Assembly (NCBI RefSeq): GCF_013113735.1
Contig: NZ_CP053346.1
Coordinates: 3,486,001 to 3,550,000 of the forward strand
Direction of reading: 5' to 3'
DNA length: 64,000 nucleotides
From: Sphingomonas sp. AP4-R1
GTDB taxonomy: Bacteria > Pseudomonadota > Alphaproteobacteria > Sphingomonadales > Sphingomonadaceae
The notes beneath the pieces were generated by a model. It was given only the letters and a program-made list of their open reading frames with translations, was not told where the DNA came from and did no database searches. Shown here in pieces: positions 1 through 64,000 of this stretch (the first letter of the stretch is position 1; the number at the start of each line of letters is the position of its first letter). The translations under genes and the position numbers were made by a program.

Positions 1-37
1 ATACCCGACAGGCAAACCGGGCGCCGCACTCGCCCCA

Positions 38-65
38 CCCGCGCGCCTCCCTTGCGGCGCGCGGG
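38..65. terminator. GC-rich hairpin downstream of the minus-strand oxidoreductase gene
   Basis: Perfect 10-bp inverted repeat CCCGCGCGCC / GGCGCGCGGG with an 8-nt loop, lying just past the stop codon of the minus-strand gene that ends at 84. There is no clear T-run, so intrinsic termination is only a possibility. Confidence 0.3.
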
Positions 66-83
66 CATCCCGGTCTGCGGTGG

Positions 84-1550
84 TCAGGCTTTCGTGAGCG
101 GTCTCGGCATCGGCACCTTGCCGTCATGATCCGGCATCCTGGGATAATCGGGCGCGGTGAGGCCCGTGACCAGATCGGCGATCTTCACCGGCTGCCCCGT
201 CTGGAAACAGCGATTGGCGGCCATGCCGATCAGGGCGGAGGCGGCGCCCGCGCGTTCGTCGGCGCGGCGCAGCAGGGGATCGGCGGGCGCGTTCGGATCG
301 AAGATCTCCGCCAGCATCACGGTATCGCCGCCGCCATGGCCGCCGGCACCGGTCGCGGGCGGGATGTCGCGCGGATCGCCCCGCATCGGGATGATCCGCG
401 TCTGGATCTCGTCCCCCATGCTGCTGCCGTTCAGCCCGGAAATGCCGGCCTGCTCGATCACGACATGCTCCAGCCGGCCCTTCGTGCCGTTGAACGCGAT
501 CGTATAGCCCTCCCACGCATTGAAGGCATTCAGGCTGTAGCTCAGCGTGGCGCCGCCCTGATATTTCACGATCACGTTCATCGTGTCCTCGATGCTGATC
601 TCCGGCCGCCACACGCACTGATCGCGGAAATAGCCGTCATATTTCTCGGCATCGAGATACATGGCCTTCAGCGCGGGATCGTCCTTCAGGCTGAAGAAGA
701 AGGTGCAGTCGCCGGTTTCGGGGCAGGTGTGGCAGCGCTCGTGACCGCCGACGAGGCCAAAGCGCTTCGCCATGGCGGGCGTGTAGAAATCGCGTTTGCC
801 CACCGCCTGCACCTCGACCGGCATGTCCGACAGCCACCAATTGACCAGATCGAAATGGTGGCTGGCCTTGTGGATCATCAGCCCGCCCGACATCGCCTTG
901 TTCGAATGCCAGCGCCGGAAATAATCCGCGCCGTGGCTGGTGTTCAGCAGCCAGTGGAAATCGACCGACAGGACATCGCCGATCTCGCCCGACATCAGCA
1001 GCTCCTTCACCTGGCTGCGATAGGGGGCGTAGCGATAATTGTGCGTGATGCGGATGTGGCGGCCGGTGCGCTTCACGGCATCCAGGATGCGCTGCGCTTT
1101 CTCGGGCGTGGTCGTCATCGGCTTTTCGGTGAGGACGTCGCACCCCGCCTCCAGCGCGCGGACGAGATAATCGTCGTGGAACGTGTCCGGCGTGGTGACG
1201 ATGATCACGTCGGGCCGCTGCTCGCGGACCATCTTGTCGAATTCGGTCGCGAGATAGGGCTTGGGGGCGGGGGCGCCGTTCTGCCCGGCCAGCTTGCCGA
1301 CCAGCGCAAGGCGGCCGGGATTGGTGTCGACCGCCGCGACCAGCTCGGCATGCGCCTTGTGCGGCCCCCAGATCGCCTGCTGGTACATGCGATTGCGGCT
1401 GCCGACGCCGACCGACACGTAGCGCTTACGCTTCGCCTGTGCAGCAGCAGCCGGAAGCGCATCGAGCGACGCCACCGCGATGGCGGAGCCGGCGGCGAGG
1501 CCGCCCAGGAGTTCACGCCGCTTGATCGTCGAGCCTTCCAGATCGTTCAT
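84..1550 (-). CDS. Gfo/Idh/MocA family oxidoreductase with Tat signal
   Basis: 488-residue NAD(P)-dependent sugar or sugar-acid oxidoreductase of the Gfo/Idh/MocA family, predicted to be exported folded. A twin-arginine motif (KRRELLGG, residues 10-17) precedes a hydrophobic stretch ending in an Ala-rich cleavage region near residue 37. A Rossmann segment (VSVGVGS, then a DTNP acidic strand end) follows, and the family motif EKP is near residue 141. A Cys cluster (CHTCPETGDC) sits in the C-terminal half; such clusters occur in exported members. The ATG at 1550 is preceded by a strong Shine-Dalgarno (AAAGGAGGAT). The gene diverges from the TBDR at 2072, and a TTGT-N3-ACAG site lies 55 bp upstream, suggesting co-regulation with the pectin genes. 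The substrate is not predictable from sequence; oxidation of a released sugar or uronate is inference from context. Confidence 0.85.
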   Translation of the reverse strand: MNDLEGSTIKRRELLGGLAAGSAIAVASLDALPAAAAQAKRKRYVSVGVGSRNRMYQQAIWGPHKAHAELVAAVDTNPGRLALVGKLAGQNGAPAPKPYLATEFDKMVREQRPDVIIVTTPDTFHDDYLVRALEAGCDVLTEKPMTTTPEKAQRILDAVKRTGRHIRITHNYRYAPYRSQVKELLMSGEIGDVLSVDFHWLLNTSHGADYFRRWHSNKAMSGGLMIHKASHHFDLVNWWLSDMPVEVQAVGKRDFYTPAMAKRFGLVGGHERCHTCPETGDCTFFFSLKDDPALKAMYLDAEKYDGYFRDQCVWRPEISIEDTMNVIVKYQGGATLSYSLNAFNAWEGYTIAFNGTKGRLEHVVIEQAGISGLNGSSMGDEIQTRIIPMRGDPRDIPPATGAGGHGGGDTVMLAEIFDPNAPADPLLRRADERAGAASALIGMAANRCFQTGQPVKIADLVTGLTAPDYPRMPDHDGKVPMPRPLTKA

Positions 1551-1604
1551 CCTATCCTCCTTTGATCATCGTCTTTTTGTTTGCGACCGATCGGTGCGAT
1601 CGGG

Positions 1605-1615
1605 TTGTCAGACAG
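1605..1615. promoter_or_regulatory. Putative FadR/GntR-type operator, imperfect copy
   Basis: TTGT-CAG-ACAG, matching seven of eight fixed positions of TTGT-N3-ACAA, 55 bp upstream of the oxidoreductase start at 1550. The FadR subfamily of GntR regulators is known to favour TNGTNNNACNA sites. Assignment rests on similarity to the sites at 1937 and 6813. Confidence 0.35.
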
Positions 1616-1936
1616 CGCATGTTCCGCGCGCCCAGGGCCGAACGGGGATGTCGGCCCGACCTCGTCTTCGGCCGGCGGGACTGCACCGCACCATGATTCG
1701 CGCCGTGCCGCCAGCTGACGAACCTACCTATTCGAGTAACCTGCAACACCACAAAATTACACGGAAAATCTACTCGGAAAAATTATGTTACAAAGGCCAT
1801 TGCGGGCGCAGACGAGCATGCGAATTCCGCCCCGAATAGATCTGATCGCACCTGCAATAAATGTGCGGAATCGCCTCCGGACTGGATATCCGACATTAGG
1901 TCAGAAGATCTGACGCAAGACAGGCCTGTGCATAAC

Positions 1937-1947
1937 TTGTGATACAA
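1937..1947. promoter_or_regulatory. Putative FadR/GntR-type operator (TTGT-GAT-ACAA)
   Basis: Perfect TTGT-N3-ACAA palindrome 125 bp upstream of the TBDR start at 2072. The same pattern recurs at 6813 between the GH105 and GH28 genes. GntR regulators of the FCD/FadR class (UxuR, ExuR and relatives) commonly control hexuronate genes and bind TNGTNNNACNA. No such regulator is encoded in the window. Confidence 0.5.
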
Positions 1948-2071
1948 CTACTTTACAATCGCCCGGCCGATGATATTCCCGGCGACAAGGGCCGAAGAGC
2001 CCAGACATGAAGGGGGGCTGAAGAAAACTGCCGTCGTGGGCAGGGCTCTCCCGTGCAAAATGGAGAGAGAC

Positions 2072-5000
2072 ATGACCAAGCGACCGCATCGCACCACCGC
2101 ATCCCTGTTCGGAGCCGCCTCGGGCGCGGCCCTCGTGCTGGCGATGACCGCGGCTCCCGCCATCGCCCAGACCCGCCCCGCTCCGAAGCCTGCGGATCAG
2201 ACCGCGTCGGGCACCCCCGACACGGATACGGCGGCGGACAATCCCACGCCGAACGCGCCCGGCACGATGGAGGATATCGTCGTCACGGGCTTTCGCGCCT
2301 CGCTGAACAGCGCGATCAACCTCAAGCGCAACGAGACCGCCGCGATCGACAGCATCGTGGCCGAGGATATCGGCAAGTTCCCGGACGCCAATCTCGCGGA
2401 ATCGATGCAGCGTATTCCGGGTGTGGCGCTGTCGCGCGGTGACGGCGGCGAGGGCAAGAACATCTCGGTGCGCGGTCTCGGCGCGGCCTTCACGCGCGTC
2501 CGCATCAACGGGATGGAGGGCACGTCCCAGACGGGCGCATCCGATATCTACGGCGCCGGCAATTCGGGCCGCAGCTTCGACTTCAACGCCTTCCCGACCG
2601 AAATCTTCTCGTCGCTTGCCGTCCGCAAGACGCCGTCGGCCGACGTGGAGGAGGGCTCGCTCGGCGCGACCGTCGATCTGCGCGCGCCGCACCCGATGGA
2701 TTTCCACACCGACTTCGTCGCGACCGCGACGGCCAAGGGCATCTACAATCAGGTGAGCAAGAGCGCCGATCCGCGCATCTCGGCGCTCGTCTCCAAGAAA
2801 TTCCTGGATGGCACGCTCGGCATCCTCGGCTCGTTCGCCTACAGCAAGCGCCACCTGCGCGAGGTGGGCTATTCGGCGGTGAACATCCTGCCGGCCTATA
2901 TCGACGGCGGCTTCTGCTCGCCGGTCGGCTATGCGCCGCAGAACCCGGCCAACAATGCGGCGCGCGGCACCACCGCCACGGCCTGCAGCACCAATAATCC
3001 GCGCACCAGCACGGTGGCGGCCTACAATACGATCCAGAATCTGCGCGGCATCACCAACCAGCCCGGCGGCGGCGCCTTCTTCCCGCGTATCCCGCGCTAC
3101 GTGAATTCGGAGCAGGATGCGGAGCGCATCGGCGGATCGCTGACGTTGCAGTGGAAGCCGGACGACAATACCGACATCTCGCTCGACGGCCTCTATTCGC
3201 GCTTCGACGTGGAGCGGCGCGACAATTATATCGGCGCCATCTCGTTCGGCCGTACCGCCACCAACGGCGGCAAGCCGATGACGTCCGTGCGCGACATCCA
3301 GTTCAACCAGAACGGATCGCTCATGTACGGCCTGTTCGACGGGGTCGATGTCCGTTCCGAGGGCCTCGTCGACAAGTTCATCTCGACGTTCAAGCAGGGC
3401 AATCTGAACTTCGAGCATCGCTTCTCGGACAAGCTGAAGATCAGCGGCATCGCCGGTTATTCGCATTCGCGCTTCTACAGCCCGCTGCGTCTGCAGACCT
3501 TCATGGACATCATCAACGTCAACAATTTCTCGATCGATTTCCGACAGAATAACAAGATTCCGACGATCGGCTTCGGCGTCGATGTCGCGAACCCGGCCAA
3601 TTTCAGCTACGCGCCGAGCCCGGACAACAATTTCACCGTGCTGGGCGGCTTCAGCACGGCCGGCCGGCCGCTGCGGCAGGACACCAAGAACAAGACGTTC
3701 GAGGGCAATGTCGAATGGAATCTGGTCGAGCATATGGCATTCAAAGCCGGTGGCCAGTTCCGCGAGAGCAATTTCCAGATCCGCGGCCAGAATCTGATCC
3801 CGAGCCAGGTGCCCGTGCAGGCGCTGTCGGCGGGCACGACGCTCGCCAGCATCACCCGGCAGATCAACAATTTCGGCAGCCTGCTGGGTGACGGCTCGCC
3901 CGCCTCGTTCTCGGCGATCGATCCGGCGAAGTGGCGCCAGGCGGTGGGCTTCGACAATTTCCAATATTGCGGCATCGAATGCGGCGCGGCGCGCTCCGGC
4001 GTGCGCGAACGCGTCACCAGCGGTTACCTGATGACGACGTTCAACACGGAGGACATGCTGCCCATCCCGATCCGGGGCGATGTCGGCATCCGCTATGTCC
4101 ACACGCAGCAGGATTCGTTCGGCTACATTCCGGTCGCGGCGGCGGCGGGCGCGCAATATCCCACGGTCGGTCAGCGCGGCGACGTCAACCGATCCTATAC
4201 CGACTGGCTGCCGTCGGTGAACCTGGTCGCGGAGCTCACGTCCAAGCTGCAGGCGCGTTTCTCGGCGGCGAGCGTGATGTCGCGCGCCGAACTCGGCCTG
4301 CTGACGCCCACCTCCGGCGTCACGGTCGCGACGCGCACGGGCACCGTCAACAATCCCTTCCTCGATCCCATCCGCGCGGATACCTATGACGCCGCGCTGG
4401 AATGGTATTTCGCGCCGGGATCGCTGCTGTCGGTCGCCTACTTCCACAAGAAAATCCAGTCCTACATCCAGCAGATCTCCAGCCAGGTTCCCTATAGCTC
4501 GCTGGGTCTGCCGGATGCGCTGCTGGCGGGGACGCCCTCGACCCCGGCCGATCTCTTCACGGTCAACCGCTCGACCAACACGCCGGGCGGCCCGCTCAAC
4601 GGCGTCGAGGTCAATGCGCAGTTCCCGCTGACCTTCCTGCCGGGCATCCTGAAGAATCTCGGCGTGCTGGGCAGCTACACCTACGTCAAATCGAAGATCA
4701 ATTATGTATTGGCCAGCTCGAACGGCGTGCCGACCCAGACATCGACCGACGATCTGATCGATCTGTCCAAGAATGCGGCGAGCGGGACGATCTATTACGA
4801 GGACAAGCGCTTCAGCATCCGCTCCACCGCCAGCTATCGCAGCAGCTTCAACCGCGGCATTCCGTCCGGCGCGAATGACAGCGACGTGCGTGCCAATGCC
4901 AGCACGCTCTATGTCGATGCCTCGGCCTCGTACAATCTGACGGAGAATATCAAGCTGATCGTCGAGGCGCAGAACCTGACGGACGAGCGCAACACGCTGT

Positions 5001-5083
5001 ATATCGACAGCGTCCGCAAGGACACGTTGTTCCAGACGCGGCAGGGCCGGACCTTCACGATCGGCGCCACGGCGAAGTTCTGA
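2072..5083 (+). CDS. TonB-dependent receptor, probable pectic oligosaccharide importer
   Basis: 1003-residue outer-membrane receptor that would import oligosaccharides using TonB energy. A signal peptide (residues 1-33, ending PAIAQ) is followed by a TonB-box-like segment EDIVVTGF near residue 67. The plug domain has the FPDANLAESMQRIPGVAL signature of Xanthomonas/Caulobacter-type TBDRs, and the barrel ends in a terminal Phe (ATAKF). The ATG at 2072 is chosen over an upstream frame extension to 1970 because GGAGAG at 2062-2067 precedes it and a normal signal peptide begins there. A GntR-like operator lies 125 bp upstream and a bidirectional terminator follows at 5272. It lacks the STN domain of the neighbouring receptor, so it is a transporter rather than a transducer. 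Substrate is inferred from the surrounding pectinase genes. Confidence 0.93.
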   Translation: MTKRPHRTTASLFGAASGAALVLAMTAAPAIAQTRPAPKPADQTASGTPDTDTAADNPTPNAPGTMEDIVVTGFRASLNSAINLKRNETAAIDSIVAEDIGKFPDANLAESMQRIPGVALSRGDGGEGKNISVRGLGAAFTRVRINGMEGTSQTGASDIYGAGNSGRSFDFNAFPTEIFSSLAVRKTPSADVEEGSLGATVDLRAPHPMDFHTDFVATATAKGIYNQVSKSADPRISALVSKKFLDGTLGILGSFAYSKRHLREVGYSAVNILPAYIDGGFCSPVGYAPQNPANNAARGTTATACSTNNPRTSTVAAYNTIQNLRGITNQPGGGAFFPRIPRYVNSEQDAERIGGSLTLQWKPDDNTDISLDGLYSRFDVERRDNYIGAISFGRTATNGGKPMTSVRDIQFNQNGSLMYGLFDGVDVRSEGLVDKFISTFKQGNLNFEHRFSDKLKISGIAGYSHSRFYSPLRLQTFMDIINVNNFSIDFRQNNKIPTIGFGVDVANPANFSYAPSPDNNFTVLGGFSTAGRPLRQDTKNKTFEGNVEWNLVEHMAFKAGGQFRESNFQIRGQNLIPSQVPVQALSAGTTLASITRQINNFGSLLGDGSPASFSAIDPAKWRQAVGFDNFQYCGIECGAARSGVRERVTSGYLMTTFNTEDMLPIPIRGDVGIRYVHTQQDSFGYIPVAAAAGAQYPTVGQRGDVNRSYTDWLPSVNLVAELTSKLQARFSAASVMSRAELGLLTPTSGVTVATRTGTVNNPFLDPIRADTYDAALEWYFAPGSLLSVAYFHKKIQSYIQQISSQVPYSSLGLPDALLAGTPSTPADLFTVNRSTNTPGGPLNGVEVNAQFPLTFLPGILKNLGVLGSYTYVKSKINYVLASSNGVPTQTSTDDLIDLSKNAASGTIYYEDKRFSIRSTASYRSSFNRGIPSGANDSDVRANASTLYVDASASYNLTENIKLIVEAQNLTDERNTLYIDSVRKDTLFQTRQGRTFTIGATAKF

Positions 5084-5092
5084 AGGGGCTAG

Positions 5093-5262
5093 TATCCTTC
5101 CCCGCCAGGGGAGGTGTCAGGCGTCAGCCTGACGGAGGGGGAGGAAGCGGAACGGTCGCGGACCTCCCCCTCCGTCGCCACAGTGTCGGGTCGCCCATGC
5201 CCCCGGCATGGGCTTGGATTGCCGGGGGCAATCCAAGCCGACACTCCTTGGCGGGGGGAGGA
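5093..5262. repeat. Composite dispersed palindrome: one element nested in another
   Basis: The outer element starts with CCCCGCCAGGGGAGGTGTC, continues through CCTGACGGAGGGGGAGG and CCTCCCCCTCCGTCGCC, and ends GGCGGGGGGAGG. It is the same family as the copies at 32866 and 37186. Inside its right half sits a second palindrome (about 5183-5245) bounded by TGTCGG and CCGACA, with arms GCCCATGCC/GGCATGGGC and TTGGATTGCC/GGCAATCCAA. The terminator at 5272 follows. Confidence 0.8.
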
Positions 5263-5271
5263 TGAAACCAA

Positions 5272-5304
5272 AAAGGGGCGCCGGTGATGAGCCGGCGCCC
5301 CTTT
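5272..5304. terminator. Bidirectional intrinsic terminator
   Basis: Perfect 13-bp stem AAAGGGGCGCCGG / CCGGCGCCCCTTT with a 7-nt loop TGATGAG, flanked by A-run and T-run. It lies between the convergent TBDR (ends 5083) and GH105 gene (ends 5327). Confidence 0.85.
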
Positions 5305-5326
5305 GTATCGAGGATGTGTGCGCGCT

Positions 5327-6709
5327 TCAGGATGCGCTCTCGCCGAAGATCAGCCCCTGGCCGTTGCCGCCCTCCATCGGGCCGCCCTTGCGCAGCATCG
5401 CGATCACCTCGGCGCCCGCCAGCAGGACCGGACCATAGCCGTGGGCCGCGCGGACGTGTCGGGGGCGGAAATAATAGAAAGCGGGATCGAAGGCGACGCC
5501 GGTGCCGACGCAGACATCCTCCACTTCGCCCGCCTGCGACACCTTGGTCGATACACCGTTCCACGCGAGCATCGCGACGGGCGCGTAGGCGCGCCGGTCG
5601 ATCCAGCCGCGATTGACCGCACGGGCGATGGCGTAGGCATACATGGCGCTGGCCGACGTCTCGAGATAGCTGTCGGGCCGATCGAGCAGCTGATGCCACA
5701 GGCCGGTGCCGGACTGGACCTTGGCGAGCCCGGCCACATGCGCGCGCAACTGCTTCAGGATGGCGCCGCGCTGCGGATGATCGGCGGGCAGCACTTCCAA
5801 CAACTCGACCATCGCCATCACGGCCCAGCCGTTGGCGCGACCCCAGTGGAAGGCGGGATGCGGGTCCATGCCCTCGGCCCAGGCGTGCATGTAGAGGCCC
5901 TTCTCGGGCACGAACATGCGCTGCGAGAATTGCAGGACCTGACGGACGGCATCGTCATAATAGGCCCGGTCGCCGGTCAGCGCGCCCATCTGCGCGAGGC
6001 CGGGCACGCTCATATAGACGTCGTCGAGCCACAAGGTGACGGGCAAGGGACGTTCGCGCGCCAGCGTGCCGTCCTTCATGCGGAACTGTCGCTTGGCCAT
6101 CCAGTCGAGATAGACGTCGATCTGCGGGCGGATATTAGCGTCGGCCAGCCCCGCGCGCTGGCCCTTGATCAAAGCGGCGGACATCGCCCCGGAATCGTCG
6201 AGCCGCTCGGGCGCCAGCATGTTTCGGACGGGCGTGGACTTGGGCTCCGTGCCGAGCTTGCGATAGCGGGCGGCGACGTCCGCCACGAAGTTCATCCGAT
6301 CGGCCGCGTAGCGCGTATAGCGTTTGTCGTTGGTCACGTCGCCGGCGAGCATCGCCCCCGCATAGGTGACGCCCCATTCGTAGCTGGTGAGCAGGAAGCC
6401 GGGCTTGAACTTGCTCTGCGCGGTGATGCTGGCGAGCGGCACGTCGCGGCCGGCGGCGTCGACCATGCCCACGGGCGTCTCGCGATCGATATAGCCGAGC
6501 ACGCGATCCATCACCGCCTTGATCGCCTGCTCGGACGGGCGGAGATAGGGCATCGGATAAGCTGGCGCGAGGCGGGTGGCGCCGTCGATCGCGACGTTCA
6601 CCGGCGCCCGGCTCATCGGTGGTGCGGAGGCCATCTGCGCCTGCGCGCCGCCCGCCAGCAGAGCGCATGCGGCCGCAAACGGGGCCGCCTCGAGGATCGT
6701 CCTGTGCAT
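5327..6709 (-). CDS. GH105 unsaturated rhamnogalacturonyl/galacturonyl hydrolase
   Basis: 460-residue glycoside hydrolase of family 105 (YteR/YesR type), which removes the 4,5-unsaturated uronic acid left by pectate or rhamnogalacturonan lyases. Family segments seen in order are LDDSGAMSAAL, LWLDDVYMSVP (with the conserved Asp pair), FHWGRANGWAVMAM and LWHQLLDRPDSYLETSAS, as expected for an (alpha/alpha)6 barrel. A signal peptide (MHRTILEAAPFAAACALL, cleavage after AQA) predicts a periplasmic enzyme. The ATG at 6709 is preceded by AAGGAGAGG; an upstream extension to 6823 would run through the operator region and lacks a ribosome binding site. It diverges from the GH28 gene at 6862 and shares its two operator-like sites. 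Confidence 0.92.
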   Translation of the reverse strand: MHRTILEAAPFAAACALLAGGAQAQMASAPPMSRAPVNVAIDGATRLAPAYPMPYLRPSEQAIKAVMDRVLGYIDRETPVGMVDAAGRDVPLASITAQSKFKPGFLLTSYEWGVTYAGAMLAGDVTNDKRYTRYAADRMNFVADVAARYRKLGTEPKSTPVRNMLAPERLDDSGAMSAALIKGQRAGLADANIRPQIDVYLDWMAKRQFRMKDGTLARERPLPVTLWLDDVYMSVPGLAQMGALTGDRAYYDDAVRQVLQFSQRMFVPEKGLYMHAWAEGMDPHPAFHWGRANGWAVMAMVELLEVLPADHPQRGAILKQLRAHVAGLAKVQSGTGLWHQLLDRPDSYLETSASAMYAYAIARAVNRGWIDRRAYAPVAMLAWNGVSTKVSQAGEVEDVCVGTGVAFDPAFYYFRPRHVRAAHGYGPVLLAGAEVIAMLRKGGPMEGGNGQGLIFGESAS

Positions 6710-6755
6710 CGCCTCTCCTTTCGCCGGCCCGCCCTGTGGCAGTGCCGAATCCGTT

Positions 6756-6766
6756 TTATCGTACAA
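6756..6766. promoter_or_regulatory. Putative FadR/GntR-type operator, imperfect copy
   Basis: TTAT-CGT-ACAA, seven of eight fixed positions of TTGT-N3-ACAA, 47 bp upstream of the GH105 start and in the same intergenic region as the perfect copy at 6813. Confidence 0.35.
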
Positions 6767-6812
6767 CATCAAGCCTCGTCGCGGCGTGACTTGCAACCCA
6801 TGCCGTGCAACA

Positions 6813-6823
6813 TTGTATGACAA
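6813..6823. promoter_or_regulatory. Putative FadR/GntR-type operator (TTGT-ATG-ACAA)
   Basis: Perfect TTGT-N3-ACAA palindrome in the divergent GH105/GH28 intergenic region, 39 bp before the GH28 start. It is the same pattern as at 1937 in front of the TBDR, linking these promoters into one probable pectin or hexuronate regulon. Confidence 0.5.
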
Positions 6824-6861
6824 GTATGAAGCCCTGCGTGTGACAGCGGCGAAGGAGCAGG

Positions 6862-8256
6862 ATGATGGTGGGGATGCTCGATCGTCGAACCGTGCTGGCG
6901 GTGGGTGCGCTGCTCGCCACCGGCCTCAAGGCGCGGCCGAAGGCGGGTGATGGCTGGGAGCGCGCCGCCGGGATCGTCGCCCGCGTGCGCCCGCCCGTCT
7001 TCCCCAAGCGTGACGTCGATATCCGCGCCTATGGCGCGCAGGCGGGCGGGCGCGTTCTTTGCACGCGGGCCTTCGCCGATGCGATCGCGGCCTGCGTCGC
7101 GGCGGGTGGTGGGCGCGTGATCGTGCCGGACGGCCGCTGGCTGACGGGCGCGATCCGCCTGCAATCGAATGTCGAGCTGCATCTGGAGGAGGGCGCGGTG
7201 CTGCTCTTCTCGACCGACCCCGCGCTCTATCCGATCGTGGCGACGCGCTTCGAGGGCGTCGAGCTGATGAACTATTCGCCGCTCATCTATGCCAGCGACG
7301 TGCGCAATGTCGCGGTGACCGGGCGCGGCACGATCGACGGGCAGGGGGCGGCTTGGTGGTCGTGGAGCGGCAGTGCCCGCCACGGCTGGCGCGAGGGCCT
7401 GCCGAACCAGCGTACGGCCCGGATCCGGCTGTTCGAAATGGCCGAGAAAGGTGTTCCAGTGGCGGAGCGCCGCTTCGGCGAAGGCAGCTATCTGCGGCCT
7501 AACCTGATCCAGTTCCAGCGCTGCGACACCGTTTTGATCGAGGGCGTCACGCTGCGCGATTCTCCCTGCTGGAACGTGCATCCGGTCGCGAGCCGCAATG
7601 TCACGTTGCGCGGCGTGACGGTCAGCGGCCTCGGCCCGAACAATGACGGCTGCGATCCGGAATCGGTCGACGGGATGGTGATCGAGGATTGCACGTTCGA
7701 CACCGGCGACGATTGCATCGCGATCAAGTCCGGCCGGAACGCCGATGGCCGCCGCCTCGCTTTGCCCTCGCACGACATCGTGATCCGCCGCTGCACGATG
7801 AAGGCGGGCCATGGCGGGGTGGTGATCGGCAGCGAAGTCTCCGGCGGTGTCGAGAATGTGTTCGCCGAGCAATGCACGATGAGCAGCCCGGATCTCTGGT
7901 ATGCGCTGCGCTTCAAATCCAATGCGGTGCGCGGCGGGCGAATCGCGCATGTCCGGGCGCGCGACATCACGGTGGGGCAGGTCGGCAAGGCGGCGATCAC
8001 CTGTGATTTTCAGTATGAGGAAGGCAGGAACGGGCCGTTCACGCCCGAACTCGACGATATCGTGGTCGAGCGGCTGAAGGTCGCGGATGCGATCCGCGTG
8101 CTGGATTGCCAGGGCCTGCCGAAGGCTCCCGTCGGCCGCATGACCCTCCGCGATTGCCGCTTCGATGGCGTGCGCGAGCCTAGCATCGTCGAGCGGATCA
8201 CGGCGCTGCGGCTGGACGGCGTGACCGTCAACGGACGCCCCGTCGCGAAACTGTGA
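6862..8256 (+). CDS. GH28 polygalacturonase family glycoside hydrolase
   Basis: 464-residue family 28 glycoside hydrolase (right-handed beta-helix) hydrolysing galacturonosyl linkages of pectin or oligogalacturonides. The four family motifs are present: NNDGCDPES (NTD motif), DTGDDCIAIKSG (DD motif), AGHGGVVIGSE (GHG motif) and LRFKS (RIK motif). The N-terminus MLDRRTVLAVGALLATGLKA resembles an export signal. ATGs at 6862, 6865 and 6874 are all possible; GAAGGAG just upstream suits the first two. It is divergent from the GH105 gene and stands immediately before the sigma/anti-sigma/TBDR block. Exo or endo action cannot be told from sequence. Confidence 0.93.
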   Translation: MMVGMLDRRTVLAVGALLATGLKARPKAGDGWERAAGIVARVRPPVFPKRDVDIRAYGAQAGGRVLCTRAFADAIAACVAAGGGRVIVPDGRWLTGAIRLQSNVELHLEEGAVLLFSTDPALYPIVATRFEGVELMNYSPLIYASDVRNVAVTGRGTIDGQGAAWWSWSGSARHGWREGLPNQRTARIRLFEMAEKGVPVAERRFGEGSYLRPNLIQFQRCDTVLIEGVTLRDSPCWNVHPVASRNVTLRGVTVSGLGPNNDGCDPESVDGMVIEDCTFDTGDDCIAIKSGRNADGRRLALPSHDIVIRRCTMKAGHGGVVIGSEVSGGVENVFAEQCTMSSPDLWYALRFKSNAVRGGRIAHVRARDITVGQVGKAAITCDFQYEEGRNGPFTPELDDIVVERLKVADAIRVLDCQGLPKAPVGRMTLRDCRFDGVREPSIVERITALRLDGVTVNGRPVAKL

Positions 8257-8309
8257 CGGCCCCCATCTTCGGGCGCCACCTGCCGCCCGCATAAAAATCA
8301 TTCCGCGCG

Positions 8310-8338
8310 TGACGGAAAATGCGCGCCGGACACTCTTC
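8310..8338 (+). promoter_or_regulatory. Putative ECF sigma-factor promoter (autoregulation of the sigma gene)
   Basis: TGACGGAAA (8310-8318), exactly 12 nt, then CACTCTTC (8331-8338). The same two blocks with the same spacing occur at 9862-9890 before the STN receptor. A GGAA-containing -35 is typical of ECF promoters. This implies that the sigma factor encoded immediately downstream transcribes itself and its receptor. Confidence 0.65.
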
Positions 8339-8921
8339 GGCTTCAGGGAGAGCAGCCACGACACGTCGAGAGCTTGCGGATTGGGTGGGACGTGAGATCC
8401 TGCCGCACGAGCGCGAGGTGCGATCGTGGTTGCGTCGTCGCGTCCCCAGCGATGTCGATGTCGAGGACATTGTCCAGGAATGCTATTGCCGGATCGCCCA
8501 GCTGACCGACGTTTCGCATGTGACGATGCCGCGCGCCTATTTCTTCTCGGTGGCGCGCAATCTGGTCCATCAGACGATCAAGGTGGCGCGGGTGGTGAAG
8601 ATCGAGGCGATGTCCGATCTCGACGACTGGGAGAGCGAGGAGCCTTCGCCCGAGCGGATCGCGGCCGCGCGGCAGGAATGGGGCCGCGTGCAGGCGGCGA
8701 TCGGCCAGCTCTCCGAACGGGCCCGGCGGATCTTCATCATGCGTAAGATCGATGGCCTGGCGCAGAAGGAAATCGCCCGTGCGCTCGGCGTGACGGAAAC
8801 GGTCGTCGAGAATGATGCGAGCCGCGGCCTGCGATCGGTGCTGCGTGCTCTGACCGAGCCTGAGCCCGAACAGATCGTCACGCCCCCAGCGGAAGGCCTT
8901 GGCCATGCGCGATCGCGTTGA
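8319..8921 (+). CDS. FecI-type ECF RNA polymerase sigma factor
   Basis: Up to 200-residue sigma-70 family ECF factor. Region 2 is seen as VDVEDIVQECYCRIAQL followed by PRAYFFSVARNLVHQ. Region 4 is seen as LSERARRIFIMRKIDGL and KEIARALGVTETVVENDAS. It would direct core RNA polymerase to the receptor and enzyme genes when released by the FecR protein encoded next, whose start overlaps this stop by 17 nt. The start is uncertain: the first ATG (8319) falls in the spacer of the putative ECF promoter, so a transcript from that promoter would lack it. A Shine-Dalgarno GGGAGA at 8346 precedes an in-frame ACG at 8358, and the first in-frame GTG is at 8385. Homology clearly begins around RRELADWVG. Confidence 0.88.
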   Translation: MRAGHSSASGRAATTRRELADWVGREILPHEREVRSWLRRRVPSDVDVEDIVQECYCRIAQLTDVSHVTMPRAYFFSVARNLVHQTIKVARVVKIEAMSDLDDWESEEPSPERIAAARQEWGRVQAAIGQLSERARRIFIMRKIDGLAQKEIARALGVTETVVENDASRGLRSVLRALTEPEPEQIVTPPAEGLGHARSR

Positions 8922-9864
8922 GGACGAAGCCGCGCGCTGGGCGCTGCGCGATCCGCTGACAGCGGAGGAGCAGGCCCAGCTCGACGAATGGCTGGCGCGG
9001 AGCTGGCGTCATCCCGGCGCCCTGCTGCGCGCGCAGGCGGCGCTGAGCATGATCGATCATGCGCTCGTGCCGGAGGAGGAGGCAGGGCCCGAGGCCATGG
9101 CCCCTGTCCCGAACTCGCGGCTCGCGCCGACGCGCCGTTGGGTACTGGGTGGGTTGAGCAGCGCTGCGGCGGCCGCACTGGGGCTCGTCGGCTGGCGTGC
9201 TTTGCGTGGCGAGCGGGTGATGACGGTGCGCGGCGAGATACGGCGCCTGCCGCTGGCGGACGGATCGGTCGCGACGATCGACACCGAAAGCGAATTGCAT
9301 GTTGCAATGGCGGGCGAGACGCGGCGGATCGCGATCACGCACGGGCAGGCCTGGTTTCAGGTGGCGAAGGATCGGCATCGCCCGTTTGTGGTGGACGCGG
9401 GGATCGCGCAGGTGCGCGCGGTCGGCACGGCCTTTTCGGTACGCCGCAATGGCGAGCAGGTGGAGGTGGCCGTCACCGAGGGAACGGTCGTCGCGTGGCC
9501 CACGGGCGCCAAGGGCACGATGAACGTGCTGACCGAGGGCCAATATGCGACCTTCTCGATCAATGGCGAGGCGCCCCGCACCGGCACGGCACCCGCTGAG
9601 ATCAATCGCTCGCTGGCATGGCGCGATGGCGAGATCTCGCTTGAAGGCGAGACGCTGACCAGCGCCGTCTCCCAGTTCAATCGCTACAATGAGCAGCAAT
9701 TGGTGTTGGCCGACCCCAGTCTTGGCGAAGAGCGGCTCGTCGGCCTGTTCAAGGTCGGTAATCCGCAGGAATTTGCCTCGATGTTGGAAAAGACGTTGAG
9801 CATCGAGGTGACAGTCACGCCCCACGAAATCCGGCTCGCCCGAAAATATTCGCGACCGATCTGA
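8905..9864 (+). CDS. FecR family anti-sigma factor/transducer
   Basis: 319-residue inner-membrane regulator relaying the signal from the STN receptor to the ECF sigma factor. An N-terminal cytoplasmic DUF4880-like segment (ARWALRDPLTAEEQAQLDEW) is followed by a transmembrane helix (about WVLGGLSSAAAAALGLVGW, near residues 75-95). A periplasmic FecR domain with the pattern GEIRRLPLADGSVATIDTES and VGTAFSVR follows, and the C-terminal region (LEGETLTSAVSQFNRYN) resembles the receptor-contacting part. ATG 8905 is preferred over TTG 8899 because GGAAGG lies at suitable spacing. It is translationally coupled to the sigma gene by a 17-nt overlap. Although named after ferric citrate sensing, sugar-responsive versions are known, and this context is pectin. 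Confidence 0.9.
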   Translation: MRDRVEDEAARWALRDPLTAEEQAQLDEWLARSWRHPGALLRAQAALSMIDHALVPEEEAGPEAMAPVPNSRLAPTRRWVLGGLSSAAAAALGLVGWRALRGERVMTVRGEIRRLPLADGSVATIDTESELHVAMAGETRRIAITHGQAWFQVAKDRHRPFVVDAGIAQVRAVGTAFSVRRNGEQVEVAVTEGTVVAWPTGAKGTMNVLTEGQYATFSINGEAPRTGTAPAEINRSLAWRDGEISLEGETLTSAVSQFNRYNEQQLVLADPSLGEERLVGLFKVGNPQEFASMLEKTLSIEVTVTPHEIRLARKYSRPI

Positions 9865-9890
9865 CGGAAATCTTCCGATCTGCACTCTTC
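9862..9890 (+). promoter_or_regulatory. Putative ECF sigma-factor promoter of the STN receptor
   Basis: TGACGGAAA (9862-9870), N12, CACTCTTC (9883-9890), identical in blocks and spacing to 8310-8338. It overlaps the last codon of fecR and lies 53 bp before the receptor start. Confidence 0.65.
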
Positions 9891-9943
9891 CCCTTCGAGA
9901 GCACGCCACATGAGGCGCGCCCGTGATAAAAGGAGGGGTTATC

Positions 9944-12900
9944 GTGATATTGTCGCGTAGCGCGCTATTGGGATCCGTCGCGATCGCCGCCATGGTCATG
10001 ATGGCGGTGGAGGCCAAGGCCGAGGTCCGCCGCTTCGATATCCCCGCCCAGCCCGCGCGCACCGGCATCCCGCTCTTCGCGCATCAGGCCGGCATCCAGA
10101 TCCTCGTGCCCGAATCCCAGACGGACGGCCTCATGGTCGCCTCCGTCCAGGGCGACATGGAGGTGGAGACGGCGTTGCGGCAGCTCCTGTCCCGCACCGA
10201 TCTGCAGCCCGTGACGTTCGGCAAATCGATCCTGCTGAAGCGGCCGGGTGCGAACGGGGCGGCGGTCCGCACCAATTATCTGCAGTCGGCGCCGATGAGC
10301 GCGCCTGCGCCGGCGGCGCCGATCGCGGAGGATCCCGCACCCGGCCAGCCGCCCGAGGATATCGTCGTCAGCGGCTTCCGCTCCAGCCTCGACAAGGCGC
10401 TGAACATCAAGGAGAGCGCGCCGGGTCAGGTGGACGCGATCCTGGCCGAGGACATGGCGAAATTCCCCGACCTCAATCTGGCGGAATCGATCCAGCGCCT
10501 GCCCGGCGTGACGATCGATCGCGAGAATGGCGAGGGCCGCACGATCAGCGTGCGCGGCCTCGGCTCGCAATTCACGCAGACGCGCATCAACGGGATGGAG
10601 GCGCAGGCGGCGCTGGCCGGCAATGGCAATCGCGGCTTCGATTTCTCGATGTTCGCGTCCGAGCTGTTCAACAGCATCAAGGTGAACAAGACCCAGTCGG
10701 CGGAGCTGGAGGAAGGCTCGCTCGGCGCGACGGTCGATCTGCAGACGGGGCGCCCGCTCGGCTTCGGCGCCGGGCTCCATTATGCCTTGTCGACGCAGGG
10801 ATCGTATAACGATCTCGCCAAGAACACGCAGCCGCGCATCGCCGGGCTGGTCAGCTGGTCCAATCCCGACAAGACGTTCGGCGTGCTGCTCTCGGCCGCG
10901 TTCAGCAAGCGCAATCCGATCAGTGAGAGCTTCAACACCACGCGCTGGCAGGCGGGCGATCCGACCAAGGGCTATGGCGCGGTCAACAGCAACAATTTCG
11001 GCGGCTGCATTCCCTGCACCACCGATGCCCAGCGCAATGCCGTGCTGGGCGCCTTCTATCCCCGCATCCCGCGCTACACGTTCGGGTCGGTCAATCTGCA
11101 GCGGCTGGGTCTGACGGGATCGGTGCAATGGTCGCCATCCGACAAGACCGAAGTGGCGGTGGACGTGCTGTTTGGCCGCTACAAGTCGACCGCCGAAAGC
11201 CCCAATATCGAGGCGATCGGCTTCAGCCGCTCGGCCGGTGGCGTGCGCGATACGATCGTGGATGCCTATGAGATCGATCCGTCCAAGAATACGATCTCCT
11301 ACGGCGTGTTCGACAATGTCGACGTGCGCGTGGAGAATGGGCTGGAGAAGACCAAGAGCACCTTCCAGCAGGTGTCGCTCAACGCCCGGCATGAATTCAC
11401 CGATCGCCTGCGCGGCACGATCAAGCTGGGGGAATCGGAATCGCGGGCGCGCACGCCCCTGTCGGTCGCCTACAAGTTCGATGCGCTCGACAAGGACGGT
11501 TATACCTACGATTTCCGCCAGAATGATCGCCTGCCGCTGATCTCCTACGGCTTCGACGTGACCGACGGGCGCAATTTCACGCTGACCGAATGGAGCAAGA
11601 GCAGGAGCGGCACCAACTTCCGCCTCCGCAACGCCAGTGGCGGGCTGGAATATGATCTGCTCGACGGGCTCACGCTGAAATCGGGTGGCGCCTATCACAC
11701 CTACGGCTTCGATACGTTCGGCTATCAGGCGGCGGTCACGGTGCTGAGCGGCGCGGATCGCGCGACGGACGTGACCAACCTCGGCAAGATCGTGAGCCTC
11801 GACGGCAAGCTGGGGATCCCGAGCGGGAGCGACCTTTCCTATATCGCGCCCGATATCGACAAGATCAGCAACTTCATCAGCCTGTACGACAATCCGCTGG
11901 TGCCCGCGTATAACGGCACGCGGCGCGTGCAGGAGAAGGATGCGGGCGGCTATCTGCAGGCCGATTTCTCGACCGAATTGTTCGGTGTGAAGACGCGCGG
12001 CAATGTCGGCGTGCGCTATGCGCGTACGGCCGTGGATTCCACCGGCTTCCTCGCGATCGGCGCCGCCAACAGCAATGTGACGGTGACCAACGATTATCAG
12101 GACTGGCTGCCGTCCTTCAATCTCGCGATCGAGCCGCTGCACAAGGTGACGGTGCGCCTCGGCGCGGCGAAGGTGATGTCGCGCCCGTCGCTGGGCGATC
12201 TCACGCCGGGCGGCTCGCTCTCCACGACGACGCAGCGCGTGACCTATGGCAATCCGCTGCTCAAGCCGTTCCGCGCGACCAATTATGACGCGTCGATCGA
12301 ATGGTATTTCGCGCCCGAGGCGCTGATCGCGGTCGCGGGCTTCATCAAGGATATCCAGTCCTTCACCTCGCAATCCACCGAGACGGTGCCGTGGCGCAGC
12401 CTCGGCCTGCCGGACAGCCTGCTCGTCGGCACGCCTTCGTCACCCGACATGGATTTCGACGTGACGCGTACGATCAACGGGCAGGGCGGCACGCTGAAGG
12501 GCATCGAGATCCAGTATCAGCAGCCTTTCACCTTCCTGCCGGGCGTGTTGCGGAACTTCGGCTTCATCGGCAACGCCACCTTCGTGAAGTCGCGCGTCAA
12601 TTATGGCGCGGCCGGCACCAACCGGCTCACCGGCCAATCGAACCGCACGTTCAACGCGACGCTCTATTACGAGACGAAGAAGATCAGCACGCGCGTCTCG
12701 GCGGCCTATCGCGGCCAGTATCTGGTGGCCTTCCCCGGCGGCAACGGCAACACGGAGGAGGGCGTGAACGGCACGCTGAACATCGATGCCTCCTTCGCCT
12801 ACAATCTCACGAAGAACATCACGCTGCAGATCCAGGGCGTGAACCTGACCGACGAATATAATGATCGCTACACCGACGTGACCGATCGCGTGTCCAACTA

Positions 12901-12949
12901 TCGCCATTTCGGCCGCGAGATCCTGTTCGGTGCGCGTGCGACCTTCTGA
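9944..12949 (+). CDS. TonB-dependent receptor with STN signalling domain
   Basis: About 1001-residue outer-membrane transducer and transporter. The order is a signal peptide (MILSRSALLGSVAIAAMVMM, ending near residue 26), then an STN (secretin/TonB N-terminal) domain at about residues 27-95 (RRFDIPAQPARTGIPLFAHQ, then ETALRQLLSRTDLQP). A plug with EDIVVSGF and FPDLNLAESIQRLPGVTI and a 22-stranded barrel ending RATF follow. STN domains contact FecR-type proteins, matching the upstream sigma/FecR pair. The GTG at 9944 is chosen: AAGGAGGGG (9929-9937) sits 6 nt before it, whereas the longer frame from GTG 9923 would have this ribosome site inside the coding region. A dedicated ECF promoter lies at 9862. 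It heads the pectin-lyase operon, so the cue is probably a pectic oligosaccharide. Confidence 0.93.
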   Translation: MILSRSALLGSVAIAAMVMMAVEAKAEVRRFDIPAQPARTGIPLFAHQAGIQILVPESQTDGLMVASVQGDMEVETALRQLLSRTDLQPVTFGKSILLKRPGANGAAVRTNYLQSAPMSAPAPAAPIAEDPAPGQPPEDIVVSGFRSSLDKALNIKESAPGQVDAILAEDMAKFPDLNLAESIQRLPGVTIDRENGEGRTISVRGLGSQFTQTRINGMEAQAALAGNGNRGFDFSMFASELFNSIKVNKTQSAELEEGSLGATVDLQTGRPLGFGAGLHYALSTQGSYNDLAKNTQPRIAGLVSWSNPDKTFGVLLSAAFSKRNPISESFNTTRWQAGDPTKGYGAVNSNNFGGCIPCTTDAQRNAVLGAFYPRIPRYTFGSVNLQRLGLTGSVQWSPSDKTEVAVDVLFGRYKSTAESPNIEAIGFSRSAGGVRDTIVDAYEIDPSKNTISYGVFDNVDVRVENGLEKTKSTFQQVSLNARHEFTDRLRGTIKLGESESRARTPLSVAYKFDALDKDGYTYDFRQNDRLPLISYGFDVTDGRNFTLTEWSKSRSGTNFRLRNASGGLEYDLLDGLTLKSGGAYHTYGFDTFGYQAAVTVLSGADRATDVTNLGKIVSLDGKLGIPSGSDLSYIAPDIDKISNFISLYDNPLVPAYNGTRRVQEKDAGGYLQADFSTELFGVKTRGNVGVRYARTAVDSTGFLAIGAANSNVTVTNDYQDWLPSFNLAIEPLHKVTVRLGAAKVMSRPSLGDLTPGGSLSTTTQRVTYGNPLLKPFRATNYDASIEWYFAPEALIAVAGFIKDIQSFTSQSTETVPWRSLGLPDSLLVGTPSSPDMDFDVTRTINGQGGTLKGIEIQYQQPFTFLPGVLRNFGFIGNATFVKSRVNYGAAGTNRLTGQSNRTFNATLYYETKKISTRVSAAYRGQYLVAFPGGNGNTEEGVNGTLNIDASFAYNLTKNITLQIQGVNLTDEYNDRYTDVTDRVSNYRHFGREILFGARATF

Positions 12950-12986
12950 TCCCGTGCCTGCCGGCAAACCCGTTCCGGAGAGACTG

Positions 12987-14312
12987 ATGCCCCACGCCCG
13001 CCGCCTGTTCCCGTTGCTCGCTGCCGTGGCGGGCATCGCCGAGATGCCGCTTGCGGCCCATGTGGTGGGCTTCAACGGCCCCGCCCAATCGCTGACGGCG
13101 GCGCGGATCGCGACGCTTCCGGCAGGCGAGCGGGCGGCGTGGGCGGCGTATCTGGCGCGGTCGGACAAGCTCGGGAAGGCGGATCGGGCCAGCCTCGCGG
13201 CGGAGCGCAAGCCCGGCCAGATGTGGGCGCTGCCGCCGGACCATTATGGGCCGGGTATCAAGTCGATGCCGCTGGACAAGGATGCGGGCTGGTATGCCGG
13301 GCCGGAGGCGCACCGGATCGCGGAGAACGTCCTGAGCTTCCAGACTCCCGCCGGCGGCTGGGGCAAGAATCAGGACCGGAGCGCACCGCCGCGCCAGCCG
13401 GGACAGGATTATGCCAACAAGGCCGAGCAGACCAATCCGGACCGCACCAATCTGGACGCGCCGCACGACATCTACTGGACGTTCGTGGGCACGCTCGACA
13501 ATGGCGCCACGGTCGGCGAGCTGCGCTTTCTCGCCAAGGTGATCGCGGCCGCACCCGCGGGCTCACCCGATCGGGCGCGCTATGAGGCGAGCTTCGTAAA
13601 GGGCGTGCGCTACCTGCTCGACGCGCAATTTCCGAACGGCGGCTGGCCCCAGATCTATCCGCTGGAAGGGGACTTTCATGACAGCGTGACCTTCAACGAC
13701 AATGCCGTCGCGCGCGTCGCCCAGTTGCTGCGCGAGGTAGGCGAGGAGCCGGGCTATGACTATGTCCCGGCCGAGATGCGGGCCCGCGCCCGCACCGCGC
13801 AGGCGAAGGCGGTGGAGGTGATCCTTGCCGCGCAATATCGGATGAAGGGTCGCCCGGTCGGCTGGCCGCAGCAGGTCGATCCGCTGACGCTGGCTCCGGC
13901 TCCGGCGCGCAATTTCGAGCCCGCCGCGATCTGCAGCGACGAGACGACCGACGTGCTGTTGTTCCTGATGGAGCAGAAGGATCCCAGCCCCGCCATCCGC
14001 CGCGCCGTGGTGGACGGCGTCGGCTGGCTGAAGGCAAGCGCGGTCTATGGCAAGGCGTGGATCACGACGCCCGACGGCCGCAAGCTGATCGATCGCGATT
14101 ATGGTGGCCCGCTCTGGTCGCGCCTCTATGATCCCGCGACGAACAAGCCGATCTTCGGCGATTGGGACAAATATGTTCGCGATGACGTGAACGAGATCTC
14201 GATCGGGCGGCGCAACGGCTATGGCTGGTATGTGACCACGCCCGAAAAGGCGATCGACACCTACCATATCTGGCGCGAAACCTGGCGCGTGAAGGAAACC
14301 GAGCCGTCCTGA
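12987..14312 (+). CDS. pelA: PL10 pectate lyase
   Basis: 441-residue family 10 polysaccharide lyase that cleaves polygalacturonate by beta-elimination. Family segments are FQTPAGGWGKNQD, TLDNGATVGELRFLAK, AQFPNGGWPQIYPLEGDFHD, TFNDNAVARVAQLLREV and, at the C-terminus, NKPIFGDWDKYVRDDVNEIS then RRNGYGWYVT, in the order expected for the (alpha/alpha)3 toroid. The signal peptide begins MPHARRLFPLLAAVAGIAEM. ATG 12987 has GGAGAG at 12977; an upstream extension overlaps the TBDR stop and lacks a signal peptide. It starts 37 nt after the STN receptor and supplies the unsaturated oligomers that the GH105 and PL22 enzymes act on. Confidence 0.9.
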   Translation: MPHARRLFPLLAAVAGIAEMPLAAHVVGFNGPAQSLTAARIATLPAGERAAWAAYLARSDKLGKADRASLAAERKPGQMWALPPDHYGPGIKSMPLDKDAGWYAGPEAHRIAENVLSFQTPAGGWGKNQDRSAPPRQPGQDYANKAEQTNPDRTNLDAPHDIYWTFVGTLDNGATVGELRFLAKVIAAAPAGSPDRARYEASFVKGVRYLLDAQFPNGGWPQIYPLEGDFHDSVTFNDNAVARVAQLLREVGEEPGYDYVPAEMRARARTAQAKAVEVILAAQYRMKGRPVGWPQQVDPLTLAPAPARNFEPAAICSDETTDVLLFLMEQKDPSPAIRRAVVDGVGWLKASAVYGKAWITTPDGRKLIDRDYGGPLWSRLYDPATNKPIFGDWDKYVRDDVNEISIGRRNGYGWYVTTPEKAIDTYHIWRETWRVKETEPS

Positions 14313-14328
14313 TGCGGAAGGTGATCGG

Positions 14329-16602
14329 ATGGCGGGAGAGGTGAGGGTGGGGCGCGGATTGTTGGGTACGGCGGTGGTTGCCATCGCGGCGATGGGGAGC
14401 GGTGTCGTGCAGGCCGCACCGCCGATCGATCGGCAGGCTTTGGTGACGCGTCATGGGGTGCATCTTACCAAAATCGATCCGCATGCGCCGGTGATGCTGG
14501 GCAATGGCGAACTGGGTTTCACCGCCGACATTACCGGCCTGCAGACCTTCGCGGATCGCTACACTCCGATCGCGCCCTTGCTGACGATGGCGCAATGGGC
14601 GTGGCACAGCTTTCCCAACGAGGCGGGCTATGTCGAGGCGAACGGGCTGAAGCCGATCGCCGTGCCCGGCCGGGGCGAGCAGCCTTATGCCGCGATGGGA
14701 TCGATGGCGGAGGCGGCGAGCAATCCGGCTTATGCGTGGCTGCGCGCCAACCCCCATCGTTTCTCGCTCGCGCGCCTGTCGCTGGCGTTGGGGACGGAGG
14801 GTGCGGCGCCCGATTTCGCGAGCATCACGGGCGCGGATCAGCGCCTCGATCTGTGGACCGGCACGCTCACCAGCCGCTTCACGCTGAAGGGCGCGCCGGT
14901 GACGGTGGTGACGCGGGTGGCGGCGGATTCGGATGCGCTGCTGGTGGAGATTACGTCCCCGCTGGTTGCCTCTGGAGCGCTGGGGGTGGCGGTGCGCTAC
15001 CCGGGAGTGACGCCCGCGATCAATCCCGATCCCTCTGGCTGGACGCCGCGCGCGGGCGATACGATCCGGTTCGAGAAGAGCGGCGCTGGAGAGGTGCGGG
15101 TCGAGCGGACGATCGATGCCACGCGCGTCTGGTCGGCGGTGGCGGTGAATGGGTCGGTCGGTCAGGCGGGCGATGGCCTCGTCGCTCGCGCCAAGGGATC
15201 GGACAGGCTGGTGCTGGTGGTACGCTTCGATCGGGCGGGTCCGGTCGCGGCGGGCGACGAGGCCGCGCTGGCGGCAGGGACGGCAGCGCACTGGCGCGAT
15301 TTCTGGACGAAGGGAGCTGCGGTCGACTTCACCGGCAGCACCGATCCGCGTGCATCCGAGCTGGAGCGGCGCGTGGTGCTGTCGCAGTACCTCTCCGCGA
15401 TCAACGGGGCGGGGTCGCTGCCGCCGCAGGAAGAGGGTTTGTTCTCAAACAGCTGGTTCGGGAAGTTCCATCTCGAAATGCACCCGTGGCATTCGGCGTG
15501 GCAGGCGCTCTGGGGCCATCCCGAGCTGCTGGAGCGCAGCCTCGGCTGGTATCTCGGCCATCTGCCGGCGGCGCGCGAGGAGGCGGCGCGGCATCGCGTG
15601 GCGGGGGCCTGGTGGCCGAAGATGGTGGGGCCGGAAGGGCGCAACAGCCCGAGCAACATCTCGCCCTTCCTGATGTGGCAGCAGCCACACCCGATCCTGC
15701 TGGCCGAACTGGTGCGGCGTGCGGGCGATGGGAAGGCCGCGCTGGCGCGCTATGGCGAGATGGTGGACGCCACCGCCGATCTGCTCGCCAGCTGGCCTTT
15801 GGATGGCGCCAGCGGCCGCAAGGATCTGGGGCCGCCGCTGATCCCGGCGCAGGAAAATTATGATCCGCTGACGACGCGCAACCCCACGTTCGAGCTGGAA
15901 TATTTCCGCTGGGCGCTGGGCGTGGCGGAGGAGTGGCGGCGCCTGCGTGGCCTGCCGCCCAAGCCCGAATGGGAGCGGACACGCGCGCATCTGGCTCCTC
16001 CCGCGATGCGCGATGGCCTGTATCTTCCCGCCGAGAGCGTGCCCGATTTCTGGACGGTGGCCGAAAGCGCCGCCTGCCGCACGCATGCGGACAAGGAGGA
16101 ATGCCGCAATCGCGATCATCCCTCCTTCCTGATGGCGGACGGCTTCATCCCCGGCGACCGGATCGATCCGAAGGCGATGCGGCGGACTTTGGACGCGGTC
16201 GCCAACACCTGGGATCTGCGCCAGACCTGGGGCTGGGACTATCCGATGATCGCGATGACGGCGGCGCGCGTCGGCGATCGCGAGCATGCGGTCGACTGGC
16301 TGTTCGCCGATCGCAAGAACAACCAGTGGGGCGTGACGGGGATGACGCCGCGCGTGCATCTGGATGGCGCGGCCGACGCGCTGGTGCCGAAGACGGGTGG
16401 CGCAGGTGGCGCCCAACTGGCGGACAATCCGGATGGCACCGGCTTCCGTCGCGCGGCCGAGACCTATTTCCCGTCCAACGGATCGCTGCTGATGGCGGTG
16501 GGCCTGATGGCGGGTGGCTGGGATGGATCGGAGGGCGCGGCGCCGGGCTTCCCGGCCAAGGGCTGGACGGTGCGCGCCGAGGGGCTGGTGAAGGCACCGT
16601 GA
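14329..16602 (+). CDS. Exported six-hairpin glycosidase-like protein of unassigned specificity
   Basis: 757-residue secreted protein. The N-terminal signal region is GLLGTAVVAIAAMGSGVVQA. A beta-rich domain begins with a conserved-looking block (VMLGNGELGFTADITGLQTF), followed by an alpha-rich catalytic-type region with WFGKFHLEMHPWHSAWQALW, RNSPSNISPFLMWQQPHPI, IPAQENYDP and DLRQTWGWDYPMIAMTA, as in six-hairpin (alpha/alpha)6 glycosidases. Similar proteins with the LGNG...FTxDxTGLQTF block occur as unnamed proteins in Bacteroidetes and Planctomycetes glycan loci (from memory). ATG 14329 has GGAAGG 8 nt upstream; GTG 14347 with GGGAGAG is an alternative. It lies between pectate lyase and oligogalacturonate lyase, so a pectin side-chain substrate is likely, but the bond cleaved is unknown. 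Confidence 0.75.
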   Translation: MAGEVRVGRGLLGTAVVAIAAMGSGVVQAAPPIDRQALVTRHGVHLTKIDPHAPVMLGNGELGFTADITGLQTFADRYTPIAPLLTMAQWAWHSFPNEAGYVEANGLKPIAVPGRGEQPYAAMGSMAEAASNPAYAWLRANPHRFSLARLSLALGTEGAAPDFASITGADQRLDLWTGTLTSRFTLKGAPVTVVTRVAADSDALLVEITSPLVASGALGVAVRYPGVTPAINPDPSGWTPRAGDTIRFEKSGAGEVRVERTIDATRVWSAVAVNGSVGQAGDGLVARAKGSDRLVLVVRFDRAGPVAAGDEAALAAGTAAHWRDFWTKGAAVDFTGSTDPRASELERRVVLSQYLSAINGAGSLPPQEEGLFSNSWFGKFHLEMHPWHSAWQALWGHPELLERSLGWYLGHLPAAREEAARHRVAGAWWPKMVGPEGRNSPSNISPFLMWQQPHPILLAELVRRAGDGKAALARYGEMVDATADLLASWPLDGASGRKDLGPPLIPAQENYDPLTTRNPTFELEYFRWALGVAEEWRRLRGLPPKPEWERTRAHLAPPAMRDGLYLPAESVPDFWTVAESAACRTHADKEECRNRDHPSFLMADGFIPGDRIDPKAMRRTLDAVANTWDLRQTWGWDYPMIAMTAARVGDREHAVDWLFADRKNNQWGVTGMTPRVHLDGAADALVPKTGGAGGAQLADNPDGTGFRRAAETYFPSNGSLLMAVGLMAGGWDGSEGAAPGFPAKGWTVRAEGLVKAP

Positions 16603-17939
16603 CAGGGGGCGATCTCGCGCTGACGCGGCGGGCCTTGCTGGGTGCGGGGGCCGTAGTGCTGGCCTCGGGCGCATCCGGGGTGACGCCTCCGGTGACGGGG
16701 GATGCGCCGGTCGAATGGATCGATCCCAAGACCGGACATCGCATCACGCGCCTCTCGGGCGACGAGGGCGGCAGCAAGCCCTATTTCTACCGCAACTGCT
16801 TCACGCCGCAGGGCGATCTGATGGTTTTCTCCACTGAGGCGGGGATTGCCACGGTCGATCTGAAGACGCTGAAGCGCCGGCTGGTGGTGGCCGATGCGAA
16901 GGCCGATCTGCTGTTCGCCAGCCGACGCGCGCGCAAGGCCTATTACAGCGTCTCCGATCCCGGTGACGGCCAGCCGACCGATCGGCCGCGCACCTTCTTC
17001 ACCGTCGATCTCGACAGCGGCCGCAGCACGCGCATCGGCCGGATCGAGCAGGGGCAGGTGGGCGCGGTCAATGCCGACGAGACCCTGCTGGTCGGCACCG
17101 TGGCCTATGGCGACCAGCCGCTGCAGCCCGACGTGGCCGATCCGCGCAACCGCAAGCTGGGGCAGGCCGAATATGCCGCCAACGGCCCGGACGGAAAGCC
17201 GCTCAACTTCGCCAAGGCCAAGGGCGTGCGGATGCTGCAGCGCTGGGCGGCGCGCGTGCCGATGGACTTGTTCGTGCTGGATCTGCGCACCGGCGAACGG
17301 CGCGTGGTCCACAAGGCCCATGACTGGCTCAACCATCCCCAATTCTCGCCCACCGATCCGGGCCAGATCATCTTCTCGCACGAGGGGCCGTGGCATCGCG
17401 TGACGCGGATGTGGCGCATCCGCACGGACGGCTCCGGCCTCGAACCGCTCCACCGGCGGACGATGAACATGGAGATATGGGGGCACGAATTCTTCAGCCC
17501 CGACGGGAAATGGGTCTGGTACGATCTGCAGACGCCGCGCGGGCAGGTCTTCTGGGTGGCGGGGATCGAGCTGGTGACGGGGCGCCGTGTGTGGCAGCGG
17601 GTCGAGCGCAACGACTGGTCGGTCCATTACAACATCGCGCCCGACCAGACCCTGTTCGCGGGCGACGGCGGCGACGCCGACATGGTGGCGCACGCGCCCG
17701 ACGGGAAATGGATCGTGCTGTTCCGGCCCGAGCCGATCGTGGATGCGGACGAGGCGGTCTATGATGCGGGCCTCGTCACGCCGCAAACTTGCCGGAGCGA
17801 GCGGCTCGTCGACATGAGCCGTCACGATTACCGATTAGAGCCGAACCTGTGCTTCACGCCGGACGGCAAAGGACTGGTGTTCGTGTCGAACATGCATGGC
17901 CGCAATCATGTTTACCGGGTGGATGTGGCGCGGGCATGA
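16599..17939 (+). CDS. ogl: PL22 oligogalacturonate lyase
   Basis: 446-residue beta-propeller lyase converting (unsaturated) digalacturonate to monomeric 5-keto-4-deoxyuronate. Family signatures are WIDPKTGHRITRLSGDEGGS, HDWLNHPQFSPTDPGQIIFS, HEGPWHRVTRMW, WGHEFFSPDGKWVWYDL and DWSVHYNIAPDQTLFAGDGG; the conserved His residues are the usual metal ligands. The start is GTG 16599, overlapping the previous stop as GTGA; the frame stays open further upstream but only as a shadow of the preceding gene. The N-terminus LTRRALLGAGAVVLASGASG has a twin-arginine-like export signal, which is notable because characterised enzymes of this family are cytoplasmic. The C-terminus overlaps the next gene's ATG. 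Confidence 0.9.
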   Translation: MTGGDLALTRRALLGAGAVVLASGASGVTPPVTGDAPVEWIDPKTGHRITRLSGDEGGSKPYFYRNCFTPQGDLMVFSTEAGIATVDLKTLKRRLVVADAKADLLFASRRARKAYYSVSDPGDGQPTDRPRTFFTVDLDSGRSTRIGRIEQGQVGAVNADETLLVGTVAYGDQPLQPDVADPRNRKLGQAEYAANGPDGKPLNFAKAKGVRMLQRWAARVPMDLFVLDLRTGERRVVHKAHDWLNHPQFSPTDPGQIIFSHEGPWHRVTRMWRIRTDGSGLEPLHRRTMNMEIWGHEFFSPDGKWVWYDLQTPRGQVFWVAGIELVTGRRVWQRVERNDWSVHYNIAPDQTLFAGDGGDADMVAHAPDGKWIVLFRPEPIVDADEAVYDAGLVTPQTCRSERLVDMSRHDYRLEPNLCFTPDGKGLVFVSNMHGRNHVYRVDVARA

Positions 17940-19363
17940 GGATGAAGGAGAGCAAGGTTTTGCGACGGACGATCGGGCTGACCTTGGCCCTGGCGACGAT
18001 GGCGCTTCCGGTGGCGGCTCAAGCCGAGCCTACCTGCGTGGCGACGCTGGGCGCCGATCCGGCGTGGCGCGACGTGCCCGCCCGGCCCGATCTGCGCTTC
18101 GATCCCGCGAAGCTCCCCGATCGGGCGCAGGTGATGTCCGCGCTGGACTATGTTGCCGCCGCGCAGATCGCGGACATGGCCTGCCGACCGCTGCCGCTCG
18201 CGACTGGAGGGGCATTGGACAGTGCCTCCTCCAACTGGGTGGCGGCCGCTTTCTATGTGGGCGCCGAGCGGCTGGCGCGCGAGAATCGCGATCCGCGCGT
18301 GCTGCGGTTTCTCAGCGCGGTGGCCGAGCATTACAATTATGCGTTCCGGGGCGCGCGCCTGACCAAGACGTTGCTCAACGCGGACGATCTGGCGATCGGC
18401 GATCTCTATGCCGAACTCTATGCGCGCCGCCGCCAGCCGGGCACGTTGGTGCCGCTGCGCCAGCGCGCGGATGTTCAGGTGCCGTATCTGACCCGGAAGG
18501 AGCCGGGCGAGGGGCTGATCTGGTGGTGGAGCGATGCCCTGTTCATGGCGCCGCCGGTGCTGGCGCGCCTGTCCGCGCTGACGGGCGATCCCCGCTATCT
18601 GCAGGCGATGGATGCCGAGTGGCGGCGCACGGCGGCCGTGCTGTGGGACGAGAAGCAGTCGCTGATCGCACGCGATGCCCGCTTCAAGCAGGGCGCGAAG
18701 GGCCGGCGCGAGACTTTGTTCTGGTCGCGCGGCAATGGCTGGACGCTGGCGGGGCTCGCCCGCGTGATCGAGGCGATGCCGGCCGATTATGCGGGCCGCG
18801 CTTTCTATGTCGATCTGTTCCGCAAGCTCGCGATCCGCGTGGCGGGGCTGCAGCAGGCCGACGGCCTCTGGTCGAACAGCCTGCTCGACCGCGCGGCCTT
18901 TCCGGAGCCCGAGACGTCGGGATCGGGCTTCTTCGTCTATGGGCTGGCGTGGGGCGTGAATCACGGCCTGCTGGACCGCGCGAAGATGCTGCCCGTCATC
19001 ACGCGCGGCTGGGCGGGGCTGAACGATCATGTGCTGCCCTCGGGCCTCGTCGGTGCGGCGCAGAAGACGGGCGACCAGCCCGCGCATGTCGCGCCCGGTG
19101 ACGTGGGGCCTTATGCGACCGGCGCCTATCTGCTCGCCGGGGTGGAGGTGGCGCGGCTGGGCGCGCCCGTCCGCGCGCTGCCTGAGCCGGAGCCCGCCAG
19201 GGACGATGCCGCGACGATCGCGGCCACCACGCCGATGCCGCCGCCTCCCGCCACGGTGGTGGGTGACGCCGAATTGGCACGGCGCGCCGAGGAAATGCGC
19301 GCGGTGGAAGCATTGTCCTATGATCCCGATCGCGAGGCCGTTACGCCCGCCCGAAATAGGTGA
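17936..19363 (+). CDS. GH105-like unsaturated uronyl hydrolase (second copy)
   Basis: About 475-residue glycosyl hydrolase of the GH88/GH105 (alpha/alpha)6 fold. Matching segments are LLNADDLAIGDLYAELY, GLIWWWSDALFMAPPVLARL, LFWSRGNGWTLAGLARVIEA and LWSNSLLDRAAFPEPETSGS followed by FFVYGLAWGVNHGLLD. A signal peptide (RRTIGLTLALATMALPVAAQ) predicts export. ATG 17936 overlaps the PL22 stop (ATGA), suggesting coupling, but AAGGAGAG at 17945 sits 9 nt before an in-frame TTG at 17960 that begins directly at the signal peptide, so TTG may be the true start. It diverges from the copy at 5327 in sequence and probably prefers a different unsaturated product. The last ~60 residues are low-complexity (Pro/Ala-rich). 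Confidence 0.85.
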   Translation: MRMKESKVLRRTIGLTLALATMALPVAAQAEPTCVATLGADPAWRDVPARPDLRFDPAKLPDRAQVMSALDYVAAAQIADMACRPLPLATGGALDSASSNWVAAAFYVGAERLARENRDPRVLRFLSAVAEHYNYAFRGARLTKTLLNADDLAIGDLYAELYARRRQPGTLVPLRQRADVQVPYLTRKEPGEGLIWWWSDALFMAPPVLARLSALTGDPRYLQAMDAEWRRTAAVLWDEKQSLIARDARFKQGAKGRRETLFWSRGNGWTLAGLARVIEAMPADYAGRAFYVDLFRKLAIRVAGLQQADGLWSNSLLDRAAFPEPETSGSGFFVYGLAWGVNHGLLDRAKMLPVITRGWAGLNDHVLPSGLVGAAQKTGDQPAHVAPGDVGPYATGAYLLAGVEVARLGAPVRALPEPEPARDDAATIAATTPMPPPPATVVGDAELARRAEEMRAVEALSYDPDREAVTPARNR

Positions 19364-19374
19364 GGATTTCTGCC

Positions 19375-20679
19375 ATGACTGCCGTGCCCGCAAGCCGCTT
19401 CACCCGTCGCGGCTTCGCCGTCTCCGCGCTGTCGGTGATCGCCTGGCCGCAGGCGGCGCGGGCGGTGGCGCCCAAGTCCGGACAGGTCTCGATCCTGCGC
19501 TTCGGCGCGCGGGCGGACGGCAGGACGGTCAACACGAAAGCGATCCAGGCCGCGATCGACAAGGTCGCGGCGGGCGGCGGCGGCACGGTGACCGTGCCCA
19601 AGGGCGTGTTCGTGAGCGGCGCCCTGTTCCTGAAGCCGGGCGTGAACCTGCATCTCGACAAGGGCGCGGTGCTGCGCTGCTCGACCGACATGAGCCACTT
19701 CCCCGTTCAGCGCACGCGGATCGAGGGGCATTTCGAACCGCGCTTCAATCCGGCGCTGATCAACGCCAAGGATTGTGACGGGCTGACCATTTCGGGCGAG
19801 GGCACGCTGGACGGGGCCGGTCGACCGATCTGGGACGAATTCTGGCGGCGGCGCAATGCCGCGCCCGATCCGCACAATTTCCCGAACCTGAGCGTGGCGC
19901 GCGCCCGGCTGGCCTTCATCGAAAGCTCGCGCGGGGTGACGATCGAGGGCGTCACCTTCAAGGATTCGCAATTCTGGAATCTCCACCTCTATCGCTGCGA
20001 GGAGGTGACGGTGCGCCGCGCGCGCTTCAAGGTGCCGGACGATTACAAGCAGGCGCCCAGCACCGACGGCATCGATCTGGACAGCTGCCGCAAGGTGACG
20101 ATCGAGGGCTGCTTCTTCTCCGTCACCGACGATTGCATCGCGGCCAAGGGATCGAAGGGGCCGCACGCGCTGGAGGATCGCGACAGCCCGCCGGTGGAGG
20201 CGATCCGCGTGCGCGACTGCACCTTCCGGCGCGGACATGGCGTGATGACGTTGGGCAGCGAGGCCACTTTGGTGCGCGACGTCGTGGTCGAGAATTGCCG
20301 CGTGGTGGGGCCGGTCAATGTCGCGGTGCTGAAGCTGCGCGCGGATACGCCCCAGCATTATGAGGATATCCACTTCCGGAACATCACGCTGGAAGCGGAG
20401 GGCGCGGCGATCCTGTTCGTCCAGCCCTGGTCGCAATATACCGATCTGAAGGGCGCCGCGCCGCCAAGGTCGGTCGTCCGCAACGTCACGCTGAGCGGCA
20501 TCAAGGGGCGCTTCGGCGCGTTCGGCGTGGTGAAGCCCAATCCGGGCCAGACGGAGATTTCCGGCATCGCGCTGGAGGATATCGACGTGACGCTGGACAA
20601 GCCGCAGTTGGAAACGGCGGGCTCTCCGGGCATCACGTTCCGCCATGTCGTCGTGAACGGGAAGCCCGTTTCGGCCTGA
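19375..20679 (+). CDS. GH28 polygalacturonase family glycoside hydrolase (second copy)
   Basis: 434-residue exported beta-helix glycosidase of family 28. Motifs are STDGIDLDSC, VTDDCIAAKGSKG, RRGHGVMTLGSE, and LKLRAD in place of the usual RIK block, so the fourth motif is altered relative to classical polygalacturonases. The N-terminus SRFTRRGFAVSALSVIAWPQ has a twin-arginine signal. ATG 19375 is preceded by GTGAGGA; GTG 19360 is an alternative in-frame codon but is at the previous stop. The motif change and the rhamnosidase next door leave room for rhamnogalacturonan or unsaturated-oligomer specificity rather than plain polygalacturonate. Confidence 0.88.
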   Translation: MTAVPASRFTRRGFAVSALSVIAWPQAARAVAPKSGQVSILRFGARADGRTVNTKAIQAAIDKVAAGGGGTVTVPKGVFVSGALFLKPGVNLHLDKGAVLRCSTDMSHFPVQRTRIEGHFEPRFNPALINAKDCDGLTISGEGTLDGAGRPIWDEFWRRRNAAPDPHNFPNLSVARARLAFIESSRGVTIEGVTFKDSQFWNLHLYRCEEVTVRRARFKVPDDYKQAPSTDGIDLDSCRKVTIEGCFFSVTDDCIAAKGSKGPHALEDRDSPPVEAIRVRDCTFRRGHGVMTLGSEATLVRDVVVENCRVVGPVNVAVLKLRADTPQHYEDIHFRNITLEAEGAAILFVQPWSQYTDLKGAAPPRSVVRNVTLSGIKGRFGAFGVVKPNPGQTEISGIALEDIDVTLDKPQLETAGSPGITFRHVVVNGKPVSA

Positions 20680-20717
20680 CCCTTGATTGCCCCGACCGAA
20701 GAAGGATCTCCACCAGA

Positions 20718-23390
20718 ATGAGCGCGGGTAAGCGGGTCGCGAAGGCCCTGCGTCTATGGCCTTTGGGGCTGCCTCTGGCGCTGGCGCTGGCATCGCCGGG
20801 GGAGGCCCAGACGACGCCCGGCGGCACGCTGTGGGATCGGTTCGTCTCGCCACCCGACGAGGCCCGGCCGATGGTGCGCTGGTGGTGGTTCGGCCCCTCC
20901 GTGACCGAGGCGGAGCTGGATCGCGAGATCGGGGCGATGAAGGCGGGCGGCTTCGGCGGTTTCGAGGTGCAGCCGACCTATCCGCTCTCACCCGACGACG
21001 CGCGCGCGGGCATCCGCAATCTGCCCTATCTGTCGCAGCCCTTCCTCGATGCGCTGCGCCATGTCGGCGAGACGGCGCGGAAGGACCGGATGCGGATGGA
21101 CCTGACGCTGGGGAGCGGCTGGCCGTTCGGCGGGCCGCATATCCCGGCGACGCAGGCGGCGTCCGAACTGCGGCGACTGAAGCTGACGATCCCGGCCGGG
21201 GCGGATCATGTCGCGCTTCCGGCTCTGGGGGCGGGCGAGCGGCCGGTGGCGCTGTATGTGGACGGGCGGCATGTGCCGCTGGCGGCGGATGCGGCGATCG
21301 CCCCCGCCCAGACCGAGCGGGCGGCGCAATTGTTCATCGCCGGGCGCACGGGCCAGCAGGTGAAGCGCGCGGCCGTGGGTGCCGAAGGCTTCGTGCTGGA
21401 TCATGCGAGCAGGGAGGCGGTGGAGACGCATCTCAAGGCGGTCGGCGATCGGCTGATGACGGCGTTTCAGGGCGAGCAGCCGCCTTATGCGATCTTCTCC
21501 GACAGTCTGGAGGCCTATGGCTCCAGCTGGACCGACGATCTGCCGGCCGAGTTCGCGAAACGACGCGGCTATGATCTGATGGATCATCTGCCGGCCTTGT
21601 TCGACGAGGGGACGGACAGCGCGGCGGTGCGCTTCGACTGGGCGCACACGCTCTCCGAGCTGGTCGACGAGCGCTATCTCGCGCCGATCACGGCCTGGGC
21701 GCATGCGCACGGCACCAAATTCCGCGCGCAGGTCTATGGCTTCCCGCCGCCGACGCTCTCCAGCAATTCTCTGGTCGATCTGCCGGAGGGCGAGGGGGCG
21801 AACTGGCGGCAATTCACCTCGACGCGCTGGGCGACCTCGGCCGCGCATGCGTATGGCCGGCCGGTCGTGTCGTCCGAGACGTGGACGTGGCTGCATTCGC
21901 CCTCGTGGGCGGCGACGCCGCTCGACATGAAGGTGGAGGCGGATCGCCACTTCCTGCAGGGGATCAACCAGCTGGTCGGCCACGGCTGGCCCTATACGCC
22001 GCCGGGCGTGCGGGAGCCGGGCTGGGCTTTCTACGCCGCCTCCGCGCTCAACGATCACAATCCCTGGTATCCGGCGATGCCGGCGGTGAACCTCTATCTC
22101 CAGCGGGTGAGCGCGATGATGCGCGAGGGCGCACCAGAGGCCGATCTCGCCGTCTATCTGCCGATCGAGGATGCGTTCGCCGACCTTCGCCCCGAACATG
22201 CCTCGGTCAACGAGGAGATGGGGCATCGGCTGGACGAGGCGGTGCTGGCGAAGGTGCTGGAGGCTGGCTGCACGTTCGACCTGATCGACGCGCAGGCGAT
22301 CACGGCGGGCAAGCTCGCGGCGCGGACGTTGGTGCTGCCGCATCTCACGCGGATCGATCCGGAGGCCTATCGCCGGATCGCGGCGTTCGCGCGCGGTGGC
22401 GGCACGGTGATCGCCGTCGATGGCCTGCCGCAGATGGCGGGCGGGCTGCGCGATAGGGAGGCGAGCCGTGCGGTGGCGAAGCTGTCCGCCGATTTGCTGC
22501 GCCGGCACGTGATCACAGTGGTTTCCGGGTCAGATCTGTCATTGGATCTGAAGAGGCGCGGGCTGGCGGCGGTGCAGCTGGAGCGGCCCGTGGCGGCCTT
22601 GGGCACCGTGCATCGGCGGTTGCCGGACGGCGATCTCTATCTGGTCGTGAATACCGGCGCCGAGGCGATCGCGACCACGGCGCGCTTCCGCAGCAGCGGC
22701 GAAGGCCAGTGGTGGGATCCAGTGAGCGGCCAGCGCTGGAGTGCGGGCACCGGCCCGGTGGCGGTGCGGCTCGCGCCTTATGAGAGCCGGCTGCTGGTGT
22801 TCGCGCGCGGGCTGGCGACGGCGCCCCCACGGACGGCGACCCTCACGCCGATCCCGGTCGATCTGGCGGGCGGCTGGACGATGCAGACGACGGGCTCGGC
22901 CGCGGCAGCGCCTGCGCCAGGGACGAGCTGGACCACCGATCCGGCGCTTCGGCATTATTCGGGCGCGGTGCGTTACAGCCACGCGATCACGCTGCCGGGC
23001 GCGGTGGTGCCCGGCGAGCGGGTCTGGCTCGATCTGGGCGAGGGCACGCCCACGGCGGCCAGCCCGGCCGCCCGTCCCAAGGCGGATATCGCGGCGCCGG
23101 TGCGCGAGGCGGCGATCGTCCGCGTCAACGGGCAGCAGGCGGGGATCATCTGGGCGTCGCCCTGGCGACTGGATATCGCGCGCTGGCTGAAGCCGGGCAC
23201 GAACGATCTGGAGATCGTGGTGATGAACGGCGCGCTCAACGCGGTCGCGGCGAAACCGCGTGCCGATTATCGTCTGCTCACAGCGCGTTACGGCGAACGC
23301 TTCACAGATCAGGATCAGGACAAGATCGCGCCGGTCCCGTCGGGTCTGCTGGGATCGGTGCGGCTGCTGTCGGAGAAAGCCGATCGGTGA
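20718..23390 (+). CDS. GH106 alpha-L-rhamnosidase
   Basis: 890-residue secreted glycosyl hydrolase of family 106, releasing L-rhamnose from rhamnogalacturonan or rhamnosides. The start ARPMVRWWWFGPSVTEAELD, then MKAGGFGGFEVQP, and MDLTLGSGWPFGGPHIPATQ are characteristic of the family's catalytic barrel. A beta-sandwich tail (ARYSHAIT-like through LDLGEG, then VRVNGQQAGIIWASPWRLDI) resembles a galactose-binding-like module. A signal peptide occupies residues 1-30. AAGGATC lies before ATG 20718. It is the last gene of the pectin operon and is followed by a perfect bidirectional terminator at 23415. With the GH105 enzymes it points to rhamnogalacturonan I as a substrate in addition to homogalacturonan. 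Confidence 0.88.
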   Translation: MSAGKRVAKALRLWPLGLPLALALASPGEAQTTPGGTLWDRFVSPPDEARPMVRWWWFGPSVTEAELDREIGAMKAGGFGGFEVQPTYPLSPDDARAGIRNLPYLSQPFLDALRHVGETARKDRMRMDLTLGSGWPFGGPHIPATQAASELRRLKLTIPAGADHVALPALGAGERPVALYVDGRHVPLAADAAIAPAQTERAAQLFIAGRTGQQVKRAAVGAEGFVLDHASREAVETHLKAVGDRLMTAFQGEQPPYAIFSDSLEAYGSSWTDDLPAEFAKRRGYDLMDHLPALFDEGTDSAAVRFDWAHTLSELVDERYLAPITAWAHAHGTKFRAQVYGFPPPTLSSNSLVDLPEGEGANWRQFTSTRWATSAAHAYGRPVVSSETWTWLHSPSWAATPLDMKVEADRHFLQGINQLVGHGWPYTPPGVREPGWAFYAASALNDHNPWYPAMPAVNLYLQRVSAMMREGAPEADLAVYLPIEDAFADLRPEHASVNEEMGHRLDEAVLAKVLEAGCTFDLIDAQAITAGKLAARTLVLPHLTRIDPEAYRRIAAFARGGGTVIAVDGLPQMAGGLRDREASRAVAKLSADLLRRHVITVVSGSDLSLDLKRRGLAAVQLERPVAALGTVHRRLPDGDLYLVVNTGAEAIATTARFRSSGEGQWWDPVSGQRWSAGTGPVAVRLAPYESRLLVFARGLATAPPRTATLTPIPVDLAGGWTMQTTGSAAAAPAPGTSWTTDPALRHYSGAVRYSHAITLPGAVVPGERVWLDLGEGTPTAASPAARPKADIAAPVREAAIVRVNGQQAGIIWASPWRLDIARWLKPGTNDLEIVVMNGALNAVAAKPRADYRLLTARYGERFTDQDQDKIAPVPSGLLGSVRLLSEKADR

Positions 23391-23414
23391 CGGTCGCTCG
23401 CTTACCGACATGAG

Positions 23415-23451
23415 AAAGGCTCACGCGTTCGATCGGAACGCGTGAGCCTTT
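23415..23451. terminator. Bidirectional intrinsic terminator
   Basis: Perfect 16-bp stem AAAGGCTCACGCGTTC / GAACGCGTGAGCCTTT with loop GATCG, between the convergent rhamnosidase gene and ompW. It ends the pectin operon. Confidence 0.9.
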
Positions 23452-23482
23452 GCCCGATCAGGGCCGATCAGGCGTGCATGCC

Positions 23483-24244
23483 TCAGAAGCGCATGCCGAG
23501 GCCCACACCGAAGACCAGCGGATCAAGCGAGACCTTCACGCGCTGCGTGCCGGCGGCGGTGGTGTCGAGCCGCACTTTGGTGTCGATGTCGATATATTTG
23601 ACGTCGAAGTTCAAAAATACCTTCGGCGTTATGTCGACATCGACACCGGCCTGCGCCGCCCATCCGAAGCTGTCGCTCATGTGGACGTGCGTGGGGCCAA
23701 CCGCTGCTTCCAGGCCGCTCGACGCCTTCTCGTTCCAGAAGACGGTGTAGTTGATGCCGGCGCCCACATAGGGGCGGACATGCGAGGTCGGCAGGAAGTG
23801 ATATTGCGCGGTCAGCGTCGGCGGCAGCACCCAGGTGGAGGCGAGCTTGCCGATCGATCCGGTGGTGCCGGTGCGGCCGCTGGCCTTGTGCTTGGTGGTG
23901 GAGGCGATCAGTTCGAAGCCGATATTGTCCGTCGCCATATAGGTGAAGTCGATTTCCGGCATCGGGCTGTTGTTCACCTTCACCTTCTCGCCGGGGAAGG
24001 CGGGGAGGACGCTGCCAGAGGATTCGTTCGGGGCGACGAGGATCGCGCGCAGGCGCACCAGCACGTCGCCCGCGCGGATGCCGACCCGCTCGCCGCCGGT
24101 GGGCGCCGGGGCAGCCTCCGTCTGGACGGGACCGGCCTGTTCCGGCGCGGGTTGCTCCGGGGCTGCCTGTGCCTGCGCCGGAGCGGAGGCCAAGGCGGTT
24201 CCCAGCGCGCCAGCGACAATGGCGATTTTGGACAGGCTGTTCAT
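23483..24244 (-). CDS. ompW: OmpW family outer-membrane protein
   Basis: 253-residue small eight-stranded outer-membrane barrel of the OmpW family, associated in other bacteria with transport of small hydrophobic molecules and with anaerobic growth. It has a signal peptide (MNSLSKIAIVAGALGTALAS, then APAQA), a Pro/Ala/Glu-rich linker, then GIRAGDVLVRLRAILVAPNE and a C-terminal Phe (GLGMRF). Strand-like segments PPTLTAQYHF and VRPYVGAGINYTVFW are family hallmarks. AAGGGAG precedes ATG 24244. It diverges from hemN and shares an intergenic region containing two FNR-box-like sites; ompW is FNR-regulated in E. coli, which fits. Confidence 0.92.
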   Translation of the reverse strand: MNSLSKIAIVAGALGTALASAPAQAQAAPEQPAPEQAGPVQTEAAPAPTGGERVGIRAGDVLVRLRAILVAPNESSGSVLPAFPGEKVKVNNSPMPEIDFTYMATDNIGFELIASTTKHKASGRTGTTGSIGKLASTWVLPPTLTAQYHFLPTSHVRPYVGAGINYTVFWNEKASSGLEAAVGPTHVHMSDSFGWAAQAGVDVDITPKVFLNFDVKYIDIDTKVRLDTTAAGTQRVKVSLDPLVFGVGLGMRF

Positions 24245-24303
24245 CGACTTGCTCCCTTATTCGTGGTGAAGTCGGCTGTAGGTCCGGTGGCGGCGTGCTG
24301 CCC

Positions 24304-24317
24304 TTGATCGGGAACAA
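24304..24317. promoter_or_regulatory. FNR-box-like site, imperfect (TTGAT-CGGG-AACAA)
   Basis: Matches TTGAT-N4-ATCAA at nine of ten fixed positions. It is 60 bp from the ompW start and 57 bp from the hemN start, next to the better box at 24326. Confidence 0.5.
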
Positions 24318-24325
24318 GCGCGGAT

Positions 24326-24339
24326 TTGACGAAGATCAA
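24326..24339. promoter_or_regulatory. FNR/FnrL box (TTGAC-GAAG-ATCAA)
   Basis: One mismatch from the FNR consensus TTGAT-N4-ATCAA, 35 bp upstream of the hemN ATG. The in-frame TTG at 24326 is part of this box and is therefore not the hemN start. Confidence 0.75.
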
Positions 24340-24373
24340 GGGCGTCTTCGCGCAAGAAGATCACCACCATCGC

Positions 24374-25696
24374 ATGTGGCCCTATCATCCCGATCTGCTC
24401 GCGCGGCCGGTGCCGCGCTACACCAGCTACCCCACGGCGGCCGAGTTCACCGGCGCGGTGGGGCATGAGGACATGGTGGATGCGCTGTACGATCTGCGCG
24501 AGGGCACGACCGTCTCGCTCTATCTGCACATCCCTTATTGTCGCGAGATCTGCTGGTATTGTGGATGCAATACGGCGGTGGCGAACCGGCCCGCGCGGCT
24601 GGATGCCTATCTGACGCAATTGCATACGGAGATCACGCTGGTCGCCGCCCAGCTGGCCGGGCGCGTGAAGGTCGGGCGGATCGCCTTCGGCGGCGGCAGC
24701 CCCAATGCGATCGGCGCGGATGCCTTCACCGCTCTGGTGCGGCATCTGCGCGACGTCTTCACCTGCGACGATGCGATCCTGTCGGTCGAGCTGGATCCGC
24801 GTGGCTTCACCGAAGTTTGGGCCGAGGCGATGGGCGTGGCGGGCGTTTCACGCGCCAGCCTGGGCGTTCAGACGTTCGACCCGGCGTTGCAGCACGCGAT
24901 CGGCCGGGTGCAGCCGGCGGAGGATATCGCGCGCGCCGTGACGTTGCTGCGCGGCGCGGGCGTGGACTCGATCAACTTCGATCTGATGTATGGCCTGCCG
25001 GGGCAGGATGCGGCCACGCTGGCGGTCTCGATCGATGCCGCGTTGGCGCTCCGGCCCGAGCGGCTGGCGGTGTTCGGCTATGCCCATGTGCCCCACATGA
25101 TCCCGCGCCAGCGCCGGATCGACGCGAGCGCGCTGCCCGATGCGCGCATGCGGTTCGAGCAGGCGTGGCTGGCGCATGAGCGACTGACGGCTGCGGGCTA
25201 TCAGGCGATCGGCTTCGATCATTTCGCATTGCCCGAGGATGCCCTGGCCAAGGCCGCCGCCGCCGGCACGCTCCACCGCAATTTCCAGGGCTTCACCGAG
25301 GATCAGGCCGAGGTGCTGATCGGCCTCGGCGCGAGCGCGATCAGCCAGTTTCCGGATCGGCTGCTGCAGAACGAGAAGAATAGCGGCGCGTGGCGCGGCG
25401 CGCTCTCGCTCGGCAGCTTCGCCGTCTCGCGCGGGCTGCACCGTTCGGGGCAGGACCAGATCCACGGCCGCGCGATCGAGGATATCCTGTGTCGCGGCGC
25501 GGCCGACATTGCGGGCGTGGCGGAGCGCGACGACATCGCCGAACGGCTGCAACCGTTCGAGACGCGCGGCCTGCTGCACTGGCAGGGGAGCCGCTTGGTG
25601 CTGGAGCAGGATGCGCTGCCTTATGCGCGCGTGATCGCGGCGACGCTGGATTGCCATCGCGGCCAGAGCGGCGTGCAGTTCAGCAGCGCGGTCTGA
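24374..25696 (+). CDS. hemN: Oxygen-independent coproporphyrinogen III dehydrogenase
   Basis: 440-residue radical-SAM enzyme making protoporphyrinogen IX without oxygen, needed for heme under low oxygen. The family start PRYTSYPTAAEF is followed by the cluster motif HIPYCREICWYCGCNT (CxxxCxxC plus a fourth Cys), FGGGSPN, and GVQTFDPALQHAIGRVQP. ATG 24374 gives the usual N-terminus (MWPYHPDL); the frame extends to a TTG at 24326, but that codon lies inside an FNR box. It is transcribed away from ompW and ends convergently with cydC. FNR control is strongly suggested by the box 35 bp upstream. Confidence 0.95.
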   Translation: MWPYHPDLLARPVPRYTSYPTAAEFTGAVGHEDMVDALYDLREGTTVSLYLHIPYCREICWYCGCNTAVANRPARLDAYLTQLHTEITLVAAQLAGRVKVGRIAFGGGSPNAIGADAFTALVRHLRDVFTCDDAILSVELDPRGFTEVWAEAMGVAGVSRASLGVQTFDPALQHAIGRVQPAEDIARAVTLLRGAGVDSINFDLMYGLPGQDAATLAVSIDAALALRPERLAVFGYAHVPHMIPRQRRIDASALPDARMRFEQAWLAHERLTAAGYQAIGFDHFALPEDALAKAAAAGTLHRNFQGFTEDQAEVLIGLGASAISQFPDRLLQNEKNSGAWRGALSLGSFAVSRGLHRSGQDQIHGRAIEDILCRGAADIAGVAERDDIAERLQPFETRGLLHWQGSRLVLEQDALPYARVIAATLDCHRGQSGVQFSSAV

Positions 25697-25822
25697 CGGC
25701 GCCGGAGAGCCGGCGGCCGCTCTCCTCTTCGCCACCTGAGCCGCGCTCGACGCGTATTTCCGAAGGGGCGGCATGGTCGCGGGCGGCTGGATCGGCCTTC
25801 GCGCCTGGGACGCCGATCGGCT

Positions 25823-27382
25823 CTATGCCGCGATCGGTGCCCTGCGCTCCGGCGTTTCCAGTGTGAGGCGACGATCGCACAGATCGAGCAAGGCCGGCCG
25901 GTGGCTGACGACGATCAGCCCCTGGCCGGTTTGCGCCAGCCGCGCCTCCAGCCGGGCGATGACCAAGGCTTCCGTGGCGGCGTCCAGCCCTTCGCAAGGC
26001 TCATCGAGCAGCAGCCACGGAGCGGCCGAGACATAGGCGCGCGCGAGGGCGAGCCGCCGTCGTTCGCCCCCCGAAAGCCGCGCGCCGTCGTCGCCCAGCC
26101 ATGTGTCGAGCCCCTGCGGGAGCGCACGCACCACGCCCTCCAGCGCGGCATCGGCGAGCGCCTGCCAGAGATCCGCGTCGGTCGCGGCGGGGCGCGCGAG
26201 CAGGAGATTGTCGCGCACCGTGCCCGCGATCAACGCGGCATCCTGCGGCGCCCAGGCGAAGGCGCCGCGATCGAGCGCCGGCTCCGATCCGCGCAGGCCG
26301 ATCAGCCCTTCCAGCAAGGTCGTCTTGCCCGATCCGGACGCGCCGGCGAGCGCCAGCCGGGCGCCGGGCGGGAGCGTCTCGCCCGCGACGACCAGCGTGT
26401 CACTCGGATCCGGTAAGCCCGGTAGGGGCGACACGGCGGCGTCGAACAGCGCGCCGAGACGAGCCTCTGCTTCGCGCAGGCGGCCCCGATCGGCGAAGCT
26501 GCGCATGACGGGCGCGATCGCGTCCACCGTCATCGCCGCCGCCAGCGCGGAGAGCGCGGCGATGGCGGCGCCGGCATCGACCGACAGCAACAAAGCGAGG
26601 CCGGCCGCGCAGGCCATACTGCAGGCGTGCAGCCATTCGAACCGACCGACCACGTCCGCCTGCGCGCATTGTGCCTCCGCCAGCCGGTCGCCCGCGGTCG
26701 CGAGGCGCGCCGCCGCCCAGCCCTCGAGCCCGAAGCAGCGCAGCTCAGCGGTCGCGGCGGAGAGGGAGGCGACCTCGTCGCGAAAGGCGCCGGTGGCGCG
26801 CTGGACGGCGGCACCGGGCTGCTCCAGCCGTCGGGCGAGGCGAGCGCCCGTGACGAGCGCGAGCGCGGCGCACAGGATCGTCGCCAGCATCGGCCGCCAG
26901 CCGCCGAGCGCCGTCATCGCCGCGCCGGACAGGATCGCGGCGCCGACTGCCCAGCGGCCGGACAGGCGGACGAAGCGCAGCTCGATCGCATCCACGTCAC
27001 CGATCAGGCGCGCGGTGGCCTCCCCCCGACCGAGCGCCAGCGACTGGCTGGGCGGGCTGGCAGCGATAGCGCGGTAAAGAGCCGGGCGCAGACGCGCCAT
27101 CGCGCCCAGCGCGGCGGCGTGGCCCGCCAGCCGCTCGCCATAGCGCGCGCCGGTGCGGACGATCGCGAGCAGGCGGATGCCGGCCGAGGGCAGCATATAG
27201 TTGAAGCTCTGGGCGGCGGCGATCCCGGCCGCGCCGGCAAAGGCGGCGGCGGTGATGAACCAGCCGGACAGGCCGAGCAGCACGACCGAGGCGGCGGCGA
27301 CCAGCGCGGCGCAGGCTCCGGCCTGGCGCAGGCGGCGGCGTTCGGCGCGGCGCTCCGCCGCGAGCAGTTCGATCAGCGTCAT
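25823..27382 (-). CDS. cydC: Heterodimeric ABC exporter subunit CydC (thiol export/cytochrome bd assembly)
   Basis: 519-residue fused transmembrane/ATPase ABC subunit; with CydD it exports glutathione and cysteine to the periplasm and is required for cytochrome bd maturation. It has membrane helices in the first ~300 residues (FITAAAFAGAAGIAAA and others), Walker A LAGASGSGKTT, signature LSGGERRRLALARAYV and Walker B WLLLDEPCEGLD. It overlaps cydD by 4 nt (ATGA), as expected for a co-translated pair. Assigned CydC rather than CydD by order and by its start MTLIELLAAERR. Confidence 0.93.
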   Translation of the reverse strand: MTLIELLAAERRAERRRLRQAGACAALVAAASVVLLGLSGWFITAAAFAGAAGIAAAQSFNYMLPSAGIRLLAIVRTGARYGERLAGHAAALGAMARLRPALYRAIAASPPSQSLALGRGEATARLIGDVDAIELRFVRLSGRWAVGAAILSGAAMTALGGWRPMLATILCAALALVTGARLARRLEQPGAAVQRATGAFRDEVASLSAATAELRCFGLEGWAAARLATAGDRLAEAQCAQADVVGRFEWLHACSMACAAGLALLLSVDAGAAIAALSALAAAMTVDAIAPVMRSFADRGRLREAEARLGALFDAAVSPLPGLPDPSDTLVVAGETLPPGARLALAGASGSGKTTLLEGLIGLRGSEPALDRGAFAWAPQDAALIAGTVRDNLLLARPAATDADLWQALADAALEGVVRALPQGLDTWLGDDGARLSGGERRRLALARAYVSAAPWLLLDEPCEGLDAATEALVIARLEARLAQTGQGLIVVSHRPALLDLCDRRLTLETPERRAPIAA

Positions 27383-29013
27383 GCATCATCCCCCAGCCGA
27401 ATGACGCGATCCGCGATCGCGGCCAGCGCGGGGCTGTGCGTGGCGATCAGGGTCGCGCGGCCGCGTGCGGCCCGTGCGATCGTGGCGATCAGGGCCGTCT
27501 CGGCTGCCGCATCCAGATGCGCGGTCGGTTCGTCGAGCAGCAGAAAGGGGGCGGGCTTGAGCAGGGCGCGGGCCAGTGCCAGCCGTCTCGTCTCGCCGCC
27601 CGAAAGGCCGCCGCCGCGCATGTCCAGCCACGTGTCCAGCCCATCTTCGCGACGCGCGAGCATCGGGCCGAGCCCGGCGGCGGCGATCACGCGGCGCAGC
27701 GCCGCCTCGTCGGCATCGGGATAAGCGAGCAGCAGATTTTCGCGGATTGTCCCGCTGATCAGCAGGGGATGCTGGCCCGCCCAGCTGGCCGACGCCGCGA
27801 GCGAGGACAGCCGCACCGGGCCGAGCGACATCGTCCCGCTCGTCAGCGGCGCGAGGCCCAGCAACAGATGCAGCACGCTCGTCTTGCCGCTGCCCGAGGG
27901 GCCGAGCAGCGCGACCGTCTCGCCGCTTTCGATCATCAGCGACAGATGGCGGACCGCATCGCGATCCGAGCCCGGATAACGGATCGTCACGTCGCGCAGC
28001 ATCAGCGCGCCGATCGTGGGGATGCCGACGGAGGGAACAGGAGCGGGGGCAGGGATCGCCATCAGCGTCTCGGCGGCGGTGTCCGCGGCCTGCTTGTCGT
28101 GATAGGCGGCGGCCAGGCGGCGCATCGGCGCGTAAAATTCGGGCGCCAGCGCCAGCACGAAGAAGGCCTGACCCAGAGTCAGCGTTTCGGGCACGTGCAC
28201 CGGCAGCAGGCCGAGCAGCGAGAAGCCGCAATAGACCGCCACCAGCGCGACCGAGAGCGCCGCGAAGAATTCGAGCGAGGCCGAGGACAGGAAGGCGACG
28301 CGCAGCACGCGCAGCGTCCGCCCGGCGAGATCGGTCGCGGCGGACCCGATCGCCTCCGCCTCGCGCCCCTCGGCCCGGAAGGCGAGGATCACGGGCAGCA
28401 TCCGCACGCGATCGGCGAAGCGGCCGGACAGGCGCTGGAGCGCGACGAACTGGCGGCGCGATTCGTCCGCCGCGGCACCGCCCGTCAGGATCATCGCCGC
28501 GATGAAGGGCGCCAGGGTGCCGATCAGGATCAAGGCGGCGAACCAGCTGGCGCACGCCGTGGCCGCCAGCACCATCACGGGCGCGATCGCCGCCGCCTGC
28601 CGCGCCGGCACGAAGCGGGCGACGAAGCCGTCGAGCGCCTCCACCGCATCCACCATCTGCATCGAGAAAGCGCCCGCATCGACCGGCTCGCCCGGTGCGC
28701 GGTGCAGGGCGGAGAACAGGACGCGATCCCGCACCGCGCGTTTGGCCCGCGCCGCCTCGCGCGCGCCGGTCCGCACCGCCGCCATCGCCAGCAGCCCGCG
28801 CATCGCGCCGGCCACGACGGCCAGCGCCACCCACGGCAGCACCGCCAGCGCTCCGGTGGGCACGCCACTCACACCGCCCGCCAGCGCGCCCGCGAACAGG
28901 ATCGCGGCCCACGTATCGAGCAGCAGCAGGACGGTGGCGCCGCGTGCCGATCCGGCGGAGCGGCGAAGCCACCGCGCGCGCTGCGCGCCTATCTCTGCTG
29001 TCGTCCCCGTCAT
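27379..29013 (-). CDS. cydD: Heterodimeric ABC exporter subunit CydD
   Basis: 544-residue ABC transporter half, partner of CydC. It has a membrane domain with several helices (TVLLLLDTWAAILFAGALAG and following), Walker A LLGPSGSGKTS, signature LSGGETRRLALARALL and Walker B FLLLDEPTAHLD. ATG 29013 is chosen; the open frame extends to 29136, but that extension would cover the FNR box at 29048 and the divergent cydA promoter. It is divergent from cydABX, so one intergenic box can drive both the oxidase and its assembly transporter. Confidence 0.93.
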   Translation of the reverse strand: MTGTTAEIGAQRARWLRRSAGSARGATVLLLLDTWAAILFAGALAGGVSGVPTGALAVLPWVALAVVAGAMRGLLAMAAVRTGAREAARAKRAVRDRVLFSALHRAPGEPVDAGAFSMQMVDAVEALDGFVARFVPARQAAAIAPVMVLAATACASWFAALILIGTLAPFIAAMILTGGAAADESRRQFVALQRLSGRFADRVRMLPVILAFRAEGREAEAIGSAATDLAGRTLRVLRVAFLSSASLEFFAALSVALVAVYCGFSLLGLLPVHVPETLTLGQAFFVLALAPEFYAPMRRLAAAYHDKQAADTAAETLMAIPAPAPVPSVGIPTIGALMLRDVTIRYPGSDRDAVRHLSLMIESGETVALLGPSGSGKTSVLHLLLGLAPLTSGTMSLGPVRLSSLAASASWAGQHPLLISGTIRENLLLAYPDADEAALRRVIAAAGLGPMLARREDGLDTWLDMRGGGLSGGETRRLALARALLKPAPFLLLDEPTAHLDAAAETALIATIARAARGRATLIATHSPALAAIADRVIRLGDDA

Positions 29014-29047
29014 GCGCTTTCTGTCACCCGACGCAGGCCCGTCGTCT

Positions 29048-29061
29048 TTGATCGCGATCAA
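29048..29061. promoter_or_regulatory. Perfect FNR box (TTGAT-CGCG-ATCAA)
   Basis: Exact match to the FNR consensus TTGAT-N4-ATCAA and a perfect 14-bp palindrome, 35 bp upstream of cydD and 74 bp upstream of cydA. Confidence 0.85.
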
Positions 29062-29134
29062 TGTCGCTTGGCGGCATACAGTCCAGCGAGAGATCAAAGG
29101 GCTCACGTCCGGCCCCGCGAGGGAGACTCGAATC

Positions 29135-30703
29135 ATGGATCCAGGTGTCGTCGATCTGTCACGGCTGCAATTCGCGCTGACAGCACTCTATCACTTCCTG
29201 TTCGTTCCGCTGACACTCGGCATGAGCTTCATGCTCGTCATCATGGAATCGGTTTATGTGATGACGAACCGCGAGGTGTGGCGCGTCACCACCCGCTTCT
29301 GGGGCAAGATCTTCGGGATCAACTTCGTGCTGGGTGTCGCGACCGGGCTGACGATGGAATTCCAGTTCGGCACGAACTGGTCCTATTTCTCCCACTATGT
29401 CGGCGACATTTTCGGGGCCCCGCTCGCGATCGAGGGCCTGATGGCCTTCTTCCTCGAAGCGACGTTCGTCGGGCTGATGTTCTTCGGCTGGGATCGCCTG
29501 TCGAAGGTCGGCCACCTGTTCGTCACCTTCCTGGTGGCGCTGGGCACGAACCTTTCGGCGCTGTGGATCCTCGTCGCCAATGGCTGGATGCAGAATCCGG
29601 TCGGCGCGACCTTCAATCCCGATACGATGCGGATGGAGGTGACCGATTTCGGCGCGGTGCTGTTCAATCCGATCGCACAGGCCAAATTCGTCCACACCGT
29701 CAGCGCGGGCTATGTCTGCGCCTCGGTGCTGGTGCTGGGCGTCTCGGCCTTCTGGCTGCTGAAGGGACGCTTCGTGCCGGTCGCGCGGCGCTCGATGACG
29801 GTGGCAGCGGCGTTCGGCCTCGCGGCCTCGCTGTCGGTGGTCGTGCTGGGTGACGAGAGCGGTTACGCGCTGACGGACAACCAGCGCATGAAGCTCGCCG
29901 CGATCGAAGCGGCGTGGCACACGGCGCCGGCACCGGCCGGGCTCACCATCATCGGCCTGCCCGACGTCAAGGATCGCACCACGCGCTATGAGGTGAAGGT
30001 GCCCTGGGTGCTGGGCCTGATCGCGACGCGCAGCCTGGACGGCACCGTCACCGGCATGTCCGAACTGGTGCTGAAGGCGCAGGAGCGCATCACCTCGGGC
30101 ATCGTCGCTTATGATGCGGTGCAGGCGCTGAAGGCCGACCCCGGCGACGCGCCGGCGCGCGCCCGGTTCGAGGCGCACAAGCGCGATCTCGGCTATGCGC
30201 TGCTGCTGAAGCGGACCATGTCCGATCCACGCAAGGCGACGCCGCAGCAGATCAGTGCGGCGGCCTGGGATACGGTGCCGAGCGTGCCGCTGATGTTCTG
30301 GTCGTTCCGCGTGATGGCGGCGGTCGGCTTCGCGATGATCCTGATGTTCGCCACCGCGTTCACGCTCTGCTCGCTCCGGCGGCACATGGATGCGCGCTGG
30401 TTCCTGAAGCTGGCCGTGGCGGCGATCCCGCTGCCGTGGATCGCGATCGAGCTCGGCTGGATCGTCGCCGAAATGGGGCGCCAGCCCTGGGCGATCGACG
30501 GCGTGCTGCCGACCTTCCTCGCGCCGAGTTCGCTCAGCCGGGGCGCGATCATCACGACGATCGCGGGCTTCACCGCGCTTTACGGTACGATGGCCGTGAT
30601 CGAGGTGCGCCTGATGCTCGCCGCGATCCGGCACGGACCGGAAGAGCGTGAGGAGCAGCCCGCACCGGGTCCGATCCCGGCCAGCATGTCCGTGACGGCC
30701 TGA
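29135..30703 (+). CDS. cydA: Cytochrome bd ubiquinol oxidase subunit I
   Basis: 522-residue multi-spanning subunit carrying hemes b558, b595 and d and the quinol site of the high-affinity terminal oxidase. His20 (in LYHFLFVPLTLG) and His187 (KFVHTVSAGY) correspond to the classical heme ligands, and GRQPW near residue 448 is the family signature. The length equals that of E. coli CydA. ATG 29135 has GGGAGA upstream; longer frames to 28502 are antisense shadow of cydD. First gene of cydABX, under the perfect FNR box at 29048. Confidence 0.97.
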   Translation: MDPGVVDLSRLQFALTALYHFLFVPLTLGMSFMLVIMESVYVMTNREVWRVTTRFWGKIFGINFVLGVATGLTMEFQFGTNWSYFSHYVGDIFGAPLAIEGLMAFFLEATFVGLMFFGWDRLSKVGHLFVTFLVALGTNLSALWILVANGWMQNPVGATFNPDTMRMEVTDFGAVLFNPIAQAKFVHTVSAGYVCASVLVLGVSAFWLLKGRFVPVARRSMTVAAAFGLAASLSVVVLGDESGYALTDNQRMKLAAIEAAWHTAPAPAGLTIIGLPDVKDRTTRYEVKVPWVLGLIATRSLDGTVTGMSELVLKAQERITSGIVAYDAVQALKADPGDAPARARFEAHKRDLGYALLLKRTMSDPRKATPQQISAAAWDTVPSVPLMFWSFRVMAAVGFAMILMFATAFTLCSLRRHMDARWFLKLAVAAIPLPWIAIELGWIVAEMGRQPWAIDGVLPTFLAPSSLSRGAIITTIAGFTALYGTMAVIEVRLMLAAIRHGPEEREEQPAPGPIPASMSVTA

Positions 30704-30717
30704 GCAAGGAGGCGACG

Positions 30718-31857
30718 ATGTTCGATTATGAAACGCTGCGCCTGATCTGGTGGGCGCTGCTGGGTGTGCTGCTGATCGGCTTCGCACTGACCGACGGCTT
30801 CGATCTGGGCGTGGCGGCCCTCCTGCCGTTCGTCGCCCGGAGCGATGTCGAGCGGCGGATGGTGATCAATTCGATCGGGCCGACGTGGGAGGGCAACCAG
30901 GTGTGGTTCATCCTCGGCGGCGGCGCGATCTTCGCGGCCTGGCCGTTCGTCTATGCGGTCAGCTTCTCGGGCTTCTATCTGGCGATGTTCCTCGTCCTGT
31001 CGGCCTTCATCCTGCGGCCGGTGGGCTTCAAATATCGCTCGAAGAAGCCCGATCCCGCCTGGCGTTCGCGCTGGGACTGGGCGCTGTTCGTGGGCGGCTT
31101 CGTGCCGGCTCTGGTGTTCGGCGTGGCGGTGGGCAACGTGCTGCTGGGCGCGCCCTTCCGCTTCGATGGCGACCTGCGCGTCTTCTACGAAGGTACGTTG
31201 CTGGGGCTGTTCACGCCGTTCACCTTGCTGTGCGGGCTGCTGTCGGTGGCGATGCTGGTGATGCACGGTGCGGCCTGGCTCGTGATCAAGGTGGAGGCGG
31301 GGCCGGTCGCCGATCGGGCGCGCATGTTCGGGACGATCGCGGCATTCCTGTCGATCCTGCTGTTCGCGGGTGGCTTCGCATTCATCGCCTGGAGCGGCAT
31401 GGGCTATCACATCACGAGCGTGATCGATCCGGCCGGACCCTCCAATCCGCTCCGCACCACCACCGCGCAGGCGGCGGGCGCGTGGCTCGACAATTATGCG
31501 AGCCACAGGTGGATGATGCTGGCGCCCGTGCTCGGCTTCGCCGGGGCGGCGCTGGCACTGGTCGGCATCCGCCGCGACGGGGAGCTGGCGGCGTTCGCCG
31601 GATCCTCGCTGGCCACGGTCGGCATCATCGCGACGGTGGGCTGCTCGATGTTTCCCATCATCCTGCCGTCGAGCATCGATGCCCATTCCAGCCTGACCGT
31701 CTTCAACGCATCGTCGACGCACAAGACGCTGGGGATCATGCTGTTCGTCACTGTGGTGCTGCTGCCGATCGTGCTGCTCTACACGGCCTGGGCCTACAAG
31801 GTGATGTTCGGCCGGGTGACGACGCACGCCGTGAACACCAATCCCGATTATTACTGA
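30718..31857 (+). CDS. cydB: Cytochrome bd ubiquinol oxidase subunit II
   Basis: 379-residue integral membrane partner of CydA. The N-terminal block WWALLGVLLIGFALTDGFDL with downstream GPTWEGNQVW, and later SMFPIILPS, are CydB hallmarks. It starts 14 nt after cydA behind AAGGAGG. The length matches E. coli CydB (379). Confidence 0.97.
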   Translation: MFDYETLRLIWWALLGVLLIGFALTDGFDLGVAALLPFVARSDVERRMVINSIGPTWEGNQVWFILGGGAIFAAWPFVYAVSFSGFYLAMFLVLSAFILRPVGFKYRSKKPDPAWRSRWDWALFVGGFVPALVFGVAVGNVLLGAPFRFDGDLRVFYEGTLLGLFTPFTLLCGLLSVAMLVMHGAAWLVIKVEAGPVADRARMFGTIAAFLSILLFAGGFAFIAWSGMGYHITSVIDPAGPSNPLRTTTAQAAGAWLDNYASHRWMMLAPVLGFAGAALALVGIRRDGELAAFAGSSLATVGIIATVGCSMFPIILPSSIDAHSSLTVFNASSTHKTLGIMLFVTVVLLPIVLLYTAWAYKVMFGRVTTHAVNTNPDYY

Positions 31858-31874
31858 CACGAAAGGAACGACCA

Positions 31875-31979
31875 ATGTGGTATTTCACATGGGTTCTCGG
31901 CCTTGGCCTGGCGGTCGGCTTCGGAATCCTGAATGGCATCTGGCACGAATTCCACCTGCCGATGGATGAAGATAACTAA
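31875..31979 (+). CDS. cydX: Cytochrome bd small subunit CydX
   Basis: 34-residue single-helix protein MWYFTWVLGLGLAVGFGILN..., beginning with the MWYFxWxLG signature of CydX, the accessory subunit that stabilises the heme groups of cytochrome bd. It starts 17 nt after cydB with AAAGGAACG upstream, and ends in acidic residues (MDEDN). It is easily missed because of its size. A terminator follows at 32019. Confidence 0.95.
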   Translation: MWYFTWVLGLGLAVGFGILNGIWHEFHLPMDEDN

Positions 31980-32018
31980 ACGTTAGGTTCAAAAACGGGG
32001 TTATCCCGCCCAAAAATG

Positions 32019-32058
32019 AGGCCGGTCCGTTCCTGTTGGGGAGCGGGCCGGCCTTTTT
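32019..32058 (+). terminator. Intrinsic terminator of cydABX
   Basis: AGGCCGGTCCG, a 14-nt loop, CGGGCCGGCCT, then a T-run ending TTTTTC; one G-T pair in the stem. It lies 40 nt after the cydX stop. Confidence 0.85.
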
Positions 32059-32101
32059 CATGCTATAGGCGGAGAGTGTCCGGGCGGGATCTGGGGCAAT
32101 A

Positions 32102-32114
32102 TGTCCTGCGGACA
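32102..32114. promoter_or_regulatory. Short inverted repeat before the fnr-like gene
   Basis: TGTCC-TGC-GGACA, 30 bp upstream of the regulator's ATG. It could be an operator; it does not match the FNR consensus, and no FNR box was seen in this promoter. Confidence 0.25.
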
Positions 32115-32143
32115 CGAAATCGCGGCTATGCTAGGAAAATTGC

Positions 32144-32854
32144 ATGACCTCGCACCACATATGTGCCGATTGCGCCGTGCGTGACCACGCGCTTTGCGGA
32201 AGCCTCAACGATACCGAACTGACGGCGCTGAACGCACTGGGCCAGCGTCGCCGGATCGGGCCGACGCAGGTGGTGGCCTGGGCCGGCGACGAAGCGGTGG
32301 TGTGCGGCAACATCCTGTCGGGCGTGCTGAAACTGGTCGCGGCGACGGCCGACGGGCGGGAGCAGATCGTCGGCCTGCTCTATCCGGGCGACTTCTTCGG
32401 GCGGCCCTATGCTGGGCAGACCGATTTCACGCTGACCGCGCTCACCGATGCCGAATTGTGCATCTTCCCGCGCGTCGCGTTCGAGCGCGTGCTGGAGGAT
32501 CACCACCGCATGGAGCGGCTGCTGCTCCAGCGCACGTTCGACTCGCTGAACGAGGCCCGGGGCCGGATGCTGGCGCTCGCGCGCAAATCGGCGGGCGAGA
32601 AGGTCGCGGGTTTCCTGATCGACATGGCGGCGCGCGCGGGCGACGCGGCCTGCCGCGCGGCACCGGACGGACCCGTCACGTTCGATCTGCCGCTCACGCG
32701 CGGCCAGATCGCCGACGTGCTGGGCATGACGATCGAGACGGTGAGCCGCCAGTTGACCAAGATGCGCGCCAGCGGCGTGATCGGCCTGCCCGGCGGGCGC
32801 GCGGTGACGATCAGCGACAGCGCCGCGCTCGCCGCGCAGGCGGAAGCGGCTTAG
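32144..32854 (+). CDS. fnrL: Crp/Fnr family regulator with iron-sulfur cysteines (FnrL type)
   Basis: 236-residue oxygen-sensing transcription factor. Cys7, Cys10 and Cys18 (ICADCAVRDHALC) form the N-terminal set and Cys106 (DAELCIFPR) corresponds to the fourth ligand of E. coli FNR; together they could bind a [4Fe-4S] cluster. A cyclic-nucleotide-fold domain (GREQIVGLLYPGDFFGRPY) is followed by a dimerisation helix and a helix-turn-helix with recognition segment IETVSRQLTKM. The E-x-x-S-R pattern is the one that reads TTGAT half-sites. It is located among genes preceded by such boxes (hemN, cydD, cydA, the 33.0-kb gene), so it is the probable activator of this island. Confidence 0.93.
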   Translation: MTSHHICADCAVRDHALCGSLNDTELTALNALGQRRRIGPTQVVAWAGDEAVVCGNILSGVLKLVAATADGREQIVGLLYPGDFFGRPYAGQTDFTLTALTDAELCIFPRVAFERVLEDHHRMERLLLQRTFDSLNEARGRMLALARKSAGEKVAGFLIDMAARAGDAACRAAPDGPVTFDLPLTRGQIADVLGMTIETVSRQLTKMRASGVIGLPGGRAVTISDSAALAAQAEAA

Positions 32855-32865
32855 GGTTTGTCCCG

Positions 32866-32998
32866 CCTCCTCATCCTTCCCCGCCAGGGGGAGGTGGCGC
32901 CGAAGGCGACGGAGGGGATGGAAGCGAGGCGGTCGCCATCCTCCCCCTCCGTCAGGCTATGCCTGACACCACCTCCTGGCGGGGGATGATGAGGAGGC
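32866..32998. repeat. Dispersed intergenic palindrome
   Basis: CCCCGCCAGGGGGAGGTGGC and GGCGACGGAGGGG, then CCTCCCCCTCCGTCAGGC and CTCCTGGCGGGGG, framed by CCTCCTCATC / GATGAGGAGG. Same family as 5093 and 37186. It fills the whole gap between the fnr-like gene and the convergent 33005 gene and may act as a terminator or mRNA stabiliser. Confidence 0.8.
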
Positions 32999-33004
32999 GA
33001 ACTC

Positions 33005-33550
33005 TTAAACCGCCACGCGCTCCACGAAGCGATCCACCAATAGTGCGCGCGCGTCTTTCGTCAGGCGGTGGGCGGCCAGCGCCAGAATGGCCAGCTGTTC
33101 GAACTCGATCGCGCGGCGGCACCCGTTGAAGAATCCGCGCAGCAGATAGCCGAGCGCCTCGGCCGAGAGCAGTTTCTCGCCGATCGGCGAGGGGCGCAGC
33201 ATCGCGACCAGCTCGAACGCGCTATAGGCATCGCTGGCATTGCCGCGGCGGACATGCTCGATCAGCGCGGCCGCGAACGGCTCGGGCGAGCTGCGCACCA
33301 GCATCTGATTGAGGAACGGCATTTCATCCCGCTCCTCCAGGGCGGCCGTTTCCAGCAATTGCTGGCAGATGGCGTCGCGCTCTTCCGGGGCGGGAAGCGA
33401 CGGGAGCGCGTCGGCGATGGCTTCCAGCCGATCGCACAGCGCCGCGCGGGACCGATGGGCCTGCATCAGGGGGATCAGATCGATCTCCTGCACGACATGC
33501 CAGCGGCGCGCGAATGGTATGACGCTCCCCTCCAGCTGATTATGTTCCAT
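33005..33550 (-). CDS. Uncharacterised protein, faintly hemerythrin-like, under an FNR box
   Basis: 181-residue soluble, mostly helical protein that I do not recognise with certainty. The segment HRSRAALCDRLEAIADALPS followed by a spacer and ETAALEERDEMPFLNQML faintly resembles helix pairs of hemerythrin-like proteins, which would suit an oxygen, NO or iron role, but several expected His/Glu ligands are not evident. ATG 33550 is preceded by GGAAGGAG at good spacing; the frame extends to a GTG at 33568 that would place that ribosome site inside the gene. An FNR box lies 50 bp upstream, so expression is probably induced at low oxygen. It diverges from the DoxX gene. Confidence 0.75.
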   Translation of the reverse strand: MEHNQLEGSVIPFARRWHVVQEIDLIPLMQAHRSRAALCDRLEAIADALPSLPAPEERDAICQQLLETAALEERDEMPFLNQMLVRSSPEPFAAALIEHVRRGNASDAYSAFELVAMLRPSPIGEKLLSAEALGYLLRGFFNGCRRAIEFEQLAILALAAHRLTKDARALLVDRFVERVAV

Positions 33551-33600
33551 CGCCGGCACTCCTTCCACGCGGATGGTGCGCCTCCGGGTCGTCCCGATCC

Positions 33601-33614
33601 TTGACCGGGATCAA
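33601..33614. promoter_or_regulatory. FNR/FnrL box (TTGAC-CGGG-ATCAA)
   Basis: One mismatch from TTGAT-N4-ATCAA, 50 bp upstream of the uncharacterised gene at 33550 and 146 bp upstream of the DoxX gene. Confidence 0.7.
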
Positions 33615-33677
33615 AGTGGATCCCGCCTCGACGCGTCGCGATCTCCTTTTCAGGAATTTCGAATTTCAAGCGCGGCA

Positions 33678-33698
33678 TTATCCCACTGTTTGGGATAA
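33678..33698. promoter_or_regulatory. Inverted repeat upstream of the DoxX gene
   Basis: Perfect 8-bp arms TTATCCCA / TGGGATAA with a 5-nt spacer, 62 bp upstream of the DoxX ATG. The size and placement suit a dimeric regulator's operator; the protein that binds is not known. Confidence 0.45.
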
Positions 33699-33760
33699 AA
33701 GGGCCGAACTATTCTCTTTTGCAACGGCGGCGTCCTTCGCTTGCCGACAGGAGATTTTCC

Positions 33761-34177
33761 ATGGCTACGCTGTTCGACACCAAGACCTCGACCTCCTCCG
33801 TGCCCGGCGTGCTGCCGCTGATCGGCCGCATCGGCATCGCCGCGATCTTCGTGCTGAGCGGCCTTTCGAAGCTGGCGGATCCGGCCGGCACGATCGGCTA
33901 TATCCAGTCGGCGGGGCTGCCGCTGCCGCAGGTCGGTTACGCGATCGCCTTGCTGGTGGAGCTGGTCGGCGGCCTCGCCCTCATCCTCGGTTACCGCACG
34001 CGCCTCGTCGCCGCGATCCTCGCATTCTTCTCGATCGCGACCGCACTTGCCTTCCACAATGCGCTGGGTGACCAGATGCAGTTCATCAACTTCTTCAAGA
34101 ATGTCGCGATGGCGGGCGGCCTGCTCAACGTGGTGGCCTTCGGTGGCGGTCGCCTCAGCCTCGACGCGCGCCGCTAA
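33761..34177 (+). CDS. DoxX family membrane protein
   Basis: 138-residue protein with about four membrane helices (LPLIGRIGIAAIFVLSGLSK, VGYAIALLVELVGGLALILG, LVAAILAFFSIATALAF and a last one). The pattern RIGIAAIFVLSGLSKLADP and FHNALGDQMQFINFFKNVAM is typical of DoxX/DoxD-like proteins linked to thiol or quinone redox stress. ATG 33761 follows CAGGAG. Promoter elements nearby are the inverted repeat at 33678 and, further off, the FNR box at 33601. Confidence 0.9.
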   Translation: MATLFDTKTSTSSVPGVLPLIGRIGIAAIFVLSGLSKLADPAGTIGYIQSAGLPLPQVGYAIALLVELVGGLALILGYRTRLVAAILAFFSIATALAFHNALGDQMQFINFFKNVAMAGGLLNVVAFGGGRLSLDARR

Positions 34178-34335
34178 GAGTCGGTTTGAAAACGCGCCCT
34201 TCGAGCGCGTTGCGGCACCGGCCCGCTCCCCCACCCGACCTCCCATAGAATATCCTGATTGGGAGGTCGGGTGGGGGAGCGGGCCGGTGCCGCCTCGAAA
34301 TGCGATCTTCCTCGCATTTCGCAGACGAACCTAAA
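34178..34335. repeat. Nested palindromic element with a perfect 34-bp inverted repeat
   Basis: Arms 34212-34245 and 34260-34293 are perfectly complementary over 34 bp (starting GCGGCACCGGCCCGCTCC) around a 14-nt AT-rich loop. A second perfect 10-bp hairpin CGAAATGCGA / TCGCATTTCG follows at 34296-34321, and a smaller one (AACGCGC / GCGCGTT) precedes at about 34190-34210. It could extrude a cruciform or serve as a terminator for the DoxX gene. Probably a dispersed element. Confidence 0.8.
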
Positions 34336-34445
34336 CCATAAATCCCGGAATTGTCAGGCGGGCGTCCTTCGTGGAGAAGGGCGCCCGTCGCCGCGTTCGC
34401 CGGCGATTGCCATCGCAGCCACCATCGCATCGAGGGAGACGACGC

Positions 34446-34661
34446 ATGATACCCACGCCGGACTGGGACGAACCCTGCATGCTTACCCAGACCGGTGGCG
34501 AGGACATGCAGGGGCCGCTGGCCGAACTCGTCCTGTTCGCGACGCGCGTGGAGCTGCCCGACCGGCCGGATTATCTCCTGATCTCGGCGGCACTGGGCGA
34601 GGTGGATAACGAGCAGCTCGAAGAGCTGCGGCGTCGGCCCGACTTCCCGCTGATGGCTTGA
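34446..34661 (+). CDS. Small acidic hypothetical protein
   Basis: 71-residue protein with no recognised domain. It is acidic, with two Pro/Asp-rich ends (MIPTPDWDEPCM and RRRPDFPLMA) and a central DRPDYLLISAALGEVDNEQ. AGGGAGACGACGC precedes ATG 34446; the frame opens further upstream at 34371 but without a ribosome site. It stands alone between two palindromic repeats, after DoxX and before RNase R. Confidence 0.55.
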   Translation: MIPTPDWDEPCMLTQTGGEDMQGPLAELVLFATRVELPDRPDYLLISAALGEVDNEQLEELRRRPDFPLMA

Positions 34662-34683
34662 GCCCTTCGCTTCAAGGCGAACA

Positions 34684-34760
34684 GTGCTCCTGCGAATGCA
34701 GGAGCCCAGAGCTTTGAACGTGGCGCTTGCAGCCTTGGGCTCCTGCGTTCGCAGGAGCAC
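34684..34760. repeat. Dispersed palindrome (GTGCTCCTGCG family)
   Basis: Outer arms GTGCTCCTGCGAATGCAGGA and, at the far end, TCCTGCGTTCGCAGGAGCAC, each itself a small hairpin, with inner arms AGCCCA / TGGGCT. A second copy is at 58403. Translation through its right half explains the spurious N-terminal extension upstream of the RNase R start. Confidence 0.8.
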
Positions 34761-34840
34761 GGGATACGCGCTTACGGCGTCCTGAGGGTCGATCTGCTCC
34801 AGGCCGGGACAAAGCGCGCAATCCCGCTTATGGGTGGGAA

Positions 34841-37168
34841 ATGCCTCGTCCCTCACGTCCCGCTCCGGGGCTCCCCAGCCGCCAGCAGATCCTCGATTTC
34901 ATCGCCGCCAGCGATACGCCCGCGGGCAAGCGCGAGATATCGCGCGCGTTCGGCCTGCACGGGCAGGAGAAGATCACGCTCAAGGCCTTGCTCAAGGACA
35001 TGGCCGACGAGGGGCTGATCGACAGCGCCCCCGGCCGCGCCTTCCACAAGATGGGCGGCGTGCCGAAGGTGACGGTGCTGCGCGTGGTGGATGTGAGCGA
35101 GGGCGGACAGGCCTTCGCCGTGCCCGAAAGCTGGCATGCCGATACGCCGCCGCCGCGCCTGCGCGTGCTGGAGCGCGGCCGCCGGAGCGGCGCGTTCGGC
35201 GTGGGCGACCGGATGCTCGCGCGCACCGAGGAGGTGGGGCAGGGCTGGGTCGCGCATCCGATGAAGAAGCTGGCGCGCGGCGAGGAACTGGTGCTGGGCG
35301 TGCTGCACAAGGAAGGCGACCGCCTCTGGCTGAAGCCGGTCGACAAGCGCGAGAAGCGCGAACTGCAGGTGTCCGATGCGGGCGAGGCGCAGGTGGGCGA
35401 TCTGGTGCTGGCCGAGAAAGCCGGGCGCCCGCCGCGCATCATGGCGCGCGTCACGGAGCGGCTGGGCCAGCCGTTCGAGCCGCGCAGCTTCAGCCTGATC
35501 GCGATCCACAAATTCGGCATTCCCGATCGCTTCTCGGAAGACACGATTCAGGAGGCGGAGCGCATGGCGCGCCAGCCGCTCGGCGAAGGTCGCGAGGATC
35601 TGCGCCACCTGCCGATCGTCGCGATCGATCCGGCCGATGCGCGCGATCATGACGATGCGGTGTGGGCCGCGCCCGACGAGGATCCCGCCAATCCCGGCGG
35701 CTTCAAGGCGGTGGTCGCGATCGCGGACGTGAGCTTCTACGTGCGCCCCGGCTCCGATCTGGACCGCGAGGCGCGGCGGCGCGGCAACAGCGTCTATTTC
35801 CCCGATCGCGTCGTGCCGATGCTGCCGGAAACGCTTTCGGCCGACATCTGTTCGCTGAAGGAGGGCGCCGATCGCGCGGCGATGGCCTGCCACCTGACGA
35901 TCGCGGCGGACGGGACGCTGAAGGCGTGGCGGTTCAGCCGCGCCGTCGTGCGGATCGCGGCGAACATCGCCTACGAGGATGCGCAGGCGGCGATGGATGC
36001 GGACGTTGCGCGTGAAGCACGTGCTTCGACTTCGCTCAGCACGAACGGGGAGGGGGAGGAGCCACCTTCAGACCCGTTCGTCCTGAGCCTGTCGAAGGAC
36101 GTGCTGCAAGGGCTTCGGCAGCTCTGGGCGTGCTGGGCCCTGCTCGCCAAGGCACGCGATGCCCGCGAGCCGCTGGATCTGGACCTGCCGGAGCGGCGCG
36201 TAATGCTGGACGAGAAGGGGCGCATCCTCTCGGTCGCCCCGCGCGAGCGGCTCGATGCGCATCGGCTGATCGAGGATTATATGATCGCCGCCAACGTCGC
36301 CGCCGCCAAGGTGCTGGAGGCGAAGAAGGCGCAGGTGATGTACCGCGTCCACGAGGCGCCGAGCCGCGAGAAGCTGGTCGCGCTCAAGGACTATCTGGAG
36401 ACGTTCGATATCTCCTTCGCGCTGGGGCAGGTGATCCGCCCGGCGACGTTCAACCGCATCATCGAGAAGGTGGGCGACGTCGATTTCCGGCCGCAGATCA
36501 TGGAGCAGATCCTGCGATCGCAGACGCAGGCTTATTATGCGCCGGTCAATCAGGGCCATTTCGGCCTGTCGCTGGGCAGCTACGCCCATTTCACCAGCCC
36601 GATCCGCCGCTATTCGGATCTGCTCGTGCATCGGTCTCTGGTCGGCGCGTATCGATTGGAGCCGGCGATCGAGCAGACCCGCCTCGCGCCCGCCGACGCG
36701 GCCGATCTCACCGCCGTCGGCCAGTCCATCTCGGCGGCCGAGCGGCGCGCGATGGAGGCCGAACGCGAGACGATCGATCGTTATGTCGCCGCCTTCATGG
36801 CGACCAGGATCGGCGAACTGGTCGAGACGCGCATCACGACGGTCAAGAATTTCGGCTTCTTCGCGACGGTGGAGGGGTTGGGTGGCGACGGCCTCGTGCC
36901 GGTCTCCACACTGGGCGCCGAGCGCTTCCATTATGACGAGGCGGCGCAGACGCTGACCGGCGAGGAAAGCGGGGACAGCTATGCGCGCGGCATGCGGCTG
37001 ACGCTGCGGCTGGTGGAGGCCGATCCGATCGGCGGCTCGCTGCGCTTCGAACTGGCCGAGGGCGCGAACCATCTGCCGATGCGCGGAGGCGCGCCGAGGC
37101 GCGACCGCGTGGTGAAGGGCCGACGCGGGCGGCCGGCGAACATCCGCCATCAGGGCAAGCGGCGGTAA
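34841..37168 (+). CDS. rnr: Ribonuclease R, with an in-frame palindromic repeat insertion
   Basis: 775-residue 3'-5' exoribonuclease of the RNB family. It has an N-terminal helical domain (RQQILDFIAASDTPAGKREI), cold-shock-like domains, the RNB catalytic core (AIDPADARDHDDAVWA, with the metal-binding Asp cluster; YFPDRVVPMLPETLS; HFTSPIRRYSDLLVHR), an S1 domain (TTVKNFGFFATVEGLGGDGL) and a basic tail (RRGRPANIRHQGKRR). ATG 34841 is chosen; upstream frame is repeat DNA. Residues about 393-421 (ASTSLSTNGEG... to FVLSLSKDV) are encoded by a dispersed palindromic element at 36018-36104 within the RNB domain. The frame is kept and all visible catalytic residues are intact, so the enzyme is probably functional. 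Confidence 0.95.
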   Translation: MPRPSRPAPGLPSRQQILDFIAASDTPAGKREISRAFGLHGQEKITLKALLKDMADEGLIDSAPGRAFHKMGGVPKVTVLRVVDVSEGGQAFAVPESWHADTPPPRLRVLERGRRSGAFGVGDRMLARTEEVGQGWVAHPMKKLARGEELVLGVLHKEGDRLWLKPVDKREKRELQVSDAGEAQVGDLVLAEKAGRPPRIMARVTERLGQPFEPRSFSLIAIHKFGIPDRFSEDTIQEAERMARQPLGEGREDLRHLPIVAIDPADARDHDDAVWAAPDEDPANPGGFKAVVAIADVSFYVRPGSDLDREARRRGNSVYFPDRVVPMLPETLSADICSLKEGADRAAMACHLTIAADGTLKAWRFSRAVVRIAANIAYEDAQAAMDADVAREARASTSLSTNGEGEEPPSDPFVLSLSKDVLQGLRQLWACWALLAKARDAREPLDLDLPERRVMLDEKGRILSVAPRERLDAHRLIEDYMIAANVAAAKVLEAKKAQVMYRVHEAPSREKLVALKDYLETFDISFALGQVIRPATFNRIIEKVGDVDFRPQIMEQILRSQTQAYYAPVNQGHFGLSLGSYAHFTSPIRRYSDLLVHRSLVGAYRLEPAIEQTRLAPADAADLTAVGQSISAAERRAMEAERETIDRYVAAFMATRIGELVETRITTVKNFGFFATVEGLGGDGLVPVSTLGAERFHYDEAAQTLTGEESGDSYARGMRLTLRLVEADPIGGSLRFELAEGANHLPMRGGAPRRDRVVKGRRGRPANIRHQGKRR
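36018..36104. repeat. Palindromic repeat inside the RNase R coding sequence
   Basis: Left arm 36018-36050 (GCACGTGCTTCGACTTCGCT then CAGCACGAACGGG) is almost fully complementary to right arm 36073-36104 (CCCGTTCGTCCTGAGCC then TGTCGAAGGACGTGC). The translated product contains FVLSLSKD, which I associate with a repeat common between sphingomonad genes. The insert adds about 29 codons without a stop. Confidence 0.85.
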
Positions 37169-37185
37169 CGTAGAGCCCGCTCCTT

Positions 37186-37308
37186 ATCCTCCCCCGCCAG
37201 GGGGAGGTGGCGCCGCAGGCGACGGAGGGGGCGATCGGCGACCGGCCCGCTTCCTCCCCCTCCGTCAGGCTGACGCCTGACACCTCCCCCTGGCGGGGGA
37301 GGATGGGG
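37186..37308. repeat. Dispersed intergenic palindrome
   Basis: ATCCTCCCCCGCCAGGGGGA at the left and TCCCCCTGGCGGGGGAGGAT at the right, with inner GACGGAGGGG and CCCCCTCCGTC. Same family as 5093 and 32866. It lies just after the RNase R stop. The rest of the gap to 37423 shows nothing further. Confidence 0.85.
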
Positions 37309-37423
37309 ATAACGGTTCCCCAACTCCACGACGCGGCCTCTCCGGACGATCAACCGCGCAGATCCCCGGAACAGGGTGACGCGCACGCCGTTGGCTGGGG
37401 ATGATCCACCGCGAAGGGCGCTT

Positions 37424-38509
37424 ATGCTGACGTCGATCCCCGGCATTCCCCCGTGGCTGTCCGATATCGCGGCGGTCGCGCTCGTGATCTTGGGGGCGCT
37501 GATCTTCCACAAGGTGGCGATGTACGTCGCGGTGCGGGCCGCGCGGCGCACGTCGACGGTCGTCGACGATCTGATGCTGGAATGCCTGAGTGCGCCGATC
37601 CGCTGGCTGTTGGTGGCGCTGTCGGTTTCGGCGCTGGAGCCCGCGCTGAACCTGAGCGAAGGCATGCAGATCGTCTGGCGGCGTGTGCTCGGCATCGTCA
37701 TGCCGGCGTTGCTGGGATGGCTGGCGGTGCGGCTGCTCGGCGCGATGCACCGGATCGTGCAGGCGCAGGCGGATATCAGCGTCGAAGACAATCTGCGCGC
37801 GCGCCGTCGCCGCACGCGCTCCGCCATCCTCAATCGCGTGGCCGTGCTGGTGGTGGTCGGCATCACGTTCTGCCTGATGCTGATGAGCATCCCCAGCATC
37901 CGGTCGATCGGCGTCACGCTCATCGCCTCGGCGGGCCTCGCCGCTCTGGCGATCGGTGCCGCCGCGCAGCCCACGCTGAAGAATCTGATCGCCGGCCTGC
38001 AGATGGCCTTCACCGAGCCGATCCGGCTGGACGACGTCGTCATCATGGACGGCGAATGGGGGCGGATCGAGGATATCCGCCTGACCTATGTGGTCGTGCG
38101 GATCTGGGACGACCGGCGCCTCGTCGTGCCCGTCTCCAAATTCCTGGAGGAGAGCTTCCAGAACTGGACGCGAGAGACCAGCCAGCTGATGGGAAGCGTC
38201 TTCTGGCAGCTCGATCCCGCGACCGACATCGCCCGCCTGCGCGAAAAACTGGGCGAGATCATCCGCGCCAATCCACGGTGGGACCGGCGCTTCTTCAACC
38301 TTCAGGTGACCGAGGCGCGGGTGGATTCGATCGAGGTGCGCGCGCTGATGACGGCGCGCGACGCCAGCGTCGCCTTCGATCTGCGCTGCGACGTGCGCGA
38401 GGCGATGCTGGACTTCATGCGGACGGAAATGCCCGAGGCCTTCACCCGCAACCGCGCCGATCTGGTGATTCAGTCGACGGGCGCGGAGGTCGTCTCGTCG
38501 GCCGGCTGA
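37424..38509 (+). CDS. MscS-type mechanosensitive ion channel
   Basis: 361-residue inner-membrane channel that opens under hypo-osmotic membrane tension. Four helices are visible (WLSDIAAVALVILGALIFHK, WLLVALSVSALEPAL, VLGIVMPALLGWLAVRLLG, VAVLVVVGITFCLMLMSI), then the pore helix and MscS beta domain: LAALAIGAAAQPTLKNLIAG, EPIRLDDVVIMDGEWGRIED and DDRRLVVPVSKFLEESFQNW. ATG 37424 has GAAGGG upstream. Its 3' end overlaps the convergent otsA by 40 nt. Confidence 0.93.
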   Translation: MLTSIPGIPPWLSDIAAVALVILGALIFHKVAMYVAVRAARRTSTVVDDLMLECLSAPIRWLLVALSVSALEPALNLSEGMQIVWRRVLGIVMPALLGWLAVRLLGAMHRIVQAQADISVEDNLRARRRRTRSAILNRVAVLVVVGITFCLMLMSIPSIRSIGVTLIASAGLAALAIGAAAQPTLKNLIAGLQMAFTEPIRLDDVVIMDGEWGRIEDIRLTYVVVRIWDDRRLVVPVSKFLEESFQNWTRETSQLMGSVFWQLDPATDIARLREKLGEIIRANPRWDRRFFNLQVTEARVDSIEVRALMTARDASVAFDLRCDVREAMLDFMRTEMPEAFTRNRADLVIQSTGAEVVSSAG

Positions 38510-39879
38510 CAGGCGTTGAGCAGCACTTCCGTGAAGCGCTGGCGCCACCAGATCACGTCCTCGCGCTGGACATTGTCCATCAGCGCCTGCCAACGCTCGA
38601 TCCGTTCCTCGCGCGGCATCTTCAGCGCGGTGAGGATCGCGTCGGACATCTCTTCCGCGCTGTACGGATTGACGATCACGGCTTCCTTCAGCTGCAGCGC
38701 CGCGCCCGCGAAGCGGGAGAGGATCAGCACGCCGGGATCCTCGGGATCCTGCGCCGCCACATATTCCTTGGCGACGAGGTTCATGCCGTCGCGCAGCGGC
38801 GTCACCAGCCCGATCCGGGCGGCGCGATAGACGCCAGCCAGCACGTCGCGGGGATAGCCCTGATTGACGTAGCGGATCGGCACCCAGTCGAGATCGGCAT
38901 AGGCGCCGTTGATCCGGCCCGAAATGCCTTCCAGCCCGGTGCGGATTTTCTGATAGGTTTCGACGGAGCCGCGCGACGGCGGCGCGATCTGGAGGAGGAA
39001 CACCTCCTTCCGCTCGCCGGGATGCTCCTTCAGGAAGCGTTCGTAGCCGAGGAAGCGTTCTTCCAGGCCCTTGGAATAATCGAGCCGGTCGACGCCGACG
39101 ATCATGTCGCGGCCGACCGCGCTGTCACGCATCTGGCGAAAGGCGAGGCGCGCGCGCGTGCTCTGCGAAAGCTCGGCGAATTCCTTGGCGTCGATGCCGA
39201 TCGGGGCGGCGATGGCGCGCATCGAGCGCCCCTTGAGCGTCACCACGTCCCCATCGACCGTACCGCCCAGTTCGTTGACGACATAATCGAAGAAGGCCTG
39301 CAGCCATTCCTCGGTATGGAAGCCGACCACATCATAGGCGAACAGGGTCGTCACCAGATCCTCGGCCTCGGGCAATGTCGAGAGCAGGCGCTGCGGCGGC
39401 CAGGGGATGTGGAGGAAGAAGCCGATCCGGTTCTTGCAGCCGCGATTGCGCAACTCGTCGCCCAGCGGCAGCAGATGATAATCCTGGATCCACACGATAT
39501 CGTCCGGCTCGATCAGCGGGCGGACGGTATCGGCGAAGCGCTGATTGACGCGCTGATAGCCGCCCGCGAAGCCGCGCTCATATTCGGCCAGGTCGATCCG
39601 GTAGTGGAAGAGCGGCCACAGCGTGCGGTTCGCATAGCCGTCATAATATTCCTCGACGTCCTGCGCCTCGAGATCGACGGTCGCGGTGGTCACGTCATGC
39701 GCGCGCTGCAGGTTGATGTGGCCGGTGAACTGTTCGGTCGTCTCGCCCGACCAGCCGAACCAGATGCCGCGATATTCGCGGAGCGCCGCCGAGAGCGCGA
39801 CGGCGAGGCCACCCTGCGCGCCGGAATGCGATCCGGTGGGCGCCGAGACGCGGTTGGAGATGACGATCAGTCGGCTCAT
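38470..39879 (-). CDS. otsA: Alpha,alpha-trehalose-phosphate synthase
   Basis: 469-residue GT20 glycosyltransferase joining UDP-glucose and glucose-6-phosphate into trehalose-6-phosphate. Signatures: MSRLIVISNRVSAPTG, GGLAVALSAALREY, WIQDYHLLPLGDELR, VDRLDYSKGLEERFLGYERF, and LRDGMNLVAKEYVAAQ. Last gene of the otsB-GH15-otsA operon; ATG 39879 overlaps the GH15 stop by 4 nt. It converges with the MscS gene with a 40-nt overlap, so the two osmotic-response transcripts are antisense at their ends. Confidence 0.96.
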   Translation of the reverse strand: MSRLIVISNRVSAPTGSHSGAQGGLAVALSAALREYRGIWFGWSGETTEQFTGHINLQRAHDVTTATVDLEAQDVEEYYDGYANRTLWPLFHYRIDLAEYERGFAGGYQRVNQRFADTVRPLIEPDDIVWIQDYHLLPLGDELRNRGCKNRIGFFLHIPWPPQRLLSTLPEAEDLVTTLFAYDVVGFHTEEWLQAFFDYVVNELGGTVDGDVVTLKGRSMRAIAAPIGIDAKEFAELSQSTRARLAFRQMRDSAVGRDMIVGVDRLDYSKGLEERFLGYERFLKEHPGERKEVFLLQIAPPSRGSVETYQKIRTGLEGISGRINGAYADLDWVPIRYVNQGYPRDVLAGVYRAARIGLVTPLRDGMNLVAKEYVAAQDPEDPGVLILSRFAGAALQLKEAVIVNPYSAEEMSDAILTALKMPREERIERWQALMDNVQREDVIWWRQRFTEVLLNACQPADETTSAPVD

Positions 39880-41660
39880 CGTATGCTTGTCCAGGGTTTG
39901 CTCAGCATCGCGGCGCAGTTGATCATGCCGACGAGCGAATAGGTTTGCGGGTAATTGCCCCAGAGCTCGCCCGTGACGGGATCGATATCCTCCGACAGAA
40001 GCCCGGCGGACGTGCGCCGGGTGAGCATCTCCTCGAAGAGTTCGCGTGCATCCTCGGTCCGGCCCGTCGCCTGAAGCGCTTCGATCAGCCAGAAAGTACA
40101 GACGTTGAAGGCGGTTTCGGGCAGGCCGAAATCGTCCTCCGTCGCATAGCGCAGCATGTGCGATCCGCGCCGCAGCCCTTCCTCGACGGCCTTGAGCGTG
40201 CCGAGAAATTTGGGATCGTCGGGCGACAGGAAACGCAGGTCGAGCAGCTGGATCAGGCTCGCGTCCAGATCGTCGCCCGAGAAGGTGGCGGACATGCGGT
40301 TCGTGTCCGGCCGCCAGGCCGAGGCGATGATGCCGTCCTTGATCTGGCCCGCGCGATCATTCCAATATTCGCGCCGTTCATCCAGCCCCAGCACGTGCGC
40401 GGCATTGGCCAGCCGGTCGCACGCGGCCCAGCACATGGCCGAGGAATAGGTGTGCACGCTCTGGCGCGTGCGCAGCTCCCACAGGCCGGCATCGGGCTGG
40501 TCGTGGAATTGCCACGCGCGCTCGCCCACTTTTTCCAGCGCCTCGAAATCCTCGATCGTGGCGGGGCGGAACAGGCGGCGATCGAAGAAGGCCTGCACGT
40601 TGCACAGCACGATCTGGCCGTAAGCGTCGTGCTGGATCTGCTCATAGGCCTGATTACCCACGCGCACCGGGCCCATGCCGCGATAGCCCGGCAGATCGGG
40701 CGCGAACCTCTCTTCCAGCGTCGCCTCGCCCAGCACGCCGTAAAGCGGCTGGATATGGCCGCCCTTGGCATTGTCGACGATGTTGCGGAGATATTCGAGA
40801 TAGGCTTCCAGCACGTCGAGCGCGCCCAGCCGGTTCAGCGCCTGCACCGTGTAGTAAGCGTCGCGGATCCAGCAGTAGCGATAGTCCCAGTTGCGCTGCG
40901 ATCCGGAATGTTCGGGGATCGAGGTGGTCAGCGCGGCGACGATCGCGCCCGTCTCCTCATGCTGGCAGAGCTTCAGCGTAATGGCGGAGCGGATCACCAC
41001 ATCCTGCCATTCCAGCGGGATGGCGAGGCCGCGCACCCAATGCTGCCACTCCTGCCGCGTGGCGTAGAGCATCTCTTCGATCGTGGCGCCGACGTTGCGA
41101 TCGAAGCTCTCGTCGGGCCCCAGGAAGAAATAGAGCGGCCGCTCGACGCGGAACACATGTTCTTCCCGGATCAGCCCCACCGGTGCGGTGGTCGTCAGGC
41201 GCAGCGTCACGCCGTCCCCGGGGAAGCGGATATGGTTCGATCCGCCCATGCGGGTGGTGCAGTGGCCGCCCCAGCCGCAGGTGGGGCGCAGCTTCACCCG
41301 GATGCGCGGGCTGCCGGAAATGGGCCGGATGATCCGGCAGAAGGAGGTCGGGCGATAGGTGCGTCCCAGCCGATCGAAGCGCGGGCAGAAATCGGTGATC
41401 TCGATCGCGTTGCCGGACGTGTCGGTCATGCGGCTGACGAGAATGGGGGTATTGCGCTCATATCGCTGCTCGGTCGTGGCGAGGTCTTCCAGCTCGATCG
41501 CCCAGAAGCCCGTCGTCGCCGCCTCGCCGCCGACCAACGCGGAAAAGAGCGGATCGCCGTCCACGCGCGGCACGCAGGCCCACACGAACCGCGCCTCGCG
41601 ATCGATCAGCGCGCTGACCTGGCAATTGCCGATCGGCCACAGATCCAGATCGGGGGTCAT
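39876..41660 (-). CDS. GH15 family glycoside hydrolase (glucoamylase/trehalase-like)
   Basis: 594-residue inverting alpha-glucosidase of family 15. Segments: WPIGNCQVSALIDREARFVW, SQRNWDYRYCWIRDAYYTVQ, LWELRTRQSVHTYSSAMCW and EDIDPVTGELWGNYPQTYSL, which carries the likely catalytic Glu. There is no signal peptide, so it is cytoplasmic. It sits between otsB and otsA with ATGA overlaps on both sides. GH15 enzymes in this setting have been found to be trehalases in some bacteria, so turnover of trehalose (or of glycogen-like glucans) is likely. Confidence 0.92.
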   Translation of the reverse strand: MTPDLDLWPIGNCQVSALIDREARFVWACVPRVDGDPLFSALVGGEAATTGFWAIELEDLATTEQRYERNTPILVSRMTDTSGNAIEITDFCPRFDRLGRTYRPTSFCRIIRPISGSPRIRVKLRPTCGWGGHCTTRMGGSNHIRFPGDGVTLRLTTTAPVGLIREEHVFRVERPLYFFLGPDESFDRNVGATIEEMLYATRQEWQHWVRGLAIPLEWQDVVIRSAITLKLCQHEETGAIVAALTTSIPEHSGSQRNWDYRYCWIRDAYYTVQALNRLGALDVLEAYLEYLRNIVDNAKGGHIQPLYGVLGEATLEERFAPDLPGYRGMGPVRVGNQAYEQIQHDAYGQIVLCNVQAFFDRRLFRPATIEDFEALEKVGERAWQFHDQPDAGLWELRTRQSVHTYSSAMCWAACDRLANAAHVLGLDERREYWNDRAGQIKDGIIASAWRPDTNRMSATFSGDDLDASLIQLLDLRFLSPDDPKFLGTLKAVEEGLRRGSHMLRYATEDDFGLPETAFNVCTFWLIEALQATGRTEDARELFEEMLTRRTSAGLLSEDIDPVTGELWGNYPQTYSLVGMINCAAMLSKPWTSIR

Positions 41661-42424
41661 GCCGGCACCATCGCCGCCGCTTCCAGCCAGTCGAGCGCAT
41701 CCGACACGGCAGGCAGGCGATAGCGCGCGGCGCTCGGCCTTTCGTCCCCGATCAGCACGCCGCTGCCGCCCAGCGTCCGCGCCATGGCGAATGCGGCCTC
41801 GTCGGTCACGTCGTCACCGAACACCAGCGGGACGGTGCCCATCATCGGCGCCTGCTTCATGAAGGCGCTGACGGCGGCGCCCTTGTCGGCGCCCGGCATC
41901 CGGAGTTCGACCACCATTTTGCCGTGCAACAATTCAATGTCGCTGGAATGGGCCAGGCTTTCGGCGAAGCGCAGGCAGGCGCGCTCTTCGTCGGGCGCCT
42001 CGCGATAATGGATCGCCACCCCGAACGGCTTTTCCTCCACCAGCACGCCGGCGCGCCCTTCGCTGAAGCCGGCGATCCGCGAGATGGTGGGGGCGAGCCA
42101 CAGGGGCGGGGGGATGTCGATGCGGCGCCCGTCGGGCCAGAGCATCTCGGCACCGTGGCTGCCGCTCAGCGCCAGCGCGGAAACGTCGAGCAATGCGGCG
42201 ACCTGGGCGAGGGGGCGTCCTGTCACGATCGCGACGCGGCCGGGCAGCGCCGCCTCCAGCGCGCCCAGAATGGCGCGAAGCCGATCGGTGACGATCACCG
42301 CGTCGGGCCGCGCCGCTATCTCTACCAATGTCCCGTCGAAATCGAGGAACAGGCTCGCGTTGCGGATCAAATCCACCGGAGGCGCGAGCCGCCCACCTAC
42401 CATGGTCGTCGTCTCTTGCTGCAT
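41657..42424 (-). CDS. otsB: Trehalose-6-phosphate phosphatase
   Basis: 255-residue HAD-family phosphatase that releases trehalose. HAD motif I is LFLDFDGTLVEIA, motif II appears in AIVTGRPLAQVAALL, and the conserved GSHGAEML and FGDDVTDEAAFAMA (motif IV) are clear. ATG 42424 is favoured over GTG 42427; ATG 42403 (MVGGRLAPP) with AAGAGAC upstream is a further option. First gene of the trehalose operon. Confidence 0.94.
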   Translation of the reverse strand: MQQETTTMVGGRLAPPVDLIRNASLFLDFDGTLVEIAARPDAVIVTDRLRAILGALEAALPGRVAIVTGRPLAQVAALLDVSALALSGSHGAEMLWPDGRRIDIPPPLWLAPTISRIAGFSEGRAGVLVEEKPFGVAIHYREAPDEERACLRFAESLAHSSDIELLHGKMVVELRMPGADKGAAVSAFMKQAPMMGTVPLVFGDDVTDEAAFAMARTLGGSGVLIGDERPSAARYRLPAVSDALDWLEAAAMVPA

Positions 42425-42571
42425 CACGGTAGAAAGGATGCGGAGCCGGATCGTTCCACGTCCGCGTCGATTCCGGCCGATGGACGACGAGCCGTGGGCC
42501 CGGGGCGACGAGTGGCCGGCGCGGTTCAGCCCGTGTTTCTGTTCGGTGTCACCCGCGCCGCTTCCACCGGT

Positions 42572-45079
42572 TCAGGGCTGCGGGCAGGGCAGGATCAGTT
42601 CCGCATCGCTCGCCAGTCGCATCCTGGCGATGCCGAAGCGGACCGCGCCGTTCGTCTGCAATCCGAAGGGCGACGTGATCGTGTCCGCCGGCATGGTCGG
42701 GAAGCAGCGCAGCGGAATGCCGACATCGATCCACTTGCCGACCGGAATCGCATCGGGGGCGAGCGGGATCTCCTCGCCGCATTTCTCGCCGCAACGCATG
42801 CCCAGCATCGTGCCGGCCGGGATCGGCGTTTCGAACTGGAGCGAGACGACCATCATCACGTCGCCATTGCGCTCCCGGGTCAGATCGATCGGCGCCTGCG
42901 TGCCGAGTTCGACGCGCTGCCCGCCGCCGCCGGCCAGCGTGAAGCGTCGCGCGCCCTCCTGCACCAGATGATCGATCGCCTCCACCTTCACGCGTCCGCC
43001 CAGCGCCTGCGTGGGCACGGAGACGACGCGGGCGGGCGTGGACTCGCCGTCGCTGATCTGGAGCGACCAGCCCACGGTGGGCTCGCCGGCCGCCATCAGG
43101 ATGCCGCCCGTATCGACATCGGGCACGCCCGAATCCTCGCTGAGCGTCCGCCACGGCTTTCCACGTTCGCTTCCGTCCAGCCCGTAGCCGATCGGGAAAA
43201 GGTCGGCGCTGTCAGGGCGGGCCGTGACAGGCCAGCGCGTGGGCAGACGCCCGGTGAAGCGGGGTGCCGCGCCATGGGCGGGCGCGATCAGCTTGTCGGC
43301 CACGCCTTCTCCCTCGCTTCCCGGCAGCCACGCCACGACGAAGGCATCGGCCACGTTCATTTCGGGGCTCACGAACAGCGGCCGTCCGGTCAGCATCACC
43401 GCTACCACCGGTATGCCGGCGGCCTTGAGGCGCTTCATCGTCTCCAGCGGCTTGCGGAGATCCGCGCGGAGCTGGAGCGCCTTCAGGTCGCCCTGAAATT
43501 CGGCATAGGGCGTCTCTCCGAACACCACGATCGCCGCGTCCGGCTTGCGCGTGAACGTCCCGTCGGGCGCATAGTCGGCATGGCCGCCGCCCGTTTCGAT
43601 CGCGCCCTTGAGCCCCTCCCAGATCGTCGTCGTGCCCGGAAACTGCGAGCGCGGTACGGCGGTGCCCTGCCACGAAATCGTCCAGCCGCCGGATTGGCGC
43701 GTCATGTCGTCCGCGCCGTCACCCGCCACGAGGATACGGGCATTGGGCCTGAGCGGCAGCACGCCCTGATTCTTCAGCAGCACCAGAGATTTGGCGACCG
43801 CCTCGCGCGCGATGGCGCGATGCTCGGGCGATCCCAACGTCGCCCACTCGCCCGCGCCGGGGCGCGACGAGGGCTTGCCCGCCTCGAACAGGCCGAGCTG
43901 CATCTTCACGCGCAGGATGCGCGACACGGCATCGTCCAGCCGCGCCTTCGGGATCGTGCCGTCCTTCACCTGCGCGATCAGCGAGGCGTAGAGCGGCTTC
44001 CAGCTGTTCGGCGCCATATACATGTCGACGCCCGCATTCAGCACCTGCGGGCAGCTTTCGGGCGAGCAGCCCGGTAGCAAAGCGTGCGCGTTCCAGTCGG
44101 TCACGACGAAGCCGCCAAACTGCATCCGGCCCTTCAGCACATCGGTCAGCAGCCCGCGATTGCCGGCGATCTTCACGCCCTGCCAGCTCGAGAAACTCGC
44201 CATCACGGTCAGCACGCCGGCATCGATCGCCGGGCCGTAAGGACGGCCGTGAATATCCCGCAAAGCCTCCTCGCTGATGCGCGCGTCACCCTGGTCGCGG
44301 CCCTCGAAGGTGCCGCCGTCCGCCAGGAAATGCTTGGTGCTGGCCAGCACATGCAGGCCCTTCAGCATAGGGCCGCTATTGGGCGGCCCCTGCAGCCCGA
44401 GGATCATCCGGCCGGCATAGCTGGCGACCAGCGCGGGATCGGACGAATAGCCCTCATAGGCGCGGCCCCAGCGGTAATCCTGCGGCACGGTAAGCGTCGG
44501 CGCGAAGGTCCATTCCTGTCCGGTCACGCGGATTTCAGCCGCCGTGGCCGCGCCGATCCGCTCGATCAGATCGGGATCGCGCGCGGCGCCGAGGCCGATA
44601 TTGTGCGGAAAGAGCGTCGCGCCGATTACGTTGCTGTGGCCGTGCACGGCATCCGTGCCCCAGATGATCGGAATGGCCACGCCGCCCCCGGATTTATCGA
44701 CCGACGCCTCGTAAAATTCGTCCGCCAGCTGCAGCCATTTCGGCGCCAGTGCGCGATCGTCGCCATACGGGCCCGAATTGCCGCCGTTCAGCACCGAGCC
44801 GAGATGGTAGCGACGCACATCGTCGGGCGTGACGCTGGCGAGGTCCGCCTGCAGGATCTGGCCAACCTTCTCCTCCAGCGTCATCCGCGCCAGCAGATCG
44901 GCGATACGCTTTTCGGTCGCGGGGTCGGACTTTACCGGCCAGTGCGCTTCCGGCCAGATCTGGGGATGGACGGTGGCGGGCGCCGCTGCGGGCGTGGGAG
45001 AGGGCGCGGGCTGGGCCATCGCGACCCCTCCGATCGCCGAGCAGCACATGGACGCAGCAACAAGCCGAGATCGCAGCAT
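42572..45079 (-). CDS. GH3 exo-1,4-beta-glucosidase with C-terminal accessory domain
   Basis: 835-residue secreted family 3 beta-glucosidase (ExoP-like). A signal peptide (MLRSRLVAASMCCSAIGGVA, ending AMAQ) is followed by the (alpha/beta)8 domain beginning RIADLLARMTLEEKVGQILQ, KHFLADGG and FVVTDWNAH, whose Asp is the nucleophile. The alpha/beta sandwich follows (SLVLLKNQGVLPL), and then a C-terminal ~170-residue domain resembling the galactose-binding-like module of ExoP enzymes. GGAGGGG precedes ATG 45079. A probable LacI operator lies 54 bp upstream (45133). It is co-directional with the GPH transporter and LacI genes. Confidence 0.93.
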   Translation of the reverse strand: MLRSRLVAASMCCSAIGGVAMAQPAPSPTPAAAPATVHPQIWPEAHWPVKSDPATEKRIADLLARMTLEEKVGQILQADLASVTPDDVRRYHLGSVLNGGNSGPYGDDRALAPKWLQLADEFYEASVDKSGGGVAIPIIWGTDAVHGHSNVIGATLFPHNIGLGAARDPDLIERIGAATAAEIRVTGQEWTFAPTLTVPQDYRWGRAYEGYSSDPALVASYAGRMILGLQGPPNSGPMLKGLHVLASTKHFLADGGTFEGRDQGDARISEEALRDIHGRPYGPAIDAGVLTVMASFSSWQGVKIAGNRGLLTDVLKGRMQFGGFVVTDWNAHALLPGCSPESCPQVLNAGVDMYMAPNSWKPLYASLIAQVKDGTIPKARLDDAVSRILRVKMQLGLFEAGKPSSRPGAGEWATLGSPEHRAIAREAVAKSLVLLKNQGVLPLRPNARILVAGDGADDMTRQSGGWTISWQGTAVPRSQFPGTTTIWEGLKGAIETGGGHADYAPDGTFTRKPDAAIVVFGETPYAEFQGDLKALQLRADLRKPLETMKRLKAAGIPVVAVMLTGRPLFVSPEMNVADAFVVAWLPGSEGEGVADKLIAPAHGAAPRFTGRLPTRWPVTARPDSADLFPIGYGLDGSERGKPWRTLSEDSGVPDVDTGGILMAAGEPTVGWSLQISDGESTPARVVSVPTQALGGRVKVEAIDHLVQEGARRFTLAGGGGQRVELGTQAPIDLTRERNGDVMMVVSLQFETPIPAGTMLGMRCGEKCGEEIPLAPDAIPVGKWIDVGIPLRCFPTMPADTITSPFGLQTNGAVRFGIARMRLASDAELILPCPQP

Positions 45080-45132
45080 TCACCCCTCCGTGCGCCGTTC
45101 GCCATGTTGGGAATAGGTCGCGATGGAGGTTC

Positions 45133-45146
45133 TGACAACGTTGACA
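45133..45146. promoter_or_regulatory. Putative LacI-family operator (TGACAACGTTGACA)
   Basis: 14-bp near-palindrome with one mismatch, 54 bp upstream of the GH3 start. It shares TGACAACGT with the sites at 47614 and 55857. Confidence 0.6.
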
Positions 45147-45170
45147 TAGCTCTGTCAAGAAGGGGCGGGA

Positions 45171-46430
45171 TCATCTCTTCGTGGGAGCATAGGCCAGCAC
45201 CACCAGCACCGCCGTCGCCGCGATCGCCGCCGTCGCCCAGCGAACGGAGGCATGCGGGATCATCAGCGTGATCGCGATCGCCTGCGGCGCCAGCACCTGC
45301 GCGGACTTCCGGGCGAGGTTCACCAGGGCGTAGACCTGCACAGCATAACCGCGCCCATTTGCGTCCAGCGCCTCACATTCGCTGACGGCTTCGGGGGCGA
45401 GCGACCACAGCATCACGGACGCGCCTTCGCCCGCCACGATCGCGACGGCGGTGGCGATCAGCACGGGATACAGGGTCGAGGAGAGGAGCGCGGCGGCGAT
45501 CGCGCCCGTCTGGAGAATCACCGCGGCGACCAGCACGGGCGACCGACCGAGACGGGCGCCCAATGCCGCCCAGATCGGCGCGCTGACGAGCAGGGCCAGC
45601 GGTGGGAAGAGGGCGAGATAGACGCCCATCCGCGCCACGCCGAATTCCTCGAACGTGAACAGCAGGGATTTGTCGAGCACGGTGATGGTCGTGCCGCTGA
45701 CGAGGATCGTTGCCAGCAGGCGCCTGAGCTGCGGCGAGGCGCGCAGGAGGCGGGCGAACGCGATCCGCGCCGAGGGGGCGTCACCGGTCGGGGAGGACAG
45801 GGGCGGGCGCCCGGCATCGGCCCCCGGCCGCACGCGTTCCCGCACGCCGAATGCCGCCAGCAGGAATGCCGGCACGGACAATATGGCGAGCAGCAGCGCG
45901 CCATGTCCGAAGCCCTCGCCCTCGGCGCCCGATCCCGCAAGTGCGACATAGACTGAGGCTGCGATCAGGCCGCCCGTCGCCGCGCCCTGCATCCGCACGC
46001 TGCTGAGCGCGAGCTGATCGCCGCGCAAGGGCGAGATGCGCGCGGTGAGGGCGCCGTAGGGGATGTTGCCGACGCTGTAGGCGATCCGCAGCAGACAATA
46101 GGTGATCAGCACCAGCGCGATCGTCGATCCGCCCGCCAGCGGCGGCATCGAGAAGGTGGCGGCGAGCAACGCCGCGGCGATCGGCCCGCCGACCGCGACC
46201 CAATAGCGCAGCGGAATATGTCGGCTCGCCCGATCGGCTATGACGCCGATCAGCGGGTCCGCGATCCATTCCACCAGTCCGCCGGCCAGGAACACGGCGG
46301 AAGCCACCGGGGGGCTCAGCCCCAGATGGCGGACGTAGAAGAACAGCAGATAGAATTCGGTGGATTGCCAGATGAAGTTGAAGCCGAGATCGCCCGCCGC
46401 GTAGCTCCACCGCTCGCGCCGGCCGATCAC
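45171..46430 (-). CDS. GPH-family (glycoside-pentoside-hexuronide) sugar:cation symporter
   Basis: 419-residue inner-membrane transporter with about 12 helices. WSYAAGDLGFNFIWQSTEFY and GLVEWIADPLIGVIADR (family GDxxxN and D-P-L-x-G-x-x-x-D-R type motifs) are GPH hallmarks. It would bring into the cytoplasm a sugar released by the GH3 enzymes. The start is GTG 46430, overlapping the stop of the LacI gene (GTGA), so regulator and transporter are translationally coupled. Confidence 0.88.
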   Translation of the reverse strand: MIGRRERWSYAAGDLGFNFIWQSTEFYLLFFYVRHLGLSPPVASAVFLAGGLVEWIADPLIGVIADRASRHIPLRYWVAVGGPIAAALLAATFSMPPLAGGSTIALVLITYCLLRIAYSVGNIPYGALTARISPLRGDQLALSSVRMQGAATGGLIAASVYVALAGSGAEGEGFGHGALLLAILSVPAFLLAAFGVRERVRPGADAGRPPLSSPTGDAPSARIAFARLLRASPQLRRLLATILVSGTTITVLDKSLLFTFEEFGVARMGVYLALFPPLALLVSAPIWAALGARLGRSPVLVAAVILQTGAIAAALLSSTLYPVLIATAVAIVAGEGASVMLWSLAPEAVSECEALDANGRGYAVQVYALVNLARKSAQVLAPQAIAITLMIPHASVRWATAAIAATAVLVVLAYAPTKR

Positions 46431-47464
46431 GTTGCGCGTGGACGCACTGCCGATGCCCGCACGATCAGTCGGTGGGCGTGCGGCTCCCGTTCCGCATGTT
46501 CGGCGCCCTCGAGGCTCGCGACCAGCATGTCGGCGGCGGCGCGCGCCATTTCGAACACGGGCTGCTGGATCGTCGTGAGCGGCGGCCAGGTGATGCGTGA
46601 CACTTCGGAATCGTCGAACCCCACCACCGAAAGCTCGTCCGGCAGGCGCAGCCCGATCTCGTGCGCCGCCATCAGCGCGCCGACGGCCATGTCGTCATTC
46701 TGCGCGAGGATCGCGGTCGGCCGGTCGCGGCGGGCCAGGATGCGGCGGCCGGCCTCCATGCCGCTGTCGAACGTGAACATGCCCGGCTCGATCATCGCCT
46801 CGGCCATGTCCAGTCCGCCTTCCGCGAAGGCGATGCGATAGCCGTCCAGCCGGGCGCTCGTCGCCGCATGGCTGGGGTCGCCGCAGATGATCGCGATCTT
46901 TCTGTGGCCGAGCGCGATCAGGTGGCGCGCGGCATCCTTGGCGGCCGCCACCTCGTCCAGCATCGTATAGGGCGCGATCTCCAGCTGGGTGGTCGGCGCG
47001 ATGCGCGCGAAGCGGATGCCGGCCTTCTCCAGATCGGCCAGCACACCCGGATGGTCGCAGACCGGCGGCGCCAGCACGACCCCGTCCAGCGCAGCGGATC
47101 GGGCGAGACCGACGACCTCCTCGGCATGCTCCACCGTGGATCCGATCGGCAGCACCACCAGCCGGTAATGGCTGCCGCGCAGCCGATCGATCACGCCCAT
47201 CTGCAGCTCGACCACGTAGCTGGGGCTGGGATTTTCGAACACGAGGCCGACCAGATAGGATCGGCGCCGAACCAGCGCCTGCGCCATCACGTTCGGATGG
47301 TAATTGAGCTGGTCGGCCGCCTCGCGCACGCGCTTGCGAAGCTCCTCGCTCACATGCGGTTCGCCGTTCAGCACGCGGGACACCGTCTTGGTCGAGACGC
47401 CGGCGAGACGCCCGACATCGATGATGGTGTTTCTCTTTTCCGGCACGTTCGGCCTCGCCCTCAT
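46427..47464 (-). CDS. LacI family transcriptional regulator
   Basis: 345-residue repressor. The helix-turn-helix and hinge are NTIIDVGRLAGVSTKTVSRV and LNGEPHVSEELRKRVREAA (residues 12-50). The periplasmic-binding-like effector domain has LVGLVFENPSPSYVVELQMG, HRKIAIICGDPSHAATSARL and AILAQNDDMAVGALMAAHE, then SVVGFDDSE. It is transcribed divergently from the TBDR at 47722, with a site sharing TGACAACGT between them. It is the probable repressor of the GH3, transporter and TBDR genes of this locus; the inducer is likely a beta-glucoside or its product. Confidence 0.95.
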   Translation of the reverse strand: MRARPNVPEKRNTIIDVGRLAGVSTKTVSRVLNGEPHVSEELRKRVREAADQLNYHPNVMAQALVRRRSYLVGLVFENPSPSYVVELQMGVIDRLRGSHYRLVVLPIGSTVEHAEEVVGLARSAALDGVVLAPPVCDHPGVLADLEKAGIRFARIAPTTQLEIAPYTMLDEVAAAKDAARHLIALGHRKIAIICGDPSHAATSARLDGYRIAFAEGGLDMAEAMIEPGMFTFDSGMEAGRRILARRDRPTAILAQNDDMAVGALMAAHEIGLRLPDELSVVGFDDSEVSRITWPPLTTIQQPVFEMARAAADMLVASLEGAEHAEREPHAHRLIVRASAVRPRAT

Positions 47465-47611
47465 GGTCTGGATCGTCGCATGCGGCGTCCTTCGCGCAAG
47501 AGCTATTGGGTTCTGCGGGCCCGGTCCAGAGCGGTGCGCGCAAGCGGGGTTTGTGCGCTCGCCCCAAAATGGCGGGAAAAAGCGTCGTCATCGAAACAGA
47601 ATGACACAATC

Positions 47612-47629
47612 GTTGACAACGTAGGACAA
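47612..47629. promoter_or_regulatory. Putative LacI-family operator in the LacI/TBDR divergent region
   Basis: GTTGACAACGTAGGACAA; its reverse complement contains ACGTTGTCAAC, an 11-mer identical to one at 55857. The core TGACAACGT is shared with 45133. It lies 148 bp before the LacI start and about 93 bp before the TBDR start. The right half is weaker than at the other two sites. Confidence 0.5.
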
Positions 47630-47721
47630 TGAGAACATTCATCGGGGCGAGGCGCCACCGATAAGGCGCCCACGGAGGCTGTTAGCCAGCGGCGACACGC
47701 CGCAGAACGAGGGGATGATCC

Positions 47722-50700
47722 ATGCAAGGCTTTAGCCGGTCGGCGGCGCTCGTGCGCTCCGTTTCCGCGACCGCAATCACGACATGCCTGTTGCTTCCCA
47801 CGGCGGGCCACGCCCAGTCCGTAGCCGGCACGGCTGCGGCGAGCGCGCCGATCGTGACGGCGCAGGCCGAAAATCCGGAAGAGATCGTGGTCAGCGGCGT
47901 ACGCGCTTCGCTGGAACGCTCGATCGCGATCAAGCGCGAATCGGTCGGCGTGGTGGATGCGATCTCGGCCGAGGATATCGGCAAGTTCCCTGACACGAAC
48001 CTCGCGGAATCGCTCCAGCGCATCACGGGCGTTTCGATCAACCGCCGCAACGGCGAGGGTGCGCAGGTGACGGTGCGCGGCTTCGGCCCGCAATATAATC
48101 TGGTCACGTTGAACGGTCGCCAGTTGGCCGCCTCCGACCAGACCACGGTGGGCGGCGACGAATCCGCGGACTTCAACCGGAATACCAGCCGCTCGTTCGA
48201 CTTTTCGAACCTCGCATCGGAAGGCGTGAAGACGCTGGAGGTGTACAAGACCGGCCGCGCCGCCATCCCGACGGGCGGCATCGGCGCGACCATCAACGTC
48301 GTCACGCGCAAGCCGCTGGATGCCAGCCAGAGTGGCTTCACCGGATCGCTGGGGGCCAAGGCCAATTACGACACCAGCGTCGATGCCTGCCTGCACTGCG
48401 GATCGAAGGTCACGCCCGAAGTCTCCGGCCTCGCGGGCTGGAGCAATGCCGACCAGACGTTCGGCGTCTCGCTGTTCGGCAGCTACCAGAAGCGCAATTT
48501 CTCCAACGTCAACGCGACCTCGAACGCCTGGAACATCACCACGCTTTCGGAATTTCTCGCGCCCGACAGCGGCAACGTGAATGCCGCCACCAAGATCACC
48601 AATGCGCCGTCCGACCCGAATGCGCTGGTCGCCCGGCCGAACGACTTCCGCTACCATTTCTCGGAAGGCACGCGTGAGCGCATCAACGGGCAGGGCGTTA
48701 TCCAGTTCAAGCCGACCGACCGGTTCGAAGTGTCGGCCGACGCGCTGTTCGCACAGAACAAGCAGAGCGAGCGCCGCTCGGACCAGTCGAACTGGTTCAA
48801 CCGGCCGTTCGATCAGGTCACGTTCGATCAGGGCCATTCGGTCGCCACGGCGGTCTATCTGCATGAGGTGATTGCGGGCGAGACCAAGGATGCGGGCTTC
48901 GAGCAGCAATATCGCGCGCAGAAATCGAAGCTGCAGGATTATGGCCTCAACGCGAAGTGGGATCTGACCGACAATTTCCGCGTCGTGGCAGATGGCCATT
49001 ATGGCCGATCCACCAGCACACCGGACAATCCGAACGGGATGAGCTCCACCCTCGTCGCGATCAGCGCGCCGACGCTGGCGGCCCATTCGGTGGATTATAC
49101 CGGCGGCTTCCCGATCCAGACCGTCACCTTCGTCGATCCGGCGACGGCCAGTGCGCTGCATCCGGCGGTGAAGGGCAATGGCAATGGCGTGCTGGACGTC
49201 GGCGATCTGGGCAGCCAGGTCGGTCGTCAGGTGGCGACGACGTTCAAGCAGACCCTGAAGGAAGCGCGGCTGGATGCGGGCTGGGATCTGGGCGGCGGCA
49301 GCCGCGTCGATTTCGGCGGCGATTATCGCACGACCAACACGCGATCGACCCAGACCAGCTATTATCAGACGCTCGGTGACTGGGGCAACGCCGCGCCGCG
49401 CGACGTGAACCAGATCGCGCCGGGGCTGGTGCAGGCCTTCTGCCTGGCCTGCAAATTCACCCATTATGATCCGAAGGCGACCGGCGACGGCCTGATCGCT
49501 TTCCGCGCGGAGGATCCGGCCGCGCTCTACAATGCGCTGTCGAAATATTATTCGAACATTCCGGGCCATGCGAACGCGATCAACGGCTTCAACGATGATC
49601 GCGTGAAGGAGGATATCTGGGCGGCCTATGCCCAGGTCACCTGGAAGGCGAAGCTGGCCGGGCACGATGCCAGCCTCGTCACGGGCCTGCGCTATGAGCG
49701 GACGACCGTGAAATCCAATTCGCTGCAGGCCGTGCCGACCGCGATCGTCTGGCAATCGGACAATGATTTCACGACGATCGTCTCGTCGAGCTATCAGCCG
49801 CTTGCCGCCAAGGGCAAATATAACAATCTGCTCCCGTCGATGGATTTCCAGGTCAATCTCCGCAACGACCTGATCGCGCGTCTGTCGGCCAGCCGGACGA
49901 TCTCGCGGCCGAGTTACGGCAATCTCTTCGCCTCGACCTCGACCAAGGTACCGAGCGACGCGACGGCGGTCGGCGGCAAGATTTCGGCCGACCAGAATGA
50001 TGCCGGGCTGCAGCCGCTGATCTCGGACAATGTCGATCTCTCGATCGAATGGTATTTCAAGCCAGCCAGCTACATTTCGGCGGGCTTCTTCGAGAAGCGC
50101 GTCCACAATTTCATCGGCAATACGGTCGTCCAGAAACCGCTGTTCAACCTGCGCGATCCCAGCTCCGGCGCCGCCGGCAGCCGATCGGGCACGGCGAAGG
50201 CGCAGCTGCAGGGAATCGGGGCCGACATCACCAACGTCAACCTGTTCACCTATACCGCATTGCTCCAGCAGAATGGCGGCAACGTCGCCGCAGCGACCTC
50301 GACCTTCCTCGCCAATTACAATGCCACGGCGCGCGCGCTGAATCAGGCGTTCGTGGACAGCACGCTGGCGGCGGTCGACATCATCGCCGACAACAATGAT
50401 CCGCTGTTCAACTTCAATGTGAACACGCCGATCAACAATCGCGATGCGAAGCTCTACGGCTTCGAGGTGGCCGGCCAATATTTCTTCGGGAATACCGGGA
50501 TCGGCGTCGCGGCCGCCTATACGTTCGTGCGCGGCAATGTGAGCATCGACGTGGCGGCCGATCCGAATGTCGATCAGTTCGCGCTGGTCGGCCTCAGCGA
50601 TACGGCCAACGCCACGCTGATCTATGACAAATACGGGATTTCGGGGCGCCTGAGCTACAATTGGCGCGGCAAGTTCCTGTCCGCCACCAATCGCGACGCC

Positions 50701-50904
50701 TTCCACAATCCCGAATTCACGAAGGCTTATGGTCAGGTGGACGTGAACATCAGTTACGACATCACGCCGCACATCGCCGTGTCGTTCGAAGGCATCAACA
50801 TCTTCGAGCAGGGCGTGAAGACCTATGCGCGCTCCCCGAACGAGATCTGGTTCGCGCAGGAAGCGGCGGCGCGTTACCTGATCGGCGCGCGGATCAAGAT
50901 GTAG
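47722..50904 (+). CDS. TonB-dependent receptor, probable beta-glucan oligosaccharide importer
   Basis: 1060-residue outer-membrane receptor. A signal peptide (ending HAQ near residue 32) precedes EEIVVSGV (about residues 53-60), the plug FPDTNLAESLQRITGVSINR and AQVTVRGFGPQYNLVTLNGR, and a barrel with many aromatic strand ends. There is no STN domain. AGGGG precedes ATG 47722. A terminator follows at 50988, so SapC and the downstream genes may depend on read-through or their own promoter. Substrate is inferred from the two flanking GH3 genes and the LacI operator. Confidence 0.93.
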   Translation: MQGFSRSAALVRSVSATAITTCLLLPTAGHAQSVAGTAAASAPIVTAQAENPEEIVVSGVRASLERSIAIKRESVGVVDAISAEDIGKFPDTNLAESLQRITGVSINRRNGEGAQVTVRGFGPQYNLVTLNGRQLAASDQTTVGGDESADFNRNTSRSFDFSNLASEGVKTLEVYKTGRAAIPTGGIGATINVVTRKPLDASQSGFTGSLGAKANYDTSVDACLHCGSKVTPEVSGLAGWSNADQTFGVSLFGSYQKRNFSNVNATSNAWNITTLSEFLAPDSGNVNAATKITNAPSDPNALVARPNDFRYHFSEGTRERINGQGVIQFKPTDRFEVSADALFAQNKQSERRSDQSNWFNRPFDQVTFDQGHSVATAVYLHEVIAGETKDAGFEQQYRAQKSKLQDYGLNAKWDLTDNFRVVADGHYGRSTSTPDNPNGMSSTLVAISAPTLAAHSVDYTGGFPIQTVTFVDPATASALHPAVKGNGNGVLDVGDLGSQVGRQVATTFKQTLKEARLDAGWDLGGGSRVDFGGDYRTTNTRSTQTSYYQTLGDWGNAAPRDVNQIAPGLVQAFCLACKFTHYDPKATGDGLIAFRAEDPAALYNALSKYYSNIPGHANAINGFNDDRVKEDIWAAYAQVTWKAKLAGHDASLVTGLRYERTTVKSNSLQAVPTAIVWQSDNDFTTIVSSSYQPLAAKGKYNNLLPSMDFQVNLRNDLIARLSASRTISRPSYGNLFASTSTKVPSDATAVGGKISADQNDAGLQPLISDNVDLSIEWYFKPASYISAGFFEKRVHNFIGNTVVQKPLFNLRDPSSGAAGSRSGTAKAQLQGIGADITNVNLFTYTALLQQNGGNVAAATSTFLANYNATARALNQAFVDSTLAAVDIIADNNDPLFNFNVNTPINNRDAKLYGFEVAGQYFFGNTGIGVAAAYTFVRGNVSIDVAADPNVDQFALVGLSDTANATLIYDKYGISGRLSYNWRGKFLSATNRDAFHNPEFTKAYGQVDVNISYDITPHIAVSFEGINIFEQGVKTYARSPNEIWFAQEAAARYLIGARIKM

Positions 50905-50987
50905 CGGGCGGAGGCGAGGGATGGTCTTTCACCGGATCCGGCGAAGAACATCCCTCCCTTTCGGGACCCGAACATCTTATGGAACTT

Positions 50988-51022
50988 GCCGGTCGAGGCG
51001 GGGAGCGGCCGGCCCTTTTTTT
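50988..51022 (+). terminator. Intrinsic terminator after the TBDR
   Basis: Stem GCCGGTCG / CGGCCGGC (one G-T pair), 10-nt loop, then CC and a run of seven T. It is 83 nt after the TBDR stop and 22 nt before the SapC start. Confidence 0.75.
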
Positions 51023-51044
51023 GATCGCCCCGAAGAGCGCGTCG

Positions 51045-51776
51045 ATGTCACCTCCGATATTGTTGAATAATCTGGATCATCAAGATCTGCGGATCACACT
51101 GGGGCATGACCCGGCCTTCGGCGACGCGGTCAACCAGACGCTCGTCTTCCCGACCGAATATGAAGCGCTGCAGCGGGACTATCCGATCCTGTTTCGCGCG
51201 AAGGCGGGCGGGGGCTATCATTCGGTCGTGCTGCTCGGCTTCGACCGGGACGAGAATCTGTTCCTCGAGGACGGGCGCTGGAAGGCGCGGTCCATTCCGG
51301 CGCTGCACCAGCGCGGCCCCTTCTCGATCGGGCTTCCCGGCCGCGACCCGGATGGCACGCCATCCGGAGAGCCGATGATCCACGTCGATCTGGATCATCC
51401 GCGCGTGACGGCGCCGGGGGGCGAGCCCGTCTTCCTGCCGCACGGCGGCAACGCGCCCTATCTCGATCATGTCTCGAAGGTGCTGCGGTCGATCTTCCTC
51501 GGCAGCGAGGCGAGCGGGCCGATGTTCGCGGCGTTCGAACGTTTCGGCCTGATCGAGCCGGTGACGCTGGAGGTCGATCTCGGCAATGGCCGCCATGTTG
51601 CGATCCCGGATTGCTTCACGATCGGGCGGGAGAGGCTGCGCGGTCTGGATGGCGATGCGGCGGCGGCCTTGCATGCGCAGGGTTTCCTCCAGCCGGCGAT
51701 GTGGGTGGCGTCGTCGCTCGGCAATCTCGCGCATCTGATCGATTTGAAGAACGCCCGCACGGCGCAGTTCGGATGA
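51045..51776 (+). CDS. SapC family protein
   Basis: 243-residue protein of the SapC family. Family-like segments are NQTLVFPTEYEALQRDYPIL, RDENLFLEDGRWKARSIPAL, RGPFSIGL and FGLIEPVTLEVDLGNG. No clear signal peptide or helix is seen. ATG 51045 is preferred because an upstream ATG at 50979 would place a terminator hairpin inside the gene. The stop overlaps the next start (ATGA). SapC proteins beside TBDR, cupin and halogenase genes recur in Sphingomonas, Caulobacter and Xanthomonas relatives, but their biochemical role in this set is not established. Confidence 0.88.
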   Translation: MSPPILLNNLDHQDLRITLGHDPAFGDAVNQTLVFPTEYEALQRDYPILFRAKAGGGYHSVVLLGFDRDENLFLEDGRWKARSIPALHQRGPFSIGLPGRDPDGTPSGEPMIHVDLDHPRVTAPGGEPVFLPHGGNAPYLDHVSKVLRSIFLGSEASGPMFAAFERFGLIEPVTLEVDLGNGRHVAIPDCFTIGRERLRGLDGDAAAALHAQGFLQPAMWVASSLGNLAHLIDLKNARTAQFG

Positions 51777-52801
51777 TCCCCGCGCCGCGCGATGTCCAGA
51801 CGATCGAGGCTGTCGGTGGGGGCATCCTGCCCTTCGCCGACATCGCCGCCGCCAACGAACCGGTGCTGCTGAAAGGCGCCGTCCGCGACTGGCCGATCGT
51901 GGCGCTGGGGCGGGAGGGGCCGCGCGCGGCGATCGCCTATCTCGCCGGTTTCGATGCGGGGCTCCCGGTGGTCGTCTATTCCGGCCCGCCGGAGATAGGG
52001 GGCCGTTTTTTCTACGATGACCGGATGGGGATGAACTTCACCGCGCGGAAAGGCGGGCTGACCGAGGTGCTCGCCCGGATCTCCGCCCATCTCGGCGATC
52101 CCGCCGCGCCCGCTCTCTATGTCGGCTCCACCGATCTCGACACGTTCCTGCCCGGCTTCCGCGCGGCCAACGATCTGCCGCTCGGGCCGCCCGTGACGAC
52201 GCATCAGGACGTTCTCGCCAGCATCTGGATCGGCAACCGGACCACCGCTGCCACGCATTACGACATGTCGAACAACATCGCCTGCTGCCTCGTCGGCCAC
52301 AGGCGCTTCACGCTCTTCCCACCCGATCAGATCGCCAATCTCTATCCGGGGCCGCTGGAGCCGACGCCGGGCGGGCAGGTCGTCAGCATGGTCGATCCGC
52401 GCGCGCCCGATCTGGAGCGTTATCCGCGCTTCCGCGAGGCGGCCGCTTACGCCCGCGTGGCAGAGATGGAGCCGGGCGACGTGCTGCTCTATCCGGCGCT
52501 GTGGTGGCACAATGTGGAGGCGCTCGACGCCTTCAATGTTATGGTCAATTACTGGTGGAATGCGGTGGCGTCGCATGCCGACACGCCGATGACGACGCTG
52601 CTCCACGCGATGCTCAGCCTGCGCGATCGGCCGCTGGCCGAGAAGCAGGCGTGGCGCGCGGTCTTCGATCATTACGTGTTCGGCGATGCGGATGTGCCGC
52701 GCGCGCATCTGCCCGAGGCCGCGCAGGGGTTGCTCGGGCCATTGGGGCCGCTCGACGCGCGCAGGCTGCGCGCGATGCTGCTTCAGAAAATGAACCGATA
52801 A
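51773..52801 (+). CDS. JmjC/cupin-like dioxygenase-type protein
   Basis: 342-residue protein with a cupin-8/JmjC fold. It opens ILPFADIAAANEPVLLKGAV, typical of the family, with putative Fe(II) ligands in THYDMSNNIACCL (H-x-D) and the distal His in LYPALWWHNVEAL. A 2-oxoglutarate-dependent hydroxylase activity is likely by family but the substrate is unknown. It overlaps sapC by ATGA and is followed after 17 nt by the halogenase-like gene, so the three are one transcription unit. Confidence 0.88.
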   Translation: MIPAPRDVQTIEAVGGGILPFADIAAANEPVLLKGAVRDWPIVALGREGPRAAIAYLAGFDAGLPVVVYSGPPEIGGRFFYDDRMGMNFTARKGGLTEVLARISAHLGDPAAPALYVGSTDLDTFLPGFRAANDLPLGPPVTTHQDVLASIWIGNRTTAATHYDMSNNIACCLVGHRRFTLFPPDQIANLYPGPLEPTPGGQVVSMVDPRAPDLERYPRFREAAAYARVAEMEPGDVLLYPALWWHNVEALDAFNVMVNYWWNAVASHADTPMTTLLHAMLSLRDRPLAEKQAWRAVFDHYVFGDADVPRAHLPEAAQGLLGPLGPLDARRLRAMLLQKMNR

Positions 52802-52818
52802 GAAGGGGGAAGGGCGCG

Positions 52819-54321
52819 ATGCCGAAAGTGATGAAGCGCGTGGTGATCGCGGGCGGCGGCACGGCCGGCTGGATCACCGCCGCCGCGCTCAGCAAACAGC
52901 TCGGCCCGCTCCTGGATATCACATTGGTCGAGTCCGACGAGATCGGCACGATCGGCGTGGGCGAATCCACCATCCCCACCGCGCGCACCTTTCACGGGCT
53001 GATCGGGATCAACGAGCAGGCGTTCATGGCGGAGACCGGGGCCGCCTTCAAACTCGGCATCTCGTTCGAGCATTGGGCGCGGATCGGGGACATGTATTTC
53101 CATGCCTTCGGGGAGATCGGCAAATCCACCTGGATGGGGCCGTTCCACCATTTCTGGCTGCAGGCGCGCGAGCGCGGCATCGGCGGCTCGCTCGACGATT
53201 ATTCCTATGAATTGAAGGCGGCAGAACAGCGCCGGTTCGCCACGTATGAAGGCTCGCCGATCGGCTACGCCTATCATCTCGATGCGGGGCTCTATGCGCG
53301 CTACCTTCGCAAGGAGGCCGAGACGAGCGCGATGCGCCGGATCGAGGGCAAGATCCAAAAGGTCGAGCAGGATGGCGAAAGCGGCCACATCACGGGGCTG
53401 GTGCTGGAGTCCGGCCAGCGGATCGAGGGCGATCTGTTCATCGATTGCACCGGCTTTCGCGGCCTGCTGATCGAGCAGACGCTGGCCGCCGGTTATGAGG
53501 ATTGGAGCCACTGGCTGCCCAATGACAGCGCGATCGCCAGCCAGACGCGCTCTGTGGAGCCGGCCGTCCCGTATACGCGCGCGATCGCGCATGGCGCGGG
53601 CTGGGAATGGCGGATCCCGCTGCAGCATCGTGTCGGCAACGGCCTCGTCTACAGCAGTCGTCACCTGACCGACGACGAGGCGCATGCGCGCTTCCGCGAG
53701 CGGATGGAGGGCGAGATCCTGATCGAACCCAAGCTGATCCGTTTCCGCACCGGGCGCAGGCGCGACGTGTGGGTGAAGAATTGCATCGCGCTGGGGCTCG
53801 CCGGTGGTTTCGTCGAGCCGCTGGAATCCACCAGCATCCACATGATCATGATCGCCGTGATCCGCCTGCTGCAGTTGTTCCCGTTCGGCGACGATCAGCC
53901 GGTGCTGGCGCGGCGCTTCAACGATCTGGCCGAGCGCGAGATCGAGGGCATCCGCGATTTCGTCATCATGCATTACAAGCTCACCGAGCGCGACGACACG
54001 GCCTACTGGCGCGCATGCCGTGATATGGCGATCCCGGATACGCTCCGCGCGCGGCTCGATCTGTTCCGCGAGAGCGGGCATGCCTACCAGACGCCCGACG
54101 AACTGTTCCGCCTCGATTCCTGGGTGCAGGTGATGTTCGGCCAGCGCTGGGTGCCGCAGAGCTACCACCACATGGCCGCGATCATGGACACGGCCCGGCT
54201 GGAGGAAGCGCTGGGCGATCTGCGGCGCGGCATCGTCCAGGCTGTCGCCAAGCTGCCGACGCAACAGGCTTTCCTCGACAGCTATTGCCGCGCCGATCCG
54301 GCGATCGCCTCGGTGCGCTAG
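52819..54321 (+). CDS. Flavin-dependent tryptophan halogenase-like protein
   Basis: 500-residue flavoprotein of the tryptophan 7-halogenase family. The FAD-binding start VVIAGGGTAGWITAAALSKQ, GVGESTIPTARTFHGLIGIN, the candidate catalytic Lys in FKLGISFEHW, and the halogenase signature WEWRIP (GWEWRIPLQHR) are all present, as is GLAGGFVEPLESTSIHMIM. So the machinery to form HOCl/HOBr-type intermediates looks intact. Homologues beside TBDRs have been reported to halogenate free indole-type compounds in vitro, but a natural substrate is not known to me. ATG 52819 follows AAGGGGGAAGGG. It is third in the sapC-cupin-halogenase unit. Confidence 0.92.
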   Translation: MPKVMKRVVIAGGGTAGWITAAALSKQLGPLLDITLVESDEIGTIGVGESTIPTARTFHGLIGINEQAFMAETGAAFKLGISFEHWARIGDMYFHAFGEIGKSTWMGPFHHFWLQARERGIGGSLDDYSYELKAAEQRRFATYEGSPIGYAYHLDAGLYARYLRKEAETSAMRRIEGKIQKVEQDGESGHITGLVLESGQRIEGDLFIDCTGFRGLLIEQTLAAGYEDWSHWLPNDSAIASQTRSVEPAVPYTRAIAHGAGWEWRIPLQHRVGNGLVYSSRHLTDDEAHARFRERMEGEILIEPKLIRFRTGRRRDVWVKNCIALGLAGGFVEPLESTSIHMIMIAVIRLLQLFPFGDDQPVLARRFNDLAEREIEGIRDFVIMHYKLTERDDTAYWRACRDMAIPDTLRARLDLFRESGHAYQTPDELFRLDSWVQVMFGQRWVPQSYHHMAAIMDTARLEEALGDLRRGIVQAVAKLPTQQAFLDSYCRADPAIASVR

Positions 54322-54335
54322 GCGGGGAGGGGGCG

Positions 54336-55595
54336 ATGCTGCTGTTCGGCCAGATCGCGCTGATCCTGCTGCTCGCGCGATGCGTCGGGTGGATCGGGCG
54401 GCGCTGGCTGGGCCAGCCGCAGGTCGTGGGCGAGATGCTGGCGGGCGTGCTGCTCGGGCCGTCCGTGTTCGGCGCGCTGCTGCCAGGCCTGCAGGCGACG
54501 ATCTTTCCCGCCGGCAGCCGTCCGGTGCTGCAGGCGCTGGGTCAGTTCGGCATTGCGCTCTACATGTTCCTGATCGGCACGCATTTCCGCACCGATCTGT
54601 TCCGCCACAAGGCGCGCGGCGCTTTCGCCGTGTCGCTGGCGGGCATCGCCACGCCCTTTCTGGTCGCCGTTCCGCTGGCGGCCCTGTTGATCGGGGTGCC
54701 GGGGCTGTTCGTGGAAGGCCTGTCGCGCCCGGCGGCGACCCTGTTCCTCGGTGCCTGCATCTCGCTCACCGCCTTTCCGATGCTCGCGCGGATCATCGAC
54801 GAGCGTGGCCTGTCGAACAGCCAGACCGGGACACTGCTTCTCTCGGCCGCGGCGTTTGACGATGCCTGCTCCTGGGGCGTCCTCGCGATCGTGCTGGCGC
54901 TGTTCGAGAGGGCCAATGTCGCGATCCTCGCGATAGCCGGCGGGATCGGCTGGACCCTGCTGGTGCTGTTCGGGGCGCCGTTGCTGTTCGCCCCGCTGGC
55001 GCGGCGGGTCGAGCAGGCGGGGGGAATGAGTGGGGGCGTGCTGGCGATCACGCTCGCCTTGTTCTGTGTGTCCGCGTTCGTGACGGATGCGATCGGGCTG
55101 CATGCCGTCTTCGGTGCCTTCCTGCTGGGCACGCGCATCCCGCGCGGCGCCTTTGCGGAAGGGCTTCAGCAGAAGCTCGACGGCTTCGTGAGCGTGGCGC
55201 TCCTGCCTTTGTTCTTCACCTATTCGGGGCTGGTGACGCGCTTCGATCTTCTCGTCGGCGCCTCCCTGCTGCCTGCGACCTTGCTTCTGCTCGTCGCGTC
55301 GATCGCGTCGAAAGGGGGTGCCTGTTTCGTGGCGTCGCGGATCGCGGGCGAGGACCGGCGCACCGCCTTCGGCATCGGCGCTCTGATGAATGCGCGCGGG
55401 ATGATGGAATTGATCATCATCGGCATTGGTCTGGAGAAGGGCATCATCGGCGCGCCGCTGCACGCGATGCTCGCCCTGATGACGATCGTGACGACGATGG
55501 CGGCGGGCCCGGCCTTCGATTGGGTGAGGCGCGGCAGGACGGACCCGCTTTCCGCACCGGGCGGCGGGGCGGCGTCGGCCCGGTCGGACGCATAG
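54336..55595 (+). CDS. CPA2-type cation:proton antiporter
   Basis: 419-residue membrane protein with about 12 helices, of the monovalent cation:H+ antiporter-2 family (KefB/GerN-like). Hallmarks are GQPQVVGEMLAGVLLGPSVF, GIALYMFLIGTHF, SAAAFDDACSWGVLAIVLAL (the transport Asp pair), HAVFGAFLLGTRIPR and GALMNARGMMELIIIGIGLE. There is no fused TrkA-N domain. GGGGAGGGGG precedes ATG 54336, only 14 nt after the halogenase stop, so it belongs to the same unit; what it exchanges in this setting is unclear. Several hairpins follow at 55642-55738. Confidence 0.9.
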   Translation: MLLFGQIALILLLARCVGWIGRRWLGQPQVVGEMLAGVLLGPSVFGALLPGLQATIFPAGSRPVLQALGQFGIALYMFLIGTHFRTDLFRHKARGAFAVSLAGIATPFLVAVPLAALLIGVPGLFVEGLSRPAATLFLGACISLTAFPMLARIIDERGLSNSQTGTLLLSAAAFDDACSWGVLAIVLALFERANVAILAIAGGIGWTLLVLFGAPLLFAPLARRVEQAGGMSGGVLAITLALFCVSAFVTDAIGLHAVFGAFLLGTRIPRGAFAEGLQQKLDGFVSVALLPLFFTYSGLVTRFDLLVGASLLPATLLLLVASIASKGGACFVASRIAGEDRRTAFGIGALMNARGMMELIIIGIGLEKGIIGAPLHAMLALMTIVTTMAAGPAFDWVRRGRTDPLSAPGGGAASARSDA

Positions 55596-55641
55596 GCGAT
55601 GCGGATCGGTCAAAGGGCCGATTCCGCATCGTCGCCCCCCG

Positions 55642-55738
55642 CTTGTCGTCGGACAAGAAAGTGGCGGCTGGCCAAGAACGAGCCAGCCGCCAGTTGGGAG
55701 GATCGGGAGGCGCCGCCCACGGGGGATGCGGCGGCGCC
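55642..55738. terminator. Three consecutive hairpins after the antiporter gene
   Basis: CTTGTC / GACAAG (55642-55657), TGGCGGCTGGC / GCCAGCCGCCA (55662-55692) and GGCGCCGCC / GGCGGCGCC (55709-55738), all perfect stems. None has a T-run, so they may be a Rho-type or structural end rather than classical intrinsic terminators. Confidence 0.45.
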
Positions 55739-55815
55739 AAATATTATGCGCGGCGAAACCGGCTTTGTTTCCGAAGATCGAAACTGCCCCCGGAGACCAG
55801 TCCGCCGTCATCAAA

Positions 55816-55829
55816 TGGTAGCGTTATCT
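55816..55829. promoter_or_regulatory. Putative second-class LacI-type operator (TGGTAGCGTTATCT)
   Basis: Shares TAGCGTTATC with the site at 55965. Palindromes around a central CG of this type are typical of LacI-family regulators. It differs from the TGACAACGT class, implying another regulator. Confidence 0.4.
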
Positions 55830-55852
55830 CTAAGTCGAAAGGTACTTCATCA

Positions 55853-55866
55853 GACAACGTTGTCAA
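55853..55866. promoter_or_regulatory. Putative LacI-family operator (GACAACGTTGTC)
   Basis: Perfect 12-bp palindrome; its ACGTTGTCA is the complement of the TGACAACGT seen at 45133 and 47614. It is 154 bp upstream of the GH3 start and places this gene in the local LacI regulon. Confidence 0.6.
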
Positions 55867-55964
55867 CAACTCGACTCGATTTTCTGCAAGAAAAGAAATT
55901 TGGCCGCACCTTGCACGATGGATGGCGCCCAGACCGATTTCAGGCTTGCCCGTGCGCGCACAGA

Positions 55965-55978
55965 TGATAGCGTTATCA
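55965..55978. promoter_or_regulatory. Putative second-class LacI-type operator (TGATAGCGTTATCA)
   Basis: 14-bp near-palindrome with one mismatch pair, 41 bp before the GH3 start. It shares TAGCGTTATC with 55816; the pair flanks the perfect palindrome at 55853. Confidence 0.5.
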
Positions 55979-56019
55979 ACAACGATAGAAGCCACCGGAA
56001 CCGGTGATCAGGAGAGGTT

Positions 56020-58395
56020 ATGAACGGACGCTTCCGCCCCAAAAGCCACATGATCGCGATCGCCTGTCTGGCGCTGCTGGGATCCGCATCCCGCGCGGCG
56101 ACGGTCGCCCCGCCGATCTACAAGGATGCGACCCGCCCGATCGAGGCGCGCGTGGACGATCTGCTCGGCCGGATGACGCTGGAGGAGAAGATCACCCAGA
56201 TCACGGCGATCTGGGAAGCCAAGGCGACGATCTTCGACAGCAAGCTCCAGCTCGATCCCGCGAAGCTGCGCGCGCGCTATCCGAACGGGATCGGCCAGTT
56301 CACCCGGCCCTCGGACGCCAAGGGCCCGGTCTCGCCGCGTGTCGTGCCGGGGCGCGGCGTCCGCCAGACGACCGATCTGGTCAACGCGCTCCAGCGCTGG
56401 GCGGTGAACGAGACGCGGCTGGGCATCCCGATCCTGTTCCACGAAGAGGCGCTGCACGGCTATGCCGCGCCCGGCGCGACCAGCTTTCCGCAGGCGATCG
56501 CGCTCGCCTCCTCCTGGGATCCCGATCTCGTCCGCCGGATCAACGGCGTGATCGCGCGGGAGGTGAGCGCGCGCGGCGTCAGCCTCGCACTGTCGCCCGT
56601 CGTGGACATCGCCCGCGATCCGCGCTGGGGCCGGATCGAGGAGACGTTCGGCGAGGATCCCTATCTGGTCGGCGAGATGGGCGTCGCGGCTGTCGAAGGC
56701 CTGCAGGGCCCCGGCCGCGCGCGCCTGATAGGCCCCGATCATGTGTTCGCCACGCTCAAGCATCTCACCGGCCACGGCCAGCCGGAGAGCGGCAACAATA
56801 TCGGCCCGGCCCCCGTCTCCGAACGCGAACTGCGCGAGAATTTCTTCCCGCCGTTCGAGGAGGTGGTGAAGCGCACCGGGATCGAGGCGGTGATGGCCTC
56901 GTACAATGAAATCGACGGCATGCCCTCGCACGCCAATCGCTGGCTGCTGCACGATGTGTTGCGCGGCGAGTGGGGCTATCAGGGCGCGATCGTCAGCGAT
57001 TATTCGGCGGTCGATCAGCTGCGCGACATCCACCACATCACGGACAGTCTGGAAGGCGCCGCCACGCGCGCGCTGGCGGCGGGCGTCGATGCCGATCTGC
57101 CCGAGGGCCTGTCCTATGCCACGCTGGCGAAGGCGGTGCGCGAGGGGCGGGTGCGCGAGGCGGATGTGGATGCGGCCGTGCGCCACATGCTCGATCTGAA
57201 GTTCCGCGCGGGCCTGTTCGAGCATCCCTATGCCGATGCCGCCCGCGCCGAGCGCATCACGAACGATGCCGAGGCGAAGGCGCTGGCGCTGCTCGCCGCC
57301 CAAAAATCGATCACCCTGCTCAAGAATGACGGCATGTTGCCGCTTGCCATGCCCGCCGCCGGCAGCGGAAAGACGATCGCGGTGATCGGGCCGAGCGCGG
57401 CGGTGGCGCGGCTCGGCGGCTATTATGGCCAGCCGCCGCACAGCGTCTCGATCCTCGAAGGCATCCGCACCAAGCTGGGCACGCGCGCCAACATCGTCTT
57501 CGCGCAGGGCGTGAAGATCACCGAGAATGACGATTGGTGGGAGGATGCGGTCAAGCTCGCCGATCCGGTCGAGAACCGGAAACTGATCGCGCAGGCGGTG
57601 GAGGCCGCGCGCGGCGCCGACACGATCATCCTGTGCATCGGCGATACCGAGCAATCGAGCCGCGAGGGTTGGGCGCCCAACCATCTCGGCGATCGCGACA
57701 GCCTCGATCTCGTCGGCCAGCAGCAGGACTTGTTCGATGCGCTGAAGGCGCTCGGCAAGCCGATCACGGTCGTCCTGATCAACGGCCGTCCGGCCTCCAC
57801 CGTCACGATCGCGGAGCAGGCCAATGCGCTGCTCGAAGGCTGGTATCTGGGCGAGCAGAGCGGCAATGCCGTGGCCGACGTTTTGTTCGGCACGGTCGAT
57901 CCGGGCGGCAAGCTGCCGGTGACGATCCCGCGCTCGGTCGGCCAGCTGCCGGTCTATTACAATGCCAAGCCGTCCGCGCATCGCGGCTATCTGTTCACCG
58001 AGAATGCGCCCCTGTTCCCGTTCGGCTGGGGCCTCAGCTACACCCGCTTCGAGATCGGCGCGCCGCGCCTGTCGCGCAGCAGGATCGGCACGGGCGAGAC
58101 GGTGCAGGTCGCGGTCGATGTCCGCAACAGCGGCGAGCGCGCCGGGGACGAGACGGTGCAGCTCTACATCCACGATGTCGTGAGTTCGGTGACGCGCCCG
58201 ATCAAGGAATTGCGCGGCTTCCAGCGTGTGACGCTGCAGCCGGGCGAGCGCAGGACGCTCACCTTCACGCTCACGCCGCACAGTCTGGAGATGTGGAACG
58301 ATCAGATGCGCCGCGTCGTCGAGCCCGGCACGTTCGAGATCATGACCGGCCCCAATTCGGTGGACCTGAAGAAGGCGGTTCTCACCGTCGAATAA
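56020..58395 (+). CDS. GH3 beta-glucosidase/beta-xylosidase (BglX-like)
   Basis: 791-residue secreted family 3 glycosidase. It has a signal peptide (HMIAIACLALLGSASRA), an (alpha/beta)8 domain (RVDDLLGRMTLEEKITQITA; KHLTGHGQPESG), the nucleophile Asp in IVSDYSAVDQL, a second domain (KSITLLKNDGMLPL; INGRPASTVTIAEQANALLE) and a C-terminal fibronectin-III-like domain (VQVAVDVRNSGERAGDETVQ then LYIHD). It is a different subfamily from the ExoP-like GH3 at 42572, so the two probably cut different linkages or chain lengths. AGGAGAGG precedes ATG 56020. The promoter region holds operators of two classes. Confidence 0.93.
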   Translation: MNGRFRPKSHMIAIACLALLGSASRAATVAPPIYKDATRPIEARVDDLLGRMTLEEKITQITAIWEAKATIFDSKLQLDPAKLRARYPNGIGQFTRPSDAKGPVSPRVVPGRGVRQTTDLVNALQRWAVNETRLGIPILFHEEALHGYAAPGATSFPQAIALASSWDPDLVRRINGVIAREVSARGVSLALSPVVDIARDPRWGRIEETFGEDPYLVGEMGVAAVEGLQGPGRARLIGPDHVFATLKHLTGHGQPESGNNIGPAPVSERELRENFFPPFEEVVKRTGIEAVMASYNEIDGMPSHANRWLLHDVLRGEWGYQGAIVSDYSAVDQLRDIHHITDSLEGAATRALAAGVDADLPEGLSYATLAKAVREGRVREADVDAAVRHMLDLKFRAGLFEHPYADAARAERITNDAEAKALALLAAQKSITLLKNDGMLPLAMPAAGSGKTIAVIGPSAAVARLGGYYGQPPHSVSILEGIRTKLGTRANIVFAQGVKITENDDWWEDAVKLADPVENRKLIAQAVEAARGADTIILCIGDTEQSSREGWAPNHLGDRDSLDLVGQQQDLFDALKALGKPITVVLINGRPASTVTIAEQANALLEGWYLGEQSGNAVADVLFGTVDPGGKLPVTIPRSVGQLPVYYNAKPSAHRGYLFTENAPLFPFGWGLSYTRFEIGAPRLSRSRIGTGETVQVAVDVRNSGERAGDETVQLYIHDVVSSVTRPIKELRGFQRVTLQPGERRTLTFTLTPHSLEMWNDQMRRVVEPGTFEIMTGPNSVDLKKAVLTVE

Positions 58396-58402
58396 GCGAT
58401 CC

Positions 58403-58479
58403 GTACTCCTGCGAACGCAGGAGCCCAGGGCTGCAAGCGCACCGCCCGAAGCTCTGGGCTCCCGCCTTCGCGGGAGTAC
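58403..58479. repeat. Dispersed palindrome (GTACTCCTGCG family)
   Basis: Outer arms GTACTCCTGCG and CGCGGGAGTAC, inner arms GAGCCCAGGGCT / AGCTCTGGGCTC. Second copy of the element at 34684. It lies between the convergent GH3 and glpK genes. Confidence 0.8.
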
Positions 58480-58494
58480 GGGAGGGCGCCTCGA

Positions 58495-59988
58495 TCAGTG
58501 CTTGGACAAGGTCCGGTCCAGCGCGTCCTGCCAGCCCGCGATCAGCCGTGCGCGCTTGTCCTCGGGCATGTGGGGCTCGAACGCGGCATCGCGCGACCAG
58601 ATCGCCTCCAGCTCGTCGAGGCCCGACCACAGGCCGACCGCAAGGCCCGCATGGAAAGCCGCGCCGCGCGCGGTCGTCTCCAGATCGTCGGGGCGCTCGA
58701 CGGGCGCCTGCAGCAGATCGGCGAGGAAGGTGCACAGCCAGTCGTTCGCGGCCATGCCGCCATCGACGCGCAGGATATCGGGCCGGTGGCCGCCATCCTT
58801 CACCATCGCCTCGACCAGATCGAGCGTCTGATAGCCCACCGCCTCCAGCGCGGCACGGGCGAGATGCGCCTGCGTGGCGCCCAGCGTCAGGCCGAAGATC
58901 GCGCCGCGTGCGTCCGGATCCCAGTGCGGCGCGCCGAGGCCGACGAAGGCCGGCACCATATAGACACCGTGGCTGTCCGGCACCTGCGTCGCCATGTCGT
59001 TCGTCTCGCGGGCGTGCGTGATCACGCCGATGCCGTCGCGCAGCCACTTCACCGCCGCGCCCGCCACGAAGATCGAGCCTTCCAGCGCATAGGTGGTCTT
59101 GCCGTCGATCCGGTAGGCGGGGGTGGTGAGCATGCGATGCTCGGAGGTGATCGCCTCCTCGCCCGTATTCAGCAGCAGGAAGCAGCCGGTGCCGTAGGTG
59201 GATTTGGCGGTGCCGCGCGCGAAGCAGGCCTGGCCGAACAAAGCCGCCTGCTGATCGCCGGCAATGCCTGCGATCGGGATTTCGGCGTCGAGCAGACCGG
59301 GCGCGGTCGTGCCGAACAGGTGCGCATTGTCATGCACCTCGGGCAGCATCGATGCCGGCACGCCGAACAGTTCGCACAATTCCTCGTCCCAGCGATTTTC
59401 GTGGATGTTCCACAGCATCGTGCGCGAGGCATTGGTGACGTCGGTCGCGTGGACCTTCCCCTCGGTCAGGCGCCACAGCAGGAAGCTGTCGATCGTGCCG
59501 AAGGCGAGTTCGCCACGCTCGGCCCGCGCGCGCGCGCCCTCCACCTTGTCGAGGATCCAGCCGATCTTGGTGGCGGAGAAATAGGGGTCGAGCAGCAGGC
59601 CGGTCTTGGCGCGCACGTTCGGCTCGGCGCCATCCGCCTTCAACTGCGCGCAGCGCTCGGCGGTGCGGCGATCCTGCCAGACGATCGCATTGTGGATCGC
59701 CTCGCCGGTCTTGCGATCCCACACCACGCTCGTCTCGCGCTGGTTGGTGATGCCGATCGCGGCGATCGCGTCGGCGCCCACCTTGCTCGTCTCGATCGCC
59801 TCGCGTGCGGTCGCCAGCACGTCGCGCCAGATGTCCTCGGGATCATGCTCCACCCAGCCGGGCTCGGGATAATGCTGTGGGAATTCGCGCTGGGCGGTGG
59901 CGACCCGCTTGGCGCGCGCATCGAAGATGATGCTGCGCGTCGAGGTCGTGCCCTGATCGATGGCGAGGATGTAGCGGCGCTCGGCCAT
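58495..59988 (-). CDS. glpK: Glycerol kinase
   Basis: 497-residue FGGY kinase phosphorylating glycerol to glycerol-3-phosphate. Signatures are [20 protein letters not shown] at the N-terminus, [33 protein letters not shown], and [20 protein letters not shown] with [23 protein letters not shown] 59988 follows GGAGAGAG; the longer frame to 60210 is antisense to nothing useful and overlaps glpF. It is downstream of glpF (20-nt gap) in a glpFK operon. Confidence 0.97.
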
Positions 59989-60008
59989 GTTGCTCTCTCC
60001 TTGAATTC

Positions 60009-60812
60009 TTATGCGGATGCGCCGCCGCGCGGCGGCAGATAGGGCTTCACAAGGAACTGGTAGATCGCGCCGCCGGTTACGCCGCCCAGCAGCGGCCCGG
60101 CGATCGGCACCCACCAGTAATTGTTGGGGCCGGGAAACGCCGATCCGCCCCAGCCGGTGAGGAAGCAGAACAGGCGCGGGCCGAAATCGCGCGCCGGGTT
60201 GATCGGCCATGCTTCCAGAAAGCCGAAGCAGGCGCCGATCGTGGCCACCAGCAGACCGATCATCAGCGCGCCCGAATTGGCCTGCGGGGCGACGGTGTTA
60301 TATTCGTCGGTGATCGCGAAGATGCCGAGCAGCAGCACCGCCGTCAGCACCACTTCGTCCCAGAAAGCGTGGATCGGCGTGATGTGCGCGCCGGGGGCGG
60401 TGAAGAACACGCCCGCCGCGCCGCCATCCGCGCGCGTCAGCCCGTGGGTAGTGTTGTAGGCGTCGATCACCGGGCCGAAGAGCTGGTGGACGATCGCCGC
60501 GCCGATGAACGCGCCCACGATCTGCGCCGCCACATAAGGCAGCACCTTTTTCACCGGGAAACCGCGAAACACGGTGAGCGCCAGCGTCACCGCCGGGTTC
60601 GCATGCGTGCCCGAAACCGAGCCTGTCACGAAGATCGCCAGCGTCACGGCCAGCCCCCAGGCGATGCACACGCCCCAGTAAGCGGTGGCGTAGGGGCTGG
60701 GATCGTACAGCGTGATCATCGCCGCCGCCGAGTCGCCCAATGTGATGATGATGGCGGTCGCCAATGCCTCGGCGATCAGTTCGCCCCGCAGCTTGTATGC
60801 CTGCGTCGTCAT
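60009..60812 (-). CDS. glpF: Glycerol uptake facilitator (aquaglyceroporin)
   Basis: 267-residue MIP-family channel with six helices and two pore half-helices carrying NPA motifs: [13 protein letters not shown] and [14 protein letters not shown]. The Asp after the second NPA (NPARD) is the mark of a glycerol facilitator rather than a strict water channel. GAGAAGG precedes ATG 60812. First gene of glpFK, divergent from glpD. Confidence 0.96.
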
Positions 60813-60870
60813 GCCTTCTCCTCTCGCTTCCCGGGCTTGCGGCCGGGCCAGCGATGCGAGTCCTCTGCCG

Positions 60871-60931
60871 TTTTCGCTCGAACGTCAAATATTTTCGTTT
60901 CATTTTCGTTTGCGCGGTTCTATTTTCGTTT
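60871..60931. promoter_or_regulatory. Phased TTTTCG repeats, probable GlpR operators
   Basis: Four direct repeats with TTTTCG beginning at 60871, 60892, 60903 and 60923; the last three read TTTTCGTTT. Their starts are 21, 11 and 20 bp apart, i.e. one or two helical turns. DeoR-family GlpR proteins are known to bind repeats rich in TTCG. The block lies between glpF and glpD, 35 bp before the glpD start. Confidence 0.65.
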
Positions 60932-60965
60932 TGCGGCCATAGGGCACGCATGGAAAGGGATGTGG

Positions 60966-62489
60966 ATGAACGAGGCGGCGCGGGCTGAGGGCCCGGTGGT
61001 CGACCTTCTTGTGGTCGGCGGCGGTATCAATGGAGCGGGGATCGCGCGCGACGCGGTCGGCCGTGGCCTGTCCGTCTTGCTGGTCGAGCAGGACGATCTG
61101 GCGGCGCACACCTCCTCCTCCTCGACCAAGCTGATCCATGGCGGCCTGCGCTATCTGGAATATGGCGAGTTCCGGCTGGTCCGCGAGGCGCTGATCGAGC
61201 GTGAGCGGCTGTGGGGCATGGCGCCGCACATCATCTGGCCGCTGCGGTTCGTACTGCCGCAGACCCAGTCGCCGCGTCCGGCTTGGATGGTTCGACTCGG
61301 CCTGTTCCTCTACGATCATCTCGGCGGCCGGAAGAAACTGCCCGGCACCGAGACGATCGATCTCGGCCGCACGCGCTACGGCAACGGGCTCAAGCAATCG
61401 AAGGGCAAGGCCTTCGTCTATTCGGACTGCTGGGTGCAGGACAGCCGCCTGACCGTGCTGAACGCGCGCGACGCGGCCGATCGCGGCGCCGACATCCGCA
61501 CCCGCACCAAGCTGATTTCCGCGCAGCGCGTCGGCGAGGGCTGGGTCGCGACGATCGAGGATGAGAGCGGCCAGCGCGAGGTGAAGGCGCGCGTCCTCGT
61601 CAATGCGGCGGGGCCGTGGGTGGCGGACGTGCTGGGCCGCGTGCCCGATGCGAATGTCGATCGCGGCGTGCGCCTGATCAAGGGCAGCCACATCATCGTC
61701 GATCGCCTGTACGAGGGCGACCACGCCTTCATGCTGCAGAATCCCGATCGCCGCATCGTGTTCACCATTCCCTATGAGGGTCGCTTCACGCTGATCGGGA
61801 CTACCGATGAGCCGTGGGAAGGCGCCCCCGCCAAGGCGCAGATCAGCGCGGGCGAAACCAGCTATCTGCTCGAGACCGTGAACCGCTATTTCACGAAGGG
61901 CCTGAGCGAGAGCGACGTGGTCTGGAGCTATGCCGGCATCCGCCCGCTCTATGACGACAAGGCCGGCAGCGCCTCGGCCGTGACGCGCGATTATGTGCTG
62001 GATCTGGATGCGGGCGAGGGGCGGGCGCCGATGCTCAGCATCTTCGGCGGCAAGATCACCACCTATCGCAAGCTGGCCGAACATGCGCTGGAGGAACTGG
62101 CGCGCTTCTTCCCCGACGCGAAGCCGGCCTGGACGGCCGGCGCGACGCTGCCGGGCGGCGACATGGCCGATTTCGAGACGTTCGTGGGCAAGCTCGTGGC
62201 CGCGCGGCCGGGCCTGCCCGCCGATCTGCTCCGCCGTCTCGCGCGCGCTTACGGGACCTGCGTCGATGATCTGCTCGGAAGTGCGGGCACGCTGGCCGAT
62301 CTGGGCGAGGATCTCGGCGGCCATCTGACGACGCGCGAGGTGGAGTATCTGCGCGAGCGCGAATGGGCGCGCACGGCGGAGGACATCCTCTATCGCCGCT
62401 CGAAGCTCGGCCTGCATGTGCCGCCGGGAACGTCCGAGCGGCTGACCGCGTATCTCGCCGCACAGCCCATGGCCGTCACGGCAAGCTGA
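60966..62489 (+). CDS. glpD: Aerobic glycerol-3-phosphate dehydrogenase
   Basis: 507-residue FAD enzyme oxidising glycerol-3-phosphate to dihydroxyacetone phosphate and passing electrons to quinone. The FAD motif is DLLVVGGGINGAGIARDAVG near residue 15, followed by SSSSTKLIHGGLRYLEYGEF (family signature), RYFTKGLSESDVVWSYAGIR and FGGKITTYRKLAEHALE. ATG 60966 is preferred over ATG 60960, which touches the Shine-Dalgarno AAAGGG. It overlaps glpR by one base. Confidence 0.95.
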   Translation: MNEAARAEGPVVDLLVVGGGINGAGIARDAVGRGLSVLLVEQDDLAAHTSSSSTKLIHGGLRYLEYGEFRLVREALIERERLWGMAPHIIWPLRFVLPQTQSPRPAWMVRLGLFLYDHLGGRKKLPGTETIDLGRTRYGNGLKQSKGKAFVYSDCWVQDSRLTVLNARDAADRGADIRTRTKLISAQRVGEGWVATIEDESGQREVKARVLVNAAGPWVADVLGRVPDANVDRGVRLIKGSHIIVDRLYEGDHAFMLQNPDRRIVFTIPYEGRFTLIGTTDEPWEGAPAKAQISAGETSYLLETVNRYFTKGLSESDVVWSYAGIRPLYDDKAGSASAVTRDYVLDLDAGEGRAPMLSIFGGKITTYRKLAEHALEELARFFPDAKPAWTAGATLPGGDMADFETFVGKLVAARPGLPADLLRRLARAYGTCVDDLLGSAGTLADLGEDLGGHLTTREVEYLREREWARTAEDILYRRSKLGLHVPPGTSERLTAYLAAQPMAVTAS

Positions 62490-63277
62490 TGGCCGCCGAG
62501 GGGGCAGACATCGTCGCGCAGCGCCATGCCCGGATCCTCGAGATCGCGCGGCATGCGGGCAGCGTCGCCGTGGAAACGCTCGCCGCCGAACTGGACGTGA
62601 CGCCACAGACCATCCGGCGCGATCTGAACATGCTCGCCCAGCGATCGATGCTGTCCCGCGTGCATGGCGGGGCTGTCGTCACCTCGGGCGTCGACAATCT
62701 GGATCGCGAGGCCCGGCGCCATGTCGCGGCGGGGGCCAAGGCCGCGATCGGCGAGGCTGCCGCCGCGCTCGTCCCCAACGGCGCGAGCCTGTTCATCAAT
62801 ATCGGCACGACGACTGAGGCGATCGCCCGCGCTCTGGTGGATCATCGCGATCTGCTGGTCGTCACCAACAATCTCAACGTGATCGACATCCTCGGCAACC
62901 GCCCCTCGATCGAGGTGATCGTGGCGGGCGGCAAGGTGCGCGGCACGGATCGCGCGGTGGTCGGCGCGCTGGCGATGGATTTCATCCGCGCCTTCAAGGT
63001 GGATTATGCGCTGATCGGCGCCTCGGCCGTGGACGAGGAGGGCACTTTGCTCGACTTCGACGTGGACGAGGTGCGTGTCTCGCAGACGATCATCACGCAG
63101 GCCCGCACCGTGATCCTCGGCGTCGATCGCACCAAGTTCGGCCGGCCCGCGCCGGTCCGCATCGCGGAGATGGATGCGATCGATCATCTCGTCACCGATC
63201 GCATGACCGATCCGGCGGTGGCGGCGGCGTGCAGGGCCGCGAACGTTGCCGTGCATGAGACGGAGAAATTGGACTGA
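62489..63277 (+). CDS. glpR: DeoR/GlpR family transcriptional regulator
   Basis: 262-residue repressor of glycerol genes. The DeoR helix-turn-helix is RHARILEIARHAGSVAVETL and LDVTPQTIRRDLNMLAQR, then RVHGGAVV. The C-terminal sugar-phosphate sensor domain has INIGTTTEAIARAL and DYALIGASAVDEEGTLLDFD. ATG 62489 shares one base with the glpD stop (TGATG). It would bind the phased repeats at 60871 and respond to glycerol-3-phosphate. Confidence 0.93.
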   Translation: MAAEGADIVAQRHARILEIARHAGSVAVETLAAELDVTPQTIRRDLNMLAQRSMLSRVHGGAVVTSGVDNLDREARRHVAAGAKAAIGEAAAALVPNGASLFINIGTTTEAIARALVDHRDLLVVTNNLNVIDILGNRPSIEVIVAGGKVRGTDRAVVGALAMDFIRAFKVDYALIGASAVDEEGTLLDFDVDEVRVSQTIITQARTVILGVDRTKFGRPAPVRIAEMDAIDHLVTDRMTDPAVAAACRAANVAVHETEKLD

Positions 63278-63325
63278 CCAAAAATTCAGATCCGGTATAA
63301 TAAGCCGGACGGAAGAGGGGATGGA

Positions 63326-64000
63326 ATGAGGCGAGTGAAGCATCTCAGGTGGTGGATCGTCGCGCTGATCTGCGCGGGCACGATCGCCAATTATCTCGCC
63401 CGCAATTCGCTGGGCGTGCTGGCAGCCGAGCTGAAGACCAGCCTGTCCATGTCCACCCAGCAATACAGCTATGTCGTCGGCGCGTTCCAGCTGGCCTATA
63501 CCGTGATGCAGCCGGTGGCGGGCGCGATCGTCGATCGGATCGGCCTGCGCGCCGGCTTCGCGCTGTTCGGTCTCGCCTGGTCCGCGGCGAACATGCTGCA
63601 CGCGCTGGCCTTCAGCTGGCTCACCCTCGCTTTCTTCCGCGGCCTGCTCGGCCTCGCCGAATCCGCCGCCGTGCCCTCGGGGATCAAGGCCATCGCCGAA
63701 TGGTTTCCCGCGCGCGAGCGGTCGGTCGCGGTCGGCTGGTTCAATGCGGGCACCTCGATCGGCGCGCTGATCGCGCCGCCGATCGTGGTGGCGGTGTCGC
63801 TCTGGGCCGATTGGCGCGTGGCCTTCATCGTCACCGGCGCGGTCGGCCTGATCTGGGCCGCCGCCTGGTATGGCTTCTATCGCTCCCCCGCCACGCATCC
63901 CGCGATCACGCCCGAGGAGCGGGCCCTGATCGCGTCCGACAGGCCCGCAAACCCCGTCACCCGCGCCACCACACGCGAAATCCTCGCCAGCCCGCGCTTC
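63326..64000 (+). CDS. MFS transporter (anion:cation symporter/hexuronate-type), truncated by the window end
   Basis: First 225 residues of a major facilitator transporter; the frame is still open at the end of the window. The N-terminus WWIVALICAGTIANYLARNS and the segments FQLAYTVMQPVAGAIVDRIG and FRGLLGLAESAAVPSGIKAI with EWFPARERSVAVGWFNAG are typical of ACS-family sugar-acid permeases such as ExuT. GGAAGAGGGG precedes ATG 63326; an ATG at 63321 runs into a stop at once. It is co-directional with glpR (48-nt gap). Hexuronate uptake would complement the pectin locus, but this is inference. Confidence 0.88.
   Translation, partial: MRRVKHLRWWIVALICAGTIANYLARNSLGVLAAELKTSLSMSTQQYSYVVGAFQLAYTVMQPVAGAIVDRIGLRAGFALFGLAWSAANMLHALAFSWLTLAFFRGLLGLAESAAVPSGIKAIAEWFPARERSVAVGWFNAGTSIGALIAPPIVVAVSLWADWRVAFIVTGAVGLIWAAAWYGFYRSPATHPAITPEERALIASDRPANPVTRATTREILASPRF

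Follow-up and report, generated by a model that had tools for sequence, protein, structure and literature searches.

The window analysed here is a 64,000-nt stretch of the genome of Sphingomonas sp. AP4-R1. On its forward strand, a TonB-dependent receptor (TBDR) gene of the TIGR01782 family (47722..50904) is followed by a 140-nt spacer (50905..51044) and then by genes for a SapC protein (51045..51776), a Cupin_8/JmjC, FIH-like Fe(II)/2OG oxygenase, hereafter the cupin (51773..52801), and a flavin-dependent halogenase of the BrvH/Xcc4156 type (52819..54321). The products of this quartet are 1060, 243, 342 and 500 aa long. The cupin start overlaps the SapC end by 4 nt, the gap from cupin to halogenase is 17 nt, and exactly 14 nt separate the halogenase from a CPA2 antiporter gene (54336..55595). 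A first-pass annotation had described a TBDR, tightly coupled SapC, cupin and halogenase genes and, 14 nt later, an antiporter; gene calls and profile matches agree with that layout, and the spacing is borne out.

The reverse strand encodes a LacI-family regulator (46427..47464) divergent from the TBDR, a GPH sugar symporter (45171..46430) and a GH3 enzyme with an ExoP C-terminal domain (42572..45079). A second GH3 enzyme, beta-xylosidase/beta-glucosidase-like and scoring below the NCBIfam cut-offs, is encoded downstream on the forward strand (56020..58395). The LacI and sugar-locus setting claimed at first reading is therefore present, and a TBDR with LacI, GPH and two GH3 enzymes makes the window a carbohydrate utilisation locus, a character that quartets in general do not share in our 79-locus survey. 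Operator-like 12-mers lie upstream of the first GH3 gene (45134-45145) and of the second (55817, 55853 and 55966). With up to two mismatches the pattern has 29 matches in the window against 16.5 expected, an enrichment that is circular because the pattern was derived from such sites; no listed window match lies directly upstream of the TBDR.

In the spacer between TBDR and SapC, a terminator-like hairpin occupies 50987-51014, with a run of seven T (51016-51022) downstream. Hairpins of this kind occur in 43/77 such spacers. Folding z for the window spacer is only -0.15, and a tool scan with loops of at most 8 did not list the window hairpin. It is a possible attenuator; standing after the TBDR, it would lower the amount of the enzymes relative to that of the receptor.

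Conservation was surveyed in the best 80 of at least 592 public-genome loci matching the window cupin. TBDR, SapC and cupin occur together in all 80 and the halogenase is in the same block in 75; the genera concerned include Sphingomonas, Caulobacter, Microbulbifer and Xanthomonas. RefSeq annotation places the same quartet on both plasmids inspected, out of 10 with a cupin match. Chance adjacency to a TBDR is roughly estimated at ~4% per gene (93 first-look TBDR candidates in the AP4-R1 genome, 4,900 genes assumed). Because TBDR, SapC and cupin are together in 80/80 cupin loci, the set exceeds chance among these best 80. The trio had been said to recur beside TBDRs in related bacteria, as these counts confirm, and a co-occurrence survey had been named as a check: the linkage is not random, and 85/87 SapC-linked receptors fall in one clade. 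The literature searched yielded no function for the SapC-cupin-halogenase trio, as the first reading had supposed.

Four quartet loci (L245, L253, L254 and L264) have no halogenase within the fetched stretch, and in L255 it lies 2.6 kb upstream of the receptor. Loss of aromatic residues from receptors of the four was rejected as a clue to the target because their genomes hold other PF04820 matches (15, 14, 12 and 18, respectively).

Genes flanking the quartet vary between loci. LacI was found in 20/79 quartet loci and a GH enzyme in 22/79, leaving 57/79 without one under the models searched (GH3, GH13, GH16 and GH97). A scan of the flanks of loci L208-L260 placed GH67, GH43, GH2 or GH9 near some quartets; the commonest Pfam families match just 5/106 flanking proteins in these loci, and NRPS, PKS, iron and exporter families are absent from the 25 commonest of 124. 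No recurring inner-membrane transporter, exporter or scaffold synthase was seen in the flanks examined, and there is no scaffold-building enzyme among nine window genes scanned. The statement that no natural-product genes surround the quartet thus holds for those nine genes and the 25 commonest flank families. The CPA2 antiporter, initially counted as part of the set, adjoins 1/79 quartet blocks and was therefore ruled out as a core member; it is accessory to the window locus. A small number of related loci do carry the antiporter as well (L102, L130 and L276, with pieces in L072).

SapC matches PF07277 (194.8 bits, cut-off 28.9), and its N-terminus is, by eye, not signal-like. A confident SapC model gave no fold match in the PDB, and SapC paralogues also occur without a receptor. 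The cupin has the iron triad HxD...H (H162, D164, H246), invariant in 95/95. Residues R177 and R178 are invariant in the aligned survey set and presumably stand at the position of the 2OG-binding Lys of FIH. Its best solved relatives are FIH and JMJD5/KDM8, which are protein hydroxylases. A further relative is C2orf60, known as the tRNA-modifying TYW5, which leaves room for doubt that the substrate is a protein.

The halogenase matches PF04820 with 629 bits. Its FAD motif (GxGxxG, here GGGTAG at residue 12), the WxWxIP motif (WEWRIP at 262), the catalytic Lys (K78) and EPLESTS are all intact, and the Lys is kept in 83/83 aligned halogenases (>440 aa; named loci plus the window), in agreement with the motif and candidate Lys first read from the sequence. 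The closest solved relatives are PDB 6frl (442 bits), 6y1w (577) and 9luq (523). Against PrnA and RebH the best stretches end at query residue 417-450, and against the tryptophan 5-halogenase 2wet the best stretch reaches residue 486. According to excerpts of PMC5945002, free tryptophan is not halogenated by BrvH, whereas free indole is brominated at C3, though slowly, and the BrvH site could admit larger substrates. Cupin and SapC do not always accompany the halogenase: 52/77 blocks contain a single halogenase alone. Related halogenases are also encoded next to receptors of GH13/GH97 loci; judging by the enzymes, these are maltodextrin loci, and their sugars lack aromatic groups. Tandem halogenase arrays contain a degenerate member, which suggests protein complexes.

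The TBDR, whose N-terminus is signal-peptide-like, matches TIGR01782 with 655.5 bits (cut-off 310), and its predicted structure has a pLDDT of 84.2. The clade that holds 85/87 SapC-linked receptors includes one unlinked control, L189, and has a FastTree support of 90 (99 without L065). Halogenase clades largely track receptor clades; halogenase linkage overall needs 7 changes on the receptor tree. Receptors were compared with 60 controls, choosing frames that match the receptor profile, and the residues counted were W358, W554, W677, W981, R133, D424, R1037 and R1051 (W358 and R1037 are loop columns whose placement shifts with the alignment). No aromatic residue reaches 70% in all three halogenase-linked groups while being rare in controls, and no universal target residue was found. 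W554 is present in 85/85 main-clade and 17/17 second-clade receptors, in 1/14 of the GH13-locus clade and in 7/60 controls. Five independent pairs, which put significance out of reach for any residue, gave 1.9 for and 1.0 against W554, 0.4 and 0.1 for R133, and 2.3 and 0.1 for R1051. In our reading of the predicted structure, the stretches with W358, W554 and W677/N681/D682 are at extracellular ends or loops. Invariant extracellular Trp, Asn and Asp of the receptors would be explained equally well by a shared ligand.

We tentatively read the quartet as an oxidative module dedicated to the receptor, which it may hydroxylate and halogenate ahead of export, and rate the chance that this is right as substantial but below even. 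TBDR, SapC, FIH-like 2OG oxygenase and BrvH-type halogenase are encoded in one conserved order, with the catalytic residues of both enzymes intact. Since their N-termini are not signal-like, the enzymes probably act in the cytoplasm, where the hairpin would keep them scarcer than the receptor. The nascent receptor would be their most likely target: the cupin would hydroxylate it and the halogenase would halogenate an aromatic residue before export, SapC serving either as an adaptor or as a third enzyme. Once modified, the receptor would import its ligand, at the window locus probably a plant oligosaccharide. That outer-membrane transporters are hydroxylated and halogenated in the cytoplasm, with SapC in either role, and that the orphan BrvH/Xcc4156-type halogenases natively serve this purpose, is a possibility that we hold more loosely.

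A receptor target fits the constancy of the receptor beside the SapC-linked cupin (80/80, with varied flanks), the grouping of 85/87 SapC-linked receptors in one clade and the lack of a recurring transporter, exporter or scaffold synthase in the flanks examined. The co-phylogeny of halogenase and receptor, the invariant cupin triad and halogenase Lys, and the protein-hydroxylating relatives of the cupin are also consistent with it, and the BrvH site could take larger substrates (excerpts of PMC5945002). Against it stand the lack of an aromatic residue common to all halogenase-linked groups and rare in controls, the independent pairs, which give W554 no support, and L189, which is unlinked and keeps W358, W554 and W677. 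Operon inheritance would equally yield the gene order and co-phylogeny, and halogenases without cupin or SapC, and SapC without a receptor, also count against it. Modification of the receptor itself, one of the roles first suggested, thus fits the survey best, but as a hypothesis.

It is rather unlikely that the trio instead produces or tailors a small molecule bearing halogen and hydroxyl groups (a siderophore-like compound, a signal or a peptide), which the receptor recaptures. Oxygenases of the 2OG type and halogenases are typical tailoring enzymes, and Iyer, Abhiman, de Souza and Aravind (NAR 2010) are said to have proposed halogenated siderophores for such neighbourhoods. The slow bromination of free indole by BrvH agrees with this, but NRPS, PKS, iron and exporter families are not among the 25 commonest in the flanks, although such genes could sit elsewhere in the genome, and at the window locus a LacI regulator is present. 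We think it improbable that the enzymes modify another protein, a peptide or SapC with the receptor merely co-regulated: the degenerate halogenases and the receptor-free SapC paralogues speak for it, yet the receptor is the strictest partner, in 80/80 cupin loci. Most doubtful is modification of an imported ligand, such as an aromatic or feruloyl group or an aglycone on plant oligosaccharides, as the first-pass annotation had proposed for plant glucosides, which the GH3, LacI and GPH genes of the window and the GH enzymes near some other quartets would suit, but which is disfavoured because related halogenases adjoin receptors of GH13/GH97 loci, quartet neighbours are varied, 57/79 loci lack the four modelled GH families and no inner-membrane transporter recurs.

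The preferred reading, receptor modification, can be set beside known systems. FIH, JMJD5 and JMJD7 share with the window cupin the Cupin_8 match and the HxD...H triad; unlike FIH, the cupin has the invariant Arg pair, apparently in place of the 2OG-binding Lys of FIH. Iyer et al. 2010 reportedly described JmjC/halogenase/TBDR neighbourhoods, read as halogenated siderophore or peptide modification, and the quartet is probably of the same or a related type. What the present analysis would add to that work is a survey of the quartet, a clade of receptors and a terminator-like hairpin. Should the receptor prove to be the target, outer-membrane proteins would, to our knowledge, gain a novel type of modification; should a metabolite be the target, the receptor gives a lead to that metabolite. 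CUT loci of Xanthomonas, in excerpts of PMC1790865, resemble the window in having a TBDR with LacI, an inner-membrane symporter and glycosidases; they differ in that the main text of that paper has 0 mentions of halogenase, SapC and cupin, and quartets are also present at loci in whose vicinity neither LacI nor a modelled GH was found. BrvH and Xcc4156 (6frl, 6y1w; also 9luq) have the same catalytic motifs as the window halogenase, whereas TonB is absent from the main text of both papers, and SapC and cupin from that of the BrvH paper. Our survey links relatives of these halogenases with TonB-dependent receptors and, in one clade of receptors, also with a JmjC oxygenase and SapC as a fixed set. 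Because excerpts of PMC7336383 report as unknown what BrvH and the Xanthomonas halogenases act on natively, this linkage offers a concrete test, with few candidate substrates and partners to examine by mass spectrometry.

The TonB-dependent receptor (TBDR) gene of the window (47722-50904) is followed on the same plus strand by genes for SapC (51045-51776), the Cupin_8 protein (51773-52801, overlapping SapC by 4 nt), the flavin halogenase (52819-54321, 17 nt after the cupin), a CPA2 antiporter (54336-55595, 14 nt after the halogenase) and a GH3 enzyme (56020-58395), with LacI, a GPH symporter and an ExoP-type GH3 encoded on the strand opposite the TBDR operon. The window holds two more TIGR01782 receptors, at 2267-5080 and 10358-12946. 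The whole genome (5.27 Mb, two contigs) has a single PF04820 match, the window's halogenase, and two SapC genes. The second SapC (L063:8673-9437; G000:C1:1422717-1423379) stands alone beside an FAD-linked oxidase (PF02913/PF01565), no other modelled family being called within its 18-kb stretch; counting this locus, 11 of the 16 stand-alone SapC loci read have a homologue of the oxidase.

A contig search started from 13 aligned cupins of loci pairing a halogenase with a TBDR (eight of them with SapC), and from at least 592 confirmed cupin relatives the 80 best were taken, a sample biased towards close kin of the window's cupin and counted in loci rather than genomes (two contigs are from Sphingomonas sp. 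PP-CE-1G-424, and some are metagenome-assembled). The first-pass annotation held that the trio of SapC, cupin and halogenase recurs beside TBDRs in related bacteria, and this is borne out: TBDR, SapC and cupin are together in all of these best 80 of at least 592, with the halogenase in the same block in 75. The cupin was called in 79 loci, every one with SapC in the block and an adjoining TBDR and 74 with the halogenase. A contig end truncates the receptor in one of the 79 (L239), and another has split genes (L264); the 80th, L283, missed in gene calling only, is a complete quartet. Among loci with no halogenase in the block, L255 has one of the same clade 2.6 kb upstream of the receptor, and the genomes of the other four carry 12 to 18 PF04820 matches, fragments counted. 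Hosts include Sphingomonadales, Caulobacterales, Hyphomonadaceae, Maricaulis, Aquisalinus, Microbulbifer, Gilvimarinus, Povalibacter and Xanthomonadaceae, and the RefSeq annotation of the two plasmids that we opened agrees with our gene calling in placing TBDR, SapC, cupin-like and halogenase genes side by side. A full quartet (L289) was also seen in MT835646.1, an unverified "Bacteriophage sp." record from human faeces that is probably a bacterial contig wrongly labelled as phage.

Other neighbours vary. Among the 79 loci, LacI is found in 20, a GH (four models of our own) in 22, DUF6445 inside the block in three and a CPA2 antiporter in one, which removes the antiporter from the set in which it had been included. 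CPA2 recurs in a few halogenase-receptor loci (L102, L130, L276, L072 and the window, 54336-55595) and directly follows a quartet block once, in Luteimonas; DUF6445 (PF20043) is a further accessory family in or next to L066, L072, L078, L274, L276 and L282. Within two places of a quartet lie 306 genes, 55 of them labelled (LacI 18 and GH3 14 among them), and the most frequent cluster of unassigned genes reaches 10 loci. Unlabelled flank genes of at least 240 aa number 159, and the first 106 (loci L208-L260, the Xanthomonadaceae loci falling outside) were scanned with Pfam; the top families, chemotaxis receptors, MFS_2 and MFS_1, reached 5/106 each, and no constant pathway emerged from these flanks. 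The flanks lean towards plant-polymer sugars (GH2, GH9, GH43, GH67, GPH symporters).

The halogenase itself keeps company with receptors more widely. A PF04820 profile search of 59 genomes, our own included, gave a match at E <=0.001 in 37 and above the cut-off in 34, part of the matches being weak ones to other FAD enzymes. All matches above 100 bits were fetched with their surroundings, as were loci with SapC matches, and genes were called with our own script. A TBDR directly flanks the halogenase in 57 of 77 halogenase-containing blocks (the window's counted), 52 by our profiles and five by Pfam (L083, L124, L126, L127 and L138, the last three with an OMP_b-brl_4 barrel). The remaining 20 comprise six second halogenases of TBDR-halogenase loci (L082, L088, L093, L097, L129, L130), three blocks at contig ends (L137, L145, L147), four with a TBDR one to three genes off (L081, L119, L134, L140) and seven with no recognised TBDR nearby (L085, L136, L139, L141, L143, L144, L146). 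L141, L143 and L144, where no TBDR was recognised next door, belong to a WxWxIG/A-type halogenase clade (support 100), and the L143 halogenase adjoins a DUF2252 gene. Lone halogenases, with no SapC, cupin or DUF6445, make up 52 of the 77 blocks; a common locus type, judging by its enzymes a maltodextrin locus, runs LacI, TBDR, halogenase, GH13, GH13, GH97. Cupins number 14 in these genomes (the window's counted), eight with SapC and six without, the latter at loci with a TBDR and two to four halogenases (L070, L077, L079, L096, L121, L135). One halogenase per array in L070, L076, L077, L079, L096, L121 and L135 is degenerate, lacking WxWxIP and having the catalytic Lys replaced by R, G or T; all seven share one clade (support 99), which suggests a retained pseudoenzyme.

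A FastTree receptor tree was built from 87 SapC-linked receptors, 37 linked to a halogenase only and 60 TIGR01782 controls chosen away from PF04820 matches of the 59-genome search. One clade (support 90; 99 without L065) unites 85 of the 87 SapC-linked receptors with the control L189, L073 and L074 being placed outside it, and halogenase linkage needs seven changes on the tree. L189 (G003:C1:1497900-1501340) is thus a quartet-clade receptor with none of its genome's SapC or halogenase matches nearby; it offers a natural comparison for the idea of receptor modification. Of the 91 SapC-linked sequences in a tree of 184 halogenases, 82 belong to a single 86-member clade (support 100) and nine to a second, WxWxIG-rich part; the 14 from maltodextrin-type loci form two groups, array halogenases mostly cluster by slot, and singletons lie dispersed, the six labels taking 27 changes in all. 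Receptor-locus SapC genes, four exceptions aside, group in an 87-member clade (support 98), separate from stand-alone SapC.

Median spacers are 134 nt between TBDR and SapC (76 loci), 1 nt between SapC and cupin (78) and 12 nt between cupin and halogenase (71). The TBDR-SapC spacers (77, the window's counted) have a mean folding z of -3.23, with 64 below -2, against -0.6 and nine for 76 segments upstream of TBDRs; a stem with a T run occurs in 43/77 spacers, 2/76 upstream segments and 3/77 mononucleotide-shuffled spacers. The window's stem (50987-51014) precedes seven T, its own folding z being only -0.15. With partial termination at such a hairpin, less enzyme than receptor would be made; it is equally conceivable that the receptor transcript simply stops there and that the trio has its own promoter.

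The trio's enzymes appear active by their motifs. GxGxxG, K78, WxWxIP and an EPLESTS stretch are present in the halogenase, and H162, D164 and H246 of the cupin are invariant in all 95 aligned cupins from such loci. The N-termini of SapC, cupin and halogenase are not signal-peptide-like, as judged by eye.

SapC, an orphan halogenase and an enzyme resembling protein hydroxylases accompany the receptor, with no further constant partner seen. Arguing from this anatomy, we tentatively favour action of the trio on the receptor before export, at somewhat less than an even chance, because this target needs no additional component. Modification of an imported ligand in the cytoplasm, suggested at first for aromatic aglycones, would require an inner-membrane transporter and none recurs in the flanks examined, while the GH13/GH97 loci make it less likely that the halogenase family acts on aromatic ligands; both points speak against it. 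A secreted product of the trio would need a scaffold enzyme and an exporter, neither of which was seen in the same flanks.

Were the receptor modified, a residue shared by the halogenase-linked receptors might be expected. W358, W554 and W677 are present in 85/85, 85/85 and 83/85 main-clade receptors, and lie at extracellular ends or loops in a predicted model (topology read from strands and short turns). W554 is found in 17/17 of a second halogenase-linked clade, 1/14 of the GH13-locus clade and 7/60 controls, independent pairs giving it no support, and the unlinked L189 retains all three tryptophans. Aromatic columns at least 70% filled in all three halogenase-linked groups are also frequent in controls (at least 52%), and for R1051 independent pairs merely lean (2.3 for, 0.1 against, of five). 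The comparison neither shows nor excludes receptor modification, since the site could differ from one halogenase clade to the next, and the conservation of loop residues may simply reflect binding of a common ligand.

Neither the operon nor the receptor-halogenase pairing was found in the literature searched; Iyer et al. 2010 reportedly discuss related neighbourhoods. The cupin's top solved matches are the protein hydroxylases FIH and JMJD5/KDM8, followed by JMJD7 and C2orf60 (TYW5, a tRNA-modifying enzyme). The closest solved structures to the halogenase are Xcc4156 (577 bits), 9luq (523) and BrvH (442), tryptophan halogenases scoring at most 304 bits. The native substrates of BrvH and the Xanthomonas halogenases are described as still unknown (PMC7336383), and brvH is reported to be adjoined by a second halogenase gene (PMC5945002).
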